From Parabacteroides gordonii MS-1 = DSM 23371 (lineage in GTDB: Bacteria > Bacteroidota > Bacteroidia > Bacteroidales > Tannerellaceae), in the NCBI RefSeq assembly GCF_000969825.1, contig NZ_KQ033919.1, positions 2,221,088 through 2,285,087 of the forward strand: a stretch of 64,000 nt of DNA, written 5' to 3'. The notes below the pieces were generated by a model. It was not told the DNA's origin and searched no databases. It saw only the letters and a program-made list of their open reading frames with translations. Both the position numbers and the translations under genes were made by a program. Shown here in pieces: positions 1-64,000 of the stretch. How positions within the stretch are numbered: position 1 is the stretch's first letter; every line of letters starts with the position of its first letter.

Positions 1-2
1 CG

Positions 3-1265
3 GCAAACACCATCACACTGACTTCCAAACAGCCAATGGTAAAAGGGCCGAATTACTTTTGGGTAAGTATCGAAATGAAACCTGAAACGTCTTTACTATC
101 GAGAGTGTCCTTCACAATGCCCGAAGCAGTCATCAACAATAAACCGGCTGCAATAGCCTGGAAAGGGAAAGCAGAGGCTCCCCGTCGCGTCGGTGTAGGA
201 GTACGCCAGGCAGGTGACGACGGTTCTGCCGCTTTCCGCATCCCGGGAATGGTTACTACCAATAACGGAACTCTTCTGGGGGTATACGACATCCGCTACA
301 ACAGCAGCGTCGACCTTCAGGAAATGGTCGATATAGGCGTAAGCCGCAGCACCGACAAAGGACAAACCTGGGAACCGATGCAGGTAGCCATGACATTCGG
401 TGAAACCGGCGGTTTACCCCATGCCCAGAACGGCGTAGGCGACCCGTCCATCCTTGTGGATGAAAAGACAAACACGATCTGGATCGTTGCCGCCTGGACA
501 CACGGAATGGGTAACGGACGTGCCTGGTGGAACTCGATGCCGGGTATGACTCCCGATGAAACGGCCCAATTAGTGCTGGTAAAGAGTGAAGACGACGGTA
601 AGACATGGAGCGAACCGATCAACATCACTTCACAGGTAAAAGACCCTTCGTGGTACTTCCTGCTGCAAGGGCCGGGACGCGGTATCACTATGCAGGACGG
701 TACACTGGTATTTCCGATTCAATTCATTGATGCGACACGCATTCCCAACGCAGGGGTAATGTACAGCAAAGACCGCGGCAAAACATGGCATATCCATAAC
801 CTGGCCCGCACCAACACGACCGAAGCGCAAGTGGCAGAGGTAGAACCGGGAGTGTTAATGCTCAACATGCGTGATAACCGTGGCGGCAGCCGTGCCGTGG
901 CAACGACCAAAGACCTGGGCAAAACATGGACGGAGCACCCTTCCAGCCGTAGCGCGCTTCCCGAACCGGTATGTATGGCCAGTCTCATCAAGGTAGATGC
1001 CGATGACAACATCACCGGAAAGAAACTATTATTATTCTCCAACCCAAACACAACGAAAGGACGTAACCATATCACGATCAAAGCCAGTCTCGACGGAGGT
1101 CTGACCTGGCCGGCAGAACATCAGGTATTACTCGACGAAGCCGAAGGATGGGGTTACACTTGTTTGTCTATGATTGATAAGGAAACTGTCGGTATCTTCT
1201 ATGAATCGAGTGTGGCACACATGACTTTCCAGGCGATCAAGATCTCCGACCTTATTAAAGAATAA
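3..1265 (+). CDS. nanH: Sialidase (GH33, BNR/Asp-box), 5' end outside window
   Basis: Exo-alpha-sialidase that would release terminal sialic acid from host or dietary glycans, probably in the periplasm or at the cell surface. The reading frame is open from the first complete codon at base 3, so the true start, the signal peptide and part of the N-terminal carbohydrate-binding-like domain lie upstream. The catalytic propeller is recognised by the FRIP motif (FRIPGM) and five Asp boxes of the S-x-D-x-G-x-T-W type (STDKGQTW, SEDDGKTW, SKDRGKTW, TKDLGKTW, SLDGGLTW). The stop is 2 bp before the GH20 hexosaminidase start, so the two are co-transcribed. The first ATG seen (base 36) is internal. Family assignment is secure; substrate linkage cannot be read from sequence. 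Confidence 0.93.
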   Translation, partial: ANTITLTSKQPMVKGPNYFWVSIEMKPETSLLSRVSFTMPEAVINNKPAAIAWKGKAEAPRRVGVGVRQAGDDGSAAFRIPGMVTTNNGTLLGVYDIRYNSSVDLQEMVDIGVSRSTDKGQTWEPMQVAMTFGETGGLPHAQNGVGDPSILVDEKTNTIWIVAAWTHGMGNGRAWWNSMPGMTPDETAQLVLVKSEDDGKTWSEPINITSQVKDPSWYFLLQGPGRGITMQDGTLVFPIQFIDATRIPNAGVMYSKDRGKTWHIHNLARTNTTEAQVAEVEPGVLMLNMRDNRGGSRAVATTKDLGKTWTEHPSSRSALPEPVCMASLIKVDADDNITGKKLLLFSNPNTTKGRNHITIKASLDGGLTWPAEHQVLLDEAEGWGYTCLSMIDKETVGIFYESSVAHMTFQAIKISDLIKE

Positions 1266-1267
1266 GG

Positions 1268-3277
1268 ATGAAACACAAACTGTTCATAACACTTATACTC
1301 TGTTTATGGCTACCGGCGGTCTATGCTGCCGGTAGTCTGAACTTACTCCCCTGGCCGCAGCAGGTGGACTGGACAAAGCAAACATTCTCCGGAAAAGATA
1401 TTTCGGTATCACTGGCTGGCGAAACCCGACAAATGGTTACCGACTGGTTGCAGGAAAGCAATATCAAAGTAAATCCCGCCAGCAAAAGGACTTTCCGGGT
1501 AACATTGGTGGAAAATCTGCCGGAAGCAGCCATCAACCAGAACGAAGCCTACAAACTACAGGTTTCATCGCAGGGTATCTCTATTGAAGCAACAACGGAA
1601 CAGGGTGTTTACTGGGCCATCCAAACCCTTCGGCAGTTGACGGAGAAGAAAGGCGACAGATCATACATCACCGGATGCCGAATTACCGACTGGCCTGCTT
1701 TCCGTATCCGCGGTCTGATGCAGGACGTAGGGCGCTCTTACATCTCGATGGAAGAGCTGAAACGCGAAATAGCCATGCTGGCACGTTATAAGATCAACGT
1801 ATTCCACTGGCACCTCACCGAAAACCAGTCATGGCGACTGGAAAGCAAGATCTTCCCGATGATCAACGACAGTATCAATACCACCCGTATGCCGGGCAAG
1901 TATTACACACTGGAAGAAGCCAGGGAACTGGTTGAATTCTGCAAACAACATCAGGTATTACTTATCCCCGAGCTGGACATGCCGGGACACAGCGCCGCTT
2001 TCATCCGTACTTTCCGCCACGACATGCAAAGCCCGGAAGGGATGAAGATATTGAAGCTATTGATCGAAGAGGTATGCGAAACATTCGATGTTCCGTACCT
2101 GCATATCGGAACGGACGAAGTAAAGTTTACCAATCCGCAATTTGTGCTTGAAATGGTTGCATTCGTACGATCAAAAGGCAAAAAAGTGATCTCCTGGAAC
2201 CCGGGATGGCATTATCAACCGGGAGAGATCGATATGACACACCTGTGGAGTTACCGCGGCAAAGCCCAGCCGGGGATACCTGCCATCGACTCCCGTTTCC
2301 ATTACCTGAACCATTTCGATACCTTTGCCGACATCCGTGCTTTATATAACAGCACGGTTTACAACCATACCGAAGGCAACCACGATATGGCCGGTGTCAT
2401 CCTGGCCATCTGGAACGACCGCCTGGTGGAACCGGAAGAAAACATAATCCGGGAAAACGGCCTTTACCCGAACATGCTGGCCATAGCCGACCGTTCCTGG
2501 CGGGGAGGGGGCTATGAATACTTCGACAAAGAGGGTACGAACCTGCCTTCCGAGGATAGTCGGGCATATATCTCCTTTGCCGGATTCGAGAAACGTATGC
2601 TCTGGCATAAAGAACACAATTTCAAAGGATACCCGTTCGCTTACGTAAAACAGACGAACGTAAAATGGCGTATCACCGATGCATTCCCCAACAACGGTGA
2701 CCTGAACAGCACATTCCCACCCGAAGCAGAACTGAAGGAGAGCTATGTCTACGACGGAAAAACATACGGAACAGGCGAAACCATCGGAGCCGGAGTCTAC
2801 CTGCGCCATGTATGGGGCAACCTCATTCCCTGCTTCTATAAAGATCCCGAAGAAAACCATACGGCCTACGCCTGGACATGGGTCTATTCCCCGAAAGAAC
2901 AGGAAGCAGGTGCCTGGATCGAATTCCAGAACTACGGCCGTTCGGAAATGGATCTGGCACCGCCACAGGGACAATGGGACTACAAAGGAAGCCGCGTATG
3001 GCTGAACGACCGGGAGATACTGCCACCCGTCTGGACAGCTACCCACAAAGAGAAATCGAATGAAATAGCCTTGGGCAACGAGAACTGCGTAGCCAGAGAT
3101 CCTATCCGGGTACATCTTCAGAAAGGCTGGAATAAAGTATTTCTGAAACTTCCCGTAGGCAAATTCACGCTGCCGGAAGTCAGACTGAACAAATGGATGT
3201 TCACCTTCGTATTCGTTACACCTGACGGTGAAAAGGCGGTAGACGGACTGATCTATTCGCCCGATAAAAAGAAATAA
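1268..3277 (+). CDS. Beta-N-acetylhexosaminidase (GH20)
   Basis: Removes terminal beta-linked GlcNAc/GalNAc exposed once sialic acid and galactose are gone. A 20-residue signal peptide ends near VYAAG, then an N-terminal GH20b-type domain (about 25-140), then the GH20 TIM barrel from RGLMQDVGRS. The catalytic Asp-Glu pair is D283-E284 in HIGTDEV, the substrate-assisted mechanism signature; FHWHLTENQSWRLE is the conserved strand. Residues after about 480 form an extra C-terminal region with a beta-sandwich look and no clear family. It lies 2 bp after the sialidase and 15 bp before the esterase/mutarotase gene, giving a three-gene sialoglycan operon. A long minus-strand open frame across its 3' half is only an antisense shadow. 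Confidence 0.92.
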   Translation: MKHKLFITLILCLWLPAVYAAGSLNLLPWPQQVDWTKQTFSGKDISVSLAGETRQMVTDWLQESNIKVNPASKRTFRVTLVENLPEAAINQNEAYKLQVSSQGISIEATTEQGVYWAIQTLRQLTEKKGDRSYITGCRITDWPAFRIRGLMQDVGRSYISMEELKREIAMLARYKINVFHWHLTENQSWRLESKIFPMINDSINTTRMPGKYYTLEEARELVEFCKQHQVLLIPELDMPGHSAAFIRTFRHDMQSPEGMKILKLLIEEVCETFDVPYLHIGTDEVKFTNPQFVLEMVAFVRSKGKKVISWNPGWHYQPGEIDMTHLWSYRGKAQPGIPAIDSRFHYLNHFDTFADIRALYNSTVYNHTEGNHDMAGVILAIWNDRLVEPEENIIRENGLYPNMLAIADRSWRGGGYEYFDKEGTNLPSEDSRAYISFAGFEKRMLWHKEHNFKGYPFAYVKQTNVKWRITDAFPNNGDLNSTFPPEAELKESYVYDGKTYGTGETIGAGVYLRHVWGNLIPCFYKDPEENHTAYAWTWVYSPKEQEAGAWIEFQNYGRSEMDLAPPQGQWDYKGSRVWLNDREILPPVWTATHKEKSNEIALGNENCVARDPIRVHLQKGWNKVFLKLPVGKFTLPEVRLNKWMFTFVFVTPDGEKAVDGLIYSPDKKK

Positions 3278-3292
3278 ACAGATCATTATACG

Positions 3293-6200
3293 ATGAAAAG
3301 GACTCTTTTATTCTTATGCCTGTTGCTTTGCACAGTGACCTATGCCCAGAACAAGGTAAAGGTTGCCTGTGTAGGTAACAGTGTAACATACGGCGCAGGC
3401 ATAGAAAACCGGGAAATAAACGCTTACCCGGCTCAGCTTCAGCGTATGCTGGGAGATGGTTACGAAGTAATGAACTTCGGCAAAAGCGGTGCGACGCTCC
3501 TCAACAAAGGACACCGTCCTTACCGCGAACAGGCCGAGTACAAAGCAGCACTCGGCTTTGCCGCCGACCGGGTCGTTATCCATTTAGGACTGAACGATAC
3601 CGATCCGCGCAACTGGCCCAACTACAGGGATGATTTCGTAAGCGATTATCTCTCCCTGATCGATTCCTTCCGTAAAACGAATCCCAACTGCCGGATATGG
3701 ATCTGCCGGATGACACCGATCTCGCACCGCCATCCACGCTTCAAATCAGGAACACGCGACTGGTACCGGATGGAGCAGGAAACGATTGAAGAAATAGCCC
3801 GTCTGGCCAATACCGGACTGATCGACCTGCAGGCCTGCCTCTACAACCGTCCGGATCTGTTACCCGACGCTCTTCATCCGACTGCCGAAGGTGCCGGGAT
3901 CCTGGCTAAGACGATTTATCAGGAGCTGACCGGCAACTACGGAGGTCTACAAATGCCTGTCACTTACTCGGATAATATGGTTCTGCAGCGGGAAAAACCA
4001 CTACAAATCAACGGCACGGCCAATGCCGGCGAAAAAGTAACCGTTCAGATCGCCGGACAAAAGCGAGAGGCAACAACAGCCACCAACGGCAAATGGTCTG
4101 TCACACTCGATCCGTTACAGGCAGGAGGGCCTTATGAACTGGCTATCGAAGCCTTTTCACCGACAGATAAAAAGAACAGAAAGAAAACTCCGGCTTCCCG
4201 GAAGCTGGTTTATAAGGATGTACTGGTCGGCGAAGTATGGCTTTGTTCCGGACAATCCAACATGGCATTCCGGGTAGACGAGCTGATAGACAGCCAACAT
4301 AAGGAATTACTCGAATATGCCGGCAAGCAACCGCAGATACGCCTTTTCAACATGCAGCCCCACTGGTATACAAATGCGGTGGAATGGGATGTTTCGGCAA
4401 TGGACTCCCTCAACCGCCTGCAATATTACCACGACACGCAATGGACGACATGTAACGAACAGACAGCCGATCAATTTTCAGCCATAGCTTTCGCTTTCGG
4501 ACGAATGTTGTCGGACAGCCTGCAGGTTCCGGTCGGACTTATCCTGAATGCCATAGGCGGCTCGGGAACCGAAGCCTGGATAGACAGGAAAACACTGGAG
4601 TTCGATTTCACCGATATATTGTACGACTGGACACAAAACGACTTTATCCAGGATTGGGTACGCGGCCGTGCCATGCTCAACACCAAAAAGTCGACCAATA
4701 AATTGCAGCGTCACCCGTACGAACCCTGCTACCTTTATGAGACAGGCATCGAACCATTGCAACAATACCCGATAAAAGGCGTAATCTGGTACCAGGGCGA
4801 ATCGAACGCACAGAATATCGAAACACACGAACGCCTGTTCCCGTTACTGGTGAACAGCTGGCGCGAAAACTGGCAGGAAGAGCTTCCGTTCTATTACGTC
4901 CAGTTATCCAGTATCGACCGCCCCAGTTGGACATGGTTCCGCAACAGCCAACGCAAAATGATGGAAACAATACCGAATTGCGGCATGGCTGTCAGCAGCG
5001 ACCGGGGAGATTCCTTGAATGTACATCCAAGATACAAACGCGAAATAGGGGAGCGCCTGGCTCGTTGGGCATTGAACAAAACATACGGACAACCGGTAAT
5101 TCCTTCAGGGCCTTTGTTCCGTTCTATCGAATTCAAAGACGCAGCCGCTTATATCTCCTTCGATTATGCGGAAGGCCTGCACACCTCCGACGGACAACCT
5201 GTACGCACATTTGAGATAGGCGAACACGACGGCCTGTTCGTCCCTGCCCAAGCGGAGATTATCGGTGGCAAAGTCAAGGTATGGAACGAGAAGATTACTA
5301 ATCCGAAACTGGTACGTTACGGCTGGCAGCCTTTTACCCGCGCCAACCTGGTCAATGGGGAAGAACTTCCTGCATCAACATTTAGAACTGAAATAAAACC
5401 GAAAGAGATCATGATTAACTGGAGTAAATTACCCGACCTGCCCGGAATGGCAGATACGGCATCCCTGGGAGTATCGGCTCCGTTTGTCGGCATCAGTAAC
5501 GGAAAACTATTGGTAGCCGGCGGTTGTAACTTCCCCGACAAACCCGTTACGGAAGGAGGAGCCAAGAAATATTACAGCGATATATTCGCCCTCAACCTTT
5601 CTGCTCCGGCTGCCGGATGGAAGAAAGCAGGCAACCTGCCTCACCCGGTAGCCTATGGCGCAGCAGTCACTACCCCCGAAGGCATCGTCTGCATCGGAGG
5701 CAACAATAGCGATTCATTCTTTCCGGATGTCTACCTCTTGTCATGGAATAAGACCGATGAAAAGGCGGATATCCGCAAACTGCCCTCACTTCCGGCTCCT
5801 ATGGACAATCTTTCCGCCACATACATCGACAACACGGTTTACGTAGCCGGAGGAAACGAAGACACGCATCCCTGCAACACCTTCCTGTCAATGGAACCGG
5901 CCACGGAAAGCAACTGGAACAGTCTGCCCGGCTTCCCGGGAGCAGCCCGCGTCCAACCCGTTTTAGCCGCCCAAAAGGCAGAAGACGGTACACGCATCTA
6001 TCTGGCCGGCGGTTTCCAGCCGATACAAAACGATATGGACGCGATCGTACCGACAGATATGCTCTCGTACCATCCGGCATCAAAAACGTGGAGAACGGAA
6101 ACGAAATTGCCTGTATTTGCCAACGGAGATCCCCGTACCTTTACCGGAGGTTGTGCCGTTTCATACGGTGACAGTTCGATCCTGCTGATGAGTGGCGTCA

Positions 6201-6520
6201 ATTACGACTGTTTCTTTAACGCCATCAACCGTCCGAAACGGATGGCCAAGGCGGTAGAACAATTTGACACGACCGGTATCGATTGCCTGGAAAGAGAAGC
6301 GAAAGAATACATGCATCATCCGGTGGAATGGTACAAATTCAACACTGCCTTGTTGCAATACAATACCTTTACCAAAGAATGGAAAGAGCTGGGTAACTAC
6401 GAACAATTAGCCCGTGCCGGAGCCGGTGCCGTACTGACAGGCGACAGCCTGATCATCGTCAACGGCGAACTGAAGCCGGGTATCCGTACCCCGCAGGTGA
6501 ATTATGCACAGATCAAATAG
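3293..6520 (+). CDS. nanS: SGNH esterase / sialate O-acetylesterase / NanM-like mutarotase fusion
   Basis: Three enzymes in one 1075-residue secreted protein. Residues 1-19 are a signal peptide. Residues 22-215 are a GDSL/SGNH hydrolase (VGNSVTYG, catalytic Ser30; D-x-x-H near LLPDALHP). Residues 220-700 are a SIAE-type sialate O-acetylesterase (CSGQSNM, Ser322; IWYQGESN). Residues 707-1075 are a cyclically permuted Kelch mutarotase of the NanM/YjhT type (MINWSKLPDLPG, LLVAGGCNFPD, VAGGNEDTHP), the length of a free-standing NanM. Sialic acid O-acetyl groups block sialidase, and NanM speeds anomerisation of released Neu5Ac, so the fusion fits between the upstream sialidase and a transporter outside the window. 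An internal ATG at 5411 sits exactly at the mutarotase boundary. Confidence 0.88.
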   Translation: MKRTLLFLCLLLCTVTYAQNKVKVACVGNSVTYGAGIENREINAYPAQLQRMLGDGYEVMNFGKSGATLLNKGHRPYREQAEYKAALGFAADRVVIHLGLNDTDPRNWPNYRDDFVSDYLSLIDSFRKTNPNCRIWICRMTPISHRHPRFKSGTRDWYRMEQETIEEIARLANTGLIDLQACLYNRPDLLPDALHPTAEGAGILAKTIYQELTGNYGGLQMPVTYSDNMVLQREKPLQINGTANAGEKVTVQIAGQKREATTATNGKWSVTLDPLQAGGPYELAIEAFSPTDKKNRKKTPASRKLVYKDVLVGEVWLCSGQSNMAFRVDELIDSQHKELLEYAGKQPQIRLFNMQPHWYTNAVEWDVSAMDSLNRLQYYHDTQWTTCNEQTADQFSAIAFAFGRMLSDSLQVPVGLILNAIGGSGTEAWIDRKTLEFDFTDILYDWTQNDFIQDWVRGRAMLNTKKSTNKLQRHPYEPCYLYETGIEPLQQYPIKGVIWYQGESNAQNIETHERLFPLLVNSWRENWQEELPFYYVQLSSIDRPSWTWFRNSQRKMMETIPNCGMAVSSDRGDSLNVHPRYKREIGERLARWALNKTYGQPVIPSGPLFRSIEFKDAAAYISFDYAEGLHTSDGQPVRTFEIGEHDGLFVPAQAEIIGGKVKVWNEKITNPKLVRYGWQPFTRANLVNGEELPASTFRTEIKPKEIMINWSKLPDLPGMADTASLGVSAPFVGISNGKLLVAGGCNFPDKPVTEGGAKKYYSDIFALNLSAPAAGWKKAGNLPHPVAYGAAVTTPEGIVCIGGNNSDSFFPDVYLLSWNKTDEKADIRKLPSLPAPMDNLSATYIDNTVYVAGGNEDTHPCNTFLSMEPATESNWNSLPGFPGAARVQPVLAAQKAEDGTRIYLAGGFQPIQNDMDAIVPTDMLSYHPASKTWRTETKLPVFANGDPRTFTGGCAVSYGDSSILLMSGVNYDCFFNAINRPKRMAKAVEQFDTTGIDCLEREAKEYMHHPVEWYKFNTALLQYNTFTKEWKELGNYEQLARAGAGAVLTGDSLIIVNGELKPGIRTPQVNYAQIK

Positions 6521-6597
6521 TTTATACACAAAGTTTTCAGAAAACATCTGTCATCTGTCACACAAACAGATAAAAGACTATAGATTAAGACATAAAG

Positions 6598-6627
6598 GGT
6601 TGCAGATAAAATAAAACATCTGCAACC
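6598..6627 (+). terminator. Hairpin downstream of the sialic acid operon
   Basis: Perfect 10-bp inverted repeat GGTTGCAGAT / ATCTGCAACC with a 10-nt A-rich loop, 78 bp after the esterase/mutarotase stop. No T-run follows, so it may stabilise the mRNA 3' end or terminate weakly rather than act as a standard intrinsic terminator. Confidence 0.4.
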
Positions 6628-6744
6628 GCATCTGCCACCTGTCACACAGCAAACATCTACAGCAACAACTAACCGGAATATAGTATACTACTAATTGTTA
6701 AGTGCCGACCTACTAGCACAAAAGTCCTTACCTACTAAAACTAC

Positions 6745-6832
6745 CCTGTACAGGATAATCCACCAGGCTGTACAGGCTGGAAAGTTAAGGTGTACAGTAT
6801 AATCAGCCAGGGTGTACACCCTAAAAAGACTT
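6745..6832. repeat. Four 22-bp repeats centred on TGTACA
   Basis: TGTACA occurs at 6747, 6769, 6791 and 6813, exactly 22 bp apart, inside four degenerate 22-bp units. Units 1 and 3 resemble each other most (TGTACAG-TATAATC type). The first and last cores are extended palindromes (CCTGTACAGG, GGGTGTACACCC). The array is bracketed by the inverted pair AAAACTACC (6737-6745) and GGTAGTTTT (6837-6845). It fills the gene-free stretch 6521-6870 between convergent transcription units; nothing else was recognised there apart from the hairpin at 6598-6627. Confidence 0.7.
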
Positions 6833-6870
6833 AGTCGGTAGTTTTGAATTAGTTTCTCCCTTAGTTAATA

Positions 6871-7605
6871 CTAAAAGATACCGAAGTCCGCGTTAGTTGG
6901 TAAAAACCTCAGGATAAGTCCCTCTCCTCTTTCCGTTATTATCTCTACAGAAGGATCCTCTTTTAAATATAAGCGAATATTCCTGACAAAGACATCTAAG
7001 CTACGCGAACTATAAAAGTCAACCTTTCCCCAAAGCTTATCGAGTATATCGGTTCGTCTGACAAGTTTTCCTTTTTCCTCATATAGCATCCATAAGATAT
7101 TCGTCTCACGGACAGACAACTTTATATGTTTATCCCCCAATTGCAAATACTGATGTTTGACATGGAATATATAAAGTCCCAGAGGATACGTATCCTGATT
7201 AACTGATATCACTTCATTAACCGGATCATTCTCCCCTACCCGTTTTAATATTCCGCGAATATGAGCATCCAATTCTTCACACAAATAAGGTTTTCGTATG
7301 TAATTATCAATCCCGAACTGATATCCCCGTATCAAATCCTGAGGGGAAGTTTTAGCCGTAGCAAATAAGATGGGCGTCTTTCTATCTCCCTGGCGGATCT
7401 GTGCAACAAAGTCCTCCCCTGACATTTCCGGCATTTCAATATCAGAAACAATCACATCCGGTTTAAATGAGACATATGCCTCCAGGCCTTCCTTTCCATT
7501 TGATGCAACAAAAACCTCATAACTTCCGGTCAATTCCAGACTTCCTTTCACTATAAAGGACAAAGACTCATCGTCTTCCACAAGAAGTAATTTTATTTTG
7601 CTCAT
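6871..7605 (-). CDS. OmpR/PhoB-type response regulator
   Basis: DNA-binding response regulator of 244 residues. The receiver domain (residues 3-118) has the acidic pair E10-D11-D12, phosphoacceptor D55 (VIVSDIEMP) and the conserved Lys in IRKPY. The winged-helix effector domain (about 140-238) carries the usual KLSVRETNILWMLYEEKGKL-type start and the RRTDIL...RSLDVFVRNIR recognition region. It is the second gene of a minus-strand pair with the kinase 41 bp upstream. The pair points away from the peptide-export operon at 9.1-13.9 kb, and ATAACAT direct repeats in the shared upstream region are candidate binding sites. The role in controlling peptide export is inferred from position. Confidence 0.92.
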   Translation of the reverse strand: MSKIKLLLVEDDESLSFIVKGSLELTGSYEVFVASNGKEGLEAYVSFKPDVIVSDIEMPEMSGEDFVAQIRQGDRKTPILFATAKTSPQDLIRGYQFGIDNYIRKPYLCEELDAHIRGILKRVGENDPVNEVISVNQDTYPLGLYIFHVKHQYLQLGDKHIKLSVRETNILWMLYEEKGKLVRRTDILDKLWGKVDFYSSRSLDVFVRNIRLYLKEDPSVEIITERGEGLILRFLPTNADFGIF

Positions 7606-7646
7606 AATGATTAGTTTTGTGCTTGCTCAAATATAGGAAAAGGAAA

Positions 7647-8984
7647 TCAAATAAACGATACTTTAAGGGGCATATATAAAACAAATTTTGAACCCTGTCC
7701 TTTCAAGCTCGATAAAGAGACCGTTCCACCGTGTGCATTCATCACCCGTTTCACATAATTAAGTCCCAATCCAAACCCTTTTGCCCCTTTTCTACCTACG
7801 GCTGCTCCACGTTCAAATTTCTCAAATATCTTTTCTCTATCTCTTTCTGAAATACCGAAGCCATTGTCGCTAACTTCTATAAATAACTGATTATCGCTTG
7901 AATGGCAACAAATATCAATTGCTACAGAATCACCGGAATATTTAATCGCATTATCAATCAAATTGCTGACTGCATTCGTTAAATAAACAGGGTCGGCAAT
8001 AATATGAGTACTTTCTAAATCTATATCGATTTTAAAACTGACAGGCTTTTTAGTTTGAATGGAAAACTTATCGACCAACCCTTGAATCATGTTTGACAGA
8101 TCCATAATTTTAGGATCCAATATCAATTTCTTTTGTTCAAGATATGCTATAGTCAATATCTTATCGACTAAAGCCTGCAAATTCAATACTTGTGCCATTG
8201 CCGTATCTGAAAACTTAGACCGCAGTTCCGGATTTTTATCAAGAACTCCTTTTCCCCATTGGTCAACAGCCATATAAATCGTACCTAACGGAGTTTTCAT
8301 ATCATGCACCAACGCATGAGAGAAGTCATCACGTAGTTGGGTAAGGCGACGCTGGGTGAAAATGACCCTCAATTCATAAACAAAACAAATGATAATCAAC
8401 AAAAACATTAAAACTGAAACAACAAGCATCCAAAACATTTGACTCAAAACCAACGGCATAGTGATAGAGAATATCGCTTGAACTTTTGTATCATTTACGA
8501 TTGGAACTTCTTTACTTTTTATTCCCCGCAAAGAGCTATCCCCCACCGAATCCAAGACTTTCATCGAATCCTGATAACATAAATAATATTCCATTTCTAT
8601 ATTCTGTTGTTCCAACATAGCATTGTAAATACTATCTAATACAGACAAGTCGAAATTATTATTTTCGAAAACCATCAGGCGTTGAGAAGCCTCATTTTGC
8701 AAGGCGAGCAACCCCTCACTCTGTATTTTATCATTATCCAAAAAAAATTTAAACGAATCTCCTTTTTTCTCCGGACTCTTTTCAGTCTGTTGATCCGAAT
8801 ATAAAAAACGTTTGTCTAATTCCTTTTGTACAGCCTCTACCAATATTATATTAAGTCTTTCCTCCAAATCCGTTTTTTGAATATGATACATATTATGTAA
8901 CCAAAAAAACTGAGAGAGCAATAAGACTATGACCGCAATAATAAAAGTAGTCCATATATAATTTATTCTCATACTAGTGAGCAT
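7647..8984 (-). CDS. Membrane sensor histidine kinase
   Basis: Sensor kinase partner of the adjacent regulator, 445 residues. TM1 is about residues 10-30, the extracytoplasmic sensor region about 31-178 (charged, no recognised domain), TM2 about 183-205. HisKA follows with phosphorylated H227 (FSHALVHDMKTPLG), then HATPase_c with N box LIDNAIKYSG, G1 DNGFGIS and G2 GFGLGLNYV. The sequence may start at Met1 or Met5 (8972). The architecture resembles the Bacteroidetes RprX/RprY class. Because it is divergent from a peptide precursor and a dedicated exporter, the sensor region could detect an exported peptide, but nothing in the sequence proves that. Confidence 0.92.
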   Translation of the reverse strand: MLTSMRINYIWTTFIIAVIVLLLSQFFWLHNMYHIQKTDLEERLNIILVEAVQKELDKRFLYSDQQTEKSPEKKGDSFKFFLDNDKIQSEGLLALQNEASQRLMVFENNNFDLSVLDSIYNAMLEQQNIEMEYYLCYQDSMKVLDSVGDSSLRGIKSKEVPIVNDTKVQAIFSITMPLVLSQMFWMLVVSVLMFLLIIICFVYELRVIFTQRRLTQLRDDFSHALVHDMKTPLGTIYMAVDQWGKGVLDKNPELRSKFSDTAMAQVLNLQALVDKILTIAYLEQKKLILDPKIMDLSNMIQGLVDKFSIQTKKPVSFKIDIDLESTHIIADPVYLTNAVSNLIDNAIKYSGDSVAIDICCHSSDNQLFIEVSDNGFGISERDREKIFEKFERGAAVGRKGAKGFGLGLNYVKRVMNAHGGTVSLSSLKGQGSKFVLYMPLKVSFI

Positions 8985-9033
8985 TTAAACGTAAAACATT
9001 AATAATTAAAAACTTCCTATGTTAATAAAAAAG

Positions 9034-9068
9034 ATAACATAAATCATAACATACAGATAACATAACAT
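9034..9068. promoter_or_regulatory. ATAACAT direct repeats, candidate response-regulator site
   Basis: ATAACAT occurs at 9034, 9046, 9057 and 9062. The first three are 12 and 11 bp apart, about one helical turn, the arrangement used by OmpR-family regulators. They end 16 bp before the -7 element of the peptide-export operon and lie between it and the divergent kinase gene. Function is inferred. Confidence 0.5.
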
Positions 9069-9083
9069 CAACTCCATGAAATC

Positions 9084-9091
9084 TATTTTTG
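9084..9091 (+). promoter_or_regulatory. -7 element of peptide-export operon promoter
   Basis: TATTTTTG matches the Bacteroidetes -7 consensus TAnnTTTG. No TTG is seen at the usual -33 distance, as expected of an activator-dependent promoter. Because the start of transcription would fall near 9098, the upstream ATG at 9076 cannot be the translation start of the peptide gene. Confidence 0.55.
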
Positions 9092-9132
9092 TGGTAAAAA
9101 TAATAATTAATCAACACAAACACTTAGTAAAC

Positions 9133-9258
9133 ATGAGAACAAATAACAAAATGACAGAATTAAGCGAAGAAGAGTTGACAGACATTTTTGCAGGACAATG
9201 GGTGTTAATTTATTATATGGAAAACGGTACTCGTTGCTTAGAATGGGTTAAAATTTGA
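9133..9258 (+). CDS. Small exported peptide precursor, double-glycine-type leader
   Basis: A 41-residue peptide whose N-terminal part fits a double-glycine leader: L at -12, E at -8, L at -7, I at -4 relative to the presumed cleavage after AG21 (ELSEEELTDIFAG). The predicted core is QWVLIYYMENGTRCLEWVKI, 20 residues, aromatic, with one Cys. Processing after AG rather than GG is less usual. It is 4 bp upstream of the HlyD gene and is the first gene of the export operon, so it may be cargo, a pheromone for the divergent kinase, or both. The start at 9133 is preferred over 9076 because a promoter lies between them. No homologue was recalled. Confidence 0.65.
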   Translation: MRTNNKMTELSEEELTDIFAGQWVLIYYMENGTRCLEWVKI

Positions 9259-9262
9259 AACG

Positions 9263-10432
9263 ATGAAACTACTCCCCTCTCCCCTAATCACCAACAGTAT
9301 CGATGCCTATATAGACAAGCATCCTACTAAATCCCAGAAAATATACTGGGTAGTACTTTTTGCACTAACGGCAGCTATCATTTCGCTGCCGTTAGTTTAT
9401 GTAGATGTATCGGTACAGGATGCAGGAATAATCCGTCCTGCCGTAGAAAAGACTGAGATAAAAGCGAGTATAACAGAATTCGTGGATTCTGTATACACCA
9501 AAGAAGGATTGAAAATCAGCAAAGGCGATACTATATTAACCTTCCGCTCGTCAAATGCAAATTACAAAATCAATTATCATAAAGAACGTTTACGTGATTT
9601 ACAGGAACATATAAACGATCTGAAGGAACTGGCCAAAGGCAAACGTCCGGATATATTTTCTTCTGATACCCGCCGGAAAGAATACAGTTACTTCATCAAA
9701 CAGCTGGAAGAATATAAAACAACTTTACAAAAATCAATCAAAGACTATCAACGTAACAAGGCGCTTTATGAAAAGAAAGTAATTGCAGCCGAGGAATATG
9801 AAAAGTACCAGTACGAATATAACAAAATCAATAATGAACTGGCTTCATTAAAAGATAATCAAATCAGTAAATGGCAAACCGACCTGAATAGTTATACAAA
9901 TTCTTATAATGAGATATTCTCTTCTTTAAATCAGGAAATTAAAGACAAAGAGCTTTACGTTATCACGAGTCCGGTAAGCGGAACACTCGACTATTTCAGA
10001 GGAATCTATAAAGGAAGTAATATACAAACAGGAAACTCTGTTGCTATTATCAGTCCGGACTCGACTCTATGTTGCGAAATCTATGTTACTCCCCGAAATA
10101 TCGGATATATCCATATCGGTATGCCGGTAAGTATACAAGTCGAGTCGTTCAATTATAACGAATGGGGAACCATAGAAGGATTGGTAACGGAAATATCTTC
10201 GGATTTCCTGACAGATAATAATAACAACGCATTTTATCAGGTAAAATGCAAATTGGAAAAAGACCATCTGATACGTAAAAACGGGGTACAGGGAAAACTC
10301 AAAAAAGGAATGACTGTGATCAGCCATTTCAAAATCACACGGCGCTCCCTGTTCGATCTGTTATATCAGAAAATGGACGACTGGGCTAACCCGACACAAT
10401 ACAACAGCAACTCAATCACACAAGCTCTATGA
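9263..10432 (+). CDS. HlyD-family secretion adaptor
   Basis: Periplasmic adaptor subunit of a type I secretion system, linking the inner-membrane ABC exporter to TolC. 389 residues: short cytoplasmic N-terminus, one TM at about 29-48, lipoyl/barrel half (AGIIRPAVEKTEIKA), long coiled-coil hairpin about 95-220 rich in K, E, Y and N, then the second barrel half starting at VITSPVSGTLDYFRG and a C-terminal beta domain. Its stop overlaps the exporter start by 4 bp, indicating translational coupling. Confidence 0.9.
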   Translation: MKLLPSPLITNSIDAYIDKHPTKSQKIYWVVLFALTAAIISLPLVYVDVSVQDAGIIRPAVEKTEIKASITEFVDSVYTKEGLKISKGDTILTFRSSNANYKINYHKERLRDLQEHINDLKELAKGKRPDIFSSDTRRKEYSYFIKQLEEYKTTLQKSIKDYQRNKALYEKKVIAAEEYEKYQYEYNKINNELASLKDNQISKWQTDLNSYTNSYNEIFSSLNQEIKDKELYVITSPVSGTLDYFRGIYKGSNIQTGNSVAIISPDSTLCCEIYVTPRNIGYIHIGMPVSIQVESFNYNEWGTIEGLVTEISSDFLTDNNNNAFYQVKCKLEKDHLIRKNGVQGKLKKGMTVISHFKITRRSLFDLLYQKMDDWANPTQYNSNSITQAL

Positions 10433-12588
10433 ACCATAAAATAAAAATCAAACAACACGACATCACAGATTGCGGTGCTGCTTGTCTGGCATCCATCGCA
10501 GCCCATTACGGCTTAAAGTTCCCTATTTCCCGTATTCGTCAATATGCTTTCACGGATAAAAAGGGAACTAATATCTTAGGTATAATCGAAGCCGCTAAAA
10601 AACTGGGGTTGGAGGCGAAAGGAGTCAAAGGCCCTTTCGAGTGCCTGACAGAGATACCGAAACCCGCTATAGCACATGTTGTAGTTAAAGAAGTGTTGCA
10701 ACATTTTGTCGTTATCTATAAGGTAACCGACAAATATATTCTGATCATGGATCCGGGAGATGGAAAACTTCATAAGAAATCGCATGAGGAATTTAAGAAA
10801 GAATGGACAGGTATTCTCGTTCTGCTACACCCTGCTGAGACATTTCAAAAAGGCAATCTCAGAAAAAGTACGCTGAAAAGTTTCATTGAATTATTACGTC
10901 CCCATAAAAGCGTAATGGGACAGGCATTATTCGGTGCTTTGGTTTATAGTATACTGGGGCTATCCACTGCCATCTATGCAGGAAAAATCACGGACTACGT
11001 TTTAGTTGACCGGAATATCAACCTATTGAACCTGATGGGAATTCTGATGATACTTATCATATTACTCCGGACATTTGTCGGTTCAATGAAAAGCATTTTA
11101 GCATTAAAAACAGGACAACGTATCGATGCATCGTTAATCCTGGGATATTATAAACATTTACTAACCTTACCGCAACAGTTTTTTGATACGATGCGGGTTG
11201 GTGAAATCATTTCCAGGGTCAATGATGCCGTTAAAATACGCAACTTTATTAATAATGTTTCATTGGATTTAGCAGTGAACTTACTTATCATGATTTTTAC
11301 CCTCATCGTCATGTTCGTTTATTCATGGAAGTTAGCAGCTATTACCCTGGTTTCTGCCCCTCTATTTATCCTTACCTATGTACTTTTTAACAGGCTGAAT
11401 AAAAAATACCAGCGCAACATCATGGAAAGTAGTGCCGAGTTGGAATCACAACTGGTAGAATCCTTAAACTCCATTGCCACGATTAAGCGTTTCGGTATTG
11501 AATCATTCGCCAACCTGAAAACAGAGATCAGGTTTGTACACCTTTTAAAAAACACATATACCAGTGCTTACGGAGCAATCATTGCCAATGGAGGAATTGA
11601 ATTTATCTCGACCAGTATAACCATTGCTGTGTTATGGGCAGGAAGCAATTTCGTAATTGATAAAGAGATCACTCCCGGAACCCTTATGGTATTTTATTCC
11701 CTGGTCGGTTATATCCTCACGCCTGTAGGGAAACTAATAAGTTCAAACCAGACCATACAAGATGCGATGATCGCGGCAGATCGCCTTTTTCAGATTATGG
11801 ATTTGGAAAGGGAACAAGATGAAACCAATAAAATCATTTTAAAACCGGAAATGGTCGGGAACATTCAATTTGAGAACGTAGCTTTCCGGTATGGCTCCCG
11901 CAAGCAGGTATTCGAATCTTTAAATCTCTCCATCCATAAAAGCGAAACAACCGCAATTATCGGGGAAAGTGGTTCGGGAAAAACTACACTGATTTCCCTG
12001 ATACAGAATTTATACCCTATTCAGACAGGATGTATCCGAATCGGAGATTACAACATCACTCAAATAAATAACGAAAGTTTACGACAAATTGTAGGAACAG
12101 TTCCACAACAAATCGAACTATTCGCCGGATCGATCATTGAAAATATTGCGTTAGGAGACTTTGAGCCTGACATGCAAAAAATCATGCAGTTATGTGATCA
12201 GCTAGGTATTAAGGATTTCATTGAAAAACTGCCCAACGCTTATCTTACACAGATAGGGGAACATGGAGTTTCCCTGTCCGGCGGAGAAAAGCAACGGATC
12301 GCTATTGCACGTGCTTTATACAAGAATCCGGAAATACTGATATTCGACGAAGCAACATCTTCGCTGGATTCAATATCTGAGAAATATGTAAAACGAACGC
12401 TTTCCGCACTGGCAAAAGAAGGAAAAACGATCATAATAATAGCCCACCGGCTAAGTACGGTAAAACATGCAGACACTATCATCGTTCTGGAAAACGGCAA
12501 AATGATGGAAAGCGGGACTCACGATCAGTTAATACACACGGAGGGAATTTACTGCAAATTATGGAATGAACAATTTAACCAGATATAA
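10429..12588 (+). CDS. C39-peptidase ABC exporter (PCAT)
   Basis: Bifunctional exporter, 719 residues, that cuts double-glycine leaders and pumps the mature peptide out. The N-terminal C39 protease has catalytic C15 (DITDCGAACL), H92 (QHFVVIY) and D108 (MDPGDG). A six-helix transmembrane domain spans about 155-450. The nucleotide-binding domain has Walker A GESGSGKT (512-519), signature LSGGE (616-620), Walker B ILIFDEA (D640, E641) and H673 (AHRLS). All catalytic residues are present, so it should be active. The four precursor genes at 9.1, 14.4, 16.5 and 16.7 kb all carry leaders suited to it. Confidence 0.95.
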   Translation: MNHKIKIKQHDITDCGAACLASIAAHYGLKFPISRIRQYAFTDKKGTNILGIIEAAKKLGLEAKGVKGPFECLTEIPKPAIAHVVVKEVLQHFVVIYKVTDKYILIMDPGDGKLHKKSHEEFKKEWTGILVLLHPAETFQKGNLRKSTLKSFIELLRPHKSVMGQALFGALVYSILGLSTAIYAGKITDYVLVDRNINLLNLMGILMILIILLRTFVGSMKSILALKTGQRIDASLILGYYKHLLTLPQQFFDTMRVGEIISRVNDAVKIRNFINNVSLDLAVNLLIMIFTLIVMFVYSWKLAAITLVSAPLFILTYVLFNRLNKKYQRNIMESSAELESQLVESLNSIATIKRFGIESFANLKTEIRFVHLLKNTYTSAYGAIIANGGIEFISTSITIAVLWAGSNFVIDKEITPGTLMVFYSLVGYILTPVGKLISSNQTIQDAMIAADRLFQIMDLEREQDETNKIILKPEMVGNIQFENVAFRYGSRKQVFESLNLSIHKSETTAIIGESGSGKTTLISLIQNLYPIQTGCIRIGDYNITQINNESLRQIVGTVPQQIELFAGSIIENIALGDFEPDMQKIMQLCDQLGIKDFIEKLPNAYLTQIGEHGVSLSGGEKQRIAIARALYKNPEILIFDEATSSLDSISEKYVKRTLSALAKEGKTIIIIAHRLSTVKHADTIIVLENGKMMESGTHDQLIHTEGIYCKLWNEQFNQI

Positions 12589-12599
12589 TTGAAGAAACA

Positions 12600-13913
12600 A
12601 TGCGTATCATACTAGTATATATCACTTTAGGACTCTTGGTTTCATGGCCTTGCAAAGCACAAAAGAAATATACGTTGCAGGAATGCATAGAACAAGCTTT
12701 ACGATCTAATACAGACATAAAGCGGCAACGTGTACAGGTAGATAAGCAAGCGATCGAGACTGAAACCCAACGTTTCAGCCGGTTACCGAATCTAAATGCC
12801 GATGCGACACAGAAGTTCGATTTCGGACGCTCATTAAACCGGGAAAACACATTTGACGACAGCAATTCACAAAGCAGCTCATTCTCTTTGAGTATGGAAT
12901 TACCGATCTTCACCGGATTTAAAATATCCAATACGATAGCACAACATAAGCTGGAATTAAAGATAGCCGGGGAGGATCTGAAGAAAATACAAAATGACAT
13001 CAGCCTACAAGTCGCGACAGCTTATTACCAAGTCCTCTTGAATAAAGAAATAGCAGCCATCGCTCAAATGCAAATCGAGCTTACCCGTGAACAACAAGAT
13101 GTGACCCGCATCCTCGTTTCACATGGCAAAGTTGCTGAATCACAAATATTGGATATAGAGGCACAGCTAGCCAATGATGAATTATCTGCGATAAAAGCAA
13201 AAAATACATTACGTCTTTCAATGGTAGATCTGATCCAGTTATTAGAAATAGATCAGCCTGAAACATTCGATGTCATGCAGGAAGATTCTGAAGAAATTCT
13301 TCCCTTACTAAGAAAACCTGAAGATATATATCTGATCTCGGAACAAATCATGCCTCAGATAAAAAGTGTGCATTTGGCAATAAAAAGCCGGCAAAGATCA
13401 GTCCAGATCGCTCAATCGGACTATTACCCCACATTATCATTATTAGGTGGACTAAACAGCGGTTACTACCATTTCAGTAATACGCAAAATCTATCGTTCA
13501 ATGACCAGTTAAAAAATAACCTGCAAAAAACAATCTACGTTACCCTACGTATCCCTCTGTTCAATCGTCTGAGTACACGCAATAACGTCAGAAAAGCCAG
13601 AAAAGAGTTAGAAGATAGTCGTCTGATCGCCGAAAATACGAGTAAGGCACTATATAAAGAAATACAGAAAGTATGGTACGATGCTCTGTCGGCGCAGGAA
13701 AAGTATCACTCTACAGCAAAAGCCGTCGTCGCCAATAATGAAGCTTTACGATATGCCAAAGAGAAATATGCAAATGGTAAAAGTACTGTTTATGAATATA
13801 ATGAAGCCAGAATGAAGTTGGCCAACAGCCAATCTGAACAGGCTCAGGCAAAATATGAATATCTGTTACAAAGATATCTGCTTGCTTTTTATGCAGGCGA
13901 ACCAATACGTTAA
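12600..13913 (+). CDS. TolC-family outer-membrane export channel
   Basis: Outer-membrane factor completing the type I exporter with the upstream HlyD and PCAT genes. 437 residues, signal peptide to about residue 20 (CKAQ), then two OEP repeats, each with long alpha-helical stretches (YTLQECIEQALRSN start is typical; ATAYYQVLLNKE and KALYKEIQKVWYDA are the equivalent helices). It starts 11 bp after the exporter stop and ends the four-gene export operon; the HTH gene begins 22 bp later in the same direction and may be co-transcribed. Confidence 0.92.
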   Translation: MRIILVYITLGLLVSWPCKAQKKYTLQECIEQALRSNTDIKRQRVQVDKQAIETETQRFSRLPNLNADATQKFDFGRSLNRENTFDDSNSQSSSFSLSMELPIFTGFKISNTIAQHKLELKIAGEDLKKIQNDISLQVATAYYQVLLNKEIAAIAQMQIELTREQQDVTRILVSHGKVAESQILDIEAQLANDELSAIKAKNTLRLSMVDLIQLLEIDQPETFDVMQEDSEEILPLLRKPEDIYLISEQIMPQIKSVHLAIKSRQRSVQIAQSDYYPTLSLLGGLNSGYYHFSNTQNLSFNDQLKNNLQKTIYVTLRIPLFNRLSTRNNVRKARKELEDSRLIAENTSKALYKEIQKVWYDALSAQEKYHSTAKAVVANNEALRYAKEKYANGKSTVYEYNEARMKLANSQSEQAQAKYEYLLQRYLLAFYAGEPIR

Positions 13914-13935
13914 TAACCTCTTAATCCGATATATC

Positions 13936-14271
13936 ATGCAATTATTTGAATCCATCGATCGTGCACAACGAATACATCAATTTATTCGCACAGAATCAAC
14001 CGGTACTCCCTGCGAGTTTGCCCGACGTCTGGGTATTAGCCGCAGACAACTTTACTATTGCTTGGAAGAATTCAAAGAATTCGGGGCACAAATTATGTAC
14101 AACCGAATCAAAAATACATTTTATTACGCAAATAATTTCGAGTTTATATTAACAATAAGAACATCTCCGCTAAATTATCAGGAAAAAAAACATATATTTG
14201 GTGGAGAAGTTGAAAATAAATGGGACAGTGCAAATTCATTGCACTACACTAGTGTATCTTTGCTAATGTAA
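13936..14271 (+). CDS. Small HTH protein of the peptide locus
   Basis: A 111-residue protein with an N-terminal winged-HTH-like segment (about residues 4-60; core CEFARRLGISRRQLYYCLEE) and a short C-terminal tail from FILTIRTSPLNY of unknown role. It is a candidate transcription factor for the precursor genes. Start at 13936 is chosen because an upstream ATG (13855) lies inside the TolC gene and adds an unrelated hydrophobic stretch. Its last 44 codons are duplicated at 16269-16399, and the palindrome AGTGCAA-N5-TTGCACT sits inside the coding 3' end, so the gene carries regulatory DNA of the next transcript. Family not identified beyond HTH. Confidence 0.75.
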   Translation: MQLFESIDRAQRIHQFIRTESTGTPCEFARRLGISRRQLYYCLEEFKEFGAQIMYNRIKNTFYYANNFEFILTIRTSPLNYQEKKHIFGGEVENKWDSANSLHYTSVSLLM

Positions 14272-14369
14272 AAACAAAGAGACTTGCAAGTTACAGAAGT
14301 GTTTACAAGGTTCTCGATCACCTGTAAATATCGGGAAGTGGATATCGAAAAACTTTGAAAGAGTAGATA
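14141..14369 (+). repeat. Direct repeat copy A (HTH 3' end plus leader)
   Basis: About 229 bp alignable with 16269-16498. The coding half is nearly identical; the non-coding half keeps CTTGCAAGT and the block around ATATCGGGAAGTGG, TCGAAAA and GAGTAGA. It ends just upstream of the 48-codon precursor gene, so it carries that gene's promoter and leader. Confidence 0.85.
14227..14262 (+). promoter_or_regulatory. Palindromic operator plus -7 element, copy A
   Basis: AGTGCAA-ATTCA-TTGCACT (14227-14245), a perfect 7-bp inverted repeat, is followed 9 bp later by TATCTTTG (14255-14262), a match to TAnnTTTG. Both elements recur at 16356-16391. They overlap the end of the HTH gene and would drive the precursor gene with a leader of roughly 120 nt. 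Confidence 0.6.
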
Positions 14370-14388
14370 ATAATAAATTAAACTGATC

Positions 14389-14535
14389 ATGAATATTAAT
14401 TTAGAAAAAAATAATCTTATCGAACTGGAAGATTATCAATTAGAAGAAATAAATGGTGGAATCGCAGGACTTATTATCGGATGTATAGGTATTGCTGCTA
14501 TTTGCTACTATTTTGGTGATCACTCAGCCAGATAG
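14389..14535 (+). CDS. Double-glycine bacteriocin-like precursor, 48 aa
   Basis: The leader (1-24) ends in INGG with L at -12, L at -7 and I at -4. The 24-residue predicted core from I25 to R48 is hydrophobic, glycine-rich in its first half (GLIIG, a GxxxG motif, then C32-I-G), has two Cys (32, 39) and a short polar tail (GDHSAR). These are features of pore-forming class II bacteriocins. It stands alone after repeat copy A and is followed by an 11-bp-stem hairpin. It should be exported by the C39 ABC exporter 2-4 kb upstream. The double-glycine leader is clear; bacteriocin activity is inference. Confidence 0.8.
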   Translation: MNINLEKNNLIELEDYQLEEINGGIAGLIIGCIGIAAICYYFGDHSAR

Positions 14536-14547
14536 TGTTGACAATAA

Positions 14548-14581
14548 AGAGAAGTACCGATATTGAAATTGGTACTTCTCT
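14548..14581 (+). terminator. Hairpin after the 48-aa precursor gene
   Basis: Perfect 11-bp stem AGAGAAGTACC / GGTACTTCTCT with a 12-nt loop, 12 bp after the precursor stop. Only a weak T-tract follows, so it may act as an attenuator that keeps the downstream membrane genes lower than the peptide. Confidence 0.6.
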
Positions 14582-14673
14582 TATCAAGAATCTTACAAAC
14601 AGTTTCACAACATGGATCTAATACAGATTTATACCGACCAATGATAAATCGGCATTCTAATTATTCTTTAATT

Positions 14674-15204
14674 ATGATCGAAAAAACATTCAGTACGATA
14701 AAAATTAACCTATTAAGTATACCTTTTACTATATTGGCAATAGGACTAATATTTTCTCTTTACTTTCAACTCTTTGGAAATATCAAAGAAGAGATGAGTA
14801 AATTAAATGGACTTGTTGTATTCATTTCATTCTTTGGTTGTATAATTATACACGAGTTGATTCATGGCCTATTCTTTGCAAAATACGCTAAAGAGGGATT
14901 TAAGAATATTCATTTTGGCATTAAATGGAAAGTATTAACTCCGTATTGCCATTGTAATGAAAGCATTAAAGCACAACATTATCGTATTGCCATTCTTGCA
15001 CCTACAATATTCTTAGGATTCATACCCTTGATCTTTGGATTCATCTTTAAAGAAATAAATACCGTAGGATTAAGTACATTAATGATTATAGGAGGTATTG
15101 GAGATTTCATTTCTTTATGGATGCTAAAAGAATTAAACAAAGACAGTATGGTGATAGATCATCCCTGTAAAATAGGATTTTTCTATAGTAAATCAACTAT
15201 ATGA
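14674..15204 (+). CDS. DUF3267 zinc-protease-like membrane protein
   Basis: Integral membrane protein of about 176 residues with the zincin motif HELIHG (HExxH) in its second hydrophobic segment, and hydrophobic segments before and after it, including a C-terminal pair. This matches the DUF3267 family, distant relatives of site-2-type metalloproteases. Start is uncertain: 14674 or 14641; an earlier ATG at 14563 is inside the hairpin and is unlikely. It overlaps the next gene by 4 bp. In this setting it may process a peptide or a membrane protein, or take part in producer immunity; not shown by sequence. A decayed partial copy is at 18038-18130. Confidence 0.75.
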   Translation: MIEKTFSTIKINLLSIPFTILAIGLIFSLYFQLFGNIKEEMSKLNGLVVFISFFGCIIIHELIHGLFFAKYAKEGFKNIHFGIKWKVLTPYCHCNESIKAQHYRIAILAPTIFLGFIPLIFGFIFKEINTVGLSTLMIIGGIGDFISLWMLKELNKDSMVIDHPCKIGFFYSKSTI

Positions 15205-15554
15205 AAAAAAGCTACTCTACACGTGCAAAACTGCATCTCTACTTTTTTAAAAGTACTTTAGAGATCGCTTTAGTATGTCAATTGGCTGGAACTTTATTCC
15301 TATATCTTTCTACGCTGTTAGTTGACAAGACGAATACCTCAACAAGTCCGGTTCTCTTTTTCATTCCTTTCGGTTTATTTCTCGATCTGATATATAAAGA
15401 GATCGCTCGTAAAGAGAACTATTATTTTTATTATAACCAAGGAATTAGTAAAGTTGAACTATGGCTAGTAGCTATTTGTAGCTGGTTGACATTACTGATA
15501 ATCATTAATTTAACAATCAAACTATGTGTGAATGTCTGGAAGTGGATAGTGTAA
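15201..15554 (+). CDS. Small membrane protein paired with ABC ATPase (copy 1)
   Basis: 117 residues with hydrophobic segments at about 22-40, 46-65 and 84-110 and a strikingly conserved middle, LIYKEIARKENYYFYYNQGISKVELW. The equivalent protein at 50150-50509 keeps the same block (YFYYNQGISK). It overlaps the following ATPase by 31 bp, just as copy 2 does by 22 bp. It is probably the membrane half of a very small ABC transporter. No family was recalled. Confidence 0.75.
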   Translation: MKKSYSTRAKLHLYFFKSTLEIALVCQLAGTLFLYLSTLLVDKTNTSTSPVLFFIPFGLFLDLIYKEIARKENYYFYYNQGISKVELWLVAICSWLTLLIIINLTIKLCVNVWKWIV

Positions 15555-16189
15555 TTAAATCTTTTGGTGATAAAAACATACTAACAGACGTTTACCTCAA
15601 CTGCCAACCGGGCGACCGAATCGGTATTTTCGGGTGGAATGGTTCGGGAAAGTCTACTTTATTTGAGATCATTTTCGGAACAATGAACAGTGATAGAAGC
15701 TTTATCCGCATAGACGGAAAAGTACAAAAGAAACAAGCCTTCCGTTCCGGACAGATTGCTTACTTGCCCCAACATAACTTTTTGCCCCCGAATATACGAG
15801 TCGGGGAAGCAATAAGCCTGTATATTCATCAGAATGAAAGAGAACAGTTTCTCAATGACAAAAATTTGGCTTACATAAATTACTCCAAGGCAGAAGAACT
15901 CTCTGGAGGTGAGTTACGCTATCTTGAAATCAAGCTCATTTTATTTTGTTCCGCTAAATACATTCTGTTGGATGAGCCATTCAACGGAATTTCTCCTGTT
16001 TGTTGTGAATCAGTAAGAGAACTTATCCAAAAAGCCTCGCAATCAAAAGGTATTATTATGACAGACCACAATTTCAGGGAAGTCCATAAAATAGCTAATC
16101 GAATCTTACTTTTAGATCAAGGGTATTTAAAAATAATCCAAAACATGTCTGAATTAAGTTCTTACGGATATTATCCCATATCCGAATAG
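15524..16189 (+). CDS. ABC transporter ATPase (copy 1)
   Basis: 221-residue stand-alone ATPase. Walker A GWNGSGKST, Q-loop LPQHN, signature LSGGE followed by LRYLEIK, Walker B YILLDEPF, and a His switch in MTDHNFREVHKIANR. The last motif is shared word for word (DHNFREVHKIANR) with copy 2 at 50488-51147, and about half of all residues match by eye. It is translationally coupled to the small membrane protein. It is probably the energy subunit of a self-protection or export module in the peptide locus. Confidence 0.85.
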   Translation: MCECLEVDSVIKSFGDKNILTDVYLNCQPGDRIGIFGWNGSGKSTLFEIIFGTMNSDRSFIRIDGKVQKKQAFRSGQIAYLPQHNFLPPNIRVGEAISLYIHQNEREQFLNDKNLAYINYSKAEELSGGELRYLEIKLILFCSAKYILLDEPFNGISPVCCESVRELIQKASQSKGIIMTDHNFREVHKIANRILLLDQGYLKIIQNMSELSSYGYYPISE

Positions 16190-16268
16190 AGCTAACCAGC
16201 CGAATACGGATCAGCGGAAAAGACCGACATGTTACCTTAGGGCAAATAAGGAGACTTCCGATAACATC

Positions 16269-16399
16269 AAATTTATATTAACAATAAGAACCTCTCCACT
16301 AAATTATCAGGAAAAAAGCCATATATTTGGCGGAGAAGTTGAAAATAAATGGGAAAGTGCAAGTTCATTGCACTATAACCAGATATCTTTGCTAATGTA
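16269..16399 (+). pseudogene. 3' fragment of the HTH gene
   Basis: Forty-two codons plus stop that match the last codons of the HTH gene at 14141-14271 (reads FILTIRTSPLNYQEK...GGEVENKW...SLLM). The DNA-binding half is missing and no start codon precedes it. Most base differences are silent or conservative. It may have been kept because the fragment contains the operator and promoter of the two downstream precursor genes. The stretch 16190-16268 before it holds nothing recognisable. Confidence 0.8.
16356..16391 (+). promoter_or_regulatory. Palindromic operator plus -7 element, copy B
   Basis: AGTGCAA-GTTCA-TTGCACT (16356-16374) followed by TATCTTTG (16384-16391), with the same 9-bp spacing as copy A. 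Conservation of the arms while the flanks vary supports a protein-binding site. Confidence 0.6.
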
Positions 16400-16513
16400 A
16401 AAATGAAAAAAGCTTGCAAGTAATAAACGTATTTACAGATATCCGATAATCAAACAATATCGGAAAGTGGGTGTCGAAAAGCTTTAACAGAGTAGACTTT
16501 AAAATTTAAGAAA

Positions 16514-16672
16514 ATGAAAGAACTAGTATTACAGAGCCTCTCAACAGAGGATTTATTGAATTGTAATGGAGGTCATGTTCCTATGGCTTGGTATATGGAT
16601 AGTGATTCCATTGAAGCAAATGGAAGTTTTGCTAAAGGTTTTTGGTCTAGTTTATACAATTCATTGTTTTAA
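16514..16672 (+). CDS. Double-glycine bacteriocin-like precursor, 52 aa (peptide alpha)
   Basis: Leader 1-20 ends in CNGG with L at -12, D at -8, L at -7 and C at -4. The 32-residue core starts HVPMAWYMDS and ends GFWSSLYNSLF: aromatic, weakly amphipathic, with a GSFAKG (GxxxxG) spacing. It is 17 bp upstream of a second 52-codon precursor, an arrangement like two-peptide (class IIb) bacteriocins. The intact C39 exporter encoded at 10.4-12.6 kb is the likely processing enzyme. Two-peptide activity is inferred. Confidence 0.78.
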   Translation: MKELVLQSLSTEDLLNCNGGHVPMAWYMDSDSIEANGSFAKGFWSSLYNSLF

Positions 16673-16689
16673 CTATAAAAAAATAAGAT

Positions 16690-16848
16690 ATGGAGAATAA
16701 AATCAAATTAGCACCATTAAGCCAATATGAAATGATAACCGTAGAAGGAGGTAATCAGATGGCTGAAGATATGGGGAGTATGATGGGAGAAGCAGTAGGA
16801 AGAGCAATTAAAATGTTTCTATTTTGCGCAGCCATTTATGCACTTTGA
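16690..16848 (+). CDS. Double-glycine bacteriocin-like precursor, 52 aa (peptide beta)
   Basis: Leader 1-21 ends in TVEGG with L at -12, E at -8, M at -7 and V at -4. The 31-residue core has two consecutive GxxxG motifs (G29-S-M-M-G33-E-A-V-G37), the helix-helix contact signature of class IIb two-peptide bacteriocins, then a hydrophobic end (MFLFCAAIYAL). It lies directly after peptide alpha in one transcript and before a hairpin and two membrane-protein genes that could be immunity functions. Confidence 0.8.
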   Translation: MENKIKLAPLSQYEMITVEGGNQMAEDMGSMMGEAVGRAIKMFLFCAAIYAL

Positions 16849-16867
16849 ACAATATTAACAAAGCAAC

Positions 16868-16896
16868 GAAAGGGCAGCATATACTGTTGCCCTTTC
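16868..16896 (+). terminator. Hairpin between precursors and immunity candidates
   Basis: Perfect 9-bp stem GAAAGGGCA / TGCCCTTTC with an 11-nt loop, 20 bp after peptide beta. An AT-rich but not T-run tail suggests partial termination, giving more peptide than downstream membrane protein. Confidence 0.55.
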
Positions 16897-16913
16897 ATAA
16901 ATAATACACAATA

Positions 16914-17240
16914 ATGAAACAAACAAATAAAAACAATAGTATTTATTGGTTAGGGCTTTGTGGATTAACCATTCTTTTACAAAGAGAATTCAATATTCAT
17001 ACATATAATACTGTATGTTTATTGGTATTCCCTTCACTATATGTTATTACAACCTGGCATACAATACCCGATCTTTCCAAAAGGATACATCAAGCCATAC
17101 TCATCAGTCTTGTATCATTTTGTTTTTTCGGAGAGAAAACACTTATCTCTTTTATATTACCTTTTATAGCTAGCTTCGCATCTTTTGTAGTATATGCAGC
17201 CTTTGAAAGATATTGCAAGAAACAATCTAATCCAAATTAA
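16914..17240 (+). CDS. Small multi-span membrane protein, candidate immunity protein
   Basis: 108 residues, with four predicted membrane segments (about 11-23, 30-46, 58-72, 76-95) and a basic C-terminus (RYCKKQSNPN). No family recognised. It is the first gene after the alpha/beta precursor pair and is followed by a CPBP protease-family gene. Small multi-span proteins in this position are commonly the immunity partners of class II bacteriocins; that role is inferred from place and size only. Confidence 0.6.
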   Translation: MKQTNKNNSIYWLGLCGLTILLQREFNIHTYNTVCLLVFPSLYVITTWHTIPDLSKRIHQAILISLVSFCFFGEKTLISFILPFIASFASFVVYAAFERYCKKQSNPN

Positions 17241-17292
17241 CAAAAATTCGGATTCCTCTGTAAGTATCAATCTAACGCTACCTCAATCAAGT

Positions 17293-17976
17293 ATGGAACA
17301 CTCAATCAAGCCATCATCAAAGATCCAGGCATACGAACTGATAAAAACGATCTTCATTTATTGGGTTGGGACATTTATTTGTAAGATTGCAGTAAAAATA
17401 GCAGAGACATATATATTACCATATTATCATGTTCAGTCACCCAGCATAGAACTCGAAGAATTTCTAAGACATATCCAATCCATATTAGGAGCTTTTACTC
17501 CTTATTACATCATACTTATTGGTCCATTAATTGAAGAGGCCTGTTTCCGGCTAGGCCTTTCTTTTAAAAAAAGAGATATATTCATTGGAGGATACACACT
17601 ATTTGTTGTCGTATTTATTAATATCACAGGGAAGCTATATAGTTTAAACCTATGGAAAGTTTCCGTTCTTCTTGTTGTTCTTTTGGGAGTTATTTACCTA
17701 TACAAAAAAACAAAACAAGAGATATTTACGAAAGTAAGGAATAAGTATGGCAAAGGTATTACTTATTTATTTATCGTTCTATTCGCATTAATGCATATGT
17801 CAAATTTTTCTTCTTTTGAACTAGGACAACTATCTTACTTTGTATGCTATTTTTCATACCTTTTCATTATATCATACAGCATAACAAGACTACGCATCTA
17901 CAATGGATTCTGGTGGGGATATGGTTTACATGCAGTAAACAATGCTTTTGCAGTTTTAGCAACTTCAGGAATATAA
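17293..17976 (+). CDS. CPBP-family intramembrane metalloprotease
   Basis: Polytopic protein of 227 residues with the three CPBP (CAAX protease/Abi) motifs: EEACFR (EExxxR), FALMHMSNF (FxxxH) and HAVNN (HxxxN). CPBP proteins are frequent in bacteriocin loci of Gram-positive bacteria as immunity factors. An in-frame ATG at 17194 would add 33 polar residues and overlap the previous gene by 47 bp; 17293 is preferred because the membrane domain starts soon after. It is the last intact gene of the island. Confidence 0.82.
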   Translation: MEHSIKPSSKIQAYELIKTIFIYWVGTFICKIAVKIAETYILPYYHVQSPSIELEEFLRHIQSILGAFTPYYIILIGPLIEEACFRLGLSFKKRDIFIGGYTLFVVVFINITGKLYSLNLWKVSVLLVVLLGVIYLYKKTKQEIFTKVRNKYGKGITYLFIVLFALMHMSNFSSFELGQLSYFVCYFSYLFIISYSITRLRIYNGFWWGYGLHAVNNAFAVLATSGI

Positions 17977-18037
17977 TACTTCTTCATAACTGATTATCCA
18001 ATTTATTTATAAGGATATATTCCACGGAGAACATCTA

Positions 18038-18130
18038 TTCATTTTTGTATGTACAATCCACTGCTTATTTCCAAATCCCTATAGTAAATGAGGGCATTCA
18101 AACGTATTGCCATTCTTACACCTACACATA
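18038..18130 (+). pseudogene. Decayed fragment of the DUF3267 gene
   Basis: CGTATTGCCATTCTTACACC at 18103 and the bases just after it match 14983-15006 at all but one position. The preceding stretch (GTAAATGAGGGCATTCAAA) aligns with GTAATGAAAGCATTAAAG at 14953-14970, with a 12-bp gap. In frame it reads AFKRIAILTPT against HYRIAILAPT. It is a short remnant at the island edge; homology of the part before 18080 is doubtful. Confidence 0.45.
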
Positions 18131-18164
18131 TAAGTCTAAAATCGGACTAGGAATAAAGTCAAAA

Positions 18165-18911
18165 CTATTTCTCCCGATTTATATCATACCCAAACAACGC
18201 AAAATCCCCCAGGCACGGATCATCGGGAAATACTTTCTTCAAAGCTTCAGTAATCTCGACAGCCGTCTTAAGGGTGGCGACCTTTTGTTCGGTCAACCCT
18301 AATTCCAGGGATATCTGGTGAACATGGGTATCTAAAGGAATGATCAATTCATGCGGCTGGATCGAAGTACCCCAAATACCGAAGTCCACAATACCGTCTT
18401 TTCGAACCATCCAGCGGAGAAACATAGCCAGACGCTTACAGGCTGAAGTGCCGGTTAACACAGGAATACCTTGAATGCCACGAAAGACATCCTGTATTTT
18501 AGTCACCGGATTAGGGTAGGGACTGGCAGCCAAAGCCTCTTCCAATGAATCATACTGTTCGTAGACCGCTTTCAAACGGGCACACAACTGCCGCAGATCG
18601 GAATAGGTATAGAAGCGATAAAACGTATCCCGCTTACCTGGCTCCGGCTTACTAACAGGCCACTCGTTGTATCCCTCGTCCATAATCCACTGATAAGGGC
18701 CGGGAAGCATGGCATCATGCAGTTCGTTAGCCTTCCGCAGGATCAATTCCCGGCGTCCATAGGAGATCCAGGAAGTAAGAAAGGCCGATATTTCAATATC
18801 CTTCTTCTCCGTATACCGATGCGGAAACTGCACAGGGTCGTCCGGGATAAATGTACTTACATTATATTCTTTCGCCCACCGGCGAAGCTTCTCTTTTATT
18901 TGTTCATCCAT
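18165..18911 (-). CDS. TIGR02757 (DUF2400) family protein
   Basis: 248-residue cytoplasmic protein of unknown function, conserved in Bacteroidetes and Chlorobi. Recognised by its start (IKEKLRRWAKEYN), the ISAFLTSWISYGRRE block, the LDTHVHQISLELGL segment and the C-terminal DPCLGDFALFGYDI. The middle resembles helix-hairpin-helix base-excision enzymes, so a DNA or RNA base-lesion role is possible, in keeping with alkD two genes upstream. Its first 8 bp overlap the end of the RhuM gene. The AT-rich peptide island ends just beyond its 3' side. Confidence 0.88.
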   Translation of the reverse strand: MDEQIKEKLRRWAKEYNVSTFIPDDPVQFPHRYTEKKDIEISAFLTSWISYGRRELILRKANELHDAMLPGPYQWIMDEGYNEWPVSKPEPGKRDTFYRFYTYSDLRQLCARLKAVYEQYDSLEEALAASPYPNPVTKIQDVFRGIQGIPVLTGTSACKRLAMFLRWMVRKDGIVDFGIWGTSIQPHELIIPLDTHVHQISLELGLTEQKVATLKTAVEITEALKKVFPDDPCLGDFALFGYDINREK

Positions 18912-19923
18912 TTTTTCTACCCGTATCTGTCTTTTTCCCTTTCAGTCGTTTTACATCCTCATCCAGTTCTTTAATACTATTCAGTCGTTCTACCGCACGC
19001 TGCACTTCTTTATATTGAGTATATTCCTGTCCGGCTTTTTGTACAGCCAATTGATGAGAGATATGGCCCGCATCTTCCAGAATACTTTTTTCGTTCATTG
19101 TCAAAACCAACTTCAATTTCTCTATCCAATCTCTCATATACAGCGGTTTATGAGCCATTGCCTGCGCCTCTGCAAAAGCTAGAAACTGTTCGACTATCAG
19201 TTTCAACATACTTACTTCTTCTTCATTCAGATAGTTTTTTCCAACGGTTATATCTGCTTTAACAACTTTATCGGGATGACTTGTAGAGGTCAATCCCATC
19301 ATAGGTAACGAAGCATTAGCCCTGTAATAGATCAACTCTGCTGCAGTTTTACCACTAACAGCCCAAAGTAGCTTGTTTTGAACCTCTTTATAAAAAGAAA
19401 GTGTCATTTCATCAGTCGGATCATAGTCGATACTTGTGGCATAAATATCTTTGATTTGCTGGTAAAATACCCGTTCAGAAAGCCGGATTTCCCTGATACG
19501 TTCCAGCAATTCCCTGAAATAATTCATGGAAGAGCCCGTTTTGAAACGTTCGTCATTCAACGCAAAACCTTTAATAATATAGTCACGAAGCCTTTGAGTC
19601 GCCCATATACGAAATTGGGTGCCTTGCTGTGATTTTACCCGATAACCGACGGATATGATGACGTCCAGATTATAGTAGTTAGTTTCGTACTCTTTCCCAT
19701 CATTAGCAGTTGTTCGGAAATTCCGAACAACTGCCGACGGGTTTAGTTCTCCTTCCTCAAAAATATTCTTAATATGCTCACTGATTGTTGATTTCGACTT
19801 TCCGAACAAAGTACCGAGTTGTGACTGTGTCAACCATACAGTTTCTCCTTCAAACAGAACATCTACTTTGATCGTCCCATCCTGTGACCGGTATATTAAT
19901 ACCTCATTGTTACTATTATCCAT
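18904..19923 (-). CDS. RhuM-family protein
   Basis: 339 residues, typical for the RhuM (virulence protein RhuM) family. The N-terminal HTH-like part contains VWLTQSQLGTLFGKSKSTIS, followed by AVVRNFRTTANDGKEYETN and the YNLDVIISVGYRVKSQQGTQFR signature. The C-terminus is a charged coiled coil (EVQRAVERLNSIKELDED). The biochemical role is unknown; members are often on mobile DNA and related to phage antirepressor-type proteins. It sits inside a minus-strand run of core genes, 11 bp after alkD and overlapping the TIGR02757 gene, so it is probably a late insertion that became part of the operon. Confidence 0.88.
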   Translation of the reverse strand: MDNSNNEVLIYRSQDGTIKVDVLFEGETVWLTQSQLGTLFGKSKSTISEHIKNIFEEGELNPSAVVRNFRTTANDGKEYETNYYNLDVIISVGYRVKSQQGTQFRIWATQRLRDYIIKGFALNDERFKTGSSMNYFRELLERIREIRLSERVFYQQIKDIYATSIDYDPTDEMTLSFYKEVQNKLLWAVSGKTAAELIYYRANASLPMMGLTSTSHPDKVVKADITVGKNYLNEEEVSMLKLIVEQFLAFAEAQAMAHKPLYMRDWIEKLKLVLTMNEKSILEDAGHISHQLAVQKAGQEYTQYKEVQRAVERLNSIKELDEDVKRLKGKKTDTGRKNG

Positions 19924-19934
19924 GATATCAATTA

Positions 19935-20636
19935 TTATTTCTTCTTCAGGAAATACTGCCGTTGTTCCTCCGGATAATGTTCGATAGCGTAACGGAGAGC
20001 CGTACGGGGGAGACGTGTCGCGTATTCTTCGAGGAATTCCGTTAATGTTTCCCGGTCTTTCTTGCCGACTTCGCGGAGCATCCAGCCAACCGCCTTATGC
20101 ATCAGGTCGTGTTTATGCGTCATCAGCTTTTCGGCCAATGCCAATGTGTCGGTGAATTCGCGGTTACGGATAAAAGTAACGGTTGAGACCATTGCGATCC
20201 GTTGTTCCCACAGACATTCGCTTTCCGCCAGTTCATACAAGCGCGAACAGTCTTTATCCAACAAATAAAGCCCGACCACATACGGACAGGTGACATCTAC
20301 CAAATCCCAGTTATTGATACGGGCGGCATTATCGAGATAAAAGTCATATAATTTCTTACGTTCGGCTTCGGTTGCCTTTTTGAACTGTTCGACAACAATC
20401 AGCAGGGCACAAAGACGTGCTTCGTGGTATTTGCTTTCGATCAGTATCTGCAATTCGTCCAGAGGTGTTTTCTTGTTTGCCTTTGCGATACTACGGGTCA
20501 GGGGAGCCACCAGCCCGAGGAAGACATCGCCTTCGGCATACTGCCCGGGGCCGGTCTTAAAGAAGCCCTGCAGGAAAGCGGCCTTCTCCGGATTAGCCAT
20601 CGAGAGAAGCTCGCTCAGTATAAAAGCCGCCGTCAT
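19935..20636 (-). CDS. alkD: DNA alkylation repair protein (AlkD-type HEAT repeat)
   Basis: DNA glycosylase of the AlkC/AlkD class that excises N3- and N7-alkylated purines without base flipping. 233 residues of helical repeats. Recognised by the GVSxxxxR-equivalent region APLTRSIAKANK, then YHEARLCALLIV, the catalytic-site block NNWDLVDVTCPYVVG (with the conserved W and D) and HKAVGWMLREVGKKD. Its start overlaps the end of the 2-hydroxyacid dehydrogenase gene by 4 bp, so translation is coupled. Confidence 0.9.
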   Translation of the reverse strand: MTAAFILSELLSMANPEKAAFLQGFFKTGPGQYAEGDVFLGLVAPLTRSIAKANKKTPLDELQILIESKYHEARLCALLIVVEQFKKATEAERKKLYDFYLDNAARINNWDLVDVTCPYVVGLYLLDKDCSRLYELAESECLWEQRIAMVSTVTFIRNREFTDTLALAEKLMTHKHDLMHKAVGWMLREVGKKDRETLTEFLEEYATRLPRTALRYAIEHYPEEQRQYFLKKK

Positions 20637-21592
20637 GGACGTAAGACGCGTGACACAGGGCGGTCGCCTTCCAGGAACCCGATCACATTATTGCAAACCG
20701 TACGGGCCATTACGATACGCACATCCATCGTCTGCGTACCGATGTGGGGAGTTAATACTACGTTATCCATCTCCAGCAATTCTGGCAGGGGATAATCGCC
20801 GAACTCGAATACGTCGAGACCGGCACCGTGAATTGTCCCGTCCTGTAAAGCTTTTACCAAGGCATGTTCATCCACCAACGGGCCGCGAGCCGTATTGATC
20901 AGGATAGCCGATGGCTTCATCTGTTTCAATTCCGCTTCACCGATGATATGGTAGGTATCGGGAGTATAAGGAGCATTCAGAGAAACAAAATCTGACTTTG
21001 CCAGCAGATCTTCCATCGAAACATACGTTACATTCAGTTTTGTTTCTTCCTCTACATAAAGAGGACGGCGGTTATGATAGATCACGTCCATGCCACAAGC
21101 ATTTGCACGTTTGGCCAATGCTTTGCCGATACGCCCCATACCGATAATACCGAGTGTCTGTCCGGTGATGTTAACGCCCAGGTTTTCCAGAACGCCGATC
21201 TTCATTTCTTTACCGAGCGTACGCAGTTTGCGGTCGCATTCGGTGATACGGCGGGCGGTATCGATCATCAGTCCCAAAGCCAGGTTGGCAGTAGGGGCGG
21301 TGACGGGGTCAGGCGTATTGGCAACAGTGATACCTTTTTCAAGGCAGTAAGCCACATCGATGTTATTATATCCCACCGCATAGTTGGCTACCATTTTCAG
21401 GTTCGGGGCATGGTCGACCAGTTCCTTGTTTACCGGGAAGTCGAACATGGAGCATAACACATCATACTCCGGGATCATCTCCATCACTTCTTCATACGTA
21501 AAATCTCTTCCTGCGGGAAAAGTTACATCATATTTGCTTTCCAGCTCGGTGAAGCCTTCACGAAACATGTCGTAGGTCACTAATATCTTCAT
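20633..21592 (-). CDS. D-isomer-specific 2-hydroxyacid dehydrogenase
   Basis: NAD(P)-dependent reductase of 2-ketoacids such as glyoxylate or hydroxypyruvate; 319 residues from the preferred start MKILVTYDMF (21592), which replaces a 12-codon extension without family similarity. The Rossmann motif is GIIGMGRIGKALAKRA. Catalytic residues are Arg in NTARGPLVDE, Glu in the following helix region and His in TPHIGTQT. The exact substrate is not readable. First gene of a four-gene minus-strand operon with alkD, rhuM and TIGR02757. Confidence 0.88.
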   Translation of the reverse strand: MKILVTYDMFREGFTELESKYDVTFPAGRDFTYEEVMEMIPEYDVLCSMFDFPVNKELVDHAPNLKMVANYAVGYNNIDVAYCLEKGITVANTPDPVTAPTANLALGLMIDTARRITECDRKLRTLGKEMKIGVLENLGVNITGQTLGIIGMGRIGKALAKRANACGMDVIYHNRRPLYVEEETKLNVTYVSMEDLLAKSDFVSLNAPYTPDTYHIIGEAELKQMKPSAILINTARGPLVDEHALVKALQDGTIHGAGLDVFEFGDYPLPELLEMDNVVLTPHIGTQTMDVRIVMARTVCNNVIGFLEGDRPVSRVLRP

Positions 21593-21666
21593 ATTCCAGT
21601 GTATATTATTTTCTTTATCAGCCGTCAAATTTAAACAAACAGCCCTTTAATACAAAGAAGAATTGC

Positions 21667-21674
21667 TACTTTTG
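21667..21674 (+). promoter_or_regulatory. -7 element upstream of spmAB
   Basis: TACTTTTG matches TAnnTTTG, 35 bp before the SpmAB start. A -33 TTG is not evident. Confidence 0.5.
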
Positions 21675-21709
21675 TCAAAACATTTAGTAAAATAAACGAC
21701 TATTGATCT

Positions 21710-22945
21710 ATGGTTTTAAACTATATCTGGATTGCCTTCTTTCTTATCGCGTTCGTTGTCGCACTGGGGAAACTGATCTTTGCCGGAGACACGGCGGTAT
21801 TTACCGAAATCATCAATTCATCTTTTGCCTCTGCCAAAACAGGGTTTGAGATATCCCTCGGACTGACCGGGATATTATCGCTCTGGCTGGGTATCATGAA
21901 GATCGGTGAAAAGGGGGGAGTGATCCAGTCGTTCGCCCGCCTGGGAGCACCGGTTTTCAGTAAGTTGTTTCCGGGCATACCGAAAGAGCATCCGGTAACA
22001 GGTTCGATCTTTATGAACATCTCAGCCAATCTACTGGGGCTTGATAATGCGGCTACACCGATGGGCCTGAAGGCCATGCAGCAGCTACAGGAACTGAACA
22101 CCGAGAAGGACTCGGCCAGTAACCCGATGATCATGTTTCTTTGTATCAATGCGTCGGGACTGACATTGATCCCGATCACCATTATGATGTACCGGGCACA
22201 GATGGGGGCGGCTAATCCGTCAGACGTTTTCCTGCCGATCATGCTGGCTACGTTTTCATCTACACTGGTAGCCATACTGGCTGTCTGCATCAAGCAACGG
22301 ATCAATATTCTTCAGAAAAATCTTATTCTATTCTTCGGTGGATTGGCTGCTTTTATAGGCGGGTTGGTCTGGTTGTTCAATTCGTTGGAGCAGGAACAGG
22401 TGTCGCTTTACTCGACTTTGTTTGCAAACACTTTGCTGTTTACGATCATCTGCGGTTTTATCGTCAGCGGCATCCGTAAAAAGATCAATGTATATGACAC
22501 GTTCATTGAAGGGGCAAAAGAAGGATTTAAGACAGCGATAACGATCATTCCGTATCTGGTAGCCATACTAGTCGGGATAGGAGTGTTCCGCGCTTCAGGT
22601 GCAATGGATTTTATCATCGAGGGTATTCGTGTGGGTATCGGCGCACTGGGTGTCAATACTGATTTCGTAGGCGGACTACCAACCATCCTGATGAAGCCTT
22701 TAAGCGGTAGCGGAGCACGCGGAATGATGTTGGATGCGATGAATACATATGGTGCCGACTCATTTGTGGGACGACTGGCTTCGATCGTACAGGGTTCGAC
22801 GGATACGACTTTTTATGTCGTGGCTCTGTATTATGGAAGTGTCGGCATACGTAATACCCGTTATACAATACAATGTTCTTTATTGGCAGACCTGGTAGGG
22901 GCTATTGCAGCTATTGCATTGACTTATCTGTTCTTTGCCCAATAG
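21710..22945 (+). CDS. SpmA-SpmB fusion (nucleoside recognition/gate domain) membrane protein
   Basis: 411 residues with about ten membrane spans. The N-terminal half matches SpmA (ANLLGLDNAATPMGLKAM, the Gate-domain signature) and the C-terminal half matches SpmB (GFKTAITIIPYLVAILVGIG; PLSGSGARGMM; QGSTDTTFYVVALYYGSVG). Fused versions are usual in Bacteroidetes, which do not sporulate; the transported compound is unknown. It stands alone with its own promoter. The 134-bp gap after it holds three loosely similar pieces ending in GCGACTAAT or the like, with no clear terminator. Confidence 0.88.
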   Translation: MVLNYIWIAFFLIAFVVALGKLIFAGDTAVFTEIINSSFASAKTGFEISLGLTGILSLWLGIMKIGEKGGVIQSFARLGAPVFSKLFPGIPKEHPVTGSIFMNISANLLGLDNAATPMGLKAMQQLQELNTEKDSASNPMIMFLCINASGLTLIPITIMMYRAQMGAANPSDVFLPIMLATFSSTLVAILAVCIKQRINILQKNLILFFGGLAAFIGGLVWLFNSLEQEQVSLYSTLFANTLLFTIICGFIVSGIRKKINVYDTFIEGAKEGFKTAITIIPYLVAILVGIGVFRASGAMDFIIEGIRVGIGALGVNTDFVGGLPTILMKPLSGSGARGMMLDAMNTYGADSFVGRLASIVQGSTDTTFYVVALYYGSVGIRNTRYTIQCSLLADLVGAIAAIALTYLFFAQ

Positions 22946-23079
22946 GATTTACCGGTTATCAAAATGTCATTACTATAGCGGGTAATCGGGATTAATATAG
23001 CGACTAATTAGAATTAGTACCGCGACTAATATTTTTTAACGTATCATTTAGATCAGAAAATAAGAATAACAAAAGCAAT

Positions 23080-23514
23080 ATGGCAATATCATTTTATGCA
23101 GAGGATATCGAACTCCCTGCCATCAAGAAAAGAGCAGTAGGCAACTGGATAAAGGCCGTTGCAGAAACATACGGTAAAAAAACAGGAGATATCAGCTATA
23201 TCTTTTGTTCCGATGAAAAGATACTGGAAGTAAACCGCCAGTACCTGCAACATGATTATTACACGGACATCATCACTTTCGATTATACCAGCGGCAATAA
23301 AATATCGGGAGATCTCTTTATCAGCCTGGATACGGTAAAGACGAATGCAGAAGCATTCAAAACCGACTACAACGAAGAATTACACCGCACCATCATCCAC
23401 GGGATTCTCCATCTTTGCGGCATCAACGACAAAGGGCCGGGGGAGAGGGAGATCATGGAAGAAAATGAAAACAAGGCACTGGCTATTTTGCCGGAAGAAT
23501 GCCGGGAGAGTTAA
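23080..23514 (+). CDS. ybeY: Endoribonuclease YbeY
   Basis: Single-strand-specific RNase needed for 16S rRNA 3' processing and ribosome quality control. 144 residues. The zinc site motif H-G-x-L-H-L-x-G-x-x-D is complete (IHGILHLCGINDKG). Conserved YYTDIITFDY and ISGDLFISLDTV blocks precede it. The stop codon lies in the loop of the terminator hairpin that follows. Confidence 0.95.
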   Translation: MAISFYAEDIELPAIKKRAVGNWIKAVAETYGKKTGDISYIFCSDEKILEVNRQYLQHDYYTDIITFDYTSGNKISGDLFISLDTVKTNAEAFKTDYNEELHRTIIHGILHLCGINDKGPGEREIMEENENKALAILPEECRES

Positions 23515-23526
23515 CCCCGGCATTCT
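23496..23526 (+). terminator. Terminator overlapping the ybeY stop codon
   Basis: Perfect 11-bp GC-rich stem AGAATGCCGGG / CCCGGCATTCT with a 9-nt loop containing the ybeY stop, followed by CTTTAATCTTT. Ribosome passage to the stop would compete with hairpin folding. Confidence 0.75.
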
Positions 23527-23670
23527 CTTTAATCTTTCATATTTCTTTCAATCTCCTCAATCGTAGGCAAGCTACTTTTAAATTCTTCGGGCAAAATATC
23601 CTTTGGGGACAGATTCTCACCCAAACCCGCCATTCACTCATTTTTCAATCGAGGGAAAGTCTTTCGCCTA

Positions 23671-23678
23671 TACTTTTG
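23671..23678 (+). promoter_or_regulatory. -7 element upstream of LytS-type kinase
   Basis: TACTTTTG matches TAnnTTTG, 36 bp before the kinase start codon. Confidence 0.5.
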
Positions 23679-23713
23679 AACTGTAATCGGATTTTTCATT
23701 TAAATTTACAGTT

Positions 23714-26317
23714 ATGAAAGTGAGACTCTTATTTTTATTCCTATGCCTGACATGGAACGGCTGGGCGGACACATTCGTCCCTTACAATCCCGACTCCCTG
23801 AAAAAAGGAGATTGGATAACCCTCGAAGCTGTCCATTATTATCCCTATGTCGCCCCGGGGATTAAAGAAGAAATTCCCTGGAGGGCGGAAAACATACGTC
23901 GGATCACTATACAGGCAACAGTGGCAGACAGAACGGACAAATCCATTTCTATCGACTATGCGCTAGGGTACTTGTATGATTGCCGTAATGACAAAGAGAA
24001 GCCCGGCTTTTATTATTTCGACAGCCGTTATCAGCAGGATTTCGCTTTCGATAATAATACGTCAAACAGACAAATTATGCGCGTTACGTACGACCGGAAA
24101 AGCCGGAAACCACTTGCATCCGATAAAAAGGACTCATTCTATTCCTATTCGAAAACATATGTTCCTTTCGGAGTAAGACAAGAGGGATTACCTGCTTATT
24201 CGGAAACATCTGTACGGGATTCGTTAAACCTGGAGGAGCTAATCACCCCGGTAGCCAATGATTTCCTCATCGGCTGGAAAGAAGACGGGATTATCCAAAC
24301 AACACCGGGTACACGAGTTATCGATGCCTCATTCGCTCTTCCTCCGAATACGGAATTTACCTGCTGTGATTTCGATATCGACACATCCGGAGATTCAACT
24401 ATTCATAAAAAAATATTTATACCTTACCCGACAGAATACAAAGTCGGAAAACGAGTGACTTTACTGCTCACTCCGGGAGATTCCATTGTCCAGGATAAAG
24501 AAGTTTATGCCAATACACATACCTTCCATTACGAAGGACGAGGGAATGAACAAAATAACCTTCAATACAACTTCATGCGTTTCTCTTACTACAATTCTGA
24601 ATTTTACAGTACTTCTCCCGCTGATCAGAAAAAAGCATTTCAGTCCCGTGATTCTCTTTTTCAAACAGCCTTTGAGAAAGATTTTAAGAAGATGGACCCC
24701 TATTGGCGAAGAGTATTTGAACTCTCGGAAGAGTATTTTAAAGGTGGTGAAATCCTACGGCGTTGCCTGTTTACCGAGAACAAAGAAGTTTGGCGCGAAA
24801 GCGGCTTACCCGACTGGCAGGCTCCCTACTTTACATCTGTTAATCCACTCATCGATTATGCATATAGCCTAAGAAAACAGGATGCAGCAAATTATAATTA
24901 TTTTCTGTATGTCTATGCTATCTATAAAAAACAGGAACTCAAGTCGGACAATCTACGTCTGAACAAGCAGAAAGAATTAACCCCACAGGAAGACTATCTA
25001 TTAACTAAACAAATCCTTTCCGGTTATCCAAAATATCAAGTAAATAAAGTTAATCTAAAGGCTTTAATGGGTGAAAAAATGCTATCCGAATTAGAAGCGG
25101 ATTATAAGGATTTTATCAGCTCCTGCCCGGATACCAGCCTGACAAACGATCTAAAAAACACATACAGCAAGCTGTTACCTTTTGAAGCTGGAAAGAATAT
25201 TAAAGAAACCGGTTTGATTATAACCGACAGCCTGCACCTAGCGAAAGGGAACAACCGGAAATACATTCTGTTACAACTATTGACATGGGATGGTCTTCCC
25301 GCCAATAATCTCCAAAACGCATTCGACTTGAAACAGCGTATTGAAGCGGAAGGACTAACTTCCACCATACAGCTTGAACTATACTCAAAGTTTTCCTCTC
25401 ATAATGCTAAGAAGGTTAAGCCATACAAAGCTATACCCAACCAGCAAGTACAAGATTTAAAGTCTAAAGGTATCTACCCACTCACCATTCTGATGCGTGA
25501 AGACGGAACTATTCTCTACCGGAGACTCTGGGATTTTGACATAGACACAATCATCGATTTAGTAAAAAAAGACCTGAACAGAGAGGATAAATCCTTCAAC
25601 GATTTCATAAAAGGATTCAAAGAAGGTATTCTAGGTGCGCTTTTGATCTCGGCAATCATTGGTATCATATACTATTTCCGGAACAAAAACAAACAGAAAC
25701 AGGAACGTAACCGCCGCCGTATCCGCGAACTCGAACTCCGTGCGATCCGTTCCCAGATGAACCCGCATTTCATCTTTAATGCATTAAGCTCGATACAGAA
25801 CCTGATCAATCGATCGGCTAACCAGGAAGCAAACAAATACCTGATCGATTTCTCACGTTTGCTCAGGAAAGTACTGGCAACATCCGAAAAGAAACTGGTT
25901 CCTCTCTCGGATGAGATCGAACAGTTGCAGCTCTATTTAAAGCTCGAACAACTTCGTTTCCCCTTCTCTTACTCGCTGACAGTAGACGAGAACATCGAGC
26001 CGGATACGATCGAGATTCCGGGAATGCTGATACAACCTTTCGTTGAAAACGCCGTTAAGCACGGAATCGCTCCGCGCGGTACGGGAGAAATCACAATTCG
26101 ATTATCTTTGCAAAACCAGTTGTTGATAATCGACATTACGGATGATGGCCCGGGATTGAGGACAGAGGCGAACGGTGGTTTCGGTATCCGTGCCGTCACC
26201 AACGAATTCGAGATATTAAAGACTTTGTACAATACGGAAATCGGCGTCACGATCGAAAACAGGCAGGAGAAAGAAGCCGTTTCCGGTTGCCATGTCCGGT
26301 TATCCATCCCTTTATAA
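23714..26317 (+). CDS. LytS/YehU-type sensor histidine kinase with large periplasmic domain
   Basis: 867 residues. Signal peptide to about residue 18, then a roughly 610-residue periplasmic part with no recognised domain (Tyr- and Asp-rich, near its end IYPLTILMREDGTILYRRL, thioredoxin-fold-like in tone). One TM at about 635-655, a basic linker and a His_kinase domain with H685 in MNPHFIFNALSSIQN, followed by HATPase_c motifs (PFVENAVKHGIAPRG, DDGPGL). It pairs with the LytTR regulator 9 bp downstream. The signal is unknown; such kinases in Bacteroidetes often sense envelope or nutrient state. Confidence 0.88.
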   Translation: MKVRLLFLFLCLTWNGWADTFVPYNPDSLKKGDWITLEAVHYYPYVAPGIKEEIPWRAENIRRITIQATVADRTDKSISIDYALGYLYDCRNDKEKPGFYYFDSRYQQDFAFDNNTSNRQIMRVTYDRKSRKPLASDKKDSFYSYSKTYVPFGVRQEGLPAYSETSVRDSLNLEELITPVANDFLIGWKEDGIIQTTPGTRVIDASFALPPNTEFTCCDFDIDTSGDSTIHKKIFIPYPTEYKVGKRVTLLLTPGDSIVQDKEVYANTHTFHYEGRGNEQNNLQYNFMRFSYYNSEFYSTSPADQKKAFQSRDSLFQTAFEKDFKKMDPYWRRVFELSEEYFKGGEILRRCLFTENKEVWRESGLPDWQAPYFTSVNPLIDYAYSLRKQDAANYNYFLYVYAIYKKQELKSDNLRLNKQKELTPQEDYLLTKQILSGYPKYQVNKVNLKALMGEKMLSELEADYKDFISSCPDTSLTNDLKNTYSKLLPFEAGKNIKETGLIITDSLHLAKGNNRKYILLQLLTWDGLPANNLQNAFDLKQRIEAEGLTSTIQLELYSKFSSHNAKKVKPYKAIPNQQVQDLKSKGIYPLTILMREDGTILYRRLWDFDIDTIIDLVKKDLNREDKSFNDFIKGFKEGILGALLISAIIGIIYYFRNKNKQKQERNRRRIRELELRAIRSQMNPHFIFNALSSIQNLINRSANQEANKYLIDFSRLLRKVLATSEKKLVPLSDEIEQLQLYLKLEQLRFPFSYSLTVDENIEPDTIEIPGMLIQPFVENAVKHGIAPRGTGEITIRLSLQNQLLIIDITDDGPGLRTEANGGFGIRAVTNEFEILKTLYNTEIGVTIENRQEKEAVSGCHVRLSIPL

Positions 26318-26326
26318 CAACGAAAT

Positions 26327-27082
26327 ATGGAAACAAAGATAACCGCAGCGATTGTAGATGACGAGCAGGGAAACCGGGAGAACCTGCTCCGCATGCTCGG
26401 AACCTACTGTCCGCAAATCAAAATATCGGTCATTTGCAGCTCTGTCACGGAAGCCTGCACCGTGCTACCCGAAGTTAAACCGGATATCCTTTTTCTGGAT
26501 ATCCGGCTGGGCGACGATACCGGTTTTTCCCTGCTGGAAAGCCTTCCGGATATTCCTTTTGAGGTGATCTTTGTAACCGCCTACGACAGCTATGCGATCC
26601 AGGCGATCCGCTTCAGCGCACTCGATTATTTGTTGAAGCCGATCGACCCGGAAGAGCTGGCACATGCCGTAGAGAAAGCCGTCCAAGTCGTCCTGCGAAA
26701 ACAGGAGAACAAACGGATGCAAAACCTCCTGCAAAACACACGGGTATTGGATAAACAAAAGAAAATAGCATTGTCCGTAGCCGACAAAATAGAGTTTGTG
26801 GAGATCGGTTCGATTATCCGCTGCGAATCGGAAAGCAACTATACCACCTTCTATTTAAAAACAGGGGAGAAACTGGTTGTCTCCAAAACCTTAAAAGAAT
26901 TCGACGAACTGCTAACGCCCCATAACTTTCTGCGCGTACACCAATCCCACCTGATCAACCTTGATGAAATCAAATGCTTCATCAAGAGCGACGGGGGATA
27001 TATCCGTATGAAAGACGGCTCGTCTATCCCTATCTCACGGCAACGGCGGAACTATGTGATGGATGTACTAAAAGAATTATAA
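26327..27082 (+). CDS. LytTR-family response regulator
   Basis: 251 residues: receiver domain with D11, D12 and phosphoacceptor D58 (DILFLDIRLGDD), Thr in FVTAYDSYA and Lys in LLKPID. The C-terminal LytTR DNA-binding domain spans about 145-248 (SESNYTTFYLKTGEKLVVSK; FLRVHQSHLINL; ISRQRR). It forms a two-gene operon with the kinase. Target genes cannot be told from this window. Confidence 0.92.
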   Translation: METKITAAIVDDEQGNRENLLRMLGTYCPQIKISVICSSVTEACTVLPEVKPDILFLDIRLGDDTGFSLLESLPDIPFEVIFVTAYDSYAIQAIRFSALDYLLKPIDPEELAHAVEKAVQVVLRKQENKRMQNLLQNTRVLDKQKKIALSVADKIEFVEIGSIIRCESESNYTTFYLKTGEKLVVSKTLKEFDELLTPHNFLRVHQSHLINLDEIKCFIKSDGGYIRMKDGSSIPISRQRRNYVMDVLKEL

Positions 27083-27148
27083 TTCTATAACGAAACTAAG
27101 CATAAGCAAAATATCCTTCGGGATGGTGAGTAAAAGGCGGAGTATGAC

Positions 27149-27156
27149 TATCTTTG
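27149..27156 (+). promoter_or_regulatory. -7 element upstream of mnmG
   Basis: TATCTTTG, matching TAnnTTTG, 26 bp before the preferred mnmG start at 27183. This shows that an in-frame ATG at 27123 is upstream of the transcript and is not the start. Confidence 0.55.
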
Positions 27157-27182
27157 CAAAAGAAACAAAGATAATTACGACA

Positions 27183-29060
27183 ATGACTTTCAATTACGAT
27201 GTGATCGTGGTAGGTGCTGGTCATGCGGGCTGTGAAGCCGCTTCAGCTGCCGCCAACCTGGGTTCGAAAACGCTTCTTATCACTATGGACATGAACAAGA
27301 TTGCACAGATGAGTTGCAATCCGGCCGTTGGCGGTATCGCTAAAGGACAGATCGTCCGTGAGATCGATGCGTTGGGAGGTTATATGGGAATTGTTACAGA
27401 CCGCACGGCCATCCAGTTCCGTATGCTGAACCGGAGCAAAGGCCCAGCCATGTGGAGCCCGCGTGCACAAAGCGACCGTGCCCGCTTCATCGACTGCTGG
27501 CGGGGGATCGTGGAAAACCTTCCGAACCTGTATATCTGGCAAGACACCGTTCAGGGATTATTACTCGACGGAAACACGGTCTGCGGTGTAAAGACCAGCA
27601 TGAACGTGGAATTCCGAGCCAAAAGCGTTGTATTAACCAACGGGACATTCCTGAACGGATTAATGCATATCGGACGCACACAAATACGCGGCGGACGTAT
27701 CTCCGAACCCGCTGCAACCGGACTTACCGAACAGCTGATATCCGCAGGCATCAGATCCGAACGTATGAAGACAGGAACCCCTGTCCGTATCGACGGCCGC
27801 AGCATCCATTTCGATGAAATGGGGGAACAACCGGGAGAGAACGACTTCCATAAATTCTCTTATCTCGATTTCCAGCCGCGTCCTTTAAAACAGCTTAGCT
27901 GCTGGACTACATTCACCAATGAAGCTTGTCATGAAATCCTGCGCGAAGGCCTCCCCGACTCTCCCTTGTACAACGGACAAATCCAGAGTATCGGCCCGCG
28001 CTATTGCCCGAGTATCGAAACAAAAATCGTGACCTTTGCAGATAAAACGCAGCACCAACTGTTTCTGGAGCCGGAAGGCGAAACGACACAGGAATATTAC
28101 CTGAACGGCTTCTCCTCCTCTCTCCCATTAGATATCCAGTTGCGTGCCCTGCAAGCCATCCCGGCCTTCAGGGACATTCAGATCTACCGTCCGGGATATG
28201 CGATCGAATACGACTTCTTCGACCCTACCCAACTACATCACAACCTGGAAACGAAACAGATCAAGAACCTGTTCTTTGCAGGACAGATCAATGGTACCAC
28301 CGGCTATGAAGAGGCAGGCGGACAAGGACTGATTGCAGGTATCAACGCACATATCAATTGCCACGGCGGTGAACCGTTTGTATTGGGCCGCGACGAAGCC
28401 TATATCGGTGTACTGATCGACGACCTCGTAACCAAAGGAGTGGACGAGCCCTACCGTATGTTTACCTCCCGTGCAGAATACCGTATCCTGCTCCGCCAAG
28501 ACGACGCAGATATGCGTCTGACAGAAAAGGCATACAAAATAGGTTTGGCAAAACAAGACCGTTACGACCTGCTAAAAGAGAAAAAAGAGCACAGAGACGC
28601 CATTATTGCTTTTGCAGAAAACTACTCTGTGAAGCCGCAATACATCAACGACGGATTAGAAGCACTGGGTACTACCCCACTCGCTCACGGCTGTAAACTG
28701 ATCGACCTGATCCTTCGCCCGCAGCTCACGATGGAAAGTATTGCCACCCTCGTTCCAGCACTCCGCGCAGAGCTGGACAAGGTTCCTGCTTCACGCAAAG
28801 AAGAGATTATCGAAGCGGCAGAAATCCTGATCAAGTACAGCGGGTACATCCGGCGCGAACAGATCATCGCAGACAAGATAAACCGCCTGGAGAATATCCA
28901 TATCAAAGGTAAATTCGACTACAATTCAATCCAGTCCTTATCCACGGAAGCACGTCAAAAGCTGACGAAGATAGACCCTGATACGATTGCCCAGGCAAGC
29001 CGTATCCCGGGTATCTCCCCAAGCGATATCAACATCCTGCTGGTACTGCTCGGAAGATAA
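27183..29060 (+). CDS. mnmG: tRNA uridine-5-carboxymethylaminomethyl synthase MnmG (GidA)
   Basis: FAD enzyme that with MnmE builds cmnm5U34 in the wobble position of several tRNAs. 625 residues from MTFNYDVIVVGAGHAGCEAA, the standard length. The FAD dinucleotide-binding motif GAGHAGCEAA is at the N-terminus. Other signatures are CNPAVGGIAKGQ, the redox-Cys region around LKQLSCWTT and RYCPSIE, GYEEAGGQGL, EPYRMFTSRAEYR and the C-terminal IPGISPSDINILLVLLGR. A parS-like site lies 10 bp after the stop, and uvrC follows in the same direction. Confidence 0.96.
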   Translation: MTFNYDVIVVGAGHAGCEAASAAANLGSKTLLITMDMNKIAQMSCNPAVGGIAKGQIVREIDALGGYMGIVTDRTAIQFRMLNRSKGPAMWSPRAQSDRARFIDCWRGIVENLPNLYIWQDTVQGLLLDGNTVCGVKTSMNVEFRAKSVVLTNGTFLNGLMHIGRTQIRGGRISEPAATGLTEQLISAGIRSERMKTGTPVRIDGRSIHFDEMGEQPGENDFHKFSYLDFQPRPLKQLSCWTTFTNEACHEILREGLPDSPLYNGQIQSIGPRYCPSIETKIVTFADKTQHQLFLEPEGETTQEYYLNGFSSSLPLDIQLRALQAIPAFRDIQIYRPGYAIEYDFFDPTQLHHNLETKQIKNLFFAGQINGTTGYEEAGGQGLIAGINAHINCHGGEPFVLGRDEAYIGVLIDDLVTKGVDEPYRMFTSRAEYRILLRQDDADMRLTEKAYKIGLAKQDRYDLLKEKKEHRDAIIAFAENYSVKPQYINDGLEALGTTPLAHGCKLIDLILRPQLTMESIATLVPALRAELDKVPASRKEEIIEAAEILIKYSGYIRREQIIADKINRLENIHIKGKFDYNSIQSLSTEARQKLTKIDPDTIAQASRIPGISPSDINILLVLLGR

Positions 29061-29069
29061 AACGCGAAT

Positions 29070-29085
29070 TGTTCCACGTGAAACA
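29070..29085. other. parS-like centromere site
   Basis: TGTTCCACGTGAAACA differs at one base from the widely conserved ParB-binding site TGTTTCACGTGAAACA, and variants of this kind are known functional parS sites. It lies in the mnmG-uvrC gap. Chance occurrence of a 15-of-16 match is low. ParB would bind here and load condensin near the origin, implying the window is in the origin-proximal part of the chromosome. Confidence 0.75.
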
Positions 29086-29143
29086 TTTACTTTAGGTAAA
29101 AGAAGGTAAAACACTGGGAATAGGCCAGAAACAATTAAACAAG

Positions 29144-30952
29144 ATGAGTTCAGAAACCGATAAACATATAAAAATGATCCTTTCGATCCTGCCGGACAAG
29201 CCTGGGTGCTACCAGTACTTCGATGACAAGGGTACGATCATTTATGTAGGCAAGGCTAAGAACCTGAAGCGCCGTGTATCCTCCTATTTCAACAAGGAGC
29301 ACGACAGCAACAAGACGCGTGTATTGGTGAAGCAAATACGCGACATCAAATACATTGTAGTCGACACAGAAGAGGATGCGTTATTGCTCGAGAACAATTT
29401 GATCAAACAGTATCGCCCACGATATAACGTGATGCTGAAAGACGACAAAACGTACCCGTCTATTGTCGTAAAGAACGAATACTTTCCACGCATATTTCAG
29501 ACCCGGAATATCGTGCGGGACGGTTCGCAGTACTACGGGCCCTACCCTTCCGTGTACACAGCCAAGGTGATGCTGCAAATGCTGAAAGAGCTCTATCCGT
29601 TGCGCACCTGCAAACTGCCGCTTACACCGGAATCGATTGCCGAAGGGAAATACAGCGTTTGCCTGGAGTATCACATAAAACGTTGCAAAGGCCCCTGTGT
29701 AGGATTGCAATCCCTGGATGAATACCGACAGAATATCTCCGAAATAAAAGAGATCCTACGCGGAAATATTTCCCAGATCAGCAAACATCTGTATGAAGAG
29801 ATGCAGGTATTGGCAGGAGAATTGAAGTTCGAAGAAGCACAAAAAATAAAGGAGAAGTATGAGGTAATAGAGAACTACCGCTCGAAATCGACGGTCGTTA
29901 CTCCCATGCTGCATAATATAGATGTCTTTTCGATTGCCGAGAACGAGCGTTCCGCCTATATCAATTTCATGCATATCGGTAACGGGGCCATTGTACAAGC
30001 TTATACGTTCGAGTATAAAAAACGGTTGGACGAAACAAAAGAGGAACTGCTTAGCCTGGGCATTATAGAAATGCGCGAACGTTTTAAAAGTACGGCACGG
30101 GAGATCATCGTACCTTTCGATCCGGATATGGAACTGGCAAACGTCAGCTTCACGGTACCCCAGCGCGGCGACAAAAAGAAGCTGCTAGAGCTGTCTGAAA
30201 TGAATGTAAAACAATTCAAAGTAGACCGTCTCAAACAAGCAGAGAAATTAAATCCGGAACAACGCAGCACACGTATATTAAAAGAAATACAAGACGCCTT
30301 GCACCTTCCCAAATTGCCGATGCATATCGAATGTTTCGACAACTCGAACATACAGGGTAGCGATGCCGTTGCTGCCTGCGTTGTGTTCAAAATGGCGAAA
30401 CCATCGAAGAAGGACTACCGCAAATACATCATAAAAACAGTGGTCGGCCCCGATGATTACGCATCGATGAAAGAAGTGGTACGCCGCCGTTACCAGCGGG
30501 CCATCAACGAAGGTTCTCCCCTGCCCGACCTGATCCTTACCGACGGTGGAAAGGGACAAATGGAAGTAGTACGCGAAGTCATACAAGACGAACTCCATTT
30601 GGATATACCTATAGCCGGGTTGGCGAAGGACGGGAAACACCGCACATCCGAATTGCTTTTCGGCTTCCCCCCGATTACGGTCGGCATGCAGATACAAAGC
30701 CAGATGTTCCGTTTCTTTACACAGATACAGGACGAGGTACACCGCTTTGCCATCACCTTCCATAAGGATAAGCGCAGCAAGAGCCAGACACGTTCCGAAC
30801 TGGATAATATCAAAGGGATCGGAGAAAAGACAAAAGTATTGCTTCTGCGCCACTATAAGAGTGTGAAAAGGATACGCGAGGCCAGCTTCGAGGAATTGAA
30901 GGAATTAATCGGAGAAGCCAAAACAAATACATTAATAAATGGTTTAAAGTAA
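29144..30952 (+). CDS. uvrC: Excinuclease ABC subunit C
   Basis: Nucleotide excision repair endonuclease making both incisions. 602 residues. GIY-YIG domain at the N-terminus (PGCYQYFDDKGTIIYVGKAKNLKRRV), UVR/UvrB-binding motif around LAGELKFEEAQKIKEKYEVI (about 205-240), RNase H-like C-terminal nuclease (ECFDNSNIQGSDAVAACVVF, DLILTDGGKGQ, HRFAITFHKDKRSK) and terminal helix-hairpin-helix (GIGEKTKVLLLRHYKSVKRI). It starts a run of closely spaced genes (uvrC-dtd-mazG-deoC). Confidence 0.96.
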   Translation: MSSETDKHIKMILSILPDKPGCYQYFDDKGTIIYVGKAKNLKRRVSSYFNKEHDSNKTRVLVKQIRDIKYIVVDTEEDALLLENNLIKQYRPRYNVMLKDDKTYPSIVVKNEYFPRIFQTRNIVRDGSQYYGPYPSVYTAKVMLQMLKELYPLRTCKLPLTPESIAEGKYSVCLEYHIKRCKGPCVGLQSLDEYRQNISEIKEILRGNISQISKHLYEEMQVLAGELKFEEAQKIKEKYEVIENYRSKSTVVTPMLHNIDVFSIAENERSAYINFMHIGNGAIVQAYTFEYKKRLDETKEELLSLGIIEMRERFKSTAREIIVPFDPDMELANVSFTVPQRGDKKKLLELSEMNVKQFKVDRLKQAEKLNPEQRSTRILKEIQDALHLPKLPMHIECFDNSNIQGSDAVAACVVFKMAKPSKKDYRKYIIKTVVGPDDYASMKEVVRRRYQRAINEGSPLPDLILTDGGKGQMEVVREVIQDELHLDIPIAGLAKDGKHRTSELLFGFPPITVGMQIQSQMFRFFTQIQDEVHRFAITFHKDKRSKSQTRSELDNIKGIGEKTKVLLLRHYKSVKRIREASFEELKELIGEAKTNTLINGLK

Positions 30953-30960
30953 ACATACAA

Positions 30961-31413
30961 ATGAGGACAGTTATACAGCGTGTACAGCATTGCTCCGTCA
31001 CGATCGACGGAGAAGTCAAATCCAAGATAGGAAACGGGATGCTGGTTCTGGTAGGTATCGAAGACCGCGATACGCAGGAAGATATCGAGTGGCTATGTAA
31101 GAAGATCACCAACCTGCGCATTTTCGACGATGAAAACGGGGTTATGAACCGTTCTGTGATCGAATCGGGGGGCGAGATAATGGTGGTTAGCCAGTTCACT
31201 CTCCATGCGTCTACAAAAAAGGGAAACCGCCCTTCCTACATCCATGCATCCAAACCGGATATCGCCATCCCGATGTACGAAGCCTTTTGTGAAGAGATGG
31301 GGCTTCAGCTGGGCAAGGAAGTGGCCACCGGGACATTCGGTGCCGATATGAAAATAGAGTTATTAAACGATGGGCCGGTCACTATCCTGATCGACTCGCA
31401 AAACAAAGAATAA
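30961..31413 (+). CDS. dtd: D-aminoacyl-tRNA deacylase
   Basis: Hydrolyses D-amino acids (and Gly) mischarged on tRNA. 150 residues, full length. The catalytic blocks are present: VSQFTLHASTKKGNRPSY (SQFTL motif) and NDGPVTILID (the GP cross-subunit motif), plus GTFGADM. It starts 8 bp after uvrC and ends 1 bp before mazG. Confidence 0.95.
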   Translation: MRTVIQRVQHCSVTIDGEVKSKIGNGMLVLVGIEDRDTQEDIEWLCKKITNLRIFDDENGVMNRSVIESGGEIMVVSQFTLHASTKKGNRPSYIHASKPDIAIPMYEAFCEEMGLQLGKEVATGTFGADMKIELLNDGPVTILIDSQNKE

Positions 31414-31414
31414 G

Positions 31415-31747
31415 ATGGCGGATATTACCTTGCAGGAAGCCCAGGAGAAAGTAGACCACTGGATCAAAACATACGGTGTGCGCTACTTCAACGAGCTTAC
31501 CAATATGACGATCCTGACCGAGGAAGTAGGCGAATTGGCCCGTATCATGGCCCGCACTTACGGCGAACAGTCTTTCAAAGAAAGTGACAAACACCGCGAT
31601 TTAGGCGATGAAATGGCAGATGTACTATGGGTACTGCTTTGCCTTGCCAACCAAACCGGCGTAGACCTGACAGCAGCATTCGAAAAGAATCTACAGAAGA
31701 AAACCGACCGGGATAAAGAACGACATATAAACAATAAAAAATTATAA
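31415..31747 (+). CDS. MazG-like nucleotide pyrophosphohydrolase
   Basis: Small all-alpha NTP pyrophosphatase, 110 residues. The metal-binding signature EExxE...ExxD is seen as TEEVGELARIMARTY and GDEMADVLWVLL. It probably cleans non-canonical or excess dNTPs, in keeping with the neighbouring repair and deoxynucleoside genes. It starts 1 bp after dtd and ends 3 bp before deoC. Confidence 0.9.
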   Translation: MADITLQEAQEKVDHWIKTYGVRYFNELTNMTILTEEVGELARIMARTYGEQSFKESDKHRDLGDEMADVLWVLLCLANQTGVDLTAAFEKNLQKKTDRDKERHINNKKL

Positions 31748-31750
31748 CCT

Positions 31751-32680
31751 ATGGCACACGAACACAATTGCAGCTGCGGACACGACCATGATCACGATCA
31801 TGAACACGACGGGCAGATGGATAAATATCACGAAGCATTCAGCAAATTCGATCCCGCCGGGACAGAGGAAATAGTAGGCAAACACGTCAACTCGATCCTC
31901 GAAAACCATGAAAAGGAGAACTTCACTCCCGAGGTTTTGAAACAGATACACGGTTGTATCGACCTGACATCGCTGACCAGTATCGATACGAAAGAAAGCA
32001 TCTGGAAACTGGCGGACAAAGTGAACGATTTCGAAGGTACGCGCCCCGACGTTCCCAACGTAGCGGCGATCTGCACCTACCCTATTTTTGTTGAAACAGT
32101 GAAGCAGGCATTGACAGCCCAGAACGTAAAGATCGCTTCAGTGGCCGCAGGTTTTCCTTCATCACAAACCTTCATGGAGATAAAGATAGCGGAAACAGCG
32201 ATGGCCGTCATGTCGGGTGCAGATGAGATCGATGTCGTTATGAACCTCGGCTATTTCCTGGAAGAGAACTACGAAGAGCTCACCGAAGATATCCAGGAGA
32301 TCAAAGAAAGCTGCCGCGAAGCCAAGCTGAAAGTGATTCTGGAAACCGGAGCTTTGGTTACTCCGGAGAATATCCGTAAGGCCGCGATCCTGGCTCTCTA
32401 TTCCGGTGCAGATTTCATTAAAACATCTACGGGCAAGGGTTATCCCGGTGCCACCCCGGAAGCTGTTTATACGATGTGTAAAGTACTCAAAAAGTACCAT
32501 TCCATCACAGGCAATAAGGCCGGCATCAAGATTTCAGGTGGCGTGCGTACAGCAGAAGATGCGGTGAAGTACTATACCATCGTGAAAGAGGTTCTGGGAA
32601 ATGACTGGCTGAACAACGAACTATTCCGTATCGGAGCCAGCAGCCTGGTGGAAGATATCGAGCATAGACTGGGGAAATAA
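31751..32680 (+). CDS. deoC: Deoxyribose-phosphate aldolase with His-rich N-terminal tail
   Basis: Class I aldolase converting 2-deoxyribose-5-phosphate to acetaldehyde and glyceraldehyde-3-phosphate in deoxynucleoside breakdown. 309 residues. The barrel core is typical: DEIDVVMNLG, KLKVILETGAL with the active-site acid/base, and Schiff-base Lys in DFIKTSTGKGYPGATPEAV. Unusual is the first 22-residue stretch (H3, H5, C7, C9, H11, H13, H15, H17, H19 alternating with D/E), a likely Zn/Ni/Cu-binding tail. Met23 (31817) would give the tail-less enzyme. Last gene of the operon, followed by a bidirectional terminator. Confidence 0.93.
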   Translation: MAHEHNCSCGHDHDHDHEHDGQMDKYHEAFSKFDPAGTEEIVGKHVNSILENHEKENFTPEVLKQIHGCIDLTSLTSIDTKESIWKLADKVNDFEGTRPDVPNVAAICTYPIFVETVKQALTAQNVKIASVAAGFPSSQTFMEIKIAETAMAVMSGADEIDVVMNLGYFLEENYEELTEDIQEIKESCREAKLKVILETGALVTPENIRKAAILALYSGADFIKTSTGKGYPGATPEAVYTMCKVLKKYHSITGNKAGIKISGGVRTAEDAVKYYTIVKEVLGNDWLNNELFRIGASSLVEDIEHRLGK

Positions 32681-32698
32681 AGTTGCCAGTTGAGAATA

Positions 32699-32736
32699 AA
32701 AAAAGGTTCAATCCATCGATGGGTTGAACCTTTTTT
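32699..32736. terminator. Bidirectional terminator between deoC and polyprenyl synthetase
   Basis: Stem AAAAAAGGTTCAA / TTGAACCTTTTTT (13 bp, plus two or three further pairs) around ATCGAT. The A-run and T-run on opposite sides let it serve both convergent operons. Confidence 0.9.
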
Positions 32737-32750
32737 ATTGGAATATTTAC

Positions 32751-33725
32751 TTATTTCTGTCTTTCCATTATATAGTCGGCAAGTAGCAAAAGCCCCTCGC
32801 GGGCATCCGACTCCGGCAGCTCCATAAGGACTTCCACCGCCTTGGCGTGATACTCCTTCATACGCATTTCCGCATATTCGATACCGCCGTTCGCTTTGGC
32901 AAATTCGATCAGGGCATCGATATTCTCAGCAGAAAAATCCTTCTCGTGGATCACTTTCAGCAGAGACTCCACTTCCTCTCTCCTGCCCTGTTCAAGCGCA
33001 TGCAACAGAGGTAAAGTAACCTTTCCTTCGCGTATATCATTACCGGTAGGTTTTCCGATATTCATTTCCTTGTAGTAATCGAAAATGTCGTCTTTGATCT
33101 GGAAGCAGTACCCCAGGTATTCACCGAACTTACGGCATTTCAACACCAGTTCTTGTGAAGCATCCGCCGAAATAGCACCGATCTCGGTACAGGAAGAAAG
33201 CAGCGTTGCCGTCTTTTTCTTTATGACCTGCATATAGCAAGCTTCATCCAGAATGCTTTCTTCAGCCGTTTCCAGTTGCTTGATCTCACCTTCCGACAGG
33301 TCGCGACCGAGGTTGGATACGATATTTATGATCTGCAGGCTGCCTGTCTGGATAGAACGGATCAATGCGGTGGAAAGGACATAATCGCCCACCAGCACAG
33401 AGATACGGTTATCAAAAATAGCATTCAGGGAAGGTACTCCACGACGCTGTTTGGTCTCGTCGATCACATCGTCGTGTATCAGCGTAGCCGTATGCAGCAG
33501 TTCCAGGAAAACGGCCGAATTGATCGTATGATCGGTTACTTTTCCACAAGCTTTAGCGGTAAGCAGCACCAGCAACGGCCGTACATGTTTACCGCTGGCA
33601 TGCAGTATCTGGTCAATAGCCGATTGCAATCTATGCGTCTCACTACGAAGTGAATCCGCAAATTCCTCGTTAAAGCGTTTAAACTCTTCAGCAACCGGTT
33701 GTTCTATTTTCGTTCTATCATTCAT
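32751..33725 (-). CDS. Polyprenyl diphosphate synthase
   Basis: Trans-isoprenyl diphosphate synthase of 324 residues, probably making the octaprenyl or longer chain for menaquinone. Both aspartate-rich motifs are present: first LIHDDVIDE (DDxxD), second FQIKDDIFDYY (DDxxD). GKHVRPLLVLLTAKACG and QRRGVPSLNAIFD flank the first. Bulky residues near the first motif favour a long-chain product, but the length cannot be fixed by eye. It is a single-gene unit divergent from polA. Confidence 0.92.
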   Translation of the reverse strand: MNDRTKIEQPVAEEFKRFNEEFADSLRSETHRLQSAIDQILHASGKHVRPLLVLLTAKACGKVTDHTINSAVFLELLHTATLIHDDVIDETKQRRGVPSLNAIFDNRISVLVGDYVLSTALIRSIQTGSLQIINIVSNLGRDLSEGEIKQLETAEESILDEACYMQVIKKKTATLLSSCTEIGAISADASQELVLKCRKFGEYLGYCFQIKDDIFDYYKEMNIGKPTGNDIREGKVTLPLLHALEQGRREEVESLLKVIHEKDFSAENIDALIEFAKANGGIEYAEMRMKEYHAKAVEVLMELPESDAREGLLLLADYIMERQK

Positions 33726-33743
33726 AATCTATCCAAAGATTCG

Positions 33744-33751
33744 CAAAAGTA
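33744..33751 (-). promoter_or_regulatory. -7 element of polyprenyl synthase gene
   Basis: On the minus strand the sequence reads TACTTTTG (TAnnTTTG), 18 bp before the start codon. Confidence 0.5.
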
Positions 33752-33824
33752 ACAAAAAGTATTGAGTAAGCGAGTTTTTTCGTACATTTACCGTCTATTG
33801 TCACCCTAAAACGTGTTAAAAGAG

Positions 33825-36602
33825 ATGAAGTTATTCCTCATAGATGCGTATGCACTGATCTACCGGTCGTACTACGCTTTTCTTAAAAATCCGCGTATCA
33901 ACTCAAAAGGCATGAATACATCGGCCATTTTCGGGTTCATAAACAGTCTGGAAGACGTTTTAAAACGTGAAAATCCGACGCACATTGCCGTGGCTTTCGA
34001 CCCCAAAGGGCCGACTTTCCGTCATGAGGCCTACGAACTGTACAAGGCACAGCGCGAAGAAACACCGGAAGTGATCCGCCAATCCGTACCTATTATTAAG
34101 GATATTATAGAAGCATACAATATCCCTATCCTGGAAGTCCCCCGTTTTGAGGCGGACGACGTGATAGGCACCATCTCCAAGCAGGCGGAGAAAGAGGGTT
34201 TCGATGTCTTTATGATGACACCCGACAAAGACTACGGCCAGCTGGTATCCGATCATATATTCATGTACCGCCCCAAGTTCGGAGGCGACTACGAAATTAT
34301 GGGAGTAAAAGAAGTGCTGAACAAATACTCGCTGACTTCGGTCGACCAGGTGATCGACCTGCTTGGTCTGATGGGCGACAGCTCCGACAACATTCCGGGT
34401 TGTCCGGGTGTGGGAGAAAAGACAGCACAGAAATTACTCGAAGAATACGGCTCGATCGAAAAACTGTTAGAGAATACCGACAAGCTGAAAGGCGCACTCC
34501 AAAAAAGAGTAACGGAGAATGTGGAACAAATCCGCTTCTCCAAATTCCTGGCAACGATCAAGACGGATGTCCCCATCCAGTTCGACGCCGTGAAATGCGT
34601 CCGCGAAAAACCGAACGAAGCCCGGCTGACTGAGATTTACACAGAATTAGAATTCAGAACATTTATTAACAAGTTGACAGCCGAGGAGAAAAAGCCCGCT
34701 CCGGCCAAGGTTGCGAAAGGCCCTGTTCAAGGCTCTCTGTTTGATATATTTGCGCCCGAAGAGCCGAGCGTTCCAAAATATTCGACTCTCGCGGACTTAA
34801 AATCGATTGCTCACACTTACCATCTCGTTGATAATGAAGAGAAAAGGGAGAATTTAGGCCGTTTTTTATTGAGTCAGGAATTTTTTGCTTTTGACACGGA
34901 AACCGATGGCATCGATCCGCTTACTGCCGGATTGGTCGGGATGTCGTTCGCCGTGAAGGAAAATGAGGCCTGGTATGTCCCTGTTCCCGCCGATGCGGAA
35001 GAAGCGGCAAAAGTGATCGCCCACTTCTCCCCTGCCCTGCAAAATCCCCAATCGTTAAAAATTGGACAAAACATAAAATTCGATATTCTCGTTCTCCGCA
35101 AGTATGGCGTCCGGGTAGCCGGCTCGCTGTTCGACACGATGATCGCCCATTACCTGCTGAACCCGGAACTTCGTCACGGGATGGACTACCTCGCGGACAC
35201 TTATCTCAAATATAAAACCATCCCTATCGAGAAGCTGATCGGCCCCAAAGGGAAGAACCAGTTATCCATGCGGGATGTCCCCATCGCCCAGATCGCGGAA
35301 TACGCGGCCGAAGATGCAGACGTCACCCTAAAGCTGAAAAACTACTTTGCCCCCGAGTTAAAGAAGGAAGGACTCGAATCGCTTTTCTTCGATATCGAAA
35401 TGCCTTTAATATATGTATTGGCAGAAATGGAGGAAACAGGTGTCAAGCTCGACACGGTTGCCTTGAAGCAATCGTCGGATGTATTGACCGGCGAACTGAA
35501 CAAGCTGGAAAAAGAGATCCACGAACTGGCAGGAGTAAAATTCAACATCAACTCGACGAAACAAGTCGGTGAAATCCTGTTCGAGCGGCTTAAGATCGAA
35601 GAGAAAGCCAAAAAGACAAAAACAGGCAGTTACAGCACCAGCGAAGATATTCTGGAGAAAATGCGCTCCAAACATCCTATCGTCGGCAAACTTCTGGAGT
35701 ACCGCGGACTGAAGAAGTTGTTGAGCACATACATCGATGCCCTGCCCGAACTGATCAGGCCGGAAACAGGCAAAGTGCACACTTCCTTCAACCAGACAGT
35801 AACTTCGACCGGCCGTTTGAGTTCTACGAACCCCAACCTGCAAAACATCCCGATCCGTGACGACCTGGGACGTGAGATCCGCAAGGCATTCATCCCCGAC
35901 AATGAAGATTGCATCTTCTTCTCCGCCGACTATTCGCAGATTGAACTCCGCATCATGGCGCATCTGAGCAAAGATGAACATATGATCGAAGCTTTCCGCA
36001 GCGGAGCCGACATCCACGCGGCAACGGCTGCCAAGATTTACGGTATCCCGGTCGAAGAAGTGACCAGCGATATGCGCCGCAAGGCTAAAACGGCCAATTT
36101 CGGGATCATCTACGGCATTTCGGTGTTCGGGCTGGCCGAACGGCTCAATATCCCCCGGGCGGAGTCAAAAGAGCTTATCGACGGTTATTTCAAATCCTAT
36201 CCGGGCATACGCGATTACATGGATGAAAGCATCGAAGTAGCCCGTGACAAAGGATATGTAGAAACGATCTATAAACGTAAACGTTTCCTACCGGATATCA
36301 AGTCACACAATGCGATAGTCCGCGGATATGCCGAACGAAATGCGATCAACGCCCCTATCCAGGGAAGTGCCGCCGATATTATTAAGGTGGCTATGGTAGC
36401 TATCTTCAAACGTTTTGAAGCGGAAGGCCTGAAAAGCAAAATGATCCTTCAGGTACATGACGAACTTAACTTCAATGTACTGAAAGAAGAACAGGAGAAA
36501 GTAAAACAGATCGTCCTCGAGGAGATGGAAGGCGCCATCAAGCTGGAAGTTCCACTGATTGCCGATTGTGGCGAGGGAGCGAACTGGCTGGAAGCACATT
36601 AA
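33825..36602 (+). CDS. polA: DNA polymerase I
   Basis: Replication and repair polymerase, 925 residues from ATG 33825 (MKLFLIDAYALIYRSYYAF); a GTG twelve bases upstream is possible but less likely. The 5'-3' exonuclease is residues 1-290 (FEADDVIG, TPDKDYGQLV, GDSSDNIPG). The 3'-5' proofreading domain is about 330-510, with the ExoI residues intact (FDTETDG) and the later D in AEDADVTLKL, so proofreading should be active. The polymerase domain has motif A DYSQIELRIMAHLS, motif B RRKAKTANFGIIYG and motif C QVHDELNF. Confidence 0.97.
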   Translation: MKLFLIDAYALIYRSYYAFLKNPRINSKGMNTSAIFGFINSLEDVLKRENPTHIAVAFDPKGPTFRHEAYELYKAQREETPEVIRQSVPIIKDIIEAYNIPILEVPRFEADDVIGTISKQAEKEGFDVFMMTPDKDYGQLVSDHIFMYRPKFGGDYEIMGVKEVLNKYSLTSVDQVIDLLGLMGDSSDNIPGCPGVGEKTAQKLLEEYGSIEKLLENTDKLKGALQKRVTENVEQIRFSKFLATIKTDVPIQFDAVKCVREKPNEARLTEIYTELEFRTFINKLTAEEKKPAPAKVAKGPVQGSLFDIFAPEEPSVPKYSTLADLKSIAHTYHLVDNEEKRENLGRFLLSQEFFAFDTETDGIDPLTAGLVGMSFAVKENEAWYVPVPADAEEAAKVIAHFSPALQNPQSLKIGQNIKFDILVLRKYGVRVAGSLFDTMIAHYLLNPELRHGMDYLADTYLKYKTIPIEKLIGPKGKNQLSMRDVPIAQIAEYAAEDADVTLKLKNYFAPELKKEGLESLFFDIEMPLIYVLAEMEETGVKLDTVALKQSSDVLTGELNKLEKEIHELAGVKFNINSTKQVGEILFERLKIEEKAKKTKTGSYSTSEDILEKMRSKHPIVGKLLEYRGLKKLLSTYIDALPELIRPETGKVHTSFNQTVTSTGRLSSTNPNLQNIPIRDDLGREIRKAFIPDNEDCIFFSADYSQIELRIMAHLSKDEHMIEAFRSGADIHAATAAKIYGIPVEEVTSDMRRKAKTANFGIIYGISVFGLAERLNIPRAESKELIDGYFKSYPGIRDYMDESIEVARDKGYVETIYKRKRFLPDIKSHNAIVRGYAERNAINAPIQGSAADIIKVAMVAIFKRFEAEGLKSKMILQVHDELNFNVLKEEQEKVKQIVLEEMEGAIKLEVPLIADCGEGANWLEAH

Positions 36603-36728
36603 GCAGAAACTTTACGAAGTTCCCTGCCTAAAAAGGGCTACATCACGACCTTTTTTCACGTAAATAAGCAGAAAAGGTTCCCGACGCCCCCTTTTTACCG
36701 CCTTTCAGACCCCCATCTCAAGAGTATC

Positions 36729-36765
36729 GAGACCCGGGTGTAGCAACTGCCAACACCCGGGTCTC
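36729..36765. repeat. Perfect 13-bp GC-rich inverted repeat
   Basis: GAGACCCGGGTGT / ACACCCGGGTCTC with an 11-nt loop, 126 bp after polA. No T-run follows. It may be a transcription end or a structured RNA. It lies in the 475-bp gene-free stretch 36603-37077. Confidence 0.75.
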
Positions 36766-36842
36766 AATATAAATATCTGCCTTATCCGCTGAAAATAAGT
36801 CATATACCTTATCAAAATACATCCTTATCCAACGAAATTTCA

Positions 36843-36947
36843 GTGATAGTGTGATAGTTGGAGTGATAGTTGAATTTGCCTACTATCACTCCGTTTATGC
36901 TTTATATTTCAAGTCATACACTAATATTAGTGATAGTGTGACAGTTG
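36843..36947. repeat. GTGATAGT repeat cluster
   Basis: GTGATAGT occurs at 36843, 36851, 36863 and 36930, with GTGACAGT at 36938. The 18-mers GTGATAGTGTGATAGTTG (36843) and GTGATAGTGTGACAGTTG (36930) differ at one base. Between them GGAGTGATAGT (36860-36870) and ACTATCACTCC (36882-36892) form a perfect 11-bp hairpin. Just before the cluster are three CTTATC words (near 36780, 36808 and 36824). No gene in this stretch. Confidence 0.75.
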
Positions 36948-37035
36948 TTTTCAAAAACAATTTGGTTAACGATCCCTCATACAGATAAAACACACGATAT
37001 TCCCTGTTCATGAAGAATATACGAGAAAGAATAGC

Positions 37036-37043
37036 TATCTTTG
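37036..37043 (+). promoter_or_regulatory. -7 element upstream of ychF
   Basis: TATCTTTG matches TAnnTTTG, 35 bp before the ychF start codon. Confidence 0.55.
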
Positions 37044-37077
37044 CCGACTGAAAATAATAAAAACAACATAATAGTTT

Positions 37078-38181
37078 ATGGCTTTACAATGTGGCATCGT
37101 AGGTCTTCCTAACGTAGGGAAGTCCACTCTTTTCAACTGCTTATCAAATGCAAAAGCACAATCAGCAAACTTCCCGTTCTGTACGATTGAACCGAATGTG
37201 GGTGTGATCACCGTTCCCGACGAACGTTTGAACAAACTGGCAGAACTGATTAACCCGCAGCGCATCGTCCCCACTACGGTAGAAATCGTCGATATCGCCG
37301 GTCTGGTAAAAGGTGCCAGCAAGGGAGAAGGATTAGGAAACAAGTTCCTTGCAAACATCCGCGAAACAGATGCGATCCTGCACGTATTGCGTTGCTTCGA
37401 CGATGAAAACATCGTGCACGTGGACGGCAATGTCAATCCCGTACGCGATAAGGAAATCATCGATGCCGAACTTCAGATCAAAGACCTGGAAACAATAGAC
37501 AGCCGTATTGCCAAAGTACAGAAACAGGCTCAGACAGGTGGCGACAAACAGGCCAAGCAAGCTTACGAAGTTCTGGTAAAATTCAAAGAAGCCCTCGAAC
37601 AAGGAAAGAGTGCCCGTACGGTTACTTTCGATACTAAAGACGAACAAAAGATCGCCCACGAACTGTTCCTGCTGACCAGCAAACCGGTCATGTATGTATG
37701 CAACGTTGACGAAGCCAGCGCCGTAAACGGTAACAAATATGTAGACGCCGTACGCGAAGCGGTAAAAGACGAAAACGCAGAGATCCTGGTGGTAGCCGCC
37801 AAGATTGAAAGTGAAATTGCCGAGTTCGAGACGTATGAAGAACGCCAGATGTTCCTTCAGGAAATCGGGTTGGAAGAATCAGGCGTAGCGCGTTTGATCA
37901 AATCGGCTTACAGCTTACTGAACCTGCAAACTTACCTTACTGCCGGTGTACAGGAAGTACGTGCCTGGACATTCGAAAAAGGATGGAAAGCTCCGCAATG
38001 TGCCGGCGTGATCCATACGGATTTTGAAAAAGGCTTCATCCGCGCCGAAGTAATCAAATACGACGATTTTATCAGCTACGGCTCTGAAGCAGCGGTGAAG
38101 GAAGCCGGAAAGATGAGCGTGGAAGGAAAAGAGTATGTTGTACAGGATGGCGATATCATGCACTTCCGTTTCAATGTATAA
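37078..38181 (+). CDS. ychF: Redox-regulated ribosome-binding ATPase YchF
   Basis: Obg-family P-loop protein that prefers ATP and binds the ribosome; 367 residues. G1 is GLPNVGKSTLFN, switch region VDIAGLVKGASKGEGLGNKF, and G4 is changed to the YchF-type NVDE (YVCNVDEAS), which explains ATP preference. The C-terminal TGS domain contains EVRAWTFEKGWKAPQCAGVIHTDFE. Monocistronic, with promoter and strong terminator. Confidence 0.96.
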   Translation: MALQCGIVGLPNVGKSTLFNCLSNAKAQSANFPFCTIEPNVGVITVPDERLNKLAELINPQRIVPTTVEIVDIAGLVKGASKGEGLGNKFLANIRETDAILHVLRCFDDENIVHVDGNVNPVRDKEIIDAELQIKDLETIDSRIAKVQKQAQTGGDKQAKQAYEVLVKFKEALEQGKSARTVTFDTKDEQKIAHELFLLTSKPVMYVCNVDEASAVNGNKYVDAVREAVKDENAEILVVAAKIESEIAEFETYEERQMFLQEIGLEESGVARLIKSAYSLLNLQTYLTAGVQEVRAWTFEKGWKAPQCAGVIHTDFEKGFIRAEVIKYDDFISYGSEAAVKEAGKMSVEGKEYVVQDGDIMHFRFNV

Positions 38182-38220
38182 TAAAAGTATAAAATCCCGT
38201 ATCAGGTACGGGACAACAGA

Positions 38221-38256
38221 AGGCCGTTCCGTTTTATCCGGAGCGGCCTTTATTTT
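38221..38256 (+). terminator. Terminator after ychF
   Basis: 11-bp stem AGGCCGTTCCG / CGGAGCGGCCT (one G-T pair), 7-nt loop, then TATTTTT. The stop of the convergent hybrid sensor gene lies in the loop. A smaller hairpin TCCCGTA / TACGGGA precedes it. Confidence 0.85.
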
Positions 38257-41200
38257 TAGCATTACGATATTGCATCGGAGTCACCCCGAAGTATTCCTTA
38301 AAGCATTTCCCCATATAACCGGGGCTTGAGAAGCCAGCTTTCCAGGTTATTTCCGAGATAGTCAGATTGCTGTTCTCCAGCAGGGAAGCACATTTACGGA
38401 GTTTTATCTGAAGGATGAAATCATTCAGGGTCAAGCCTGTTATCGCTTTGATCTTTCCCCCGAGACGGGTACGTCCGATGGCAATCTGGCGGCACCACAT
38501 GTCGATATTGAAGTCTTTATTCTCCATATTCTCCTCAATGATCCGGACAGAGTCTTCCAGCAATTGCTGGTCAAGACGGTTGGTTGCCAGATCGGTCGGA
38601 GCCGACTCTGCTTCGGTACGGAAACGTGCCTGCTGACGCCGCAACGTATTGATCACGTTATTACATTTCAATAGGAGCAGTTCCAGGTTGAACGGCTTCA
38701 TTATGTAATCGCTGGCACCGCATTTCATCCCTTCCAAAGCACTCTCCAGATCGGTACGGGCAGTAAGCAGCAGGATCGGGATATGCGATGTCTCGAACTT
38801 CTTCTTCAACCGCTGGCACATGGCTATCCCCGACAGACCGGGCATCATCACATCGCTGATAATCAAATCCGGCTGCATTTCTTCGGCAACGCGGATACCT
38901 TCTTCACCATCTCCGGCCTTATATACCTTATATTTGATGGAGAAGGCTTCTTCCAATACCTGCAACAGATCTTCATTATCTTCCACGATCAGGACAGAGA
39001 GTGCATTCTCTTTCATTTCCGGCGAAGCTTCTTCAACAGGTTCGGAAAGTATAACTTCTTCCTCAGTATATTGTGGTTGCACGGGGAGGATATCGACCGG
39101 GACAGTCTCCTTCGTTTTTTGTTCCTCCGTCAGATGCTGTTCGCCGAGTTTAAGGGTAACGATAAAGGTCGTGCCCTTCCCCAATTCGCTACGCACTTCG
39201 ATCGTACCTTTGTGTTGCAATATGATTTCGCGGGTCAGTGCCAGCCCGATACCACTGCCGGAAAGAGAGACGCCGGAAGCATTGTCTGCCTGGTAAAAAC
39301 GATCGAAAATATGATCTTGTTGGCTCTGGGGAATACCAGAGCCAGTGTCGGAGATACGTATCTCCGCTAGATCCTTTTTCTGTATAATAGTAATGGTGAT
39401 ACTACCCTCCTTCGGCGTAAACTTAAAGGCATTCGACAGCAAATTATTGAATACTTTCCGGATCTGTGCCGCATCGAACCAGACAGGGATATTCTCCTCC
39501 GCCGTTTCCAGTTTATACTGGATTTGGTTCATCGAAGCGTAATCGCGGAATGAGTCGAAGATTTGCTGTATGAAGGATACCAGATTCTGTTTACTTGCAT
39601 GGAAGGGCATTTTACCTTGTTCCAGACGACGGAAATCAAGCACTTCCGTAATCAGCTGCTGCATCTGTCCGGTATACTGGCGAACCTTTAGCAACTTGTT
39701 GCGGAACGTTCCCCCTAAATCGTAGTTTTGCAGGATCAGGTCGATCTGGCTGACCATCAAAGTAAGCGGGGTACGCAGTTCGTGAGATATATTGATATAG
39801 AACTTCAGCTTCATCTGGTTCAGTTTCTCGATACGCAGTTTCTCCCTGTGTTCCATTTCCAATGAAGCTTTCAATACGGCACGGCTCCGGTTGAAGCGGA
39901 TAAGCCAGACCAGAAATAAGATGGTCAGCAAAGCATAAATTCCGAAAGCATAAACAGAAGCGTAGAAAGGAGGACGTATCCGGATATCTATCGCAATCTG
40001 TTTGCCCTCTCCTACTTCACGCACAACCAGGCGGTATTTACCGGGAGACAGAGAGGTATAGATTATCTGTGGAAGCCGGGTACGGGTCCATTGCTTGTCG
40101 AGGCCTTCCAGTTTATACTCAAACAGGTTCTTATCGGCATAACGGTAATTGGTGGATGTAAACCCGATCGTAAGGTTGTTACGGTCGTAAGGTAAGACTA
40201 GTTCGGAGGTATAGGCAATACCTTCCTTCAATATACTGGAACCGGAAGAAGGTTTGATACGGGTATTATCGATAAACAGGCTATTGAATGAAATCGTATA
40301 AGGAACGGAAGCAGCGGACAAACTCGACTCTTTTGTCGATATCAGCCCTTCCACACCGCCGATAAAGATCGTGCTGTCTTTCGGGGAGATATACACACCG
40401 CAGTTTGAATTCAGCCGGTGAAGCGGCGAAGAGATACCCAGCAGGGTATGCGTGCTTTTCCCTTTCTTTATATCCAGCAGGGTTATTCCACGGATCGATG
40501 TGATCAGCAATCGTCCCATTGGTGTAACACAGACTTTGTAAGATTCATTCGTGAGCAGTTGCCCTTGCTCCTGGTTATAGCAAGCCCAGAAATCATTTAC
40601 CGGTTCATATTGCAATACACCTGTACCGACTACAACAAAATAGAGGTTTCCCTTGCCGTCACCGGTAATGCTTTGTACTACTTTTTTCCCTATCATTCCT
40701 TTTACAGAAGGGATTTCTTCCGCCTGGCGGGTTTCCATATTCACACAAACAATCTCCCTGTTAGCCGGAGCCAGCCAAAGCCGGTCCTCCGCATCCAGAT
40801 AAGCAGCCCGGATAATAACACCGGTCTGGCTTAGCAACCCGGGGTCGGTAAACAACTGCGAAAGTTTCTGCGTTTCCAGATCCAGCAAAAACAAACCACC
40901 CTGCGAAACGACGATCAGGTTACCTTTCCAGGGAATAAGGTCTGTTACTATCTGCTGGTTGTCTTCCAGCAACACATCTTCTCCTATTTGTTCAAAACGC
41001 CCGGAGGAGGTGGAACAAAGCAGTCCGGACTGGAAAGTACCGACATATAACCGGTCGTGTTCATCATCATACCAGACCGATTTCGTTGTCCGGCAAGGTA
41101 TACGCGAAGGGCCGGAATCAAAGCGCTTTATCTTTTGGGTGTTAAGATCCATGCTGTTCAGTCCGCCATGTTCGGTTGCGATATACAAATTACCTTTCGT

Positions 41201-42220
41201 ATCTTCCGCCATTTTACCGAACAGGAAACCATTCAGGCTATTGGGATCGCTCAGTGAGATGCCATAAAAAGTATAATTCTCCGTATCCGGATTAAAATAA
41301 CTGAGTCCTCCGTAATAAGTACCGACCCACATTCCCCCCTGACTATCCCGGTGGATGGCATAAACGGACGAATGTTGCAACGACCACGACACCTGCTCTT
41401 TATGGGACAAGTGGTAACAATCCTGCAAAGAAGGCCTCACCACCGTTATCCCGCCAAAGGTTCCGATCCATACATTACCATTAATATCCTGATTTATACA
41501 ACGCACCTGATCGTTGATAAGCGGACAGAGAGGGCTGTTCTCCTGCAAAGAGATCCATACTCCGTCGTTATACACCTTAGCTCCATTCGAGACGGTTCCT
41601 ACCCATAGCCGGTTCTGTACATCCATAAATAAGGAAGAAACAGACTCATTCTCCAATAGAGTATGGAAAGTCCCGCCGGAGTATTTATACAGACCTTTGG
41701 TTGTACCCAGCAGCCAACCGTCATCAGATAAAAGCACAGACTTTATCGTGTTCGTCGAGTCTTGGAAAGCACAGACCTTTTCGGGACTTCCGTCGGGGCG
41801 GTAACGATAGAATTGATTTCTGTATGAGTAGTACAAATACTCATCCTGCCAGGTTAATGTACTCGCAGAAATATCCGTACGTTTAAACTCTTCCGTACGT
41901 ATATTGTAAGTAACCACCCGGTTATTGGCCAACATATAGATAAACGACTCGCTATCTCCACAAATAGCATGGATATTATTATCCTCTACACCGTCCATAT
42001 AAGTAGAGAGACGAAAAGAACGGACAATTCTTCCATCGTATAGATTGAAATTATCGTTACCAAACCAGATATAGCCCTTCGCATCCTCATAGATGGAGAT
42101 AGCCGACGGTTGTGTAATGCCATCATTCAAATCGATATGTTGAAAGTAAAGCTCCTTCGCCGATAAAGGAAATACCAGTAAGAGGCAACAAAATAATTGA
42201 TGAAGGTTCTTAAAACTCAT
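38234..42220 (-). CDS. Hybrid two-component system sensor-regulator (HTCS)
   Basis: One-protein signalling system of Bacteroides polysaccharide utilisation loci. 1328 residues from the preferred start MSFKNLHQLF (42220), which gives a proper signal peptide and follows a promoter; a 27-codon upstream extension is unlikely. Order: periplasmic two-propeller sensor of Reg_prop repeats (about 25-670), Y_Y_Y domain (about 680-750), TM (about 755-780), HisKA with H in NISHELRTPLTL, HATPase (NNLLSNAFKFTPKEG, GSGIGLALT), receiver (DLIISDVMMPGLSG) and AraC HTH at the C-terminus (GFSSPGYMGKCFKEYFG). It binds a glycan fragment and activates the divergent susC/susD/GH3 genes. Confidence 0.93.
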   Translation of the reverse strand: MSFKNLHQLFCCLLLVFPLSAKELYFQHIDLNDGITQPSAISIYEDAKGYIWFGNDNFNLYDGRIVRSFRLSTYMDGVEDNNIHAICGDSESFIYMLANNRVVTYNIRTEEFKRTDISASTLTWQDEYLYYSYRNQFYRYRPDGSPEKVCAFQDSTNTIKSVLLSDDGWLLGTTKGLYKYSGGTFHTLLENESVSSLFMDVQNRLWVGTVSNGAKVYNDGVWISLQENSPLCPLINDQVRCINQDINGNVWIGTFGGITVVRPSLQDCYHLSHKEQVSWSLQHSSVYAIHRDSQGGMWVGTYYGGLSYFNPDTENYTFYGISLSDPNSLNGFLFGKMAEDTKGNLYIATEHGGLNSMDLNTQKIKRFDSGPSRIPCRTTKSVWYDDEHDRLYVGTFQSGLLCSTSSGRFEQIGEDVLLEDNQQIVTDLIPWKGNLIVVSQGGLFLLDLETQKLSQLFTDPGLLSQTGVIIRAAYLDAEDRLWLAPANREIVCVNMETRQAEEIPSVKGMIGKKVVQSITGDGKGNLYFVVVGTGVLQYEPVNDFWACYNQEQGQLLTNESYKVCVTPMGRLLITSIRGITLLDIKKGKSTHTLLGISSPLHRLNSNCGVYISPKDSTIFIGGVEGLISTKESSLSAASVPYTISFNSLFIDNTRIKPSSGSSILKEGIAYTSELVLPYDRNNLTIGFTSTNYRYADKNLFEYKLEGLDKQWTRTRLPQIIYTSLSPGKYRLVVREVGEGKQIAIDIRIRPPFYASVYAFGIYALLTILFLVWLIRFNRSRAVLKASLEMEHREKLRIEKLNQMKLKFYINISHELRTPLTLMVSQIDLILQNYDLGGTFRNKLLKVRQYTGQMQQLITEVLDFRRLEQGKMPFHASKQNLVSFIQQIFDSFRDYASMNQIQYKLETAEENIPVWFDAAQIRKVFNNLLSNAFKFTPKEGSITITIIQKKDLAEIRISDTGSGIPQSQQDHIFDRFYQADNASGVSLSGSGIGLALTREIILQHKGTIEVRSELGKGTTFIVTLKLGEQHLTEEQKTKETVPVDILPVQPQYTEEEVILSEPVEEASPEMKENALSVLIVEDNEDLLQVLEEAFSIKYKVYKAGDGEEGIRVAEEMQPDLIISDVMMPGLSGIAMCQRLKKKFETSHIPILLLTARTDLESALEGMKCGASDYIMKPFNLELLLLKCNNVINTLRRQQARFRTEAESAPTDLATNRLDQQLLEDSVRIIEENMENKDFNIDMWCRQIAIGRTRLGGKIKAITGLTLNDFILQIKLRKCASLLENSNLTISEITWKAGFSSPGYMGKCFKEYFGVTPMQYRNAKNKGRSG

Positions 42221-42238
42221 ACACACTATATTTACATA

Positions 42239-42269
42239 CAAATGTAGCTTATTTCCAACTAGTAAGCAA
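42239..42269 (-). promoter_or_regulatory. HTCS promoter
   Basis: On the minus strand: -33 TTG (42267-42269), 20-bp spacer, -7 TACATTTG (42239-42246), 18 bp before the start codon chosen above. Confidence 0.65.
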
Positions 42270-42373
42270 CAATAAAAAAAGGTAATAAGCGATAACCCCA
42301 ACAGGTAATACCGCTGGTATTAGACTTGTTTTCGTAAATGAACACAAAAAATAACGAAACGTTGCACGGGCAT

Positions 42374-42430
42374 GATGGTAATATCCGTCAAATAGATGGT
42401 AAAATCCGTCGCTAACAGCATTTACCATCC
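42374..42430 (+). promoter_or_regulatory. Candidate HTCS operator upstream of susC
   Basis: GATGGTAATATCCGTC (42374) and GATGGTAAAATCCGTC (42395) are direct repeats with one mismatch, 21 bp apart, two helical turns. An inverted partial copy, ATTTACCATCC, follows near 42420. Direct repeats in this spacing suit the AraC-type domain of the hybrid sensor. The gene-free stretch 42221-42523 otherwise holds the two promoters. Confidence 0.7.
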
Positions 42431-42470
42431 TATCAACAGATTCTAATACGGCTTTAACACAACACCTTAA

Positions 42471-42478
42471 TAGATTTG
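42471..42478 (+). promoter_or_regulatory. -7 element of susC promoter
   Basis: TAGATTTG matches TAnnTTTG, 46 bp before the start codon. There is no TTG at the -33 distance, consistent with dependence on the activator bound at the repeats upstream. Confidence 0.55.
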
Positions 42479-42523
42479 CAGCATTGAAATTAAATTTTCT
42501 TGAATCTAATTAAAGATTTGTTT

Positions 42524-45500
42524 ATGAAAAAAGTATTGAGACCTATCGGACTTATTTTACTGTCCGGCGCTCTCTGTTCTACCGGTCAGGTATTTGCAAC
42601 AGGAGCTACGTCGGAAGCTGTAACTAACATCGCTCAACAAAAAAAGCAAGTAACAGGTACAGTTATTGATGCATTTGGCCCAGTAGCCGGAGCTTCTGTT
42701 TCCGTAAAAGGAACAAATGAAGGAACTATTACAGACATGGATGGAAACTTCTCCATCGCTGTAGCTCCCGGAAGTACCCTATCTATTTCTTTCATCGGAT
42801 ATGTAACACAAGATATCAAATACACCGGACAAGCTACTCTGGATGTAAAATTGATGGAAGATAGCCAGAAGATTGACGAAGTAGTAGTAACCGCTATGGG
42901 TATTAAGAAAGAAAAACGTGCCCTGAGTTACGCTATGAGTGAATTGAAATCGGAGGATATCCAGTTAGTCCCCGTACAGAACGTAGCCAACTCATTATAT
43001 GGTAAGGCTGCCGGTGTACAGATCCAGCAAACGGCTGCGGGGCCAACAGGAGGTACCAAGATCCAGATCCGTGGTATCAACTCCGTGGAAGGTAACACAC
43101 GTCCGCTGATCGTTGTGGATGGTATACCTATCAACGACACTGATTCTAACTGGGCAGGTCGCGAACGTAGCGAAACACAGCAAGGTTCCGCCCTTAACGA
43201 CATCAACCCGGACGATATCGAATCGATGTCTATCCTGAAAGGTGCTAATGCAGCTGCCTTGTACGGTTCTCGTGCAACTAATGGTGTGATCGTAATCACC
43301 ACTAAACGCGGAGGCTCAGGGAAAGGTTTAGGTATCCAGGTCGGTACTTCTTATACGTACGACCAGCGTGCTTATATGCCGGAACTTCAGAACGTCTTCG
43401 GAGGAGGAACAAACCCTTACTTCACGACAAATGCAGACGGACAACCCATCTATAACGGGGATACTTACCGCAGCTTCGGCCCGCGTATGGACGGAACGGA
43501 AGTGCTTTGGTGGGATGGTGTAAAACGCCCCTACTCTCCACAGCCAAACAACTATCGCGACGTATTTAAAGACGGTTTCACCAATAATAATAGTATCGCT
43601 ATTACCAATGGCTCGGATAAAAACAGTATCCGCCTTGCCTATACGAACATGAACTACGGCGGTTACCTGGAAAACTTCAAGCAGAATAAACATAACTTCA
43701 GCTTCTCGGGTAATTTCAAGGTACACGAACGACTGACTTTCGATGCATCTGTATCGTTCAATATTTCGGAAACAAAAAACCCTCCTACACGTATCGACCG
43801 TGTATCGAACTATCCGATGCCTCGTAACGAGATCACACAATTGTGGAAAGACAATTATAAGGACGAAGATGGCTACTTCTTGACTGATGCTATCTCAAAT
43901 ATCAGCTCAGGAAACCGCGATAACATCATTAAATACCTGATGTGGCAGCAGAATGAGAACGAATATACACAGAACCGTGAACGTTTGATCGCTTCTCTGT
44001 CTGCAAACCTTAAGATATTCGATTTCCTTAACTTCCGCCTACGTGGTGGTACGGATCGTTACCGCGACGATAAAGAGAACAAAGAATACTTTACTAAATA
44101 CGCAGATCCTTCGGATATGAACACGCTGGAAGGTAGCTACCGCAAGGAAGATGCCCATTATCAGAAGAATTATGTAGAAGGTCTGTTGATGTTCAATAAA
44201 GCTTTCGGTGAAGACTTCGATGTGTCCGCCAACTTGGGTGTTTCCGGTGAAGATATCACAGAATCGAAAGTTATCTGGGAATCTCACGGATTGAAATATA
44301 ACGGTATGTTCTCATCAGAAAACAATAAGCGGGATCCGAAACAAGCCAGCAAAGACAAAGTGGTTAACCAGGGAGAATTCCTCGGTGCTGTATTCGCTTC
44401 TGCCCAGTTAGCTTACAAACGCTTCCTGTATCTGGATTTGACAGCCCGTAATGACTGGTCTTCCCGTCTGACTGCCGGTAACCGTAGCTTCTTCTATCCT
44501 TCTGCCGGTCTGAGCTTCGTATTTACGGAAGCGTTGGATCTGCCGGATTGGTACAACTATGGTAAAGTAAGAGGATCATACGCTATCGTGGGTAACACGA
44601 CACCGTCTATCTACTTTACGAACTCCGAATATCAGTACGGATCATACAACAGCTCGATTATCACCAATGAATTCAAAGCCGACGTACCTCCTACCAATGT
44701 CGTTCCTGAAAAGACGTATTCATGGGAAGTAGGTTTGGAAAGCCGCATACTTAATGGCCGTTTGGGATTAGATTTTGCGTTCTATACCAATAAGACAAAG
44801 AACCAGATCATCACCGTTCCGGTTGCTCCTTCAACAGGTGCCACAGGTATGAGAATGAATGCCGGTGAAATCGGTAACCGTGGTGTGGAACTTCAGGTGA
44901 GCGGTACTCCGGTCGAAACAAAGAACTTCAGCTGGGAAGGCGTGCTTAACTTTGCCTATACACACAATGAACTGCTTTCTTTGATCGATGGAATGGAAGA
45001 CCGTCAGATCAGTAACCCGTGGAGCGCAGCTATCTTCAAAGCTGTTCCAGGATATGCAACTCCAAGCGTATTTATCCGTAAATGGGTACGTGACGATCAG
45101 GGAAGAATCGTTGTCGATAAGAACGGTAACTACCAACAGGAATCGGAATTTACGTATGCAGGTAGTGCAGCTCCGAAATTCACAGCCGGTTTCACCAATA
45201 CATTCCGTTACAGAGACTTCTCTCTGAGCGTACATATCGACGGATCGTTCGGAGGTAAGTTGCTTTCATTTACCAACAATTATCTGAAAGCATCCGGTGC
45301 AGGTAAAGAATCTCTTTGGGGACGCGACGAACAATACGGTGGCAAACCTTATTACATCGACAAGAACACCAACCAGAAGATCGCTTTAGACAATCATCAG
45401 GCATCAGCTCCGGCCAATGCGCTCGACGGACGTGTTCGCCACGATGGTATCATCGTAGACGGTGTAAACGAGAAAGGTGAAAAGAATAACATCATTGTAT

Positions 45501-45808
45501 CGGCAGCCGATTATTACAACTCCCGCTACAACCGGGCCGGATCGGAAGATAACCTGTATGATAATACATACATCAAACTGCGTGAGATGAAACTTTCTTA
45601 CCGTGTTCCGAATAATATCGTTTCAAAGATCGGTTTGCAGAACCTGAATGTTTCGTTGGTAGGAAGCAACCTGTTCTTTATCTATAAGAATGTTCCTAAT
45701 GTGAATCCGGAAGCAACACTGGGTACAGGCGGTACCAATCCCTACGTGGAATATACCTCTTATCCGTCAGCAAGAAGCTTTGGTTTCGCTATCAATACCA
45801 GCTTCTAA
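42524..45808 (+). CDS. SusC/RagA-family TonB-dependent outer-membrane transporter
   Basis: Outer-membrane oligosaccharide importer, 1094 residues from MKKVLRPIGLIL (42524); the eight codons before it belong to the leader. Signal peptide to about residue 25, CarboxypepD_reg-like domain about 48-125 (VTGTVIDAFGPVAGASVSVKG, GYVTQ), TonB-box region DEVVVTAMG, plug domain about 130-260 (GVQIQQTAAGP, IRGINS, LIVVDGIPIND, AALYGSRATNGVIVITTK) and a 22-strand barrel ending in SFGFAINTSF. It pairs with the SusD protein encoded 39 bp downstream. No STN domain, so control is by the HTCS and not by sigma/anti-sigma. Confidence 0.95.
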   Translation: MKKVLRPIGLILLSGALCSTGQVFATGATSEAVTNIAQQKKQVTGTVIDAFGPVAGASVSVKGTNEGTITDMDGNFSIAVAPGSTLSISFIGYVTQDIKYTGQATLDVKLMEDSQKIDEVVVTAMGIKKEKRALSYAMSELKSEDIQLVPVQNVANSLYGKAAGVQIQQTAAGPTGGTKIQIRGINSVEGNTRPLIVVDGIPINDTDSNWAGRERSETQQGSALNDINPDDIESMSILKGANAAALYGSRATNGVIVITTKRGGSGKGLGIQVGTSYTYDQRAYMPELQNVFGGGTNPYFTTNADGQPIYNGDTYRSFGPRMDGTEVLWWDGVKRPYSPQPNNYRDVFKDGFTNNNSIAITNGSDKNSIRLAYTNMNYGGYLENFKQNKHNFSFSGNFKVHERLTFDASVSFNISETKNPPTRIDRVSNYPMPRNEITQLWKDNYKDEDGYFLTDAISNISSGNRDNIIKYLMWQQNENEYTQNRERLIASLSANLKIFDFLNFRLRGGTDRYRDDKENKEYFTKYADPSDMNTLEGSYRKEDAHYQKNYVEGLLMFNKAFGEDFDVSANLGVSGEDITESKVIWESHGLKYNGMFSSENNKRDPKQASKDKVVNQGEFLGAVFASAQLAYKRFLYLDLTARNDWSSRLTAGNRSFFYPSAGLSFVFTEALDLPDWYNYGKVRGSYAIVGNTTPSIYFTNSEYQYGSYNSSIITNEFKADVPPTNVVPEKTYSWEVGLESRILNGRLGLDFAFYTNKTKNQIITVPVAPSTGATGMRMNAGEIGNRGVELQVSGTPVETKNFSWEGVLNFAYTHNELLSLIDGMEDRQISNPWSAAIFKAVPGYATPSVFIRKWVRDDQGRIVVDKNGNYQQESEFTYAGSAAPKFTAGFTNTFRYRDFSLSVHIDGSFGGKLLSFTNNYLKASGAGKESLWGRDEQYGGKPYYIDKNTNQKIALDNHQASAPANALDGRVRHDGIIVDGVNEKGEKNNIIVSAADYYNSRYNRAGSEDNLYDNTYIKLREMKLSYRVPNNIVSKIGLQNLNVSLVGSNLFFIYKNVPNVNPEATLGTGGTNPYVEYTSYPSARSFGFAINTSF

Positions 45809-45847
45809 ACATAGTAACTCATTCATCATAAAAAACAGAAAACGTTT

Positions 45848-47458
45848 ATGAAACACATATTATATAGCCTGCTTTTAGGCACTGCCATCACATTCTCCTC
45901 CTGCGAAAGCAAACTGGATGAGAAGCACGACAATCCCGATGGGTTTACATCGGCCGAGATTGGATACCTTTTTACCAAAGGTGCCCAGAAAACAATTGAA
46001 ATAGACTATGCCGATACCTGGAATTACAACTTCCGACTGATCGGAAACTATATCCAGACCACTGCACGCCAGGCTGGAAAAGACCGTGTCAACCTCTATC
46101 AGAATATTCAGGATGATAAGGCCCGTTGGGAAAACTATTACGTAACACGTATGAGTACGCTGACCGAAATAGATAAGATGTATGCCAACCTTTCGACAGA
46201 AGAGCAGGCAAAATATAAGATCTATGTAGAAGCAGGCAAGATCCTGAAAGCATATAACACAGCGATCGCTACCGATTTCTTCGGAAATATGCCTTATTCG
46301 GAAGCTTTTACCGCCCGTAACGTGATGTACGGCGGAAGCGTGATTTTCCGTCCTAAATATGATACGCAGAAAGACATATACTACGCTATCCTCGACGACC
46401 TGAAGTCGGCAGCCGCCTATTTCCAGACAGCAACGTCGAACGATGGTTTCAATCAGCAGGATATCGTTTATCAAGGTAACTGCAACGGTTGGTACAAATT
46501 TGCCAACTCCCTGCGTCTGCGCTATGCCATGCGTATCTCGAATGTAGATCCTGATAAGGCTAAACAGGTATTGGCCGAACTGTCGCTCGACCAATTGATC
46601 ACCACCAATGCCGACAATACCTATATTAAGACGGATAATCAGAGCACTGCTCCCGATGGTATCTGGCGTGCTATGCGTGAAAGTCATTCAAAGGCACAAA
46701 GTTATTATATGTATCCCCCTGAATTCACCGTTAATCTGTTGAAAGAAGCTACCGACCCTCGTCTGGTTGTATTCTATCAGCCGGCAACAGATGATGAAGG
46801 AGATGTTTACGAAGGCAGCACGGAAATACTCGGTTATCCCTCTTCGGCCGACGAAGCAATCAAGCTGGTGAATGGCCCGGACGGTACACGTCTGTTTGAG
46901 ATCTACGGATGTCTGAACACAGTCACTTTCCGTAAAAACTTTAAACTTCCTGTGGGAATCGGTATGACGGCAGCTGAAGTTTACTTCTGTCTGGCAGAAG
47001 CAGCACAGCGCGGCCTGAAAAGTGGTAATGCTGAAGAGTATTATAATAAAGGGGTGATCCTTTCTATTCAGAACTATTACGAATATTACAAAAATAGTGA
47101 TGCTCCGAAAGGAAAAGACGCGAATATTGCCAACAGAGATGTATCCGATGCCACATTGGGCAGCTGGTTGGCCGCTTCAAGCTTCAAATATAATCCGGCA
47201 AAAGCATTGGAACAGATTGCTACCCAGAAATGGTTGCATCTCGGCTTCCTGCAGATCTATGAGAACTGGGCTGAATATCGCCGTACAGATTTCCCTGTAT
47301 TCGATGACGACCGTGAAAATGGTGCACTGCTGAATAAGGAAAATGCACCGGTACGCTTCCTCTATCCATCGAAAGAAGCTTCCATGAATACAGAAAACTA
47401 TAATGCACAGTCGGCATATAACAAAATAGACGCACGTCTGTGGTGGGATGTAAAGTAA
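45848..47458 (+). CDS. SusD/RagB-family surface lipoprotein
   Basis: Glycan-binding lid of the SusC transporter, 536 residues. Lipobox TFSSC gives lipidated Cys19, followed by ESKLDE, acidic residues that favour surface export. The helical TPR scaffold is readable (SSADEAIKL, MTAAEVYFCLAEAAQRGLKSGNAEEYYNKGV), and the C-terminal part has IATQKWLHLGFLQIYENWAEYRRTDFP. This variant resembles the SusD/RagB-like outer-membrane lipoprotein subfamily rather than classic starch SusD. Substrate not predicted. Confidence 0.92.
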   Translation: MKHILYSLLLGTAITFSSCESKLDEKHDNPDGFTSAEIGYLFTKGAQKTIEIDYADTWNYNFRLIGNYIQTTARQAGKDRVNLYQNIQDDKARWENYYVTRMSTLTEIDKMYANLSTEEQAKYKIYVEAGKILKAYNTAIATDFFGNMPYSEAFTARNVMYGGSVIFRPKYDTQKDIYYAILDDLKSAAAYFQTATSNDGFNQQDIVYQGNCNGWYKFANSLRLRYAMRISNVDPDKAKQVLAELSLDQLITTNADNTYIKTDNQSTAPDGIWRAMRESHSKAQSYYMYPPEFTVNLLKEATDPRLVVFYQPATDDEGDVYEGSTEILGYPSSADEAIKLVNGPDGTRLFEIYGCLNTVTFRKNFKLPVGIGMTAAEVYFCLAEAAQRGLKSGNAEEYYNKGVILSIQNYYEYYKNSDAPKGKDANIANRDVSDATLGSWLAASSFKYNPAKALEQIATQKWLHLGFLQIYENWAEYRRTDFPVFDDDRENGALLNKENAPVRFLYPSKEASMNTENYNAQSAYNKIDARLWWDVK

Positions 47459-47485
47459 TACAAGCCCCGGAATAGCTACTAATCA

Positions 47486-47541
47486 TTGACCGTATGGCCG
47501 ATAATTGTTACCTTTGCGCTAATGATTACCGACCATACGGT
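47486..47541 (+). promoter_or_regulatory. GH3 gene promoter with overlapping inverted repeat
   Basis: -33 TTG (47486-47488), 20-bp spacer, -7 TACCTTTG (47509-47516). ACCGTATGG (47489-47497) and CCATACGGT (47533-47541) are a perfect 9-bp inverted pair flanking the -7 element and probable start site. The flanks TAATCATTGACCG and TAATGATTACCG are also similar. It could be an operator, or the long stem could act as a susD terminator. Confidence 0.65.
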
Positions 47542-47578
47542 TTTTACATTACTACAAATTACATAAATCTATAAAAAC

Positions 47579-49978
47579 ATGAATTTCAAATATTCATTAC
47601 TAGTTGCGATCTGTCTTGGTACCGGTACCATGCAAGCCAAAGACTCGATCTACAAAAAAGGATGGATAGATCTCAACAAAAACGGCGTAAAAGACGTGTA
47701 CGAAGATCCTTCCGCCCCGATCGATGCCCGTGTACAGGATTTGCTGAATCAGATGACCCTCGAAGAGAAGAGCTGTCAGATGGCTACCCTTTACGGCTTC
47801 AGCCGTGTCTTGAAAGACTCGCTTCCTACCGAAGGCTGGAAAAATGAGATCTGGAAAGATGGTATCGCCAATATCGACGAACAGTTGAATGGAGTAGGAA
47901 GCGCTCGCCGCCGTACGCCCGAATTGATCTATCCTTTCAGTAATCATGCCGAAGCGATCAATACTACTCAACGCTGGTTTATCGAAGAAACACGTCTCGG
48001 TATCCCCGTCGACTTCTCCAATGAAGGTATCCACGGACTGAATCATACCAAGGCTACTCCCCTGCCCGCTCCTATCAGCATCGGTAGTACCTGGAACCGT
48101 GCATTGGTATATCAGGCCGGAGATATTGCCGGTAAAGAAGCCCGTGCCCTGGGATATAATAACGTATATGCCCCGATCCTCGACGTAGCCCGTGATCCGC
48201 GCTGGGGACGTGTACTTGAGACCTACGGAGAAGATCCTTACCTGGTTGGTGAGCTCGGTATACAGATGGTAACCGGTATACAGCAGAACGGCGTAGCTTC
48301 TACCCTCAAACATTTTGCTGTATACAGCATTCCGAAAGGCGGACGCGACGCAGCGGTACGCACCGACCCGCATGTAGCTCCCCGCGAACTACATGAGATC
48401 CATCTTTATCCCTTTAAAAGAGTTATACAGAAAGCACATCCCAAAGGTGTAATGAGTAGTTATAACGACTGGGACGGTATACCGGTAACAGCCAGCCATT
48501 ACTTCCTCACCCAGCTGCTACGCCAGGAATATGGCTTCCGTGGATACGTGGTGAGCGATAGCGAAGCTGTGGAGTTCGTACAGACCAAACATCATGTGGC
48601 CGACTCGTACGAAGAAGCCGTTCGCCAGGTAGTTGAAGCCGGATTGAACGTACGTACCAACTTTACCCATCCGGCCGACTATATCCTGCCGGTACGCAAG
48701 CTGGTGAAAGAGGGCAAACTGTCTATGAAGTCCGTCGATCGTATGGTAGGCGATGTTTTACGCGTCAAATTCGAACTCGGACTGTTCGATGAACCCTATG
48801 TAAAAGATCCCAAGGCAGCGGATAAGATCGTGGGTGCCGACAAACACCGCGACTTCGTGCTCGATATGCAAAAACAGTCGCTTGTCCTTCTGAAGAATGA
48901 GAATAATCTGCTTCCATTAGATAAACGGCAAACCAAAAAGGTACTTATTGCCGGCCCGCTGGCTAAAGAGACCAATTACATGATAAGCCGTTACGGCCCA
49001 CAAGGTCTCGATAACATCACAGTGTATGATGGATTGAAAAACTATCTGGGCAATGAAGTAGAAATAGCCTATGCCAAAGGTTGCGAAATAAAAGACGCCA
49101 ACTGGCCCGATAGCGAAATCGTACCGACTCCATTGACCGACGAAGAAAAGAATACTATCGCCGAAGCCACTTCCGCTGCTGCCGATTGCGACGTGATTAT
49201 CGCCGTACTGGGAGAAGATGAAAGCTGCACAGGCGAAAGTAAGTCGCGCACAGGCCTCGATCTTCCCGGCCGTCAGCAACAACTGCTGGAAGCGCTGCAT
49301 GCTACCGGAAAACCGGTCGTTCTTGTTCTTATCAATGGTCAACCGCTCACAATCAATTGGGCAGACCGCAATATTCCTTCTATCCTCGAAGCCTGGTTCC
49401 CCGGTCAGCTGGGCGGTGAAGCCATTGCACAAACCCTGTTCGGTGATTATAATCCGGGCGGACGCTTGTCTGTTACCTTCCCGAAAACAATCGGACAGAT
49501 CGAGTTTAACTTCCCGTTCAAGCCAGGTTCGCAGGACGGACAATACTTCAGCGGCCCTAACGGTTCCGGGAATACCCGTGTAAACGGCGCTCTTTACCCA
49601 TTTGGCCACGGATTGAGTTACACTACCTTCAATTACTCTAACCTCGCTATCAAGCAGGAAACGCCGTATTCGCAAAGCCCCGTGCATGTAACGGTAGACG
49701 TAACCAATACAGGCAAACGTGCCGGCGACGAAGTAGTACAGCTCTACGTTCGCGACAAGGTAAGCAGCGTGATCGCTTACGAATCCGTATTGCGTGGCTT
49801 CGAACGTATCTCCCTGCAACCGGGAGAAACCCGCACCGTTTCTTTCACGCTTCTTCCCGAAGATCTCGAAATTCTGGATAGAAATATGGAATGGACGGTC
49901 GAACCAGGCGAATTTGAAGTCCGTATCGGCGCATCTTCTACAGATATCAAACTGAAAGATACATTTGTTGTAAAGTAA
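47579..49978 (+). CDS. Glycoside hydrolase family 3 beta-glycosidase
   Basis: Secreted exo-beta-glycosidase, 799 residues, probably beta-glucosidase or beta-xylosidase. Signal peptide to about residue 20 (QAKDS). The N-terminal TIM barrel carries APILDVARDPRWGRVLETYG, KHFAVYS and the nucleophile D327 in VVSDSEAVEF. The alpha/beta sandwich (about 420-650) includes GEDESCTGESKSRTGLDLPG with the likely acid/base Glu, and a fibronectin III-like C-terminal domain follows (VTVDVTNTGKRAGDEVVQLYVRD). The first residues after the signal contain a WIDLNKNGVKDVYEDP stretch, a dockerin/EF-hand-like calcium loop usual in this subfamily. Last gene of the locus. Confidence 0.93.
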   Translation: MNFKYSLLVAICLGTGTMQAKDSIYKKGWIDLNKNGVKDVYEDPSAPIDARVQDLLNQMTLEEKSCQMATLYGFSRVLKDSLPTEGWKNEIWKDGIANIDEQLNGVGSARRRTPELIYPFSNHAEAINTTQRWFIEETRLGIPVDFSNEGIHGLNHTKATPLPAPISIGSTWNRALVYQAGDIAGKEARALGYNNVYAPILDVARDPRWGRVLETYGEDPYLVGELGIQMVTGIQQNGVASTLKHFAVYSIPKGGRDAAVRTDPHVAPRELHEIHLYPFKRVIQKAHPKGVMSSYNDWDGIPVTASHYFLTQLLRQEYGFRGYVVSDSEAVEFVQTKHHVADSYEEAVRQVVEAGLNVRTNFTHPADYILPVRKLVKEGKLSMKSVDRMVGDVLRVKFELGLFDEPYVKDPKAADKIVGADKHRDFVLDMQKQSLVLLKNENNLLPLDKRQTKKVLIAGPLAKETNYMISRYGPQGLDNITVYDGLKNYLGNEVEIAYAKGCEIKDANWPDSEIVPTPLTDEEKNTIAEATSAAADCDVIIAVLGEDESCTGESKSRTGLDLPGRQQQLLEALHATGKPVVLVLINGQPLTINWADRNIPSILEAWFPGQLGGEAIAQTLFGDYNPGGRLSVTFPKTIGQIEFNFPFKPGSQDGQYFSGPNGSGNTRVNGALYPFGHGLSYTTFNYSNLAIKQETPYSQSPVHVTVDVTNTGKRAGDEVVQLYVRDKVSSVIAYESVLRGFERISLQPGETRTVSFTLLPEDLEILDRNMEWTVEPGEFEVRIGASSTDIKLKDTFVVK

Positions 49979-50001
49979 CAACTTAATGATATATACAAAG
50001 C

Positions 50002-50040
50002 AAAGGGTAGAGTAGTTAATGCTATTCTACCCTTTCTTTT
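50002..50040 (+). terminator. Terminator after GH3 gene
   Basis: 14-bp stem AAAGGGTAGAGTAG / CTATTCTACCCTTT with one G-T pair and a short loop, followed by CTTTTTCCTTTCTTTTTCC. Confidence 0.9.
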
Positions 50041-50149
50041 TCCTTTCTTTTTCCTTCCTTTTATACTTTATTAAAAAGAATCCTACCCTCATTCCCAATG
50101 ATTTGAATACCTTAGCAGAAAATCAATTATCCCGATAGACTGACTGTTT

Positions 50150-50509
50150 ATGGATAAACTGCAAAGATGGAAAACGCAATACCGGTTTTACCGGACATTC
50201 TTACTCAGTACATTAAAATTCAGTGTCCTGGTCAGCTTTCTCTTTGCATCTATGGGTAGCATTACTTCCATTATTCTATATAACGGAAGTATGATGGATT
50301 CCGTCAAACTCTGGTTTCGCCTCATCCCTACGGTCGGACTAGGATTCGATTATATCTACAAGGAACTGACACACAAAGAAGAATACTTTTTCTATTATAA
50401 TCAGGGAATCAGCAAGTATCAACTCTGGATCGTTACGTTTATCGTCATGTTCATCTGCTGTAATCTACTGAATCAAATCATCGAGCTATGCATACAGGCC
50501 TTGAAATAG
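50150..50509 (+). CDS. Small membrane protein paired with ABC ATPase (copy 2)
   Basis: 119 residues with hydrophobic segments at about 20-40, 50-68 and 90-110. The block YIYKELTHKEEYFFYYNQGI continues to SKYQLW and matches copy 1 at 15201-15554. It overlaps the ATPase by 22 bp. Here the module stands alone, with no precursor, exporter or HTH gene beside it. The function of the module is unknown. Confidence 0.75.
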   Translation: MDKLQRWKTQYRFYRTFLLSTLKFSVLVSFLFASMGSITSIILYNGSMMDSVKLWFRLIPTVGLGFDYIYKELTHKEEYFFYYNQGISKYQLWIVTFIVMFICCNLLNQIIELCIQALK

Positions 50510-51147
50510 ACAGTATACTTAAATCGTTCGGAGAACAAACCATACTGGCAGATGTTTACCTGAAATGCTGCCGGGGAGACATCATTGCCCTTTTCGGACG
50601 AAACGGGACAGGCAAATCAACCCTGCTGAATATCATCTTCGGGACACTGAAAGCTGACCGGAAATTTATCCGCATCGACGGAAAGGTCATAAACGGGCCG
50701 GCCTTCCGCTCCGGACTGCTCGCCTACCTGCCACAACATCCATCCTTTCCTTCACACTTGAAAGTATCACAGATAGCAGAACTTTGTATCGCTCCGGAAG
50801 ACAGGAAACGCTTTCTTGCCGACAAAATGCTTCTCCGCCTCAGAACCTCGCGTATCTGTGAAATCTCGACCGGAGAGCAACGTTACCTGGAAATCAAAAC
50901 GACCCTTTTCAGTCCGGCTCCTTATATCCTGCTCGACGAACCTTTCAGCGGCGTCTCCCCTGTCGTAGCCGAACAGCTCCGGATACTTATGACCGAAAGC
51001 GCCAAAAATCATGGAATTATCCTGACAGACCATAATTTCCGCGAAGTACACAAAATAGCCAACCGCCTGACCTTGCTTAACGAATGCTATCTTAAAGAGA
51101 TCAAACAAGTAGAAGAGCTGATACCTTACGGTTATTACCAACCATAA
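50488..51147 (+). CDS. ABC transporter ATPase (copy 2)
   Basis: 219 residues, about half identical to the protein at 15524-16189 by eye. Walker A GRNGTGKST, Q-loop LPQHP, Walker B YILLDEPF and LTDHNFREVHKIANR are intact. The signature motif is altered: ISTGEQRYLEIK in place of LSGGELRYLEIK. That may lower ATPase activity or reflect drift after the duplication. Codon use is less AT-rich than in copy 1, fitting a resident chromosomal copy. Confidence 0.85.
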   Translation: MHTGLEIDSILKSFGEQTILADVYLKCCRGDIIALFGRNGTGKSTLLNIIFGTLKADRKFIRIDGKVINGPAFRSGLLAYLPQHPSFPSHLKVSQIAELCIAPEDRKRFLADKMLLRLRTSRICEISTGEQRYLEIKTTLFSPAPYILLDEPFSGVSPVVAEQLRILMTESAKNHGIILTDHNFREVHKIANRLTLLNECYLKEIKQVEELIPYGYYQP

Positions 51148-51170
51148 AGTAAACCCGGAAAAATGGAAAT

Positions 51171-51198
51171 AAAAAAGGGATACCCTCACGGACATCCC
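51171..51198 (-). terminator. Terminator of the minus-strand small ORF
   Basis: On the minus strand GGGATGTC / GGTATCCC (8 bp, two wobble pairs) with a short loop, followed by TTTTTTATTT. It lies 22 bp after the 26-codon ORF and also faces the end of the plus-strand ATPase gene. Confidence 0.75.
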
Positions 51199-51220
51199 CC
51201 TAACACTGAAAAGATTTCTT

Positions 51221-51301
51221 TTATTTTATTCCATACTTCTGCATCGCATATTCACCCAGTATCTCCAGGTATTTGACGCATTTACTAACTACTTTTTTCA
51301 T
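51221..51301 (-). CDS. 26-residue small basic protein
   Basis: Reads MKKVVSKCVKYLEILGEYAM and then QKYGIK. It is an amphipathic helix candidate with Lys-rich ends and one Cys. A -7 element (TACTTTTG) is 67 bp upstream of the start and a terminator lies 22 bp downstream, so a transcript of about 190 nt with this ORF in the middle is likely. It lies between the ABC module and the acyltransferase on the opposite strand to the former. No family recalled. A regulatory RNA with an accidental ORF is the alternative. Confidence 0.5.
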   Translation of the reverse strand: MKKVVSKCVKYLEILGEYAMQKYGIK

Positions 51302-51367
51302 AGCGCATTTCTATTTATTTAAAACGATCTCTTAGTAAAACATGTCACATAAATATGTTTTACAACA

Positions 51368-51375
51368 CAAAAGTA
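51368..51375 (-). promoter_or_regulatory. -7 element of the small-ORF transcript
   Basis: Reads TACTTTTG on the minus strand, matching TAnnTTTG. Confidence 0.5.
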
Positions 51376-51407
51376 GTAGTAATACGCATACGTTATACCT
51401 GCATCAC

Positions 51408-51437
51408 CCGGTTTTAACATCATTTGCACAAAACCGG
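51408..51437. repeat. Inverted repeat after the acyltransferase gene
   Basis: CCGGTTTT / AAAACCGG with a 14-nt spacer, 22 bp past the acyltransferase stop and upstream of the small-ORF promoter. It is either a weak end-of-transcript structure or an operator. Confidence 0.45.
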
Positions 51438-51458
51438 ATCCCTATTTGTCGAATGCCT

Positions 51459-52595
51459 TTATCCTATAATGTATTTTGAATAAGGCAACTTAGACAGCAA
51501 CCAGACAAATCCCCAGGTAGCTGCCAGTGTAAAGACAGCCGAAACAGGCACGATAGCCGACACTGGAATCCCCAGCCAAAGAGTCAACAGATAAGAAGGC
51601 CCTACAAAGAAATAATGCACGCAATAGACTCCGAATCCCAACTTTGTCAGATTAGCCAACGCGCGACAGATCAAAGGAGACGAAATACGTACCTTCTGTA
51701 CCAGCAGGAAGATAGCAGCCGTCATCAGCATCGCATTCGGCGAACAATAGGTGAAAAACAGCTCCATCCCCTCCTCGCTTACATTCGGATCGGAAGTCAT
51801 ATAGCGGAAACCGTTAAAAGTGATCAGGAAACCGACCACAAACAGCGGAATAGTGATTGCCAGCGTCTTTGCAACCGACCAGTTATTCCCTTTCCCCAGA
51901 TAATGGCCCAGCAGTAGGTACCCGTTGAATCCGGCGAAATAATAGAACAGCCCGTAGGCATTCCATGAACAGGTTCCGAATAGATAATGCGAAACAAACT
52001 CCATCAGATAAGGTATAAACAGCGAAATACCCCAACCTGCCAGGAACCAGCGTTTAGCCTCATCGGAAGCTTTCTCCACCCAGGCCGAAAATACCGGCAT
52101 ATACAAATACAGTCCGATCAGCGCATAGATATACCACATCGGCGTAGCATAAACCGTAAAGTTGATCGGGATCATGGCTATATCTTTCAATCCGTCTGCC
52201 AGAGATGCCGAAGGATCGGGTGCCCAGGGGAAGAAATCAGTCACCAGTTCTGCACTTCCTCCTACCCATTGGATAAACCACGGAGCCAGATTAAAAAGTA
52301 CCGACCAGATCAGGAAAGGAAAGAATACGCGTGGAATGCGTTTCTTATAAAAGACGGAAGCCTCCTGCTTCACCGGCAACAACAGAAAGCCTGTCATCAT
52401 CACAAACAGGGGGACACAAGCCCTCAACATAGAGCCATAGAACGATCCCCAGAAATTAATTTCCGGATTGGCACGCGACTCCGGAGAGGCATTAAACGGG
52501 TCTGTACAATGACAGGCTATGACCATCAGGATAGCAATGAAGCGAAGTGCGTCCAACCATACGATATGCGGACGCGCGGTAGTAGTGTTATTCAT
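51459..52595 (-). CDS. Acyltransferase 3 family membrane protein
   Basis: Integral membrane O-acyltransferase, 378 residues, about ten spans. The N-terminal signature is intact (WLDALRFIAILMVIACHCTDP, with the conserved R and H), followed by RACVPLFVMMTGFLLL and KKRIPRVFFPFLIWSVLF. Such enzymes acetylate surface glycans or glycolipids; the acceptor is unknown. It is 68 bp downstream of the interrupted AraC-type regulator on the same strand. Confidence 0.9.
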   Translation of the reverse strand: MNNTTTARPHIVWLDALRFIAILMVIACHCTDPFNASPESRANPEINFWGSFYGSMLRACVPLFVMMTGFLLLPVKQEASVFYKKRIPRVFFPFLIWSVLFNLAPWFIQWVGGSAELVTDFFPWAPDPSASLADGLKDIAMIPINFTVYATPMWYIYALIGLYLYMPVFSAWVEKASDEAKRWFLAGWGISLFIPYLMEFVSHYLFGTCSWNAYGLFYYFAGFNGYLLLGHYLGKGNNWSVAKTLAITIPLFVVGFLITFNGFRYMTSDPNVSEEGMELFFTYCSPNAMLMTAAIFLLVQKVRISSPLICRALANLTKLGFGVYCVHYFFVGPSYLLTLWLGIPVSAIVPVSAVFTLAATWGFVWLLSKLPYSKYIIG

Positions 52596-52663
52596 GATAA
52601 GATTATTTTCTTTATTCAGGATGTAAAAGTAAGTAATCTTATCAGATTCTACAAGACAGAGGG

Positions 52664-53791
52664 TTATCCTCTCTTATATTCGGAAGGTACAATCCCGGTT
52701 TGCTTCGTAAATGCCCTGCGGAATGTACTGATGGAATGAAAACCGGAGCGTTCGGCAATATCCTGGATGCTGGCCAACGGTTCGGCATCCATCAGGCGTT
52801 TGCTCTCTTCCACCCGGAACTGATTCACATAATCGGAGAAGGACATTCCCAGCTCTTTGTTGAATAACTGGGAAAGATAGGAACGGCTGATCGGGAATAC
52901 CCGTTGCAGGTCAGTCAACCGCAAATCGTCACGCAGGTAAGGTTTCTCTTTCTCGAACCAGGTGTTTACTTCTTCTGCATAACGTTTAAACAACATGCTT
53001 TGCTGTTCATCGTCGTCATCATTTTCTTCGTCGTTCTCATCCACAGGCGAGTTCCACCCATTCCTGAAAGTACGATCTAATTGGATATTCTTAAGAAACA
53101 GGGCATTATAAAAGAAATAAAACCAAACGACAAGGAGCACAGCCTTATCGACAACATAAAGAATCGGAATATCCGTAAACAGCAATATCAGGTAAAGAAC
53201 ATAGAGGATTAACAAGACGATCATAGTTCTTTTCAGCCAGATCAGGTCTTAATTTTCAGGGTCAGACACATTTTCACTAAGATATTCCGAATACTCTTTC
53301 CCGTATTTCATGACCAGATAAATAGGCAACGCCATATAAACGACAGTCAATGCAAAGACAAGCAAACGTAGACATACATCAAGATTCAAATCATTAAAAA
53401 CGTCCCGTACGGAATAATAAACATGGATTTCTCCGCCACACAAGCGGTAAGTCAGATAAGATAAACCACCTATAATAACAGGAGAAAGAAAGATAGAAAA
53501 ACGCTTAAAAGTAAGATATCCGGGGCGTAGCTTTTCAATCACATAAGCGGCCAGACAAGCTACTACGAAACAACTGGCAATAAGTACATCCGGATGGAAC
53601 GCTTCTTTTGCATCGTGCAGGTAAAAATTAACTATATTCCTGATTACGGCCATAGCGGCCCACATAATCATACTCCAACCCAGAATATGTCGTGCCCTGT
53701 TGCCGAATGATCTCAATAGCATCATAATGCCGCCTAAAATGCACAGGCCGATTATTTGCATACTCAATAAAAACTGTATTTTTTCCAACAT
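52664..53791 (-). pseudogene. AraC-family regulator with membrane N-terminus, split by a stop codon
   Basis: Two open frames lie in the same phase, separated by one TAA (53249-53251) and eight codons. Upstream part (180 codons): five or six hydrophobic segments. Downstream part (frame from 53248): D-L-I-W-L-K-R-T, then two more hydrophobic segments, an acidic linker (DENDEENDDDDEQQ) and a complete AraC HTH (SRSYLSQLFNKELGMSF, RSGFHSISTFRRAFTKQTGI). Read through, it gives one protein of about 375 residues, normal for Bacteroidetes membrane-anchored AraC regulators. A single nonsense change is the simplest reading; translation could restart at Met 53224 and still make a DNA-binding part with two spans. 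Confidence 0.8.
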
Positions 53792-53996
53792 ACTTCTTCC
53801 CCTCGTTTATCTATAAACAAATTGCTCTCTCAAATAGTTGATTTGCACCATATTTAGACAATTTGACGCATTTAGATTATTTGCTTCATGCGTTTTTATA
53901 CGATTTCATCGTGGTTTTATACCGTATGATCTCTTATTTTGCTCAAACCGCCGGATATTTGCAATATGAAATTTGATACAAAAATAGCATAAAAGT

Positions 53997-54956
53997 ATGA
54001 GAAATTTATTACTATTTATTACACTGATTTTCTGTTTGGCAGGTTGCTCCAACGAGGGCAATATCGCAGCCATTGAGAGTATTAGCGCAAAAGAGAAACC
54101 ATTAAAAATTATTACACGTATTTTAACTACCAAGTCTGCAAATTTTATCCAGGAATTTAAAGACGGATCAGAAATCGGATTGCTGATCACCCGCGAAGAG
54201 GACGGCGGATTGTATGACGAGGATAGTGATTACGTAAACGTAAAAGCGCACGCAAATTTAATTAGTAATAAAATCTCCTGGCGGCAAACGCCGGAAGTCA
54301 CACTTAACTTTGATCCGGCCACCGTGTATGCCTATTATCCATATCAGTCGCAGATGCGGCTGAGCGTAGCCAGTATTCCTGTAAGGCTCTACTCGGATGC
54401 TGCTCAGACTCCCGACTATATGTATGGCACACACGCTGTTGGTCAGAAGATAGTGAACAGTATATCACCCGTGGTTCTTCTGAATATGAATCATGCCTTA
54501 TCTCTCCTCTCCTTCCAGGTCAACCTGCAAGGAAGTGGCAACGAAGATTATCAGCTGACGGCTATCCAGGTAGGCAATAAAGCCGGAGGAAGTGCCCTGA
54601 TATGTAAAGGTATGATGGATATACGCAGCGGAGAAATAACCGGTACGGCAGGCTGCAAGACCTCGACCCGGCTACATCTTCCGGAACCTGTCACATTGAC
54701 AAAAGAGTTCTGCGATCCGCAACAGATCATGGTGATCCCAACATCGGCCCCTATCGCTGAAGGAGACATTGAAGCGCTGTTCACCATAAATGGAAATTCG
54801 TACAAGTACAAGATCCCGGCTCAAACCGTCTGGGAGAAAGGACATAAATACCTCTACAAATTAACTCTCAGCGGAGAGGCTCTTACATTGAAAGAGGTAT
54901 CCGTTACCGACTGGATACAGGGTAACGGTGAAGATGCTACAGGCAGCATTATGTAA
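53997..54956 (+). CDS. Fimbrillin-family lipoprotein
   Basis: 319 residues, lipobox CLAGC with lipidated Cys17. The body fits the fimbrillin/Mfa-like family: N-terminal IGLLITREEDGGLYDED, the YAYYPYQSQ strand, SLLSFQVNLQ, GTAGCKTSTRLHL, MVIPTSAPIAEGD, and the C-terminal QTVWEKGHKYLYKLTLSGEAL followed by VTDWIQGN. Such proteins are fimbria stalk or tip subunits, polymerised by strand exchange after gingipain-type cleavage. No other fimbrial gene is next to it, so it may be a solitary or accessory subunit. Confidence 0.88.
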   Translation: MRNLLLFITLIFCLAGCSNEGNIAAIESISAKEKPLKIITRILTTKSANFIQEFKDGSEIGLLITREEDGGLYDEDSDYVNVKAHANLISNKISWRQTPEVTLNFDPATVYAYYPYQSQMRLSVASIPVRLYSDAAQTPDYMYGTHAVGQKIVNSISPVVLLNMNHALSLLSFQVNLQGSGNEDYQLTAIQVGNKAGGSALICKGMMDIRSGEITGTAGCKTSTRLHLPEPVTLTKEFCDPQQIMVIPTSAPIAEGDIEALFTINGNSYKYKIPAQTVWEKGHKYLYKLTLSGEALTLKEVSVTDWIQGNGEDATGSIM

Positions 54957-55190
54957 GTTTTATTTTATGTTTTGGTTATGGTTAGAATCTCTGGATAACT
55001 GCATTTTGTTGTGATACCGATGAGGGCTGCCCGGATGTACGGACGATAAGTCTGATAGAGCATACCCCCGGCATTGCAAGAAGAAATACAGTGATCGTTA
55101 AGAAGGAAAGTCTCCCTCATTAATTACCCGACATCCGGTAAAGAGGCCTAAAAAACATCCTTCAAACAGGATTCTATAAGTGTAAACGCC

Positions 55191-55219
55191 GTGGCAAGTT
55201 GTTCCATGCATCTTGCCAC
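55191..55219. repeat. Hairpin in the gene-free stretch
   Basis: GTGGCAAG / CTTGCCAC, 8 bp perfect with a 13-nt loop, extendable to 11 bp with one bulge. It belongs to the 608-bp stretch 54957-55564 after the fimbrillin gene, where no gene is credible: only a 44-codon open frame without a start codon was seen near 55000-55130. Confidence 0.6.
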
Positions 55220-55325
55220 CGGCCACTACACCGAATCGACCATCCGGGATACGGCAGCGGCCAATCCCTTGAAAAAGAATTAACGAACTAACTCGTGAGA
55301 GTTACGTATACATTTAATTAATACT

Positions 55326-55465
55326 AAAATAGTAGTAATGAAGCCGGCTCCGAATACCGCGTCTTGCACTCAACAAGGCGCATATTCCCTCTCAACTTAT
55401 CGCCGACAACACTCTTTTATTTGACCCTAACCTTACCGGAGCCGGTTTCATTATGCTACTATTTT
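55326..55465. repeat. Long imperfect inverted repeat
   Basis: AAAATAGTAGTAATGAAGCC continuing to GGCTCCG (55326-55352) is the near-complement of CGGAGCCGGTTTCATTATGC continuing to TACTATTTT (55437-55465); arms of 27-29 bp with a few mismatches and an indel, about 84 bp between. It could be a large stem-loop terminator, a MITE-like remnant or a decayed invertible segment upstream of the sigma factor. Confidence 0.7.
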
Positions 55466-55510
55466 TTCCTCTGTATTTTATCAATCAGTATCATTATTCT
55501 ATTAAAGAGA

Positions 55511-55540
55511 TTTGAATTTTGTTTATTTTCCCTACATTTG
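55511..55540 (+). promoter_or_regulatory. Sigma factor gene promoter
   Basis: -33 TTTG (55511-55514), 18-bp spacer, -7 TACATTTG (55533-55540), 24 bp before the ATG. Confidence 0.65.
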
Positions 55541-55564
55541 CCCTCAAACGACTATTGAGAAAAG

Positions 55565-56125
55565 ATGATCGGGACTGAGATACATAATTTCAATACTTTA
55601 TACACTAAATTCTACAGAAAATCTTTTCTGTTCACCAAATCCTATGTACATGATGAATGTATTGCCGAAGATATTGTGTCGGATGTCCTGATCAAATTAT
55701 GGGAAATATTGAAAGAAAAGGAGATCGAACACATTGAAGCTTTACTACTGACCACACTAAAAAACAAATCGCTCGACCATCTGAAGCACGAAGCGATCAA
55801 GACCGAAGCCCTTCACTCGCTGACAGACATGAAACAAAGAGAACTGGATATCCGCATCTCTACCCTGGAAGCATGCAATCCCGAAGACATATTCTCTACC
55901 GAGGTACAACAGATCATCACAACTACTTTAGCCCGTTTACCGGAACAAACCCGGCGTGTTTTCGAAATGAGCCGCTTCGAAAACAAAACAAATAAAGAAA
56001 TAGCCGAAGCGCTCCAATTAACAGTAAAAGGTGTTGAGTATCATATCACTAAAGCTTTAAAACCACTACGGGAGAATCTGAAAGATTATCTTCCTCTTTT
56101 CTATTTCTTCTTCTTTTTCCAATAA
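55565..56125 (+). CDS. ECF RNA polymerase sigma factor
   Basis: 186 residues, sigma-70 region 2 at about 10-80 (YVHDECIAEDIVSDVLIKLW) and region 4 at about 128-178 (LARLPEQTRRVFEMSRFENK, then TNKEIAEALQLTVKGVEYHI). It is of the Bacteroidetes type paired with FecR and an STN-containing SusC, both of which follow. Released from its anti-sigma when the transporter binds its glycan, it should transcribe the 57.3-63 kb genes. The protein ends in an odd Phe-rich tail (FYFFFFFQ). Confidence 0.93.
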   Translation: MIGTEIHNFNTLYTKFYRKSFLFTKSYVHDECIAEDIVSDVLIKLWEILKEKEIEHIEALLLTTLKNKSLDHLKHEAIKTEALHSLTDMKQRELDIRISTLEACNPEDIFSTEVQQIITTTLARLPEQTRRVFEMSRFENKTNKEIAEALQLTVKGVEYHITKALKPLRENLKDYLPLFYFFFFFQ

Positions 56126-56209
56126 ATCTTCATTTACACACTAGGGTTATTACTTTATGAATCGTTTTAATAGTAACGGGGCATAAAACATGCCAATAAA
56201 AAGAAGTAA

Positions 56210-57151
56210 ATGAACCAGGAGACACTACATAAATATATTGCAGGTGAAGCAACATCGGAAGAAAAGGAAGATGTTGCCCGCTGGCTGGATGCTGACAAGA
56301 AAAACATGAAAGAATTTCTTGCCCAGCGCAAATTATATGATATATCTATCTGGCAGCAGGAGCAAGAGCCCGTTTTTGTTGCCGGGAGTAATAAACGATG
56401 GACATTACGATCTGCTTCCATCGAATTCTCCAAGATAGCAGCCATCTTCCTGATTACTTTCACCGTCTTATATTCATTTATGATGAATAAAGGTACAATC
56501 GACCCGGCAAAAATGCAAACAATCTTCGTTCCACCTGGCCAACGGGCCGAACTGACATTGACCGATGGTACCAAAGTATGGTTAAATGCAAAAACGACTT
56601 TCACCTTCCCCGATAAATTCACAGCTTGCAGTCGTGATGTTACATTAGATGGAGAGGGTTACTTTGAAGTGACCAAAGACATAGAAAAGCCTTTCACCGT
56701 TAAGACCGATAAATACAATATAAAGGTACTGGGTACGGAATTCAATGTAACAGCTTACTCTACTTCTCCTGTCTTTGAAACTTCCCTATTAAAGGGAGCT
56801 GTCGAGGTCTCTTCGCCTGCAACAAATACCAGGATCAACCTGGAACCCAATACCCGCACATATATTGAAAACGGGATATTGAAGAAAGGAGTGATTGAAC
56901 ATCAAACCTACTTCTTATGGAAAGAAGGTCTGATCTGTTTCTATGACGAACCGGTCGGCAAAATGATAGACAAACTCGAATTATACTATGATGTAAAGAT
57001 CGATGTACAGAATGAAAAATTACTCAAAAACCGCTATTCCGGAAAATTCAGGACAAAAGATGGTGTCGAACATGTATTGAGAGTTCTTCAGTTAAGTAAC
57101 AAGTTTACCTACATAAAAGACAATGACTTGAATCTGATCACCATTAAATAA
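56210..57151 (+). CDS. FecR-family anti-sigma factor
   Basis: 313 residues. N-terminal cytoplasmic anti-sigma part with the DUF4880-like start (LHKYIAGEATSEEKEDVARW), one TM at about 75-92, then the periplasmic FecR domain (PPGQRAELTLTDGTKVWLNA, GEGYFEVTKD, VLGTEFNVTAY) and a C-terminal domain that contacts the STN domain (YDVKIDVQNEKLLKNRYSG). It lies 84 bp after the sigma gene and 151 bp before the STN-SusC gene. Confidence 0.93.
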   Translation: MNQETLHKYIAGEATSEEKEDVARWLDADKKNMKEFLAQRKLYDISIWQQEQEPVFVAGSNKRWTLRSASIEFSKIAAIFLITFTVLYSFMMNKGTIDPAKMQTIFVPPGQRAELTLTDGTKVWLNAKTTFTFPDKFTACSRDVTLDGEGYFEVTKDIEKPFTVKTDKYNIKVLGTEFNVTAYSTSPVFETSLLKGAVEVSSPATNTRINLEPNTRTYIENGILKKGVIEHQTYFLWKEGLICFYDEPVGKMIDKLELYYDVKIDVQNEKLLKNRYSGKFRTKDGVEHVLRVLQLSNKFTYIKDNDLNLITIK

Positions 57152-57203
57152 ATTAATCACAAAAACAGTTAGCCTATGACGTAAAAGACATGAACAAAAC
57201 AAA

Positions 57204-57235
57204 AAACCGGAAAGTGCTCGAACACTTCCCGGTTT
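57204..57235 (+). terminator. Hairpin between fecR and susC
   Basis: Stem AAACCGGAAAGTG / CACTTCCCGGTTT with one mismatch and a CTCGAA loop. There is no T-run; it probably separates the sigma/anti-sigma transcript from the transporter genes. Confidence 0.6.
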
Positions 57236-57302
57236 AGAGCAAGTCAATACCCGACTTCATTCCTTAAATATCTAAGTATTAACTAACACAGTTTACAAAA
57301 GT

Positions 57303-60300
57303 ATGAAAAATATTTTGTACGGGGATTCTTTTATCCCACTTAAACCACATTTTAAATACACATTCCGTATTATGAAATTAGTCTTCGTGTACCTCTTTAT
57401 TTTCGTATCCGGGGTATTTGCAACGGAAGCGACTTCACAAACAACCAGAGTGTCTATTGTCGCAAAGAATATTTCGACGCAGGAGCTCATGCAGGAGATC
57501 GAAAAGCAGACAGATTACCTGTTTGTATACAACAAAAATGAAGTGAACCTAAATCGTAAAGTAACTATTCAGGCAACCAACCAAACAGTTATTGAAGTCC
57601 TGAATAAAGCTTTCAGTCAGACAGATATCGCTTTTGCTATGGAAGGTTCAAATATCATGCTAATGAAAAAAGAGTCGAAAGAAACTTCTCCTTCTATCCA
57701 ACAAAAAGGACGTACCATTAATGGAGTAGTTACAGACGAAAAAGGTGAAACGATTATCGGAGCCAACGTATCGGTAAAAGGAACAACTATCGGCACAATC
57801 ACGGATATAGACGGGAAATTTACCCTGGATATACCGGAAGGAGCAAAGCTCCAGGTTTCTTATATCGGCTACCTGACTCAGGATATCACAGTAGGAAACA
57901 ATACCTCTCTTAATATAAAACTCCTTGAAGACACACAGAATCTGGATGAGATCGTAGTTGTCGGATATGGTGTACAGAAAAAGAGCAGTGTATCCGGAGC
58001 GATTGCTACAATCGCACAAAACGATATTAAGAAAGCGGCAACATCGAATTTAAGTGATGCTTTGGTTGGACAGATGCCCGGCTTGATCGCTGTAAACGAA
58101 TCCGGAAAACCTGGTTCCGGTTCCAAACTTCTGATCCGTGGACAAGGAACCTGGAATAATAGTGATCCGCTGGTAATCGTCGACGGTATAGAACGTGACT
58201 TCAGCAATCTCGACCCGAATGAGGTTGAAACGATCTCCGTCCTGAAAGATGCAGCAGCAGCTGCCGTCTATGGTGCACGCGCTGCTAACGGAGTTATCCT
58301 GGTAACAACCAAGCGAGGAAAAGACGGAAAACCTTCCGTAAAACTGGATACTTATTACGGACTGAAAAACGTAACACGTTACCCAGATCTGGCTACCCCT
58401 TATGAATGGGCTTCTACCCGTAACAAGGCATACCTGATGGATGGTGTCAGCCCTAACGATAACCGTATTTTTACTCAGGAACAACTGGAGAACTTCAGAA
58501 CAGGTGGACAGGGAACAGACTGGTATAAAGAGACATTCAATAAAACAGCACCTCAGTATTATGCGAACCTCAATTTATCGGGAGGATCGGAAAAAGTAAA
58601 ATATTTTGTTTCTTTAGGACACCATTCGGAAGATGGCCTGATCGACAATTTCAACTACAAGAAATACAATTTCCGCTCCAACATCGATGCGAAGGTAACC
58701 GAACGGTTCACCATCTCGGCCGATGTAGATGCCAGTACCAGAACTTACAATAGTCCGGGATGGAAAGCAGAAGATCTGTTTCATTACGTAGCTCGTCAAA
58801 ATCCGACACTTCCGGCTTATCACCCGAACGGTTTACCAGCCAACACAAATGGCGAACACTTACCGGAAATGGTTCACAGTTCGGGTAATAATAAAGAAAC
58901 TTACAATGATTTCCGTGTTACCTTTAAAGCTGACTACAAAATCCCCGGAATTGAAGGATTGGTGGCTAGAGGGATGTTCTCCTATGGCAAAAACTATATG
59001 TATAATAAGAAGTTCTTTATTCCATACTCGATGTATGACGTTAACGAGAACGGAGATATCACGAACACAAAAGTAGTAGGAGAGAAAACGAAGCTGGATG
59101 AAAAATTCGATCAGGGTGACGGTTATACTTACAATGTCTCCTTAAACTACAACCGCACATTCGGTAAACATGATGTAGGCTTCCTGTTCCTGTATGAACA
59201 AGAGTCTTCCAAAGGCAATGAGTTTTCAGCTTTCCGCACCAACTTTGTTTCCAATTCGGTACCACAGCTTTCTGCCGGTGGCGATGCAGATAAAACAAAC
59301 GCAGGTAAAGCAAATGAGTGGGCACGCAACGGTCTGGTCGGACGTATTAATTACGCATTCGACTCCAGATATATGTTTGAAGCCTCTTTCCGTTACGACG
59401 GATCCATTACATTCCCCAAAGGACACAGATATGGATTCTTCCCTTCAGTTTCCGGAGCTTGGAGAATATCTAACGAAGCGTTCATTAAAGACAACTTCTC
59501 CTTTATCGATAATCTTAAGTTAAGAGCCTCATACGGAACATTAGGTAACGACCAGGTAAAACTATGGCAATACATGTCTGAATTTGTATATTCGGATGTA
59601 GCAACCATAGGTGGGAAAAATACCAACAGTATTGCCGTTTACAAAGATTTATTCCCTAACCCTAATATCACCTGGGAAAAATCATCCACTTTCGATGTCG
59701 GGCTCGAAGGTATGTTATGGCAAGGCTTACTGAGCTTTGAACTCGACTTCTTCTCCAAAAGAACCAAAGACATCTTAGCTCCTCAGATCAGGACGATTCC
59801 AGAAACATTCGGAGCCACACTGCCTGATGTTAACTATGGTATCCTGGATAATAAAGGGATAGAAATAGCGGTCAGCCACTCACATAAGATTGGCGACTTC
59901 ACTTATAAAGTAGGTGGAAACTTCAGTTTCGTCCGCAATAAAGTAATCAAGTTTGATGAGAGTGAAAGTACTCCGGATTATTACAAAGTCGTTGGCAGGC
60001 CATTTACCCATACACTAAGTACCAGCGGTGGAAAAGTATCATTAATGGATAAGACAACGGAGAAAATTGGCCGTCCTTATGCCGGACTTGTCGGCATGAA
60101 AGCGATCGGTATTTTCCAGTCACAGGATGAAATCGATGCCTGGCCGAAGCAGTTCAATGGAGGCCAGAAGCCGGGTGATGTTAAATATGCAGATGTAAAC
60201 GGTGATGGAATGATCAATGAAAATGACCTGATTGTTGTAGACCGCTACGGCTCAATTCCTGAAATTATTTACGGATTCAATCTTGCATGCGGATGGAAAG

Positions 60301-60737
60301 GTTTCGAATTGACGGCTTTATTCCAGGGGGCAGCTCATAAATCCATCATGCTGGAAGGATACGGAACTACCATGTTCCTCGACGGCTCAAGTAACTATTA
60401 CAGCTATTTGTCAGACGGCTCATGGTCGCCCGAAAATACAGGAGCCAAATATCCGCGTGCCTATGTAGGAGGAAACAGCAATAACAACCGTGCATCGAGT
60501 ATATGGATGAAGAATGGTAACTACCTGCGTCTGAAAAATATTGAATTATCATATACTTTCCCGAAATCGATATTAGAGAAAACGAAAGTTATCAATGGAT
60601 TACGATTATACATTAACGGCACGAACTTATTAACGTTCGATAAGTTGGATATCATGGACCCGGAAATGACTGGCGGTTCCGCCCAATATTATCCGCAACT
60701 GAAATCAGTAAACTTTGGTCTTAATTTCACATACTAA
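57303..60737 (+). CDS. SusC-family TonB-dependent transporter with STN domain
   Basis: Outer-membrane glycan importer that also signals to FecR; 1144 residues, start at 57303 or at Met24 (57372), which would give the usual signal-peptide length. The STN (secretin/TonB N-terminal) domain is about 50-120 (ISTQELMQEIEKQTDYLFVY, ATNQTVIEVLNKAF). CarboxypepD_reg-like domain about 138-215, TonB box DEIVVVGYG, plug with LIRGQGTWNNSDPLVIVDGI and AAVYGARAANGVILVTTK, then the barrel to VNFGLNFTY. The STN domain is the difference from the SusC at 42.5 kb and marks this as the sensor of the sigma/FecR switch. Confidence 0.95.
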   Translation: MKNILYGDSFIPLKPHFKYTFRIMKLVFVYLFIFVSGVFATEATSQTTRVSIVAKNISTQELMQEIEKQTDYLFVYNKNEVNLNRKVTIQATNQTVIEVLNKAFSQTDIAFAMEGSNIMLMKKESKETSPSIQQKGRTINGVVTDEKGETIIGANVSVKGTTIGTITDIDGKFTLDIPEGAKLQVSYIGYLTQDITVGNNTSLNIKLLEDTQNLDEIVVVGYGVQKKSSVSGAIATIAQNDIKKAATSNLSDALVGQMPGLIAVNESGKPGSGSKLLIRGQGTWNNSDPLVIVDGIERDFSNLDPNEVETISVLKDAAAAAVYGARAANGVILVTTKRGKDGKPSVKLDTYYGLKNVTRYPDLATPYEWASTRNKAYLMDGVSPNDNRIFTQEQLENFRTGGQGTDWYKETFNKTAPQYYANLNLSGGSEKVKYFVSLGHHSEDGLIDNFNYKKYNFRSNIDAKVTERFTISADVDASTRTYNSPGWKAEDLFHYVARQNPTLPAYHPNGLPANTNGEHLPEMVHSSGNNKETYNDFRVTFKADYKIPGIEGLVARGMFSYGKNYMYNKKFFIPYSMYDVNENGDITNTKVVGEKTKLDEKFDQGDGYTYNVSLNYNRTFGKHDVGFLFLYEQESSKGNEFSAFRTNFVSNSVPQLSAGGDADKTNAGKANEWARNGLVGRINYAFDSRYMFEASFRYDGSITFPKGHRYGFFPSVSGAWRISNEAFIKDNFSFIDNLKLRASYGTLGNDQVKLWQYMSEFVYSDVATIGGKNTNSIAVYKDLFPNPNITWEKSSTFDVGLEGMLWQGLLSFELDFFSKRTKDILAPQIRTIPETFGATLPDVNYGILDNKGIEIAVSHSHKIGDFTYKVGGNFSFVRNKVIKFDESESTPDYYKVVGRPFTHTLSTSGGKVSLMDKTTEKIGRPYAGLVGMKAIGIFQSQDEIDAWPKQFNGGQKPGDVKYADVNGDGMINENDLIVVDRYGSIPEIIYGFNLACGWKGFELTALFQGAAHKSIMLEGYGTTMFLDGSSNYYSYLSDGSWSPENTGAKYPRAYVGGNSNNNRASSIWMKNGNYLRLKNIELSYTFPKSILEKTKVINGLRLYINGTNLLTFDKLDIMDPEMTGGSAQYYPQLKSVNFGLNFTY

Positions 60738-60751
60738 ATAAAGAAGGAATC

Positions 60752-62497
60752 ATGAAAAAATATATTCTATTATTAAGCGTAGTTTGCATGTTTTCATGCA
60801 ACGACCTGTTTGATAAAACAAACCTGGAGTCTATGGGCTCTGATATTGTCTGGAAAGACCCTCTTCTGGTTGAAAGTTATGTAAACAACCTATATGCAAA
60901 ATATCCCAGCTGGAGCCGTGAAGAAAATGACTTCACGGATGAAGCCAGAAACGGATACCGTACACATAAGGCATGGAATGTAGTAAAAGGAGAATGGGGA
61001 TTGGAAAGTAATCCGATGGAATACTGGGCTTACAGTTATATCCGCAAATGTAATGAAATACTGCAGAACATCGATGATGTAACAATGGATGAAAAACTGA
61101 AAGACAGGATGAAAGGTGAAACGCTTTTTTTCAGGGCTACCGCTTATTTCAAGATGGTGATCCGCTATGGCGGCGTACCTCTAATCCTGGAACCTCAGAC
61201 CTTTGACTCGGAAGATCTCTATCCCAAAAGAGCCAGTGTCGACGAAATATTCGATTTCGTTACAAAAGAATATGAAAAAGCAGCAGGCTTCCTTAGTGAA
61301 TTTAAAACACAGGATAGCAATAACTTCGGACGTGTAACCTGGGGAGCCTGTAAAGCGATGGAAGCGCGCGCTTTTTTATTCTGGGCCAGCCCATTGTATA
61401 ATACTTCACAAAACATGTCCCGTTGGGAAAATGCATCCCAATTAAACAAAGAAGTAATAGACAGCGGACTATACGAATTAAAAGAGAATGCCCGTGATCT
61501 GTTTCTGGATTACCAGTCACCTGAAAATATCTTTGCAGTCTACTACAAAATGCCTGAACGATATAATGGAGTAGACGCCATGTGTAAACCGCTTGGTATC
61601 GCAAATGGGGATGCAGCTCATTGGGGGCCGCTACAGGAACTGGTTGATGCTTTCCCAACAATAAATGGCTTGGATATAGCAGATGACAGTACCTATGACC
61701 CTACTAATCCATACGCAAACAGAGATCCCCGGCTCAATGCCTTTGTGGTTGTCAATGAAACACAATATTGCGGCCGTACCCAATATAGTTATTTCGACCT
61801 GGGGACGATCGATCCTTCTTTCCCCAAAGAGGAAGCAGACAGATACAAATCATGGGAAGCCAAAGGAGAATTCCAGGATGCTGCCGGTTCCGCACACAAT
61901 TCCCTTACTTCTTATCTTTGCCGTAAGGTAATTAAAGAAGATCTACCCAAGGACGGTTATTCTTATGGTTGGGGTAGCGAAACTCCATTTATTGAAATCC
62001 GTTTAGGCGAAGTTTATCTTAATTATGCGGAAGCTTTAAATGAACAAGGCAATATCAACGGGGCTTGTGAACAACTAAAAATAATCCGTCAGAGAGCTGG
62101 CATATTGAATCCGGAAGTACCGGCAAAAAACAAAGCCAGTAAAGAAGCACTTCGCAAATTCATCCAGAACGAACGTTATATCGAGTTATGCTTCGAGCAG
62201 AAGCGATACTGGGATTTACGGAGATGGAAAATAGCGACAAACCATCTCGGAGGACAAAAATTCTCCGGCATGAAAATATATCTGAACTTGTTGAATAATT
62301 CAGATATCATATCTTCTGAACAATACAAAAAAGCATCTTTCACCGAACAACTGGATATGCTAAGAAAAAGCTGGACATACGAACGTTATACAGTGGACGA
62401 AGCGCCCTATGTTTTTGATGAGAAAATGTATTTTATGCCTATCCCACGAAACGATATGGAAACAAATCCGAATCTGGAACAAAACAATGGTTGGTAA
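60752..62497 (+). CDS. SusD/RagB-family surface lipoprotein
   Basis: 581 residues. Lipobox MFSC with lipidated Cys16, followed by NDLFDK. Canonical SusD layout: N-terminal SusD-like_3 domain (YIRKCNEILQNIDDV, GETLFFRATAYFKMVIRYGGVPLI), middle AARAFLFWAS-type TPR helix, C-terminal RagB/SusD domain (FIEIRLGEVYLNYAEALNEQ, AGILNPEVP, NERYIELCFEQKRYWDLRRW). Partner of the transporter encoded 14 bp upstream. Confidence 0.94.
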   Translation: MKKYILLLSVVCMFSCNDLFDKTNLESMGSDIVWKDPLLVESYVNNLYAKYPSWSREENDFTDEARNGYRTHKAWNVVKGEWGLESNPMEYWAYSYIRKCNEILQNIDDVTMDEKLKDRMKGETLFFRATAYFKMVIRYGGVPLILEPQTFDSEDLYPKRASVDEIFDFVTKEYEKAAGFLSEFKTQDSNNFGRVTWGACKAMEARAFLFWASPLYNTSQNMSRWENASQLNKEVIDSGLYELKENARDLFLDYQSPENIFAVYYKMPERYNGVDAMCKPLGIANGDAAHWGPLQELVDAFPTINGLDIADDSTYDPTNPYANRDPRLNAFVVVNETQYCGRTQYSYFDLGTIDPSFPKEEADRYKSWEAKGEFQDAAGSAHNSLTSYLCRKVIKEDLPKDGYSYGWGSETPFIEIRLGEVYLNYAEALNEQGNINGACEQLKIIRQRAGILNPEVPAKNKASKEALRKFIQNERYIELCFEQKRYWDLRRWKIATNHLGGQKFSGMKIYLNLLNNSDIISSEQYKKASFTEQLDMLRKSWTYERYTVDEAPYVFDEKMYFMPIPRNDMETNPNLEQNNGW

Positions 62498-62529
62498 TCG
62501 ATTTGACAGAATAATAAAACTAAATGACG

Positions 62530-62988
62530 ATGAAACATTTTATATATACTATATTTGTATGCCTGTTTGTATTAACGGGTTGTGACAATGAAGAGCCTGG
62601 TTACGGATATAAAGATCCGGTCGTATATTTCTCTAGAGCAGGCATTCTGGAAACAAAGATCACCGGCAGTGAAATACCGGTATCCGTTTATTGCAGCGGG
62701 AATCCGGATCGGGGATCGGTAACAGCATCTGCAGCAGTAGAGAGATCTCTATACGACTCTTTTACGGGGAAATCGGAATATCAATTAGTTCCGGAAGGCT
62801 TCTATACCGCCTCTTCGTGGACAGTCGATATACCTAAAAAAGAACAAATAGGAATATTCAATATCCCTATACAGGCTTCTGTCTTAGGTAAAGGGAAATA
62901 TGTATTGCCATTGAAGCTTACGGACTCGTCTCCTTTCGAACTGCTGAAAGATAAAGACATATTATACCTTACATTCGTAATAGAATAG
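62530..62988 (+). CDS. DUF1735 (BT_3987-like) lipoprotein
   Basis: 152 residues from MKHFIYTIFVCLF; an ATG two codons earlier is possible. Lipobox FVLTGC gives a lipidated Cys, followed by the acidic DNEEPG. A single beta-sandwich domain resembling the N-terminal domain of BT_3987-type surface glycan-binding proteins (VYFSRAGILETKITGSEIPV, YQLVPEGFYTASSWTVDIPK). Probably an extra glycan-binding protein of the SusC/SusD complex. Confidence 0.82.
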   Translation: MKHFIYTIFVCLFVLTGCDNEEPGYGYKDPVVYFSRAGILETKITGSEIPVSVYCSGNPDRGSVTASAAVERSLYDSFTGKSEYQLVPEGFYTASSWTVDIPKKEQIGIFNIPIQASVLGKGKYVLPLKLTDSSPFELLKDKDILYLTFVIE

Positions 62989-62999
62989 GAAATACCAAG

Positions 63000-63035
63000 A
63001 ATTACCTGCCTTACTTTAAGACAGGTAATTTTTTT
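63000..63035 (+). terminator. Terminator after the DUF1735 gene
   Basis: AATTACCTG / CAGGTAATT, 9-bp stem with a 13-nt loop, followed by TTTTT. It ends the transporter transcript before the hydrolase gene. Confidence 0.85.
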
Positions 63036-63088
63036 ATATGAAAATACTAAATCTCATAATCAAAGGCAACACCTTAAAACTCAATATC

Positions 63089-64000
63089 ATGAAGACAAAA
63101 TTATTTCTTTTCTTATCTATCTTCGTCCTGTCCTCGACAGAAATAAATCTTTCTGCCCAAACTCCCTCAACGATCGGCCCTTCCGAAAATTCAGGGAAAA
63201 CATTAAGAAGGAGCGAAAGCTTCCTGGGATTTCATTTTGATTTTCATGCAGGTATGGATTGTCATGAAATTGGTAAAAGGCTCACAGAAGGAATGATCGA
63301 CTCCCTGCTTATCCTCACTAAGCCTGATTACATACAGGTTGATTGCAAAGGCCATGCCGGTTATTCCAGTTACCCGACCCAGATAGGTAATCAGGCTCCC
63401 GGTTTTGAAAAAGATATTCTGGATATATTCCGGAAAGTAACCCGAAAACATCATGTAGCCTTATATGTGCATTATTCCGGTGTGTGGGATACCCGTGCCA
63501 TGCAATTACACCCCGAATGGGCCATTGTTCATCAGGATGGTTCTTACGACCGCGACAAAGCAGCTTATTTCGGCCCCTATTCTGATAAGCTCCTGATCCC
63601 ACAACTAAAAGAAATAGCGGCCAAAGATATTGACGGAGCATGGATAGACGGCGATTGCTGGAGTGCCATACCCGATTACTCACGGTATATGCAACAATTC
63701 TATACCACTGAAACCGGCAAAAAAGCAATGCCTAAAAAGGGAGAAGAAGGGTATGAGGAGTTTCTGGAACTAAACCGGAAAGCCTTCCGCATATATATGA
63801 AAAAATATATCGATGCCATACATCAGGCTTACCCCGAATTTCAGATAACAAGTAACTGGTCATACTCATCCATGATGCCCGAAAAGATTGATACTCCCGT
63901 AGATTTTCTCTCCGGTGATGTAGCTGGCAGGAATGGGGTATACAGTGCAGCCTGGGAAGCCCGTTGTCTGGCTTTACAAGGAAAGCCCTGGGATTTAATG
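63089..64000 (+). CDS. TIM-barrel glycoside hydrolase-like protein, 3' end outside window
   Basis: Open for 304 codons to the window edge, no stop. Signal peptide to about residue 25 (LSAQT). The sequence GFHFDFHAGMDCHEIGK, QVDCKGHAGYSSYPTQIGN, LYVHYSGVWDTRAMQLHPEW, IDGAWIDGDCWSAIPDYSRY and QITSNWSYSSMMPE matches a Bacteroidetes family of secreted TIM-barrel proteins, variously labelled alpha-amylase-like or alpha-L-fucosidase-like. The D in WIDGDCW is a good nucleophile candidate. It is probably the enzyme of the sigma/FecR-controlled locus; the substrate is unknown. Confidence 0.75.
   Translation, partial: MKTKLFLFLSIFVLSSTEINLSAQTPSTIGPSENSGKTLRRSESFLGFHFDFHAGMDCHEIGKRLTEGMIDSLLILTKPDYIQVDCKGHAGYSSYPTQIGNQAPGFEKDILDIFRKVTRKHHVALYVHYSGVWDTRAMQLHPEWAIVHQDGSYDRDKAAYFGPYSDKLLIPQLKEIAAKDIDGAWIDGDCWSAIPDYSRYMQQFYTTETGKKAMPKKGEEGYEEFLELNRKAFRIYMKKYIDAIHQAYPEFQITSNWSYSSMMPEKIDTPVDFLSGDVAGRNGVYSAAWEARCLALQGKPWDLM

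Follow-up and report, generated by a model that had tools for sequence, protein, structure and literature searches.

Gene content of the island

We analyzed a 64,000-nucleotide stretch of the chromosome of Parabacteroides gordonii MS-1 = DSM 23371 (hereafter the window), in which an 11.6-kb island (6521..18164, no strand assigned) is flanked by two genes with ends at 6520 and 18165. The same two genes are separated by about 25 bp to 2.3 kb in four stretches from congeners, with no island genes between them, and a blastn search of the whole island against these empty sites returned the flanks only (the protein queries used there did not include a good DUF3267 sequence). From these comparisons, the island appears to be an inserted element in the P. 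gordonii chromosome; a scan of viral contigs for this element gave no match.

Two genes lie on the minus strand: a response regulator of the OmpR/PhoB type with Response_reg and Trans_reg_C domains (6871..7605), and a histidine kinase with HisKA and HATPase_c domains (7647..8984). All other genes lie on the plus strand. The first encodes P1 (9133..9258, alternative start at 9151), a candidate peptide pheromone with a leader ending in LSEEELTDIFAG and the core QWVLIYYMENGTRCLEWVKI. It is followed by an HlyD-type periplasmic adaptor identified by domain searches (9263..10432), a C39 peptidase-ABC exporter (PCAT) identified by domain and structure matches and by motifs (10429..12588), an OEP/TolC-type outer membrane channel identified by a domain match (12600..13913), and a small winged-HTH protein (13936..14271), the last gene of the predicted P1 operon. 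Further downstream are P2, a class IIb-like bacteriocin precursor (14389..14535), a DUF3267 zincin-type protein (14641..15204), a small hydrophobic protein with no family match in Pfam or NCBIfam (15201..15554), and an ABC ATPase (15524..16189), the DUF3267 and ATPase assignments resting on domain matches. The last group comprises the GG-leader peptides P3 (16514..16672, core HVPMAWYMDSDSIEANGSFAKGFWSSLYNSLF) and P4 (16690..16848, a possible partner of P3 by position), a second small hydrophobic protein (16914..17240), and a CPBP-like protein (17194..17976).

The exporter carries the sole C39 domain found in the genome (Pfam C39, 126.6 bits), and its TIGR01193 score of 541 (cut-off 523.85) places it among the PCATs; the closest solved chain is 4ry2. 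Relatives of the exporter, counted alone, turned up in 26 of the 393 Bacteroidales genomes sampled, its own genome included.

A preliminary description of this DNA had listed a C39 exporter with HlyD and TolC, a divergent kinase and regulator, and HTH, DUF3267, ABC and small multi-span protein genes, and our searches reproduced these ORFs and domains. The four short leader ORFs that it reported are also real and confined to the island, with none in the other 52.7 kb of the window; under a strict leader definition we observed four, all in the island, whereas 30 shuffles of the window gave a mean of 0.1 and a maximum of 1. The P1 leader has AG in place of a terminal GG. For its CPBP protease the call is weak: the EExxxR motif and two later His residues are present, but Pfam makes no call and the match to the one NCBIfam equivalog model, CPBP_M949_0222, scores 46.4 against a cut-off of 220.

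A peptide family linked to the kinase

Related loci were gathered with patterns derived from a single exporter, which gave 348 candidates, of which the best 80 were retained. In this set, P1-type ORFs, which encode peptides of 16 to 33 residues divergently from the histidine kinase, were found in 25 of 26 kinase-bearing loci, the window included, and in none of the eight kinase-free loci with a full flank, in which the exporter is still present (Fisher test, 6.5e-7, computed at 24/25 before locus L048 joined). The P1-type ORF adjoins the kinase in all 22 loci with both kinase and HlyD matches; L063, with a kinase match and no HlyD match, and the window bring the total to 24. The 23 related loci among these were joined by L048 once its record was extended, which placed a kinase about 0.1 kb beyond the first flank, as a P1-like ORF and a promoter box at the flank edge had suggested; L048 also carries a second P1-like ORF away from the kinase. 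The exception is L046, with kinase matches, no HlyD match and no P1-like ORF. The genomes of the kinase-free loci hold similar kinases elsewhere, and short contigs and L052 (6.8 kb of upstream sequence, no kinase match, three boxes) were not used as kinase-free controls.

Members of the P1 family were initially chosen by eye. In a jackknife HMM analysis, the P1 ORF was the top match in 21 of 24 loci and second in L040, L061 and L062. Two kinase-free loci contain ORFs scoring 18.5 and 18.8 bits that were set aside as non-P1 by eye of the core, and some accepted P1 ORFs score lower (L042, 17.3; L071, 15.5; L072, 10.1 bits). P1 leaders have F or Y at position -3 in 18 of the 22 caught by pattern, compared with 8 of 67 other GG ORFs, a set to which L032 contributes one HTH tail and L033 at least one spurious ORF (10375), and of which 54 were used to build the leader matrix. 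As in Gram-positive three-component pheromone systems, the P1 family is a peptide with a GG-type leader encoded beside a kinase and a regulator.

The intergenic region between the kinase and P1 contains a predicted regulator-type promoter (9035..9091, plus strand), with three TAACAT repeats (9035, 9047 and 9058), the last of them 26 nt ahead of a -7 box, TATTTTTG, at 9084-9091. In general form, the repeats read TAACMT-N5-TAACMT at 11-bp spacing, and a TAnnTTTG box follows at 26 nt from the last repeat. With at most one mismatch, repeats at this spacing occur in 18 of 24 intergenic regions, compared with 0 to 6 at seven other spacings and a mean of 0.3 (maximum 2) in 200 shuffles; a repeat with the box at 26 nt was found at 82 sites in 46 loci, compared with 0 to 7 for 13 other distances. 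Among L032-L077, 21 of the 24 kinase loci carry the composite site, and none of the eight kinase-free loci does. A single perfect copy exists in the genome, the one at P1, while genome-wide counts at up to three mismatches are near those of the control (19+24 vs 15+20). Divergent repeats are found in L069, L071 and L072, and no composite site at up to two mismatches was found in L034, L040 or L069. Boxes also occur in eight loci with no kinase match (L041, L047, L048, L051, L052, L056, L064 and L074), most of which have cut-off upstream flanks.

From its sequence and a model, the kinase is predicted to have an N-terminal membrane helix and an external sensor of about 150 residues. Mantel tests revealed no P1-sensor coevolution in excess of kinase or exporter distance: P1 core distances correlated with those of the sensor (r = 0.31), the kinase (0.33) and the exporter (0.36), and partial tests of core against sensor gave p = 0.12 given the kinase, 0.23 given kinase and exporter, and 0.60 when the set was made non-redundant (n = 21), with p = 0.02 for core against kinase given the sensor. 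Individual pairs give a mixed picture: L066 and L068 have unlike cores behind near-identical leaders (sensor 75%, kinase 93%), and L033 and L034 have like cores (79% for both); L043 and L044 have like cores, yet their sensors match at 67% and their kinases at 85%, so sensors may simply evolve faster.

The absence of a sensor-specific signal is what would be expected if the kinase sensed envelope stress or a foreign cue and P1 were merely another exported effector encoded beside it. P1 also comes first among the genes of the predicted exporter operon, and the fold matches of the kinase span residues 207-443, its cytoplasmic part, and say nothing on the sensor region. We nevertheless consider this explanation unlikely, as P1 types track the kinase and not the exporter, and P1 peptides have their own -3 signature and short strand-turn-strand cores that differ from the bacteriocin-like peptides. 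We favor P1 as the probable ligand of the kinase.

Bacteriocin-like peptides and candidate immunity genes

The cores of P1 to P4 have 20, 24, 32 and 31 residues with 1, 2, 0 and 1 Cys, respectively. P2 scores 25.7 bits against TIGR03949 (lactobin A/cerein 7B class IIb; cut-off 21.5), P3 reaches 13.6 bits, and P1 and P4 give no match, so that family membership applies to P2 only. Lack of conservation of the precursors would have spoken against the preliminary description, but they recur in related islands: P2 is conserved in L033, where a DUF3267 gene is also found downstream, and P3 in L069 and metagenome homologs (65-67%), while P4 has a weak match in L088 alone. Immunity-like genes lie downstream of each peptide group; after P3 and P4 these are the CPBP-like protein and the second small hydrophobic protein, a 32% homolog of which is encoded downstream of GG peptides in L034.

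All four peptides could in principle be cell-cell signals, none of which kills; P3 and P4 lack matches to cut-off among the bacteriocin families of Pfam and NCBIfam, and the signals might be processed by the CPBP-like and DUF3267 proteins acting as proteases. This seems improbable to us given the TIGR03949 assignment of P2, the immunity-like genes, and two peptides of the related island L040 that match Pfam Bacteriocin_IIc at and below its cut-off of 27.1 (27.1 and 23.8). The earlier proposal of a bacteriocin or peptide-signaling island is supported and can be sharpened to a putative signaling P1 together with bacteriocin-like P2 to P4.

Two matches to RF02914 (DUF805b RNA) lie in the predicted 5'UTRs of P2 (14335..14369, plus strand, 30.2 bits) and P3 (16464..16498, plus strand, 29.9 bits), with E about 3e-5 each and below the gathering threshold of 35.6. 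In L055, a site upstream of a GG peptide scores 40, but L032, L040, L043, L045, L069 and L071 have no match, and a general association of such islands with RF02914 is not supported. We attribute a match to mir-279 in L045 to chance.

The HTH protein and its putative target promoters

Three sites in the island resemble promoters and fall into two conserved types. The preliminary description mentioned neither these sites nor the RF02914 matches, and it also lacked the duplicated block and the leader motif of the HTH protein described below. The second type, GTGCAA-N5-TTGCAC-N10-TATCTTTG, occurs in perfect form twice in the genome: before P2 (14228..14262, plus strand), within the 3'-terminal portion of the HTH gene, and before P3-P4 (16357..16391, plus strand). 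The latter copy lies in a 143-bp block (16261..16403, plus strand) with 87% identity to 14132-14274. We rejected this block as a second HTH gene; it is a 3' fragment of one, and since it bears a perfect inverted-repeat promoter, it looks like a duplicated promoter cassette. The fragment, together with mosaic metagenome sequences that combine pieces of exporter, TolC and HTH (P0016, P0021), might point to a decaying or silent remnant. Such decay is very improbable, as the main ORFs are open, the C39, ABC and kinase motifs are all present, the P1 core is nearly constant among the closest relatives, and the HTH fragment itself holds the promoter.

The HTH protein ends in an export-leader motif, LNYQEKKHIFGG, followed by a 21-residue tail, and 34 of 37 scored sites exceed the 99th percentile of background. 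This motif suggests a regulator coupled to its own exporter. When the HTH alignment was compared by sequence with solved chains, a single match appeared (E = 0.095), to an unrelated chain. We did not adopt a conserved secreted tail peptide as the main reading, since the conservation of the tail comes partly from the overlapping promoter and, in L035, GG is followed by three residues. Tentatively, the 12 residues before the tail could be a true C39 leader at which the exporter docks on or cuts the HTH protein, making it an export-coupled transcription switch. It is an equally speculative extension that the switch would report exporter activity to the bacteriocin-like promoters and, with P1, form a two-input circuit. 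In the long leaders of NHLP and Nif11 precursors, a folded domain precedes the GG cleavage site; in the island, this position is taken by a DNA-binding HTH protein. For the PCAT HetC of Nostoc, the authors propose cleavage of a substrate by the C39 exporter, with the N-terminal portion of that substrate remaining in the cell to act on a transcriptional regulator (PMC10986499). In that account, the HetC substrate is not known (PMC10986499); in the island, a candidate regulator with a GG-type leader is encoded with the exporter.

Proposed circuit and relation to known systems

Taken together, we propose, with a probability of about 0.62, that the island is a two-tier, peptide-pheromone-controlled bacteriocin system. 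The C39 ABC/HlyD/TolC machine would cut P1 at its double-glycine-type leader and export it; outside, the peptide would be sensed by the divergently encoded kinase, which would activate the OmpR-type regulator. The regulator may bind the 11-bp repeats upstream of P1 and increase P1-hlyD-C39-tolC-hth transcription, a putative positive feedback. The HTH protein would act at the two inverted-repeat promoters, from which P2-DUF3267-small protein-ABC and P3-P4-small protein-CPBP are predicted to be transcribed. P2, like the pair of P3 and P4, would be a bacteriocin-like product leaving by the same exporter, and the DUF3267/ABC and small protein/CPBP genes would protect the producer. The sequence itself shows the genes, their leaders, the conservation of P1 alongside the kinase and the phased promoter-like sites, and from these we infer the operons, P1 as ligand, the pairing of proteins with binding sites, the direction of regulation, killing and immunity.

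Peptide quorum sensing and self-signaled bacteriocin circuits are textbook biology of Gram-positive bacteria, as in the pheromone-regulated class II bacteriocin loci Pln, Blp and Com. As proposed here, the island shares with these a GG-leader pheromone adjoining kinase and regulator genes, a C39 exporter common to pheromone and bacteriocins, direct-repeat operators, and two-peptide bacteriocins with immunity genes. It differs in that its kinase is of the HisKA type with an external sensor region and its regulator of the OmpR/PhoB type (Trans_reg_C), whereas those loci use HPK10 kinases and LytTR regulators, and in its need for HlyD and TolC, its HTH second tier, and its Gram-negative phylum.

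Bacteroidetocins, which are likewise Bacteroidales GG-leader peptides with C39 ABC export, are described as having 42-residue cores, four Cys, and a region of four genes that includes a thiol oxidoreductase (Coyne et al., 2019; PMC6671954). The island cores are shorter (20-32 residues, 0-2 Cys) and come with a proposed regulatory circuit, unlike the four-Cys, roughly 42-residue form outlined there (PMC6671954), and no thiol oxidoreductase domain was found among the island proteins scanned. In the Bacteroidales RiPP clusters BGC5 and BGC3, GG-type precursors neighbor a two-component system or HTH gene, but in the sections of that article on them they are radical SAM/LanC clusters with no C39 exporter and no claimed pheromone role (PMC10352776). 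Export of class II microcins such as colicin V, as outlined in the same article, also uses a C39 ABC protein, a membrane fusion protein and TolC; the island differs by encoding its own TolC, by its pheromone-like regulation and by its unrelated peptides (PMC10352776).

In the portions of the open-licence literature that we covered, we found no described pheromone-kinase-bacteriocin circuit in Bacteroidales. Peptides of this type can escape gene calling. A regulator carrying the leader of its exporter would couple secretion to transcription in a new way; if this holds, the HTH-exporter and P1 circuit would have population density and exporter status as inputs and, as far as the literature searched shows, would be the first two-input circuit of its kind in a Gram-negative phylum. 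Bacteroidales are the dominant gut Gram-negatives, and with candidate signal, sensor, operator and responder genes all named, the island gives a handle on how they may switch antagonism on.

Content and origin of the island

The window (G000:C1:2221088-2285087) is part of the 6.79-Mb genome of P. gordonii and holds an island with a coding span of 6871-17976. On the minus strand this span encodes a response regulator and a histidine kinase; on the plus strand it encodes the leader peptide P1, HlyD, a C39 peptidase-ABC exporter, an outer membrane channel and a small HTH protein, together with P2, a DUF3267 protein, a small hydrophobic protein, an ABC ATPase, P3, P4, another small hydrophobic protein and a CPBP-like protein. 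The genes P1, hlyD, C39, tolC and hth overlap or are separated by small gaps. Four short ORFs (P1-P4) in the 64 kb fit a strict leader pattern that requires ATG as start codon, compared with a mean of 0.1 and a maximum of 1 in the shuffled window (n = 30); predicted mature lengths are 20 (P1, QWVLIYYMENGTRCLEWVKI), 24 (P2), 32 (P3) and 31 (P4) residues. The candidate bacteriocin or peptide-signalling island of the preliminary description is real: all four leader ORFs lie in it, beside the only C39 domain found across the genome.

Among the 38 same-genus genomes searched (own included), the left flank gene was found in 26 and the right in 22; an ORF beside the right flank (18904-19923) is, from its translation, presumably RhuM-like. 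The flank matches lie about 25 bp apart in genome G023, and the gap between flank genes is 1.1 kb in G020, 2.1 kb in G021 and 2.3 kb in G004; blastn of the island region against these four stretches returned the flanks only and no island. By the match tables, the distance between the flank genes is 0.7 kb (G013), 1.7 kb (G025), 7.8 kb (G016), 13.7 kb (G139) or 14.5 kb (G014). Because the flanks of G023, G020, G021 and G004 are close together without the island, it was either gained here or lost in relatives. The closest exporter relative in 34 same-genus genomes is about 35% identical, and relatives reach 62% identity in other families of the order and 81% in named genomes. The 16S sequence shares 92.5% identity with that of Parabacteroides sp. 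Marseille-P3160, 90.9% with Tannerella forsythia and 87.5% with Bacteroides rodentium, so that the genus is probably Parabacteroides. Gain of the 11.6-kb island in this lineage is preferred over loss in relatives as the simpler reading.

P1 and the divergent kinase

To compare related loci, named genomes were scanned for the exporter (348 relatives) and the best 80 of 348 (79 loci) were retained, a set biased to close relatives and with often short contigs. Most counts refer to 46 of the 79 loci (L032-L077), whose exporters are 64-81% identical. A minus-strand kinase match is present in 24 of these 46, and a leader-type ORF follows the divergent kinase in 23 of the 24, locus L046 being the exception. 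Those 23 (22 with an HlyD match, plus L063) and the window form a set of 24; in L062 the regulator match is on the opposite strand.

The P1-type ORF starts shortly after the kinase in all 24 loci. Most of the leaders terminate in [FY]GG, and the cores, 16-33 residues long, are usually strand, turn ([ND]G), strand. When each locus and its near kin were omitted from the HMM, this ORF was top-ranked in 21/24 loci and second in L040, L061 and L062, some top-ranked ORFs scoring weakly (e.g., L072, 10.1 bits). F or Y occupies position -3 in 18 of the 22 pattern-caught P1 leaders vs. 8 of the 67 other GG ORFs of the same loci, in which N predominates.

Two further loci bear on the association. In L048 two ORFs, at 540 and 3887, are P1-like, and a box lies at 450; the kinase is absent from the original flank, and the extended record places it roughly 0.1 kb away from the first of these ORFs, with the box in between. 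L046 has kinase matches, with neither an HlyD match nor a P1-like ORF. Counting both, a P1-type ORF is found in 25/26 kinase loci. Eight loci (L037, L038, L039, L054, L058, L070, L073, and L076) have no kinase match in 8.7-9.2 kb upstream of HlyD, and no ORF in them was accepted as P1-like (Fisher 6.5e-7, 24/25 kinase loci vs. 0/8 kinase-free); their genomes carry similar kinases elsewhere. P1 is a family tied to the kinase.

The best ORFs of two kinase-free loci were rejected: that of L070 (18.8 bits on the leader) has a core that is not strand-turn-strand, and that of L038 (18.5 bits on the leader) is an HTH tail. Metagenome homologs most similar to the window sequence conserve the P1 core (QWVLIYYMENGTRCLEWV[KRN]I), with variants such as QWVLISYVEDGVRYFEWKHI; a test for coevolution of P1 specifically with the kinase sensor found none.

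In L066 (2519) and L068 (3262) the P1 leaders are near-identical and the cores unlike, and metagenome protein P0023 joins one of these leaders to the other's core; such swaps may represent pherotype switching. At L046 7336, a regulator-type box is followed by an 11-codon ORF resembling the start of a P1 leader, and P1 may have been lost there.

Predicted regulator-type promoter

The kinase-P1 intergenic regions contain direct repeats, TAACMT-N5-TAACMT, at 11-bp spacing; 18/24 regions fit with no more than one mismatch of 12, and 24/24 with no more than two. Seven other spacings (8 to 15) gave 0-6 and 5-12 regions, and in 200 shuffles the means were 0.3 and 3.0 (maxima 2 and 7), respectively. 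TAnnTTTG, the Bacteroidetes form of the -7 box, typically lies 26 nt after the start of the last repeat: repeat and box at this distance match 19/24 regions at two or fewer mismatches of 18 and 23/24 at three, compared with 0-3 and 3-8 regions at the other distances tried. Across the 46 loci, a distance of 26 yields 82 composite sites with no more than two mismatches, vs. 0-7 at 13 other distances.

These sites precede P1 and, in many relatives, also hlyD and other genes; for 11 of the 67 other GG ORFs, such a site is located no more than 260 bp upstream. A composite site is present in 21/24 kinase loci of L032-L077 (L046 included); none with up to two mismatches was found in L034, L040, or L069, nor was one found in any of the eight kinase-free loci. 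The only perfect site of the genome is at 9047-9091, before P1; one further site has one mismatch and two have two, and at three mismatches the genome-wide totals (19 and 24) are close to the control (15 and 20). The second-best site, with one mismatch, lies outside the window at G000:C1:1495445-1495489 (L144). We infer that an OmpR/PhoB-type regulator reads the 11-bp direct repeats.

Leader motif in the HTH protein

The HTH protein (13936-14271) ends in LNYQEKKHIFGG followed by 21 residues. A leader-like motif is found near the end of 31 of 39 HTH ORFs or fragments; L035 and L040, among the eight without it, retain GG. Since the glycine codons vary, the constraint acts at the protein level. 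We then scored HTH sequences (40 of 61 available) with a matrix from 78 peptide leaders (24 P1, 54 others; HTH proteins excluded). Three of the 40 (P0013, L073, and L075 2634) lack a [GA]G site close to the end; the best sites of 34 of the other 37 exceed the background 99th percentile, with a median of 9.3. The background (99.9th percentile 2.96) was drawn from six-frame ORFs of at least 200 residues in the same loci and comprised 3368 [GA]G sites.

An HTH relative occurs in 55 of 393 sampled genomes of the order. By eye, in opened loci, GG is present in 8/8 complete HTH ORFs that lie about 1.5 kb or less from this exporter, and near the end of 10 of 22 other opened HTH ORFs; the eight are not an independent sample, seven of them having been counted above. 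L229 has a C39 segment nearby and lacks GG, and DG replaces GG in the near-identical homolog P0001. In the AlphaFold2 model, residues 2-64 form a winged HTH with good confidence, residues 81-85 form a short helix, and confidence in the tail is low; the fold search placed HTH domains (e.g., NiaR, CggR, and BirA) closest, none with E ≤ 0.001. The export-leader motif in the HTH C-terminus is well supported, and we hypothesize that C39 cleaves this protein. PMC10986499 puts forward a similar idea for HetC.

Predicted inverted-repeat promoter

A second type of site, GTGCAA-N5-TTGCAC-N10-TATCTTTG, lies in the 3' end of hth and combines an inverted repeat with a -7 box 10 nt further on. The search pattern, derived from the window itself, has two perfect matches in the genome, one before P2 (14228-14262) and one before P3-P4 (16357-16391); the remaining three matches have three mismatches each. 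Arms of 6 bp at distance 10 (at most one mismatch) occur in 18/39 HTH 3' ends, compared with a mean of 0.34 and a maximum of 2 in 50 shuffles, although a few of the 18 (e.g., L040, L075, and L076) are unlike the rest. Distances 8 and 9 gave 13 and 12, as a repeat extending beyond 6 bp would, and distance 17 gave 7.

The arms covary between loci (GTGCAA/TTGCAC, ATGCAA/TTGCAT, CTCTCA/TGAGAG, and GTGCCA/TGGCAC), as would be expected of an operator bound by a diverging protein. The 143-bp duplication in the island is thus best read as a promoter cassette. P0016 and P0021, metagenome homologs of 13936-14271, are mosaics in which the HTH 3' end is fused to parts of the exporter or of TolC, which suggests that this promoter-bearing segment recombines.

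Cargo peptides, candidate immunity proteins and RNA element

P2 scores above the TIGR03949 cut-off, and its homolog in L033 (34%) likewise precedes DUF3267. P3 has a homolog in L069 (38% identity) and metagenome homologs (65-67%) conserving HVPMAWYMDSDSI; in L069 a second GG peptide follows in P4's position, with no detectable similarity to P4, whose one match, in L088, is weak. The protein encoded at 16914-17240 has a homolog in L034, located after GG peptides. CPBP-like proteins have known roles in bacteriocin immunity.

RF02914 (DUF805b) matches 5' of P2 (14335-14369) and P3 (16464-16498), under the gathering score. It also precedes GG peptides twice in L033 (13839, 15838) and once in L034 (13253); of two sites in L055 (16006, 17412), one exceeds the gathering score (40 bits) and lies before a GG peptide, and the other lies before another ORF. 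In total, seven sites occur in 4/10 sources searched (no match in L032, L040, L043, L045, L069, or L071). Six of the seven sites stand before GG ORFs, so this orphan cis-regulatory RNA family is located 5' of double-glycine peptide genes.

Two other GG-peptide families, neither seen in the window, occur in related loci. One, short and conserved (core beginning with Y.PP or similar, often with a CW end), recurs in kinase-bearing islands of other species (L042 6066, L045 5381, L049 6714, L053 7328, L069 7800, L071 6850, L072 3794, and L077 8019). The other is conserved, with core VAP..DG or VAPGPNG..CTEHGLP..L (L041 715, L042 5841, L073 12223, and L077 7810).

Relation to known bacteriocin loci

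The initial interpretation is right in kind: the predicted layout matches that of pheromone-controlled class II bacteriocin loci, of which the island would be a Gram-negative counterpart. It differs from them in its regulator families and in an extra HTH tier.
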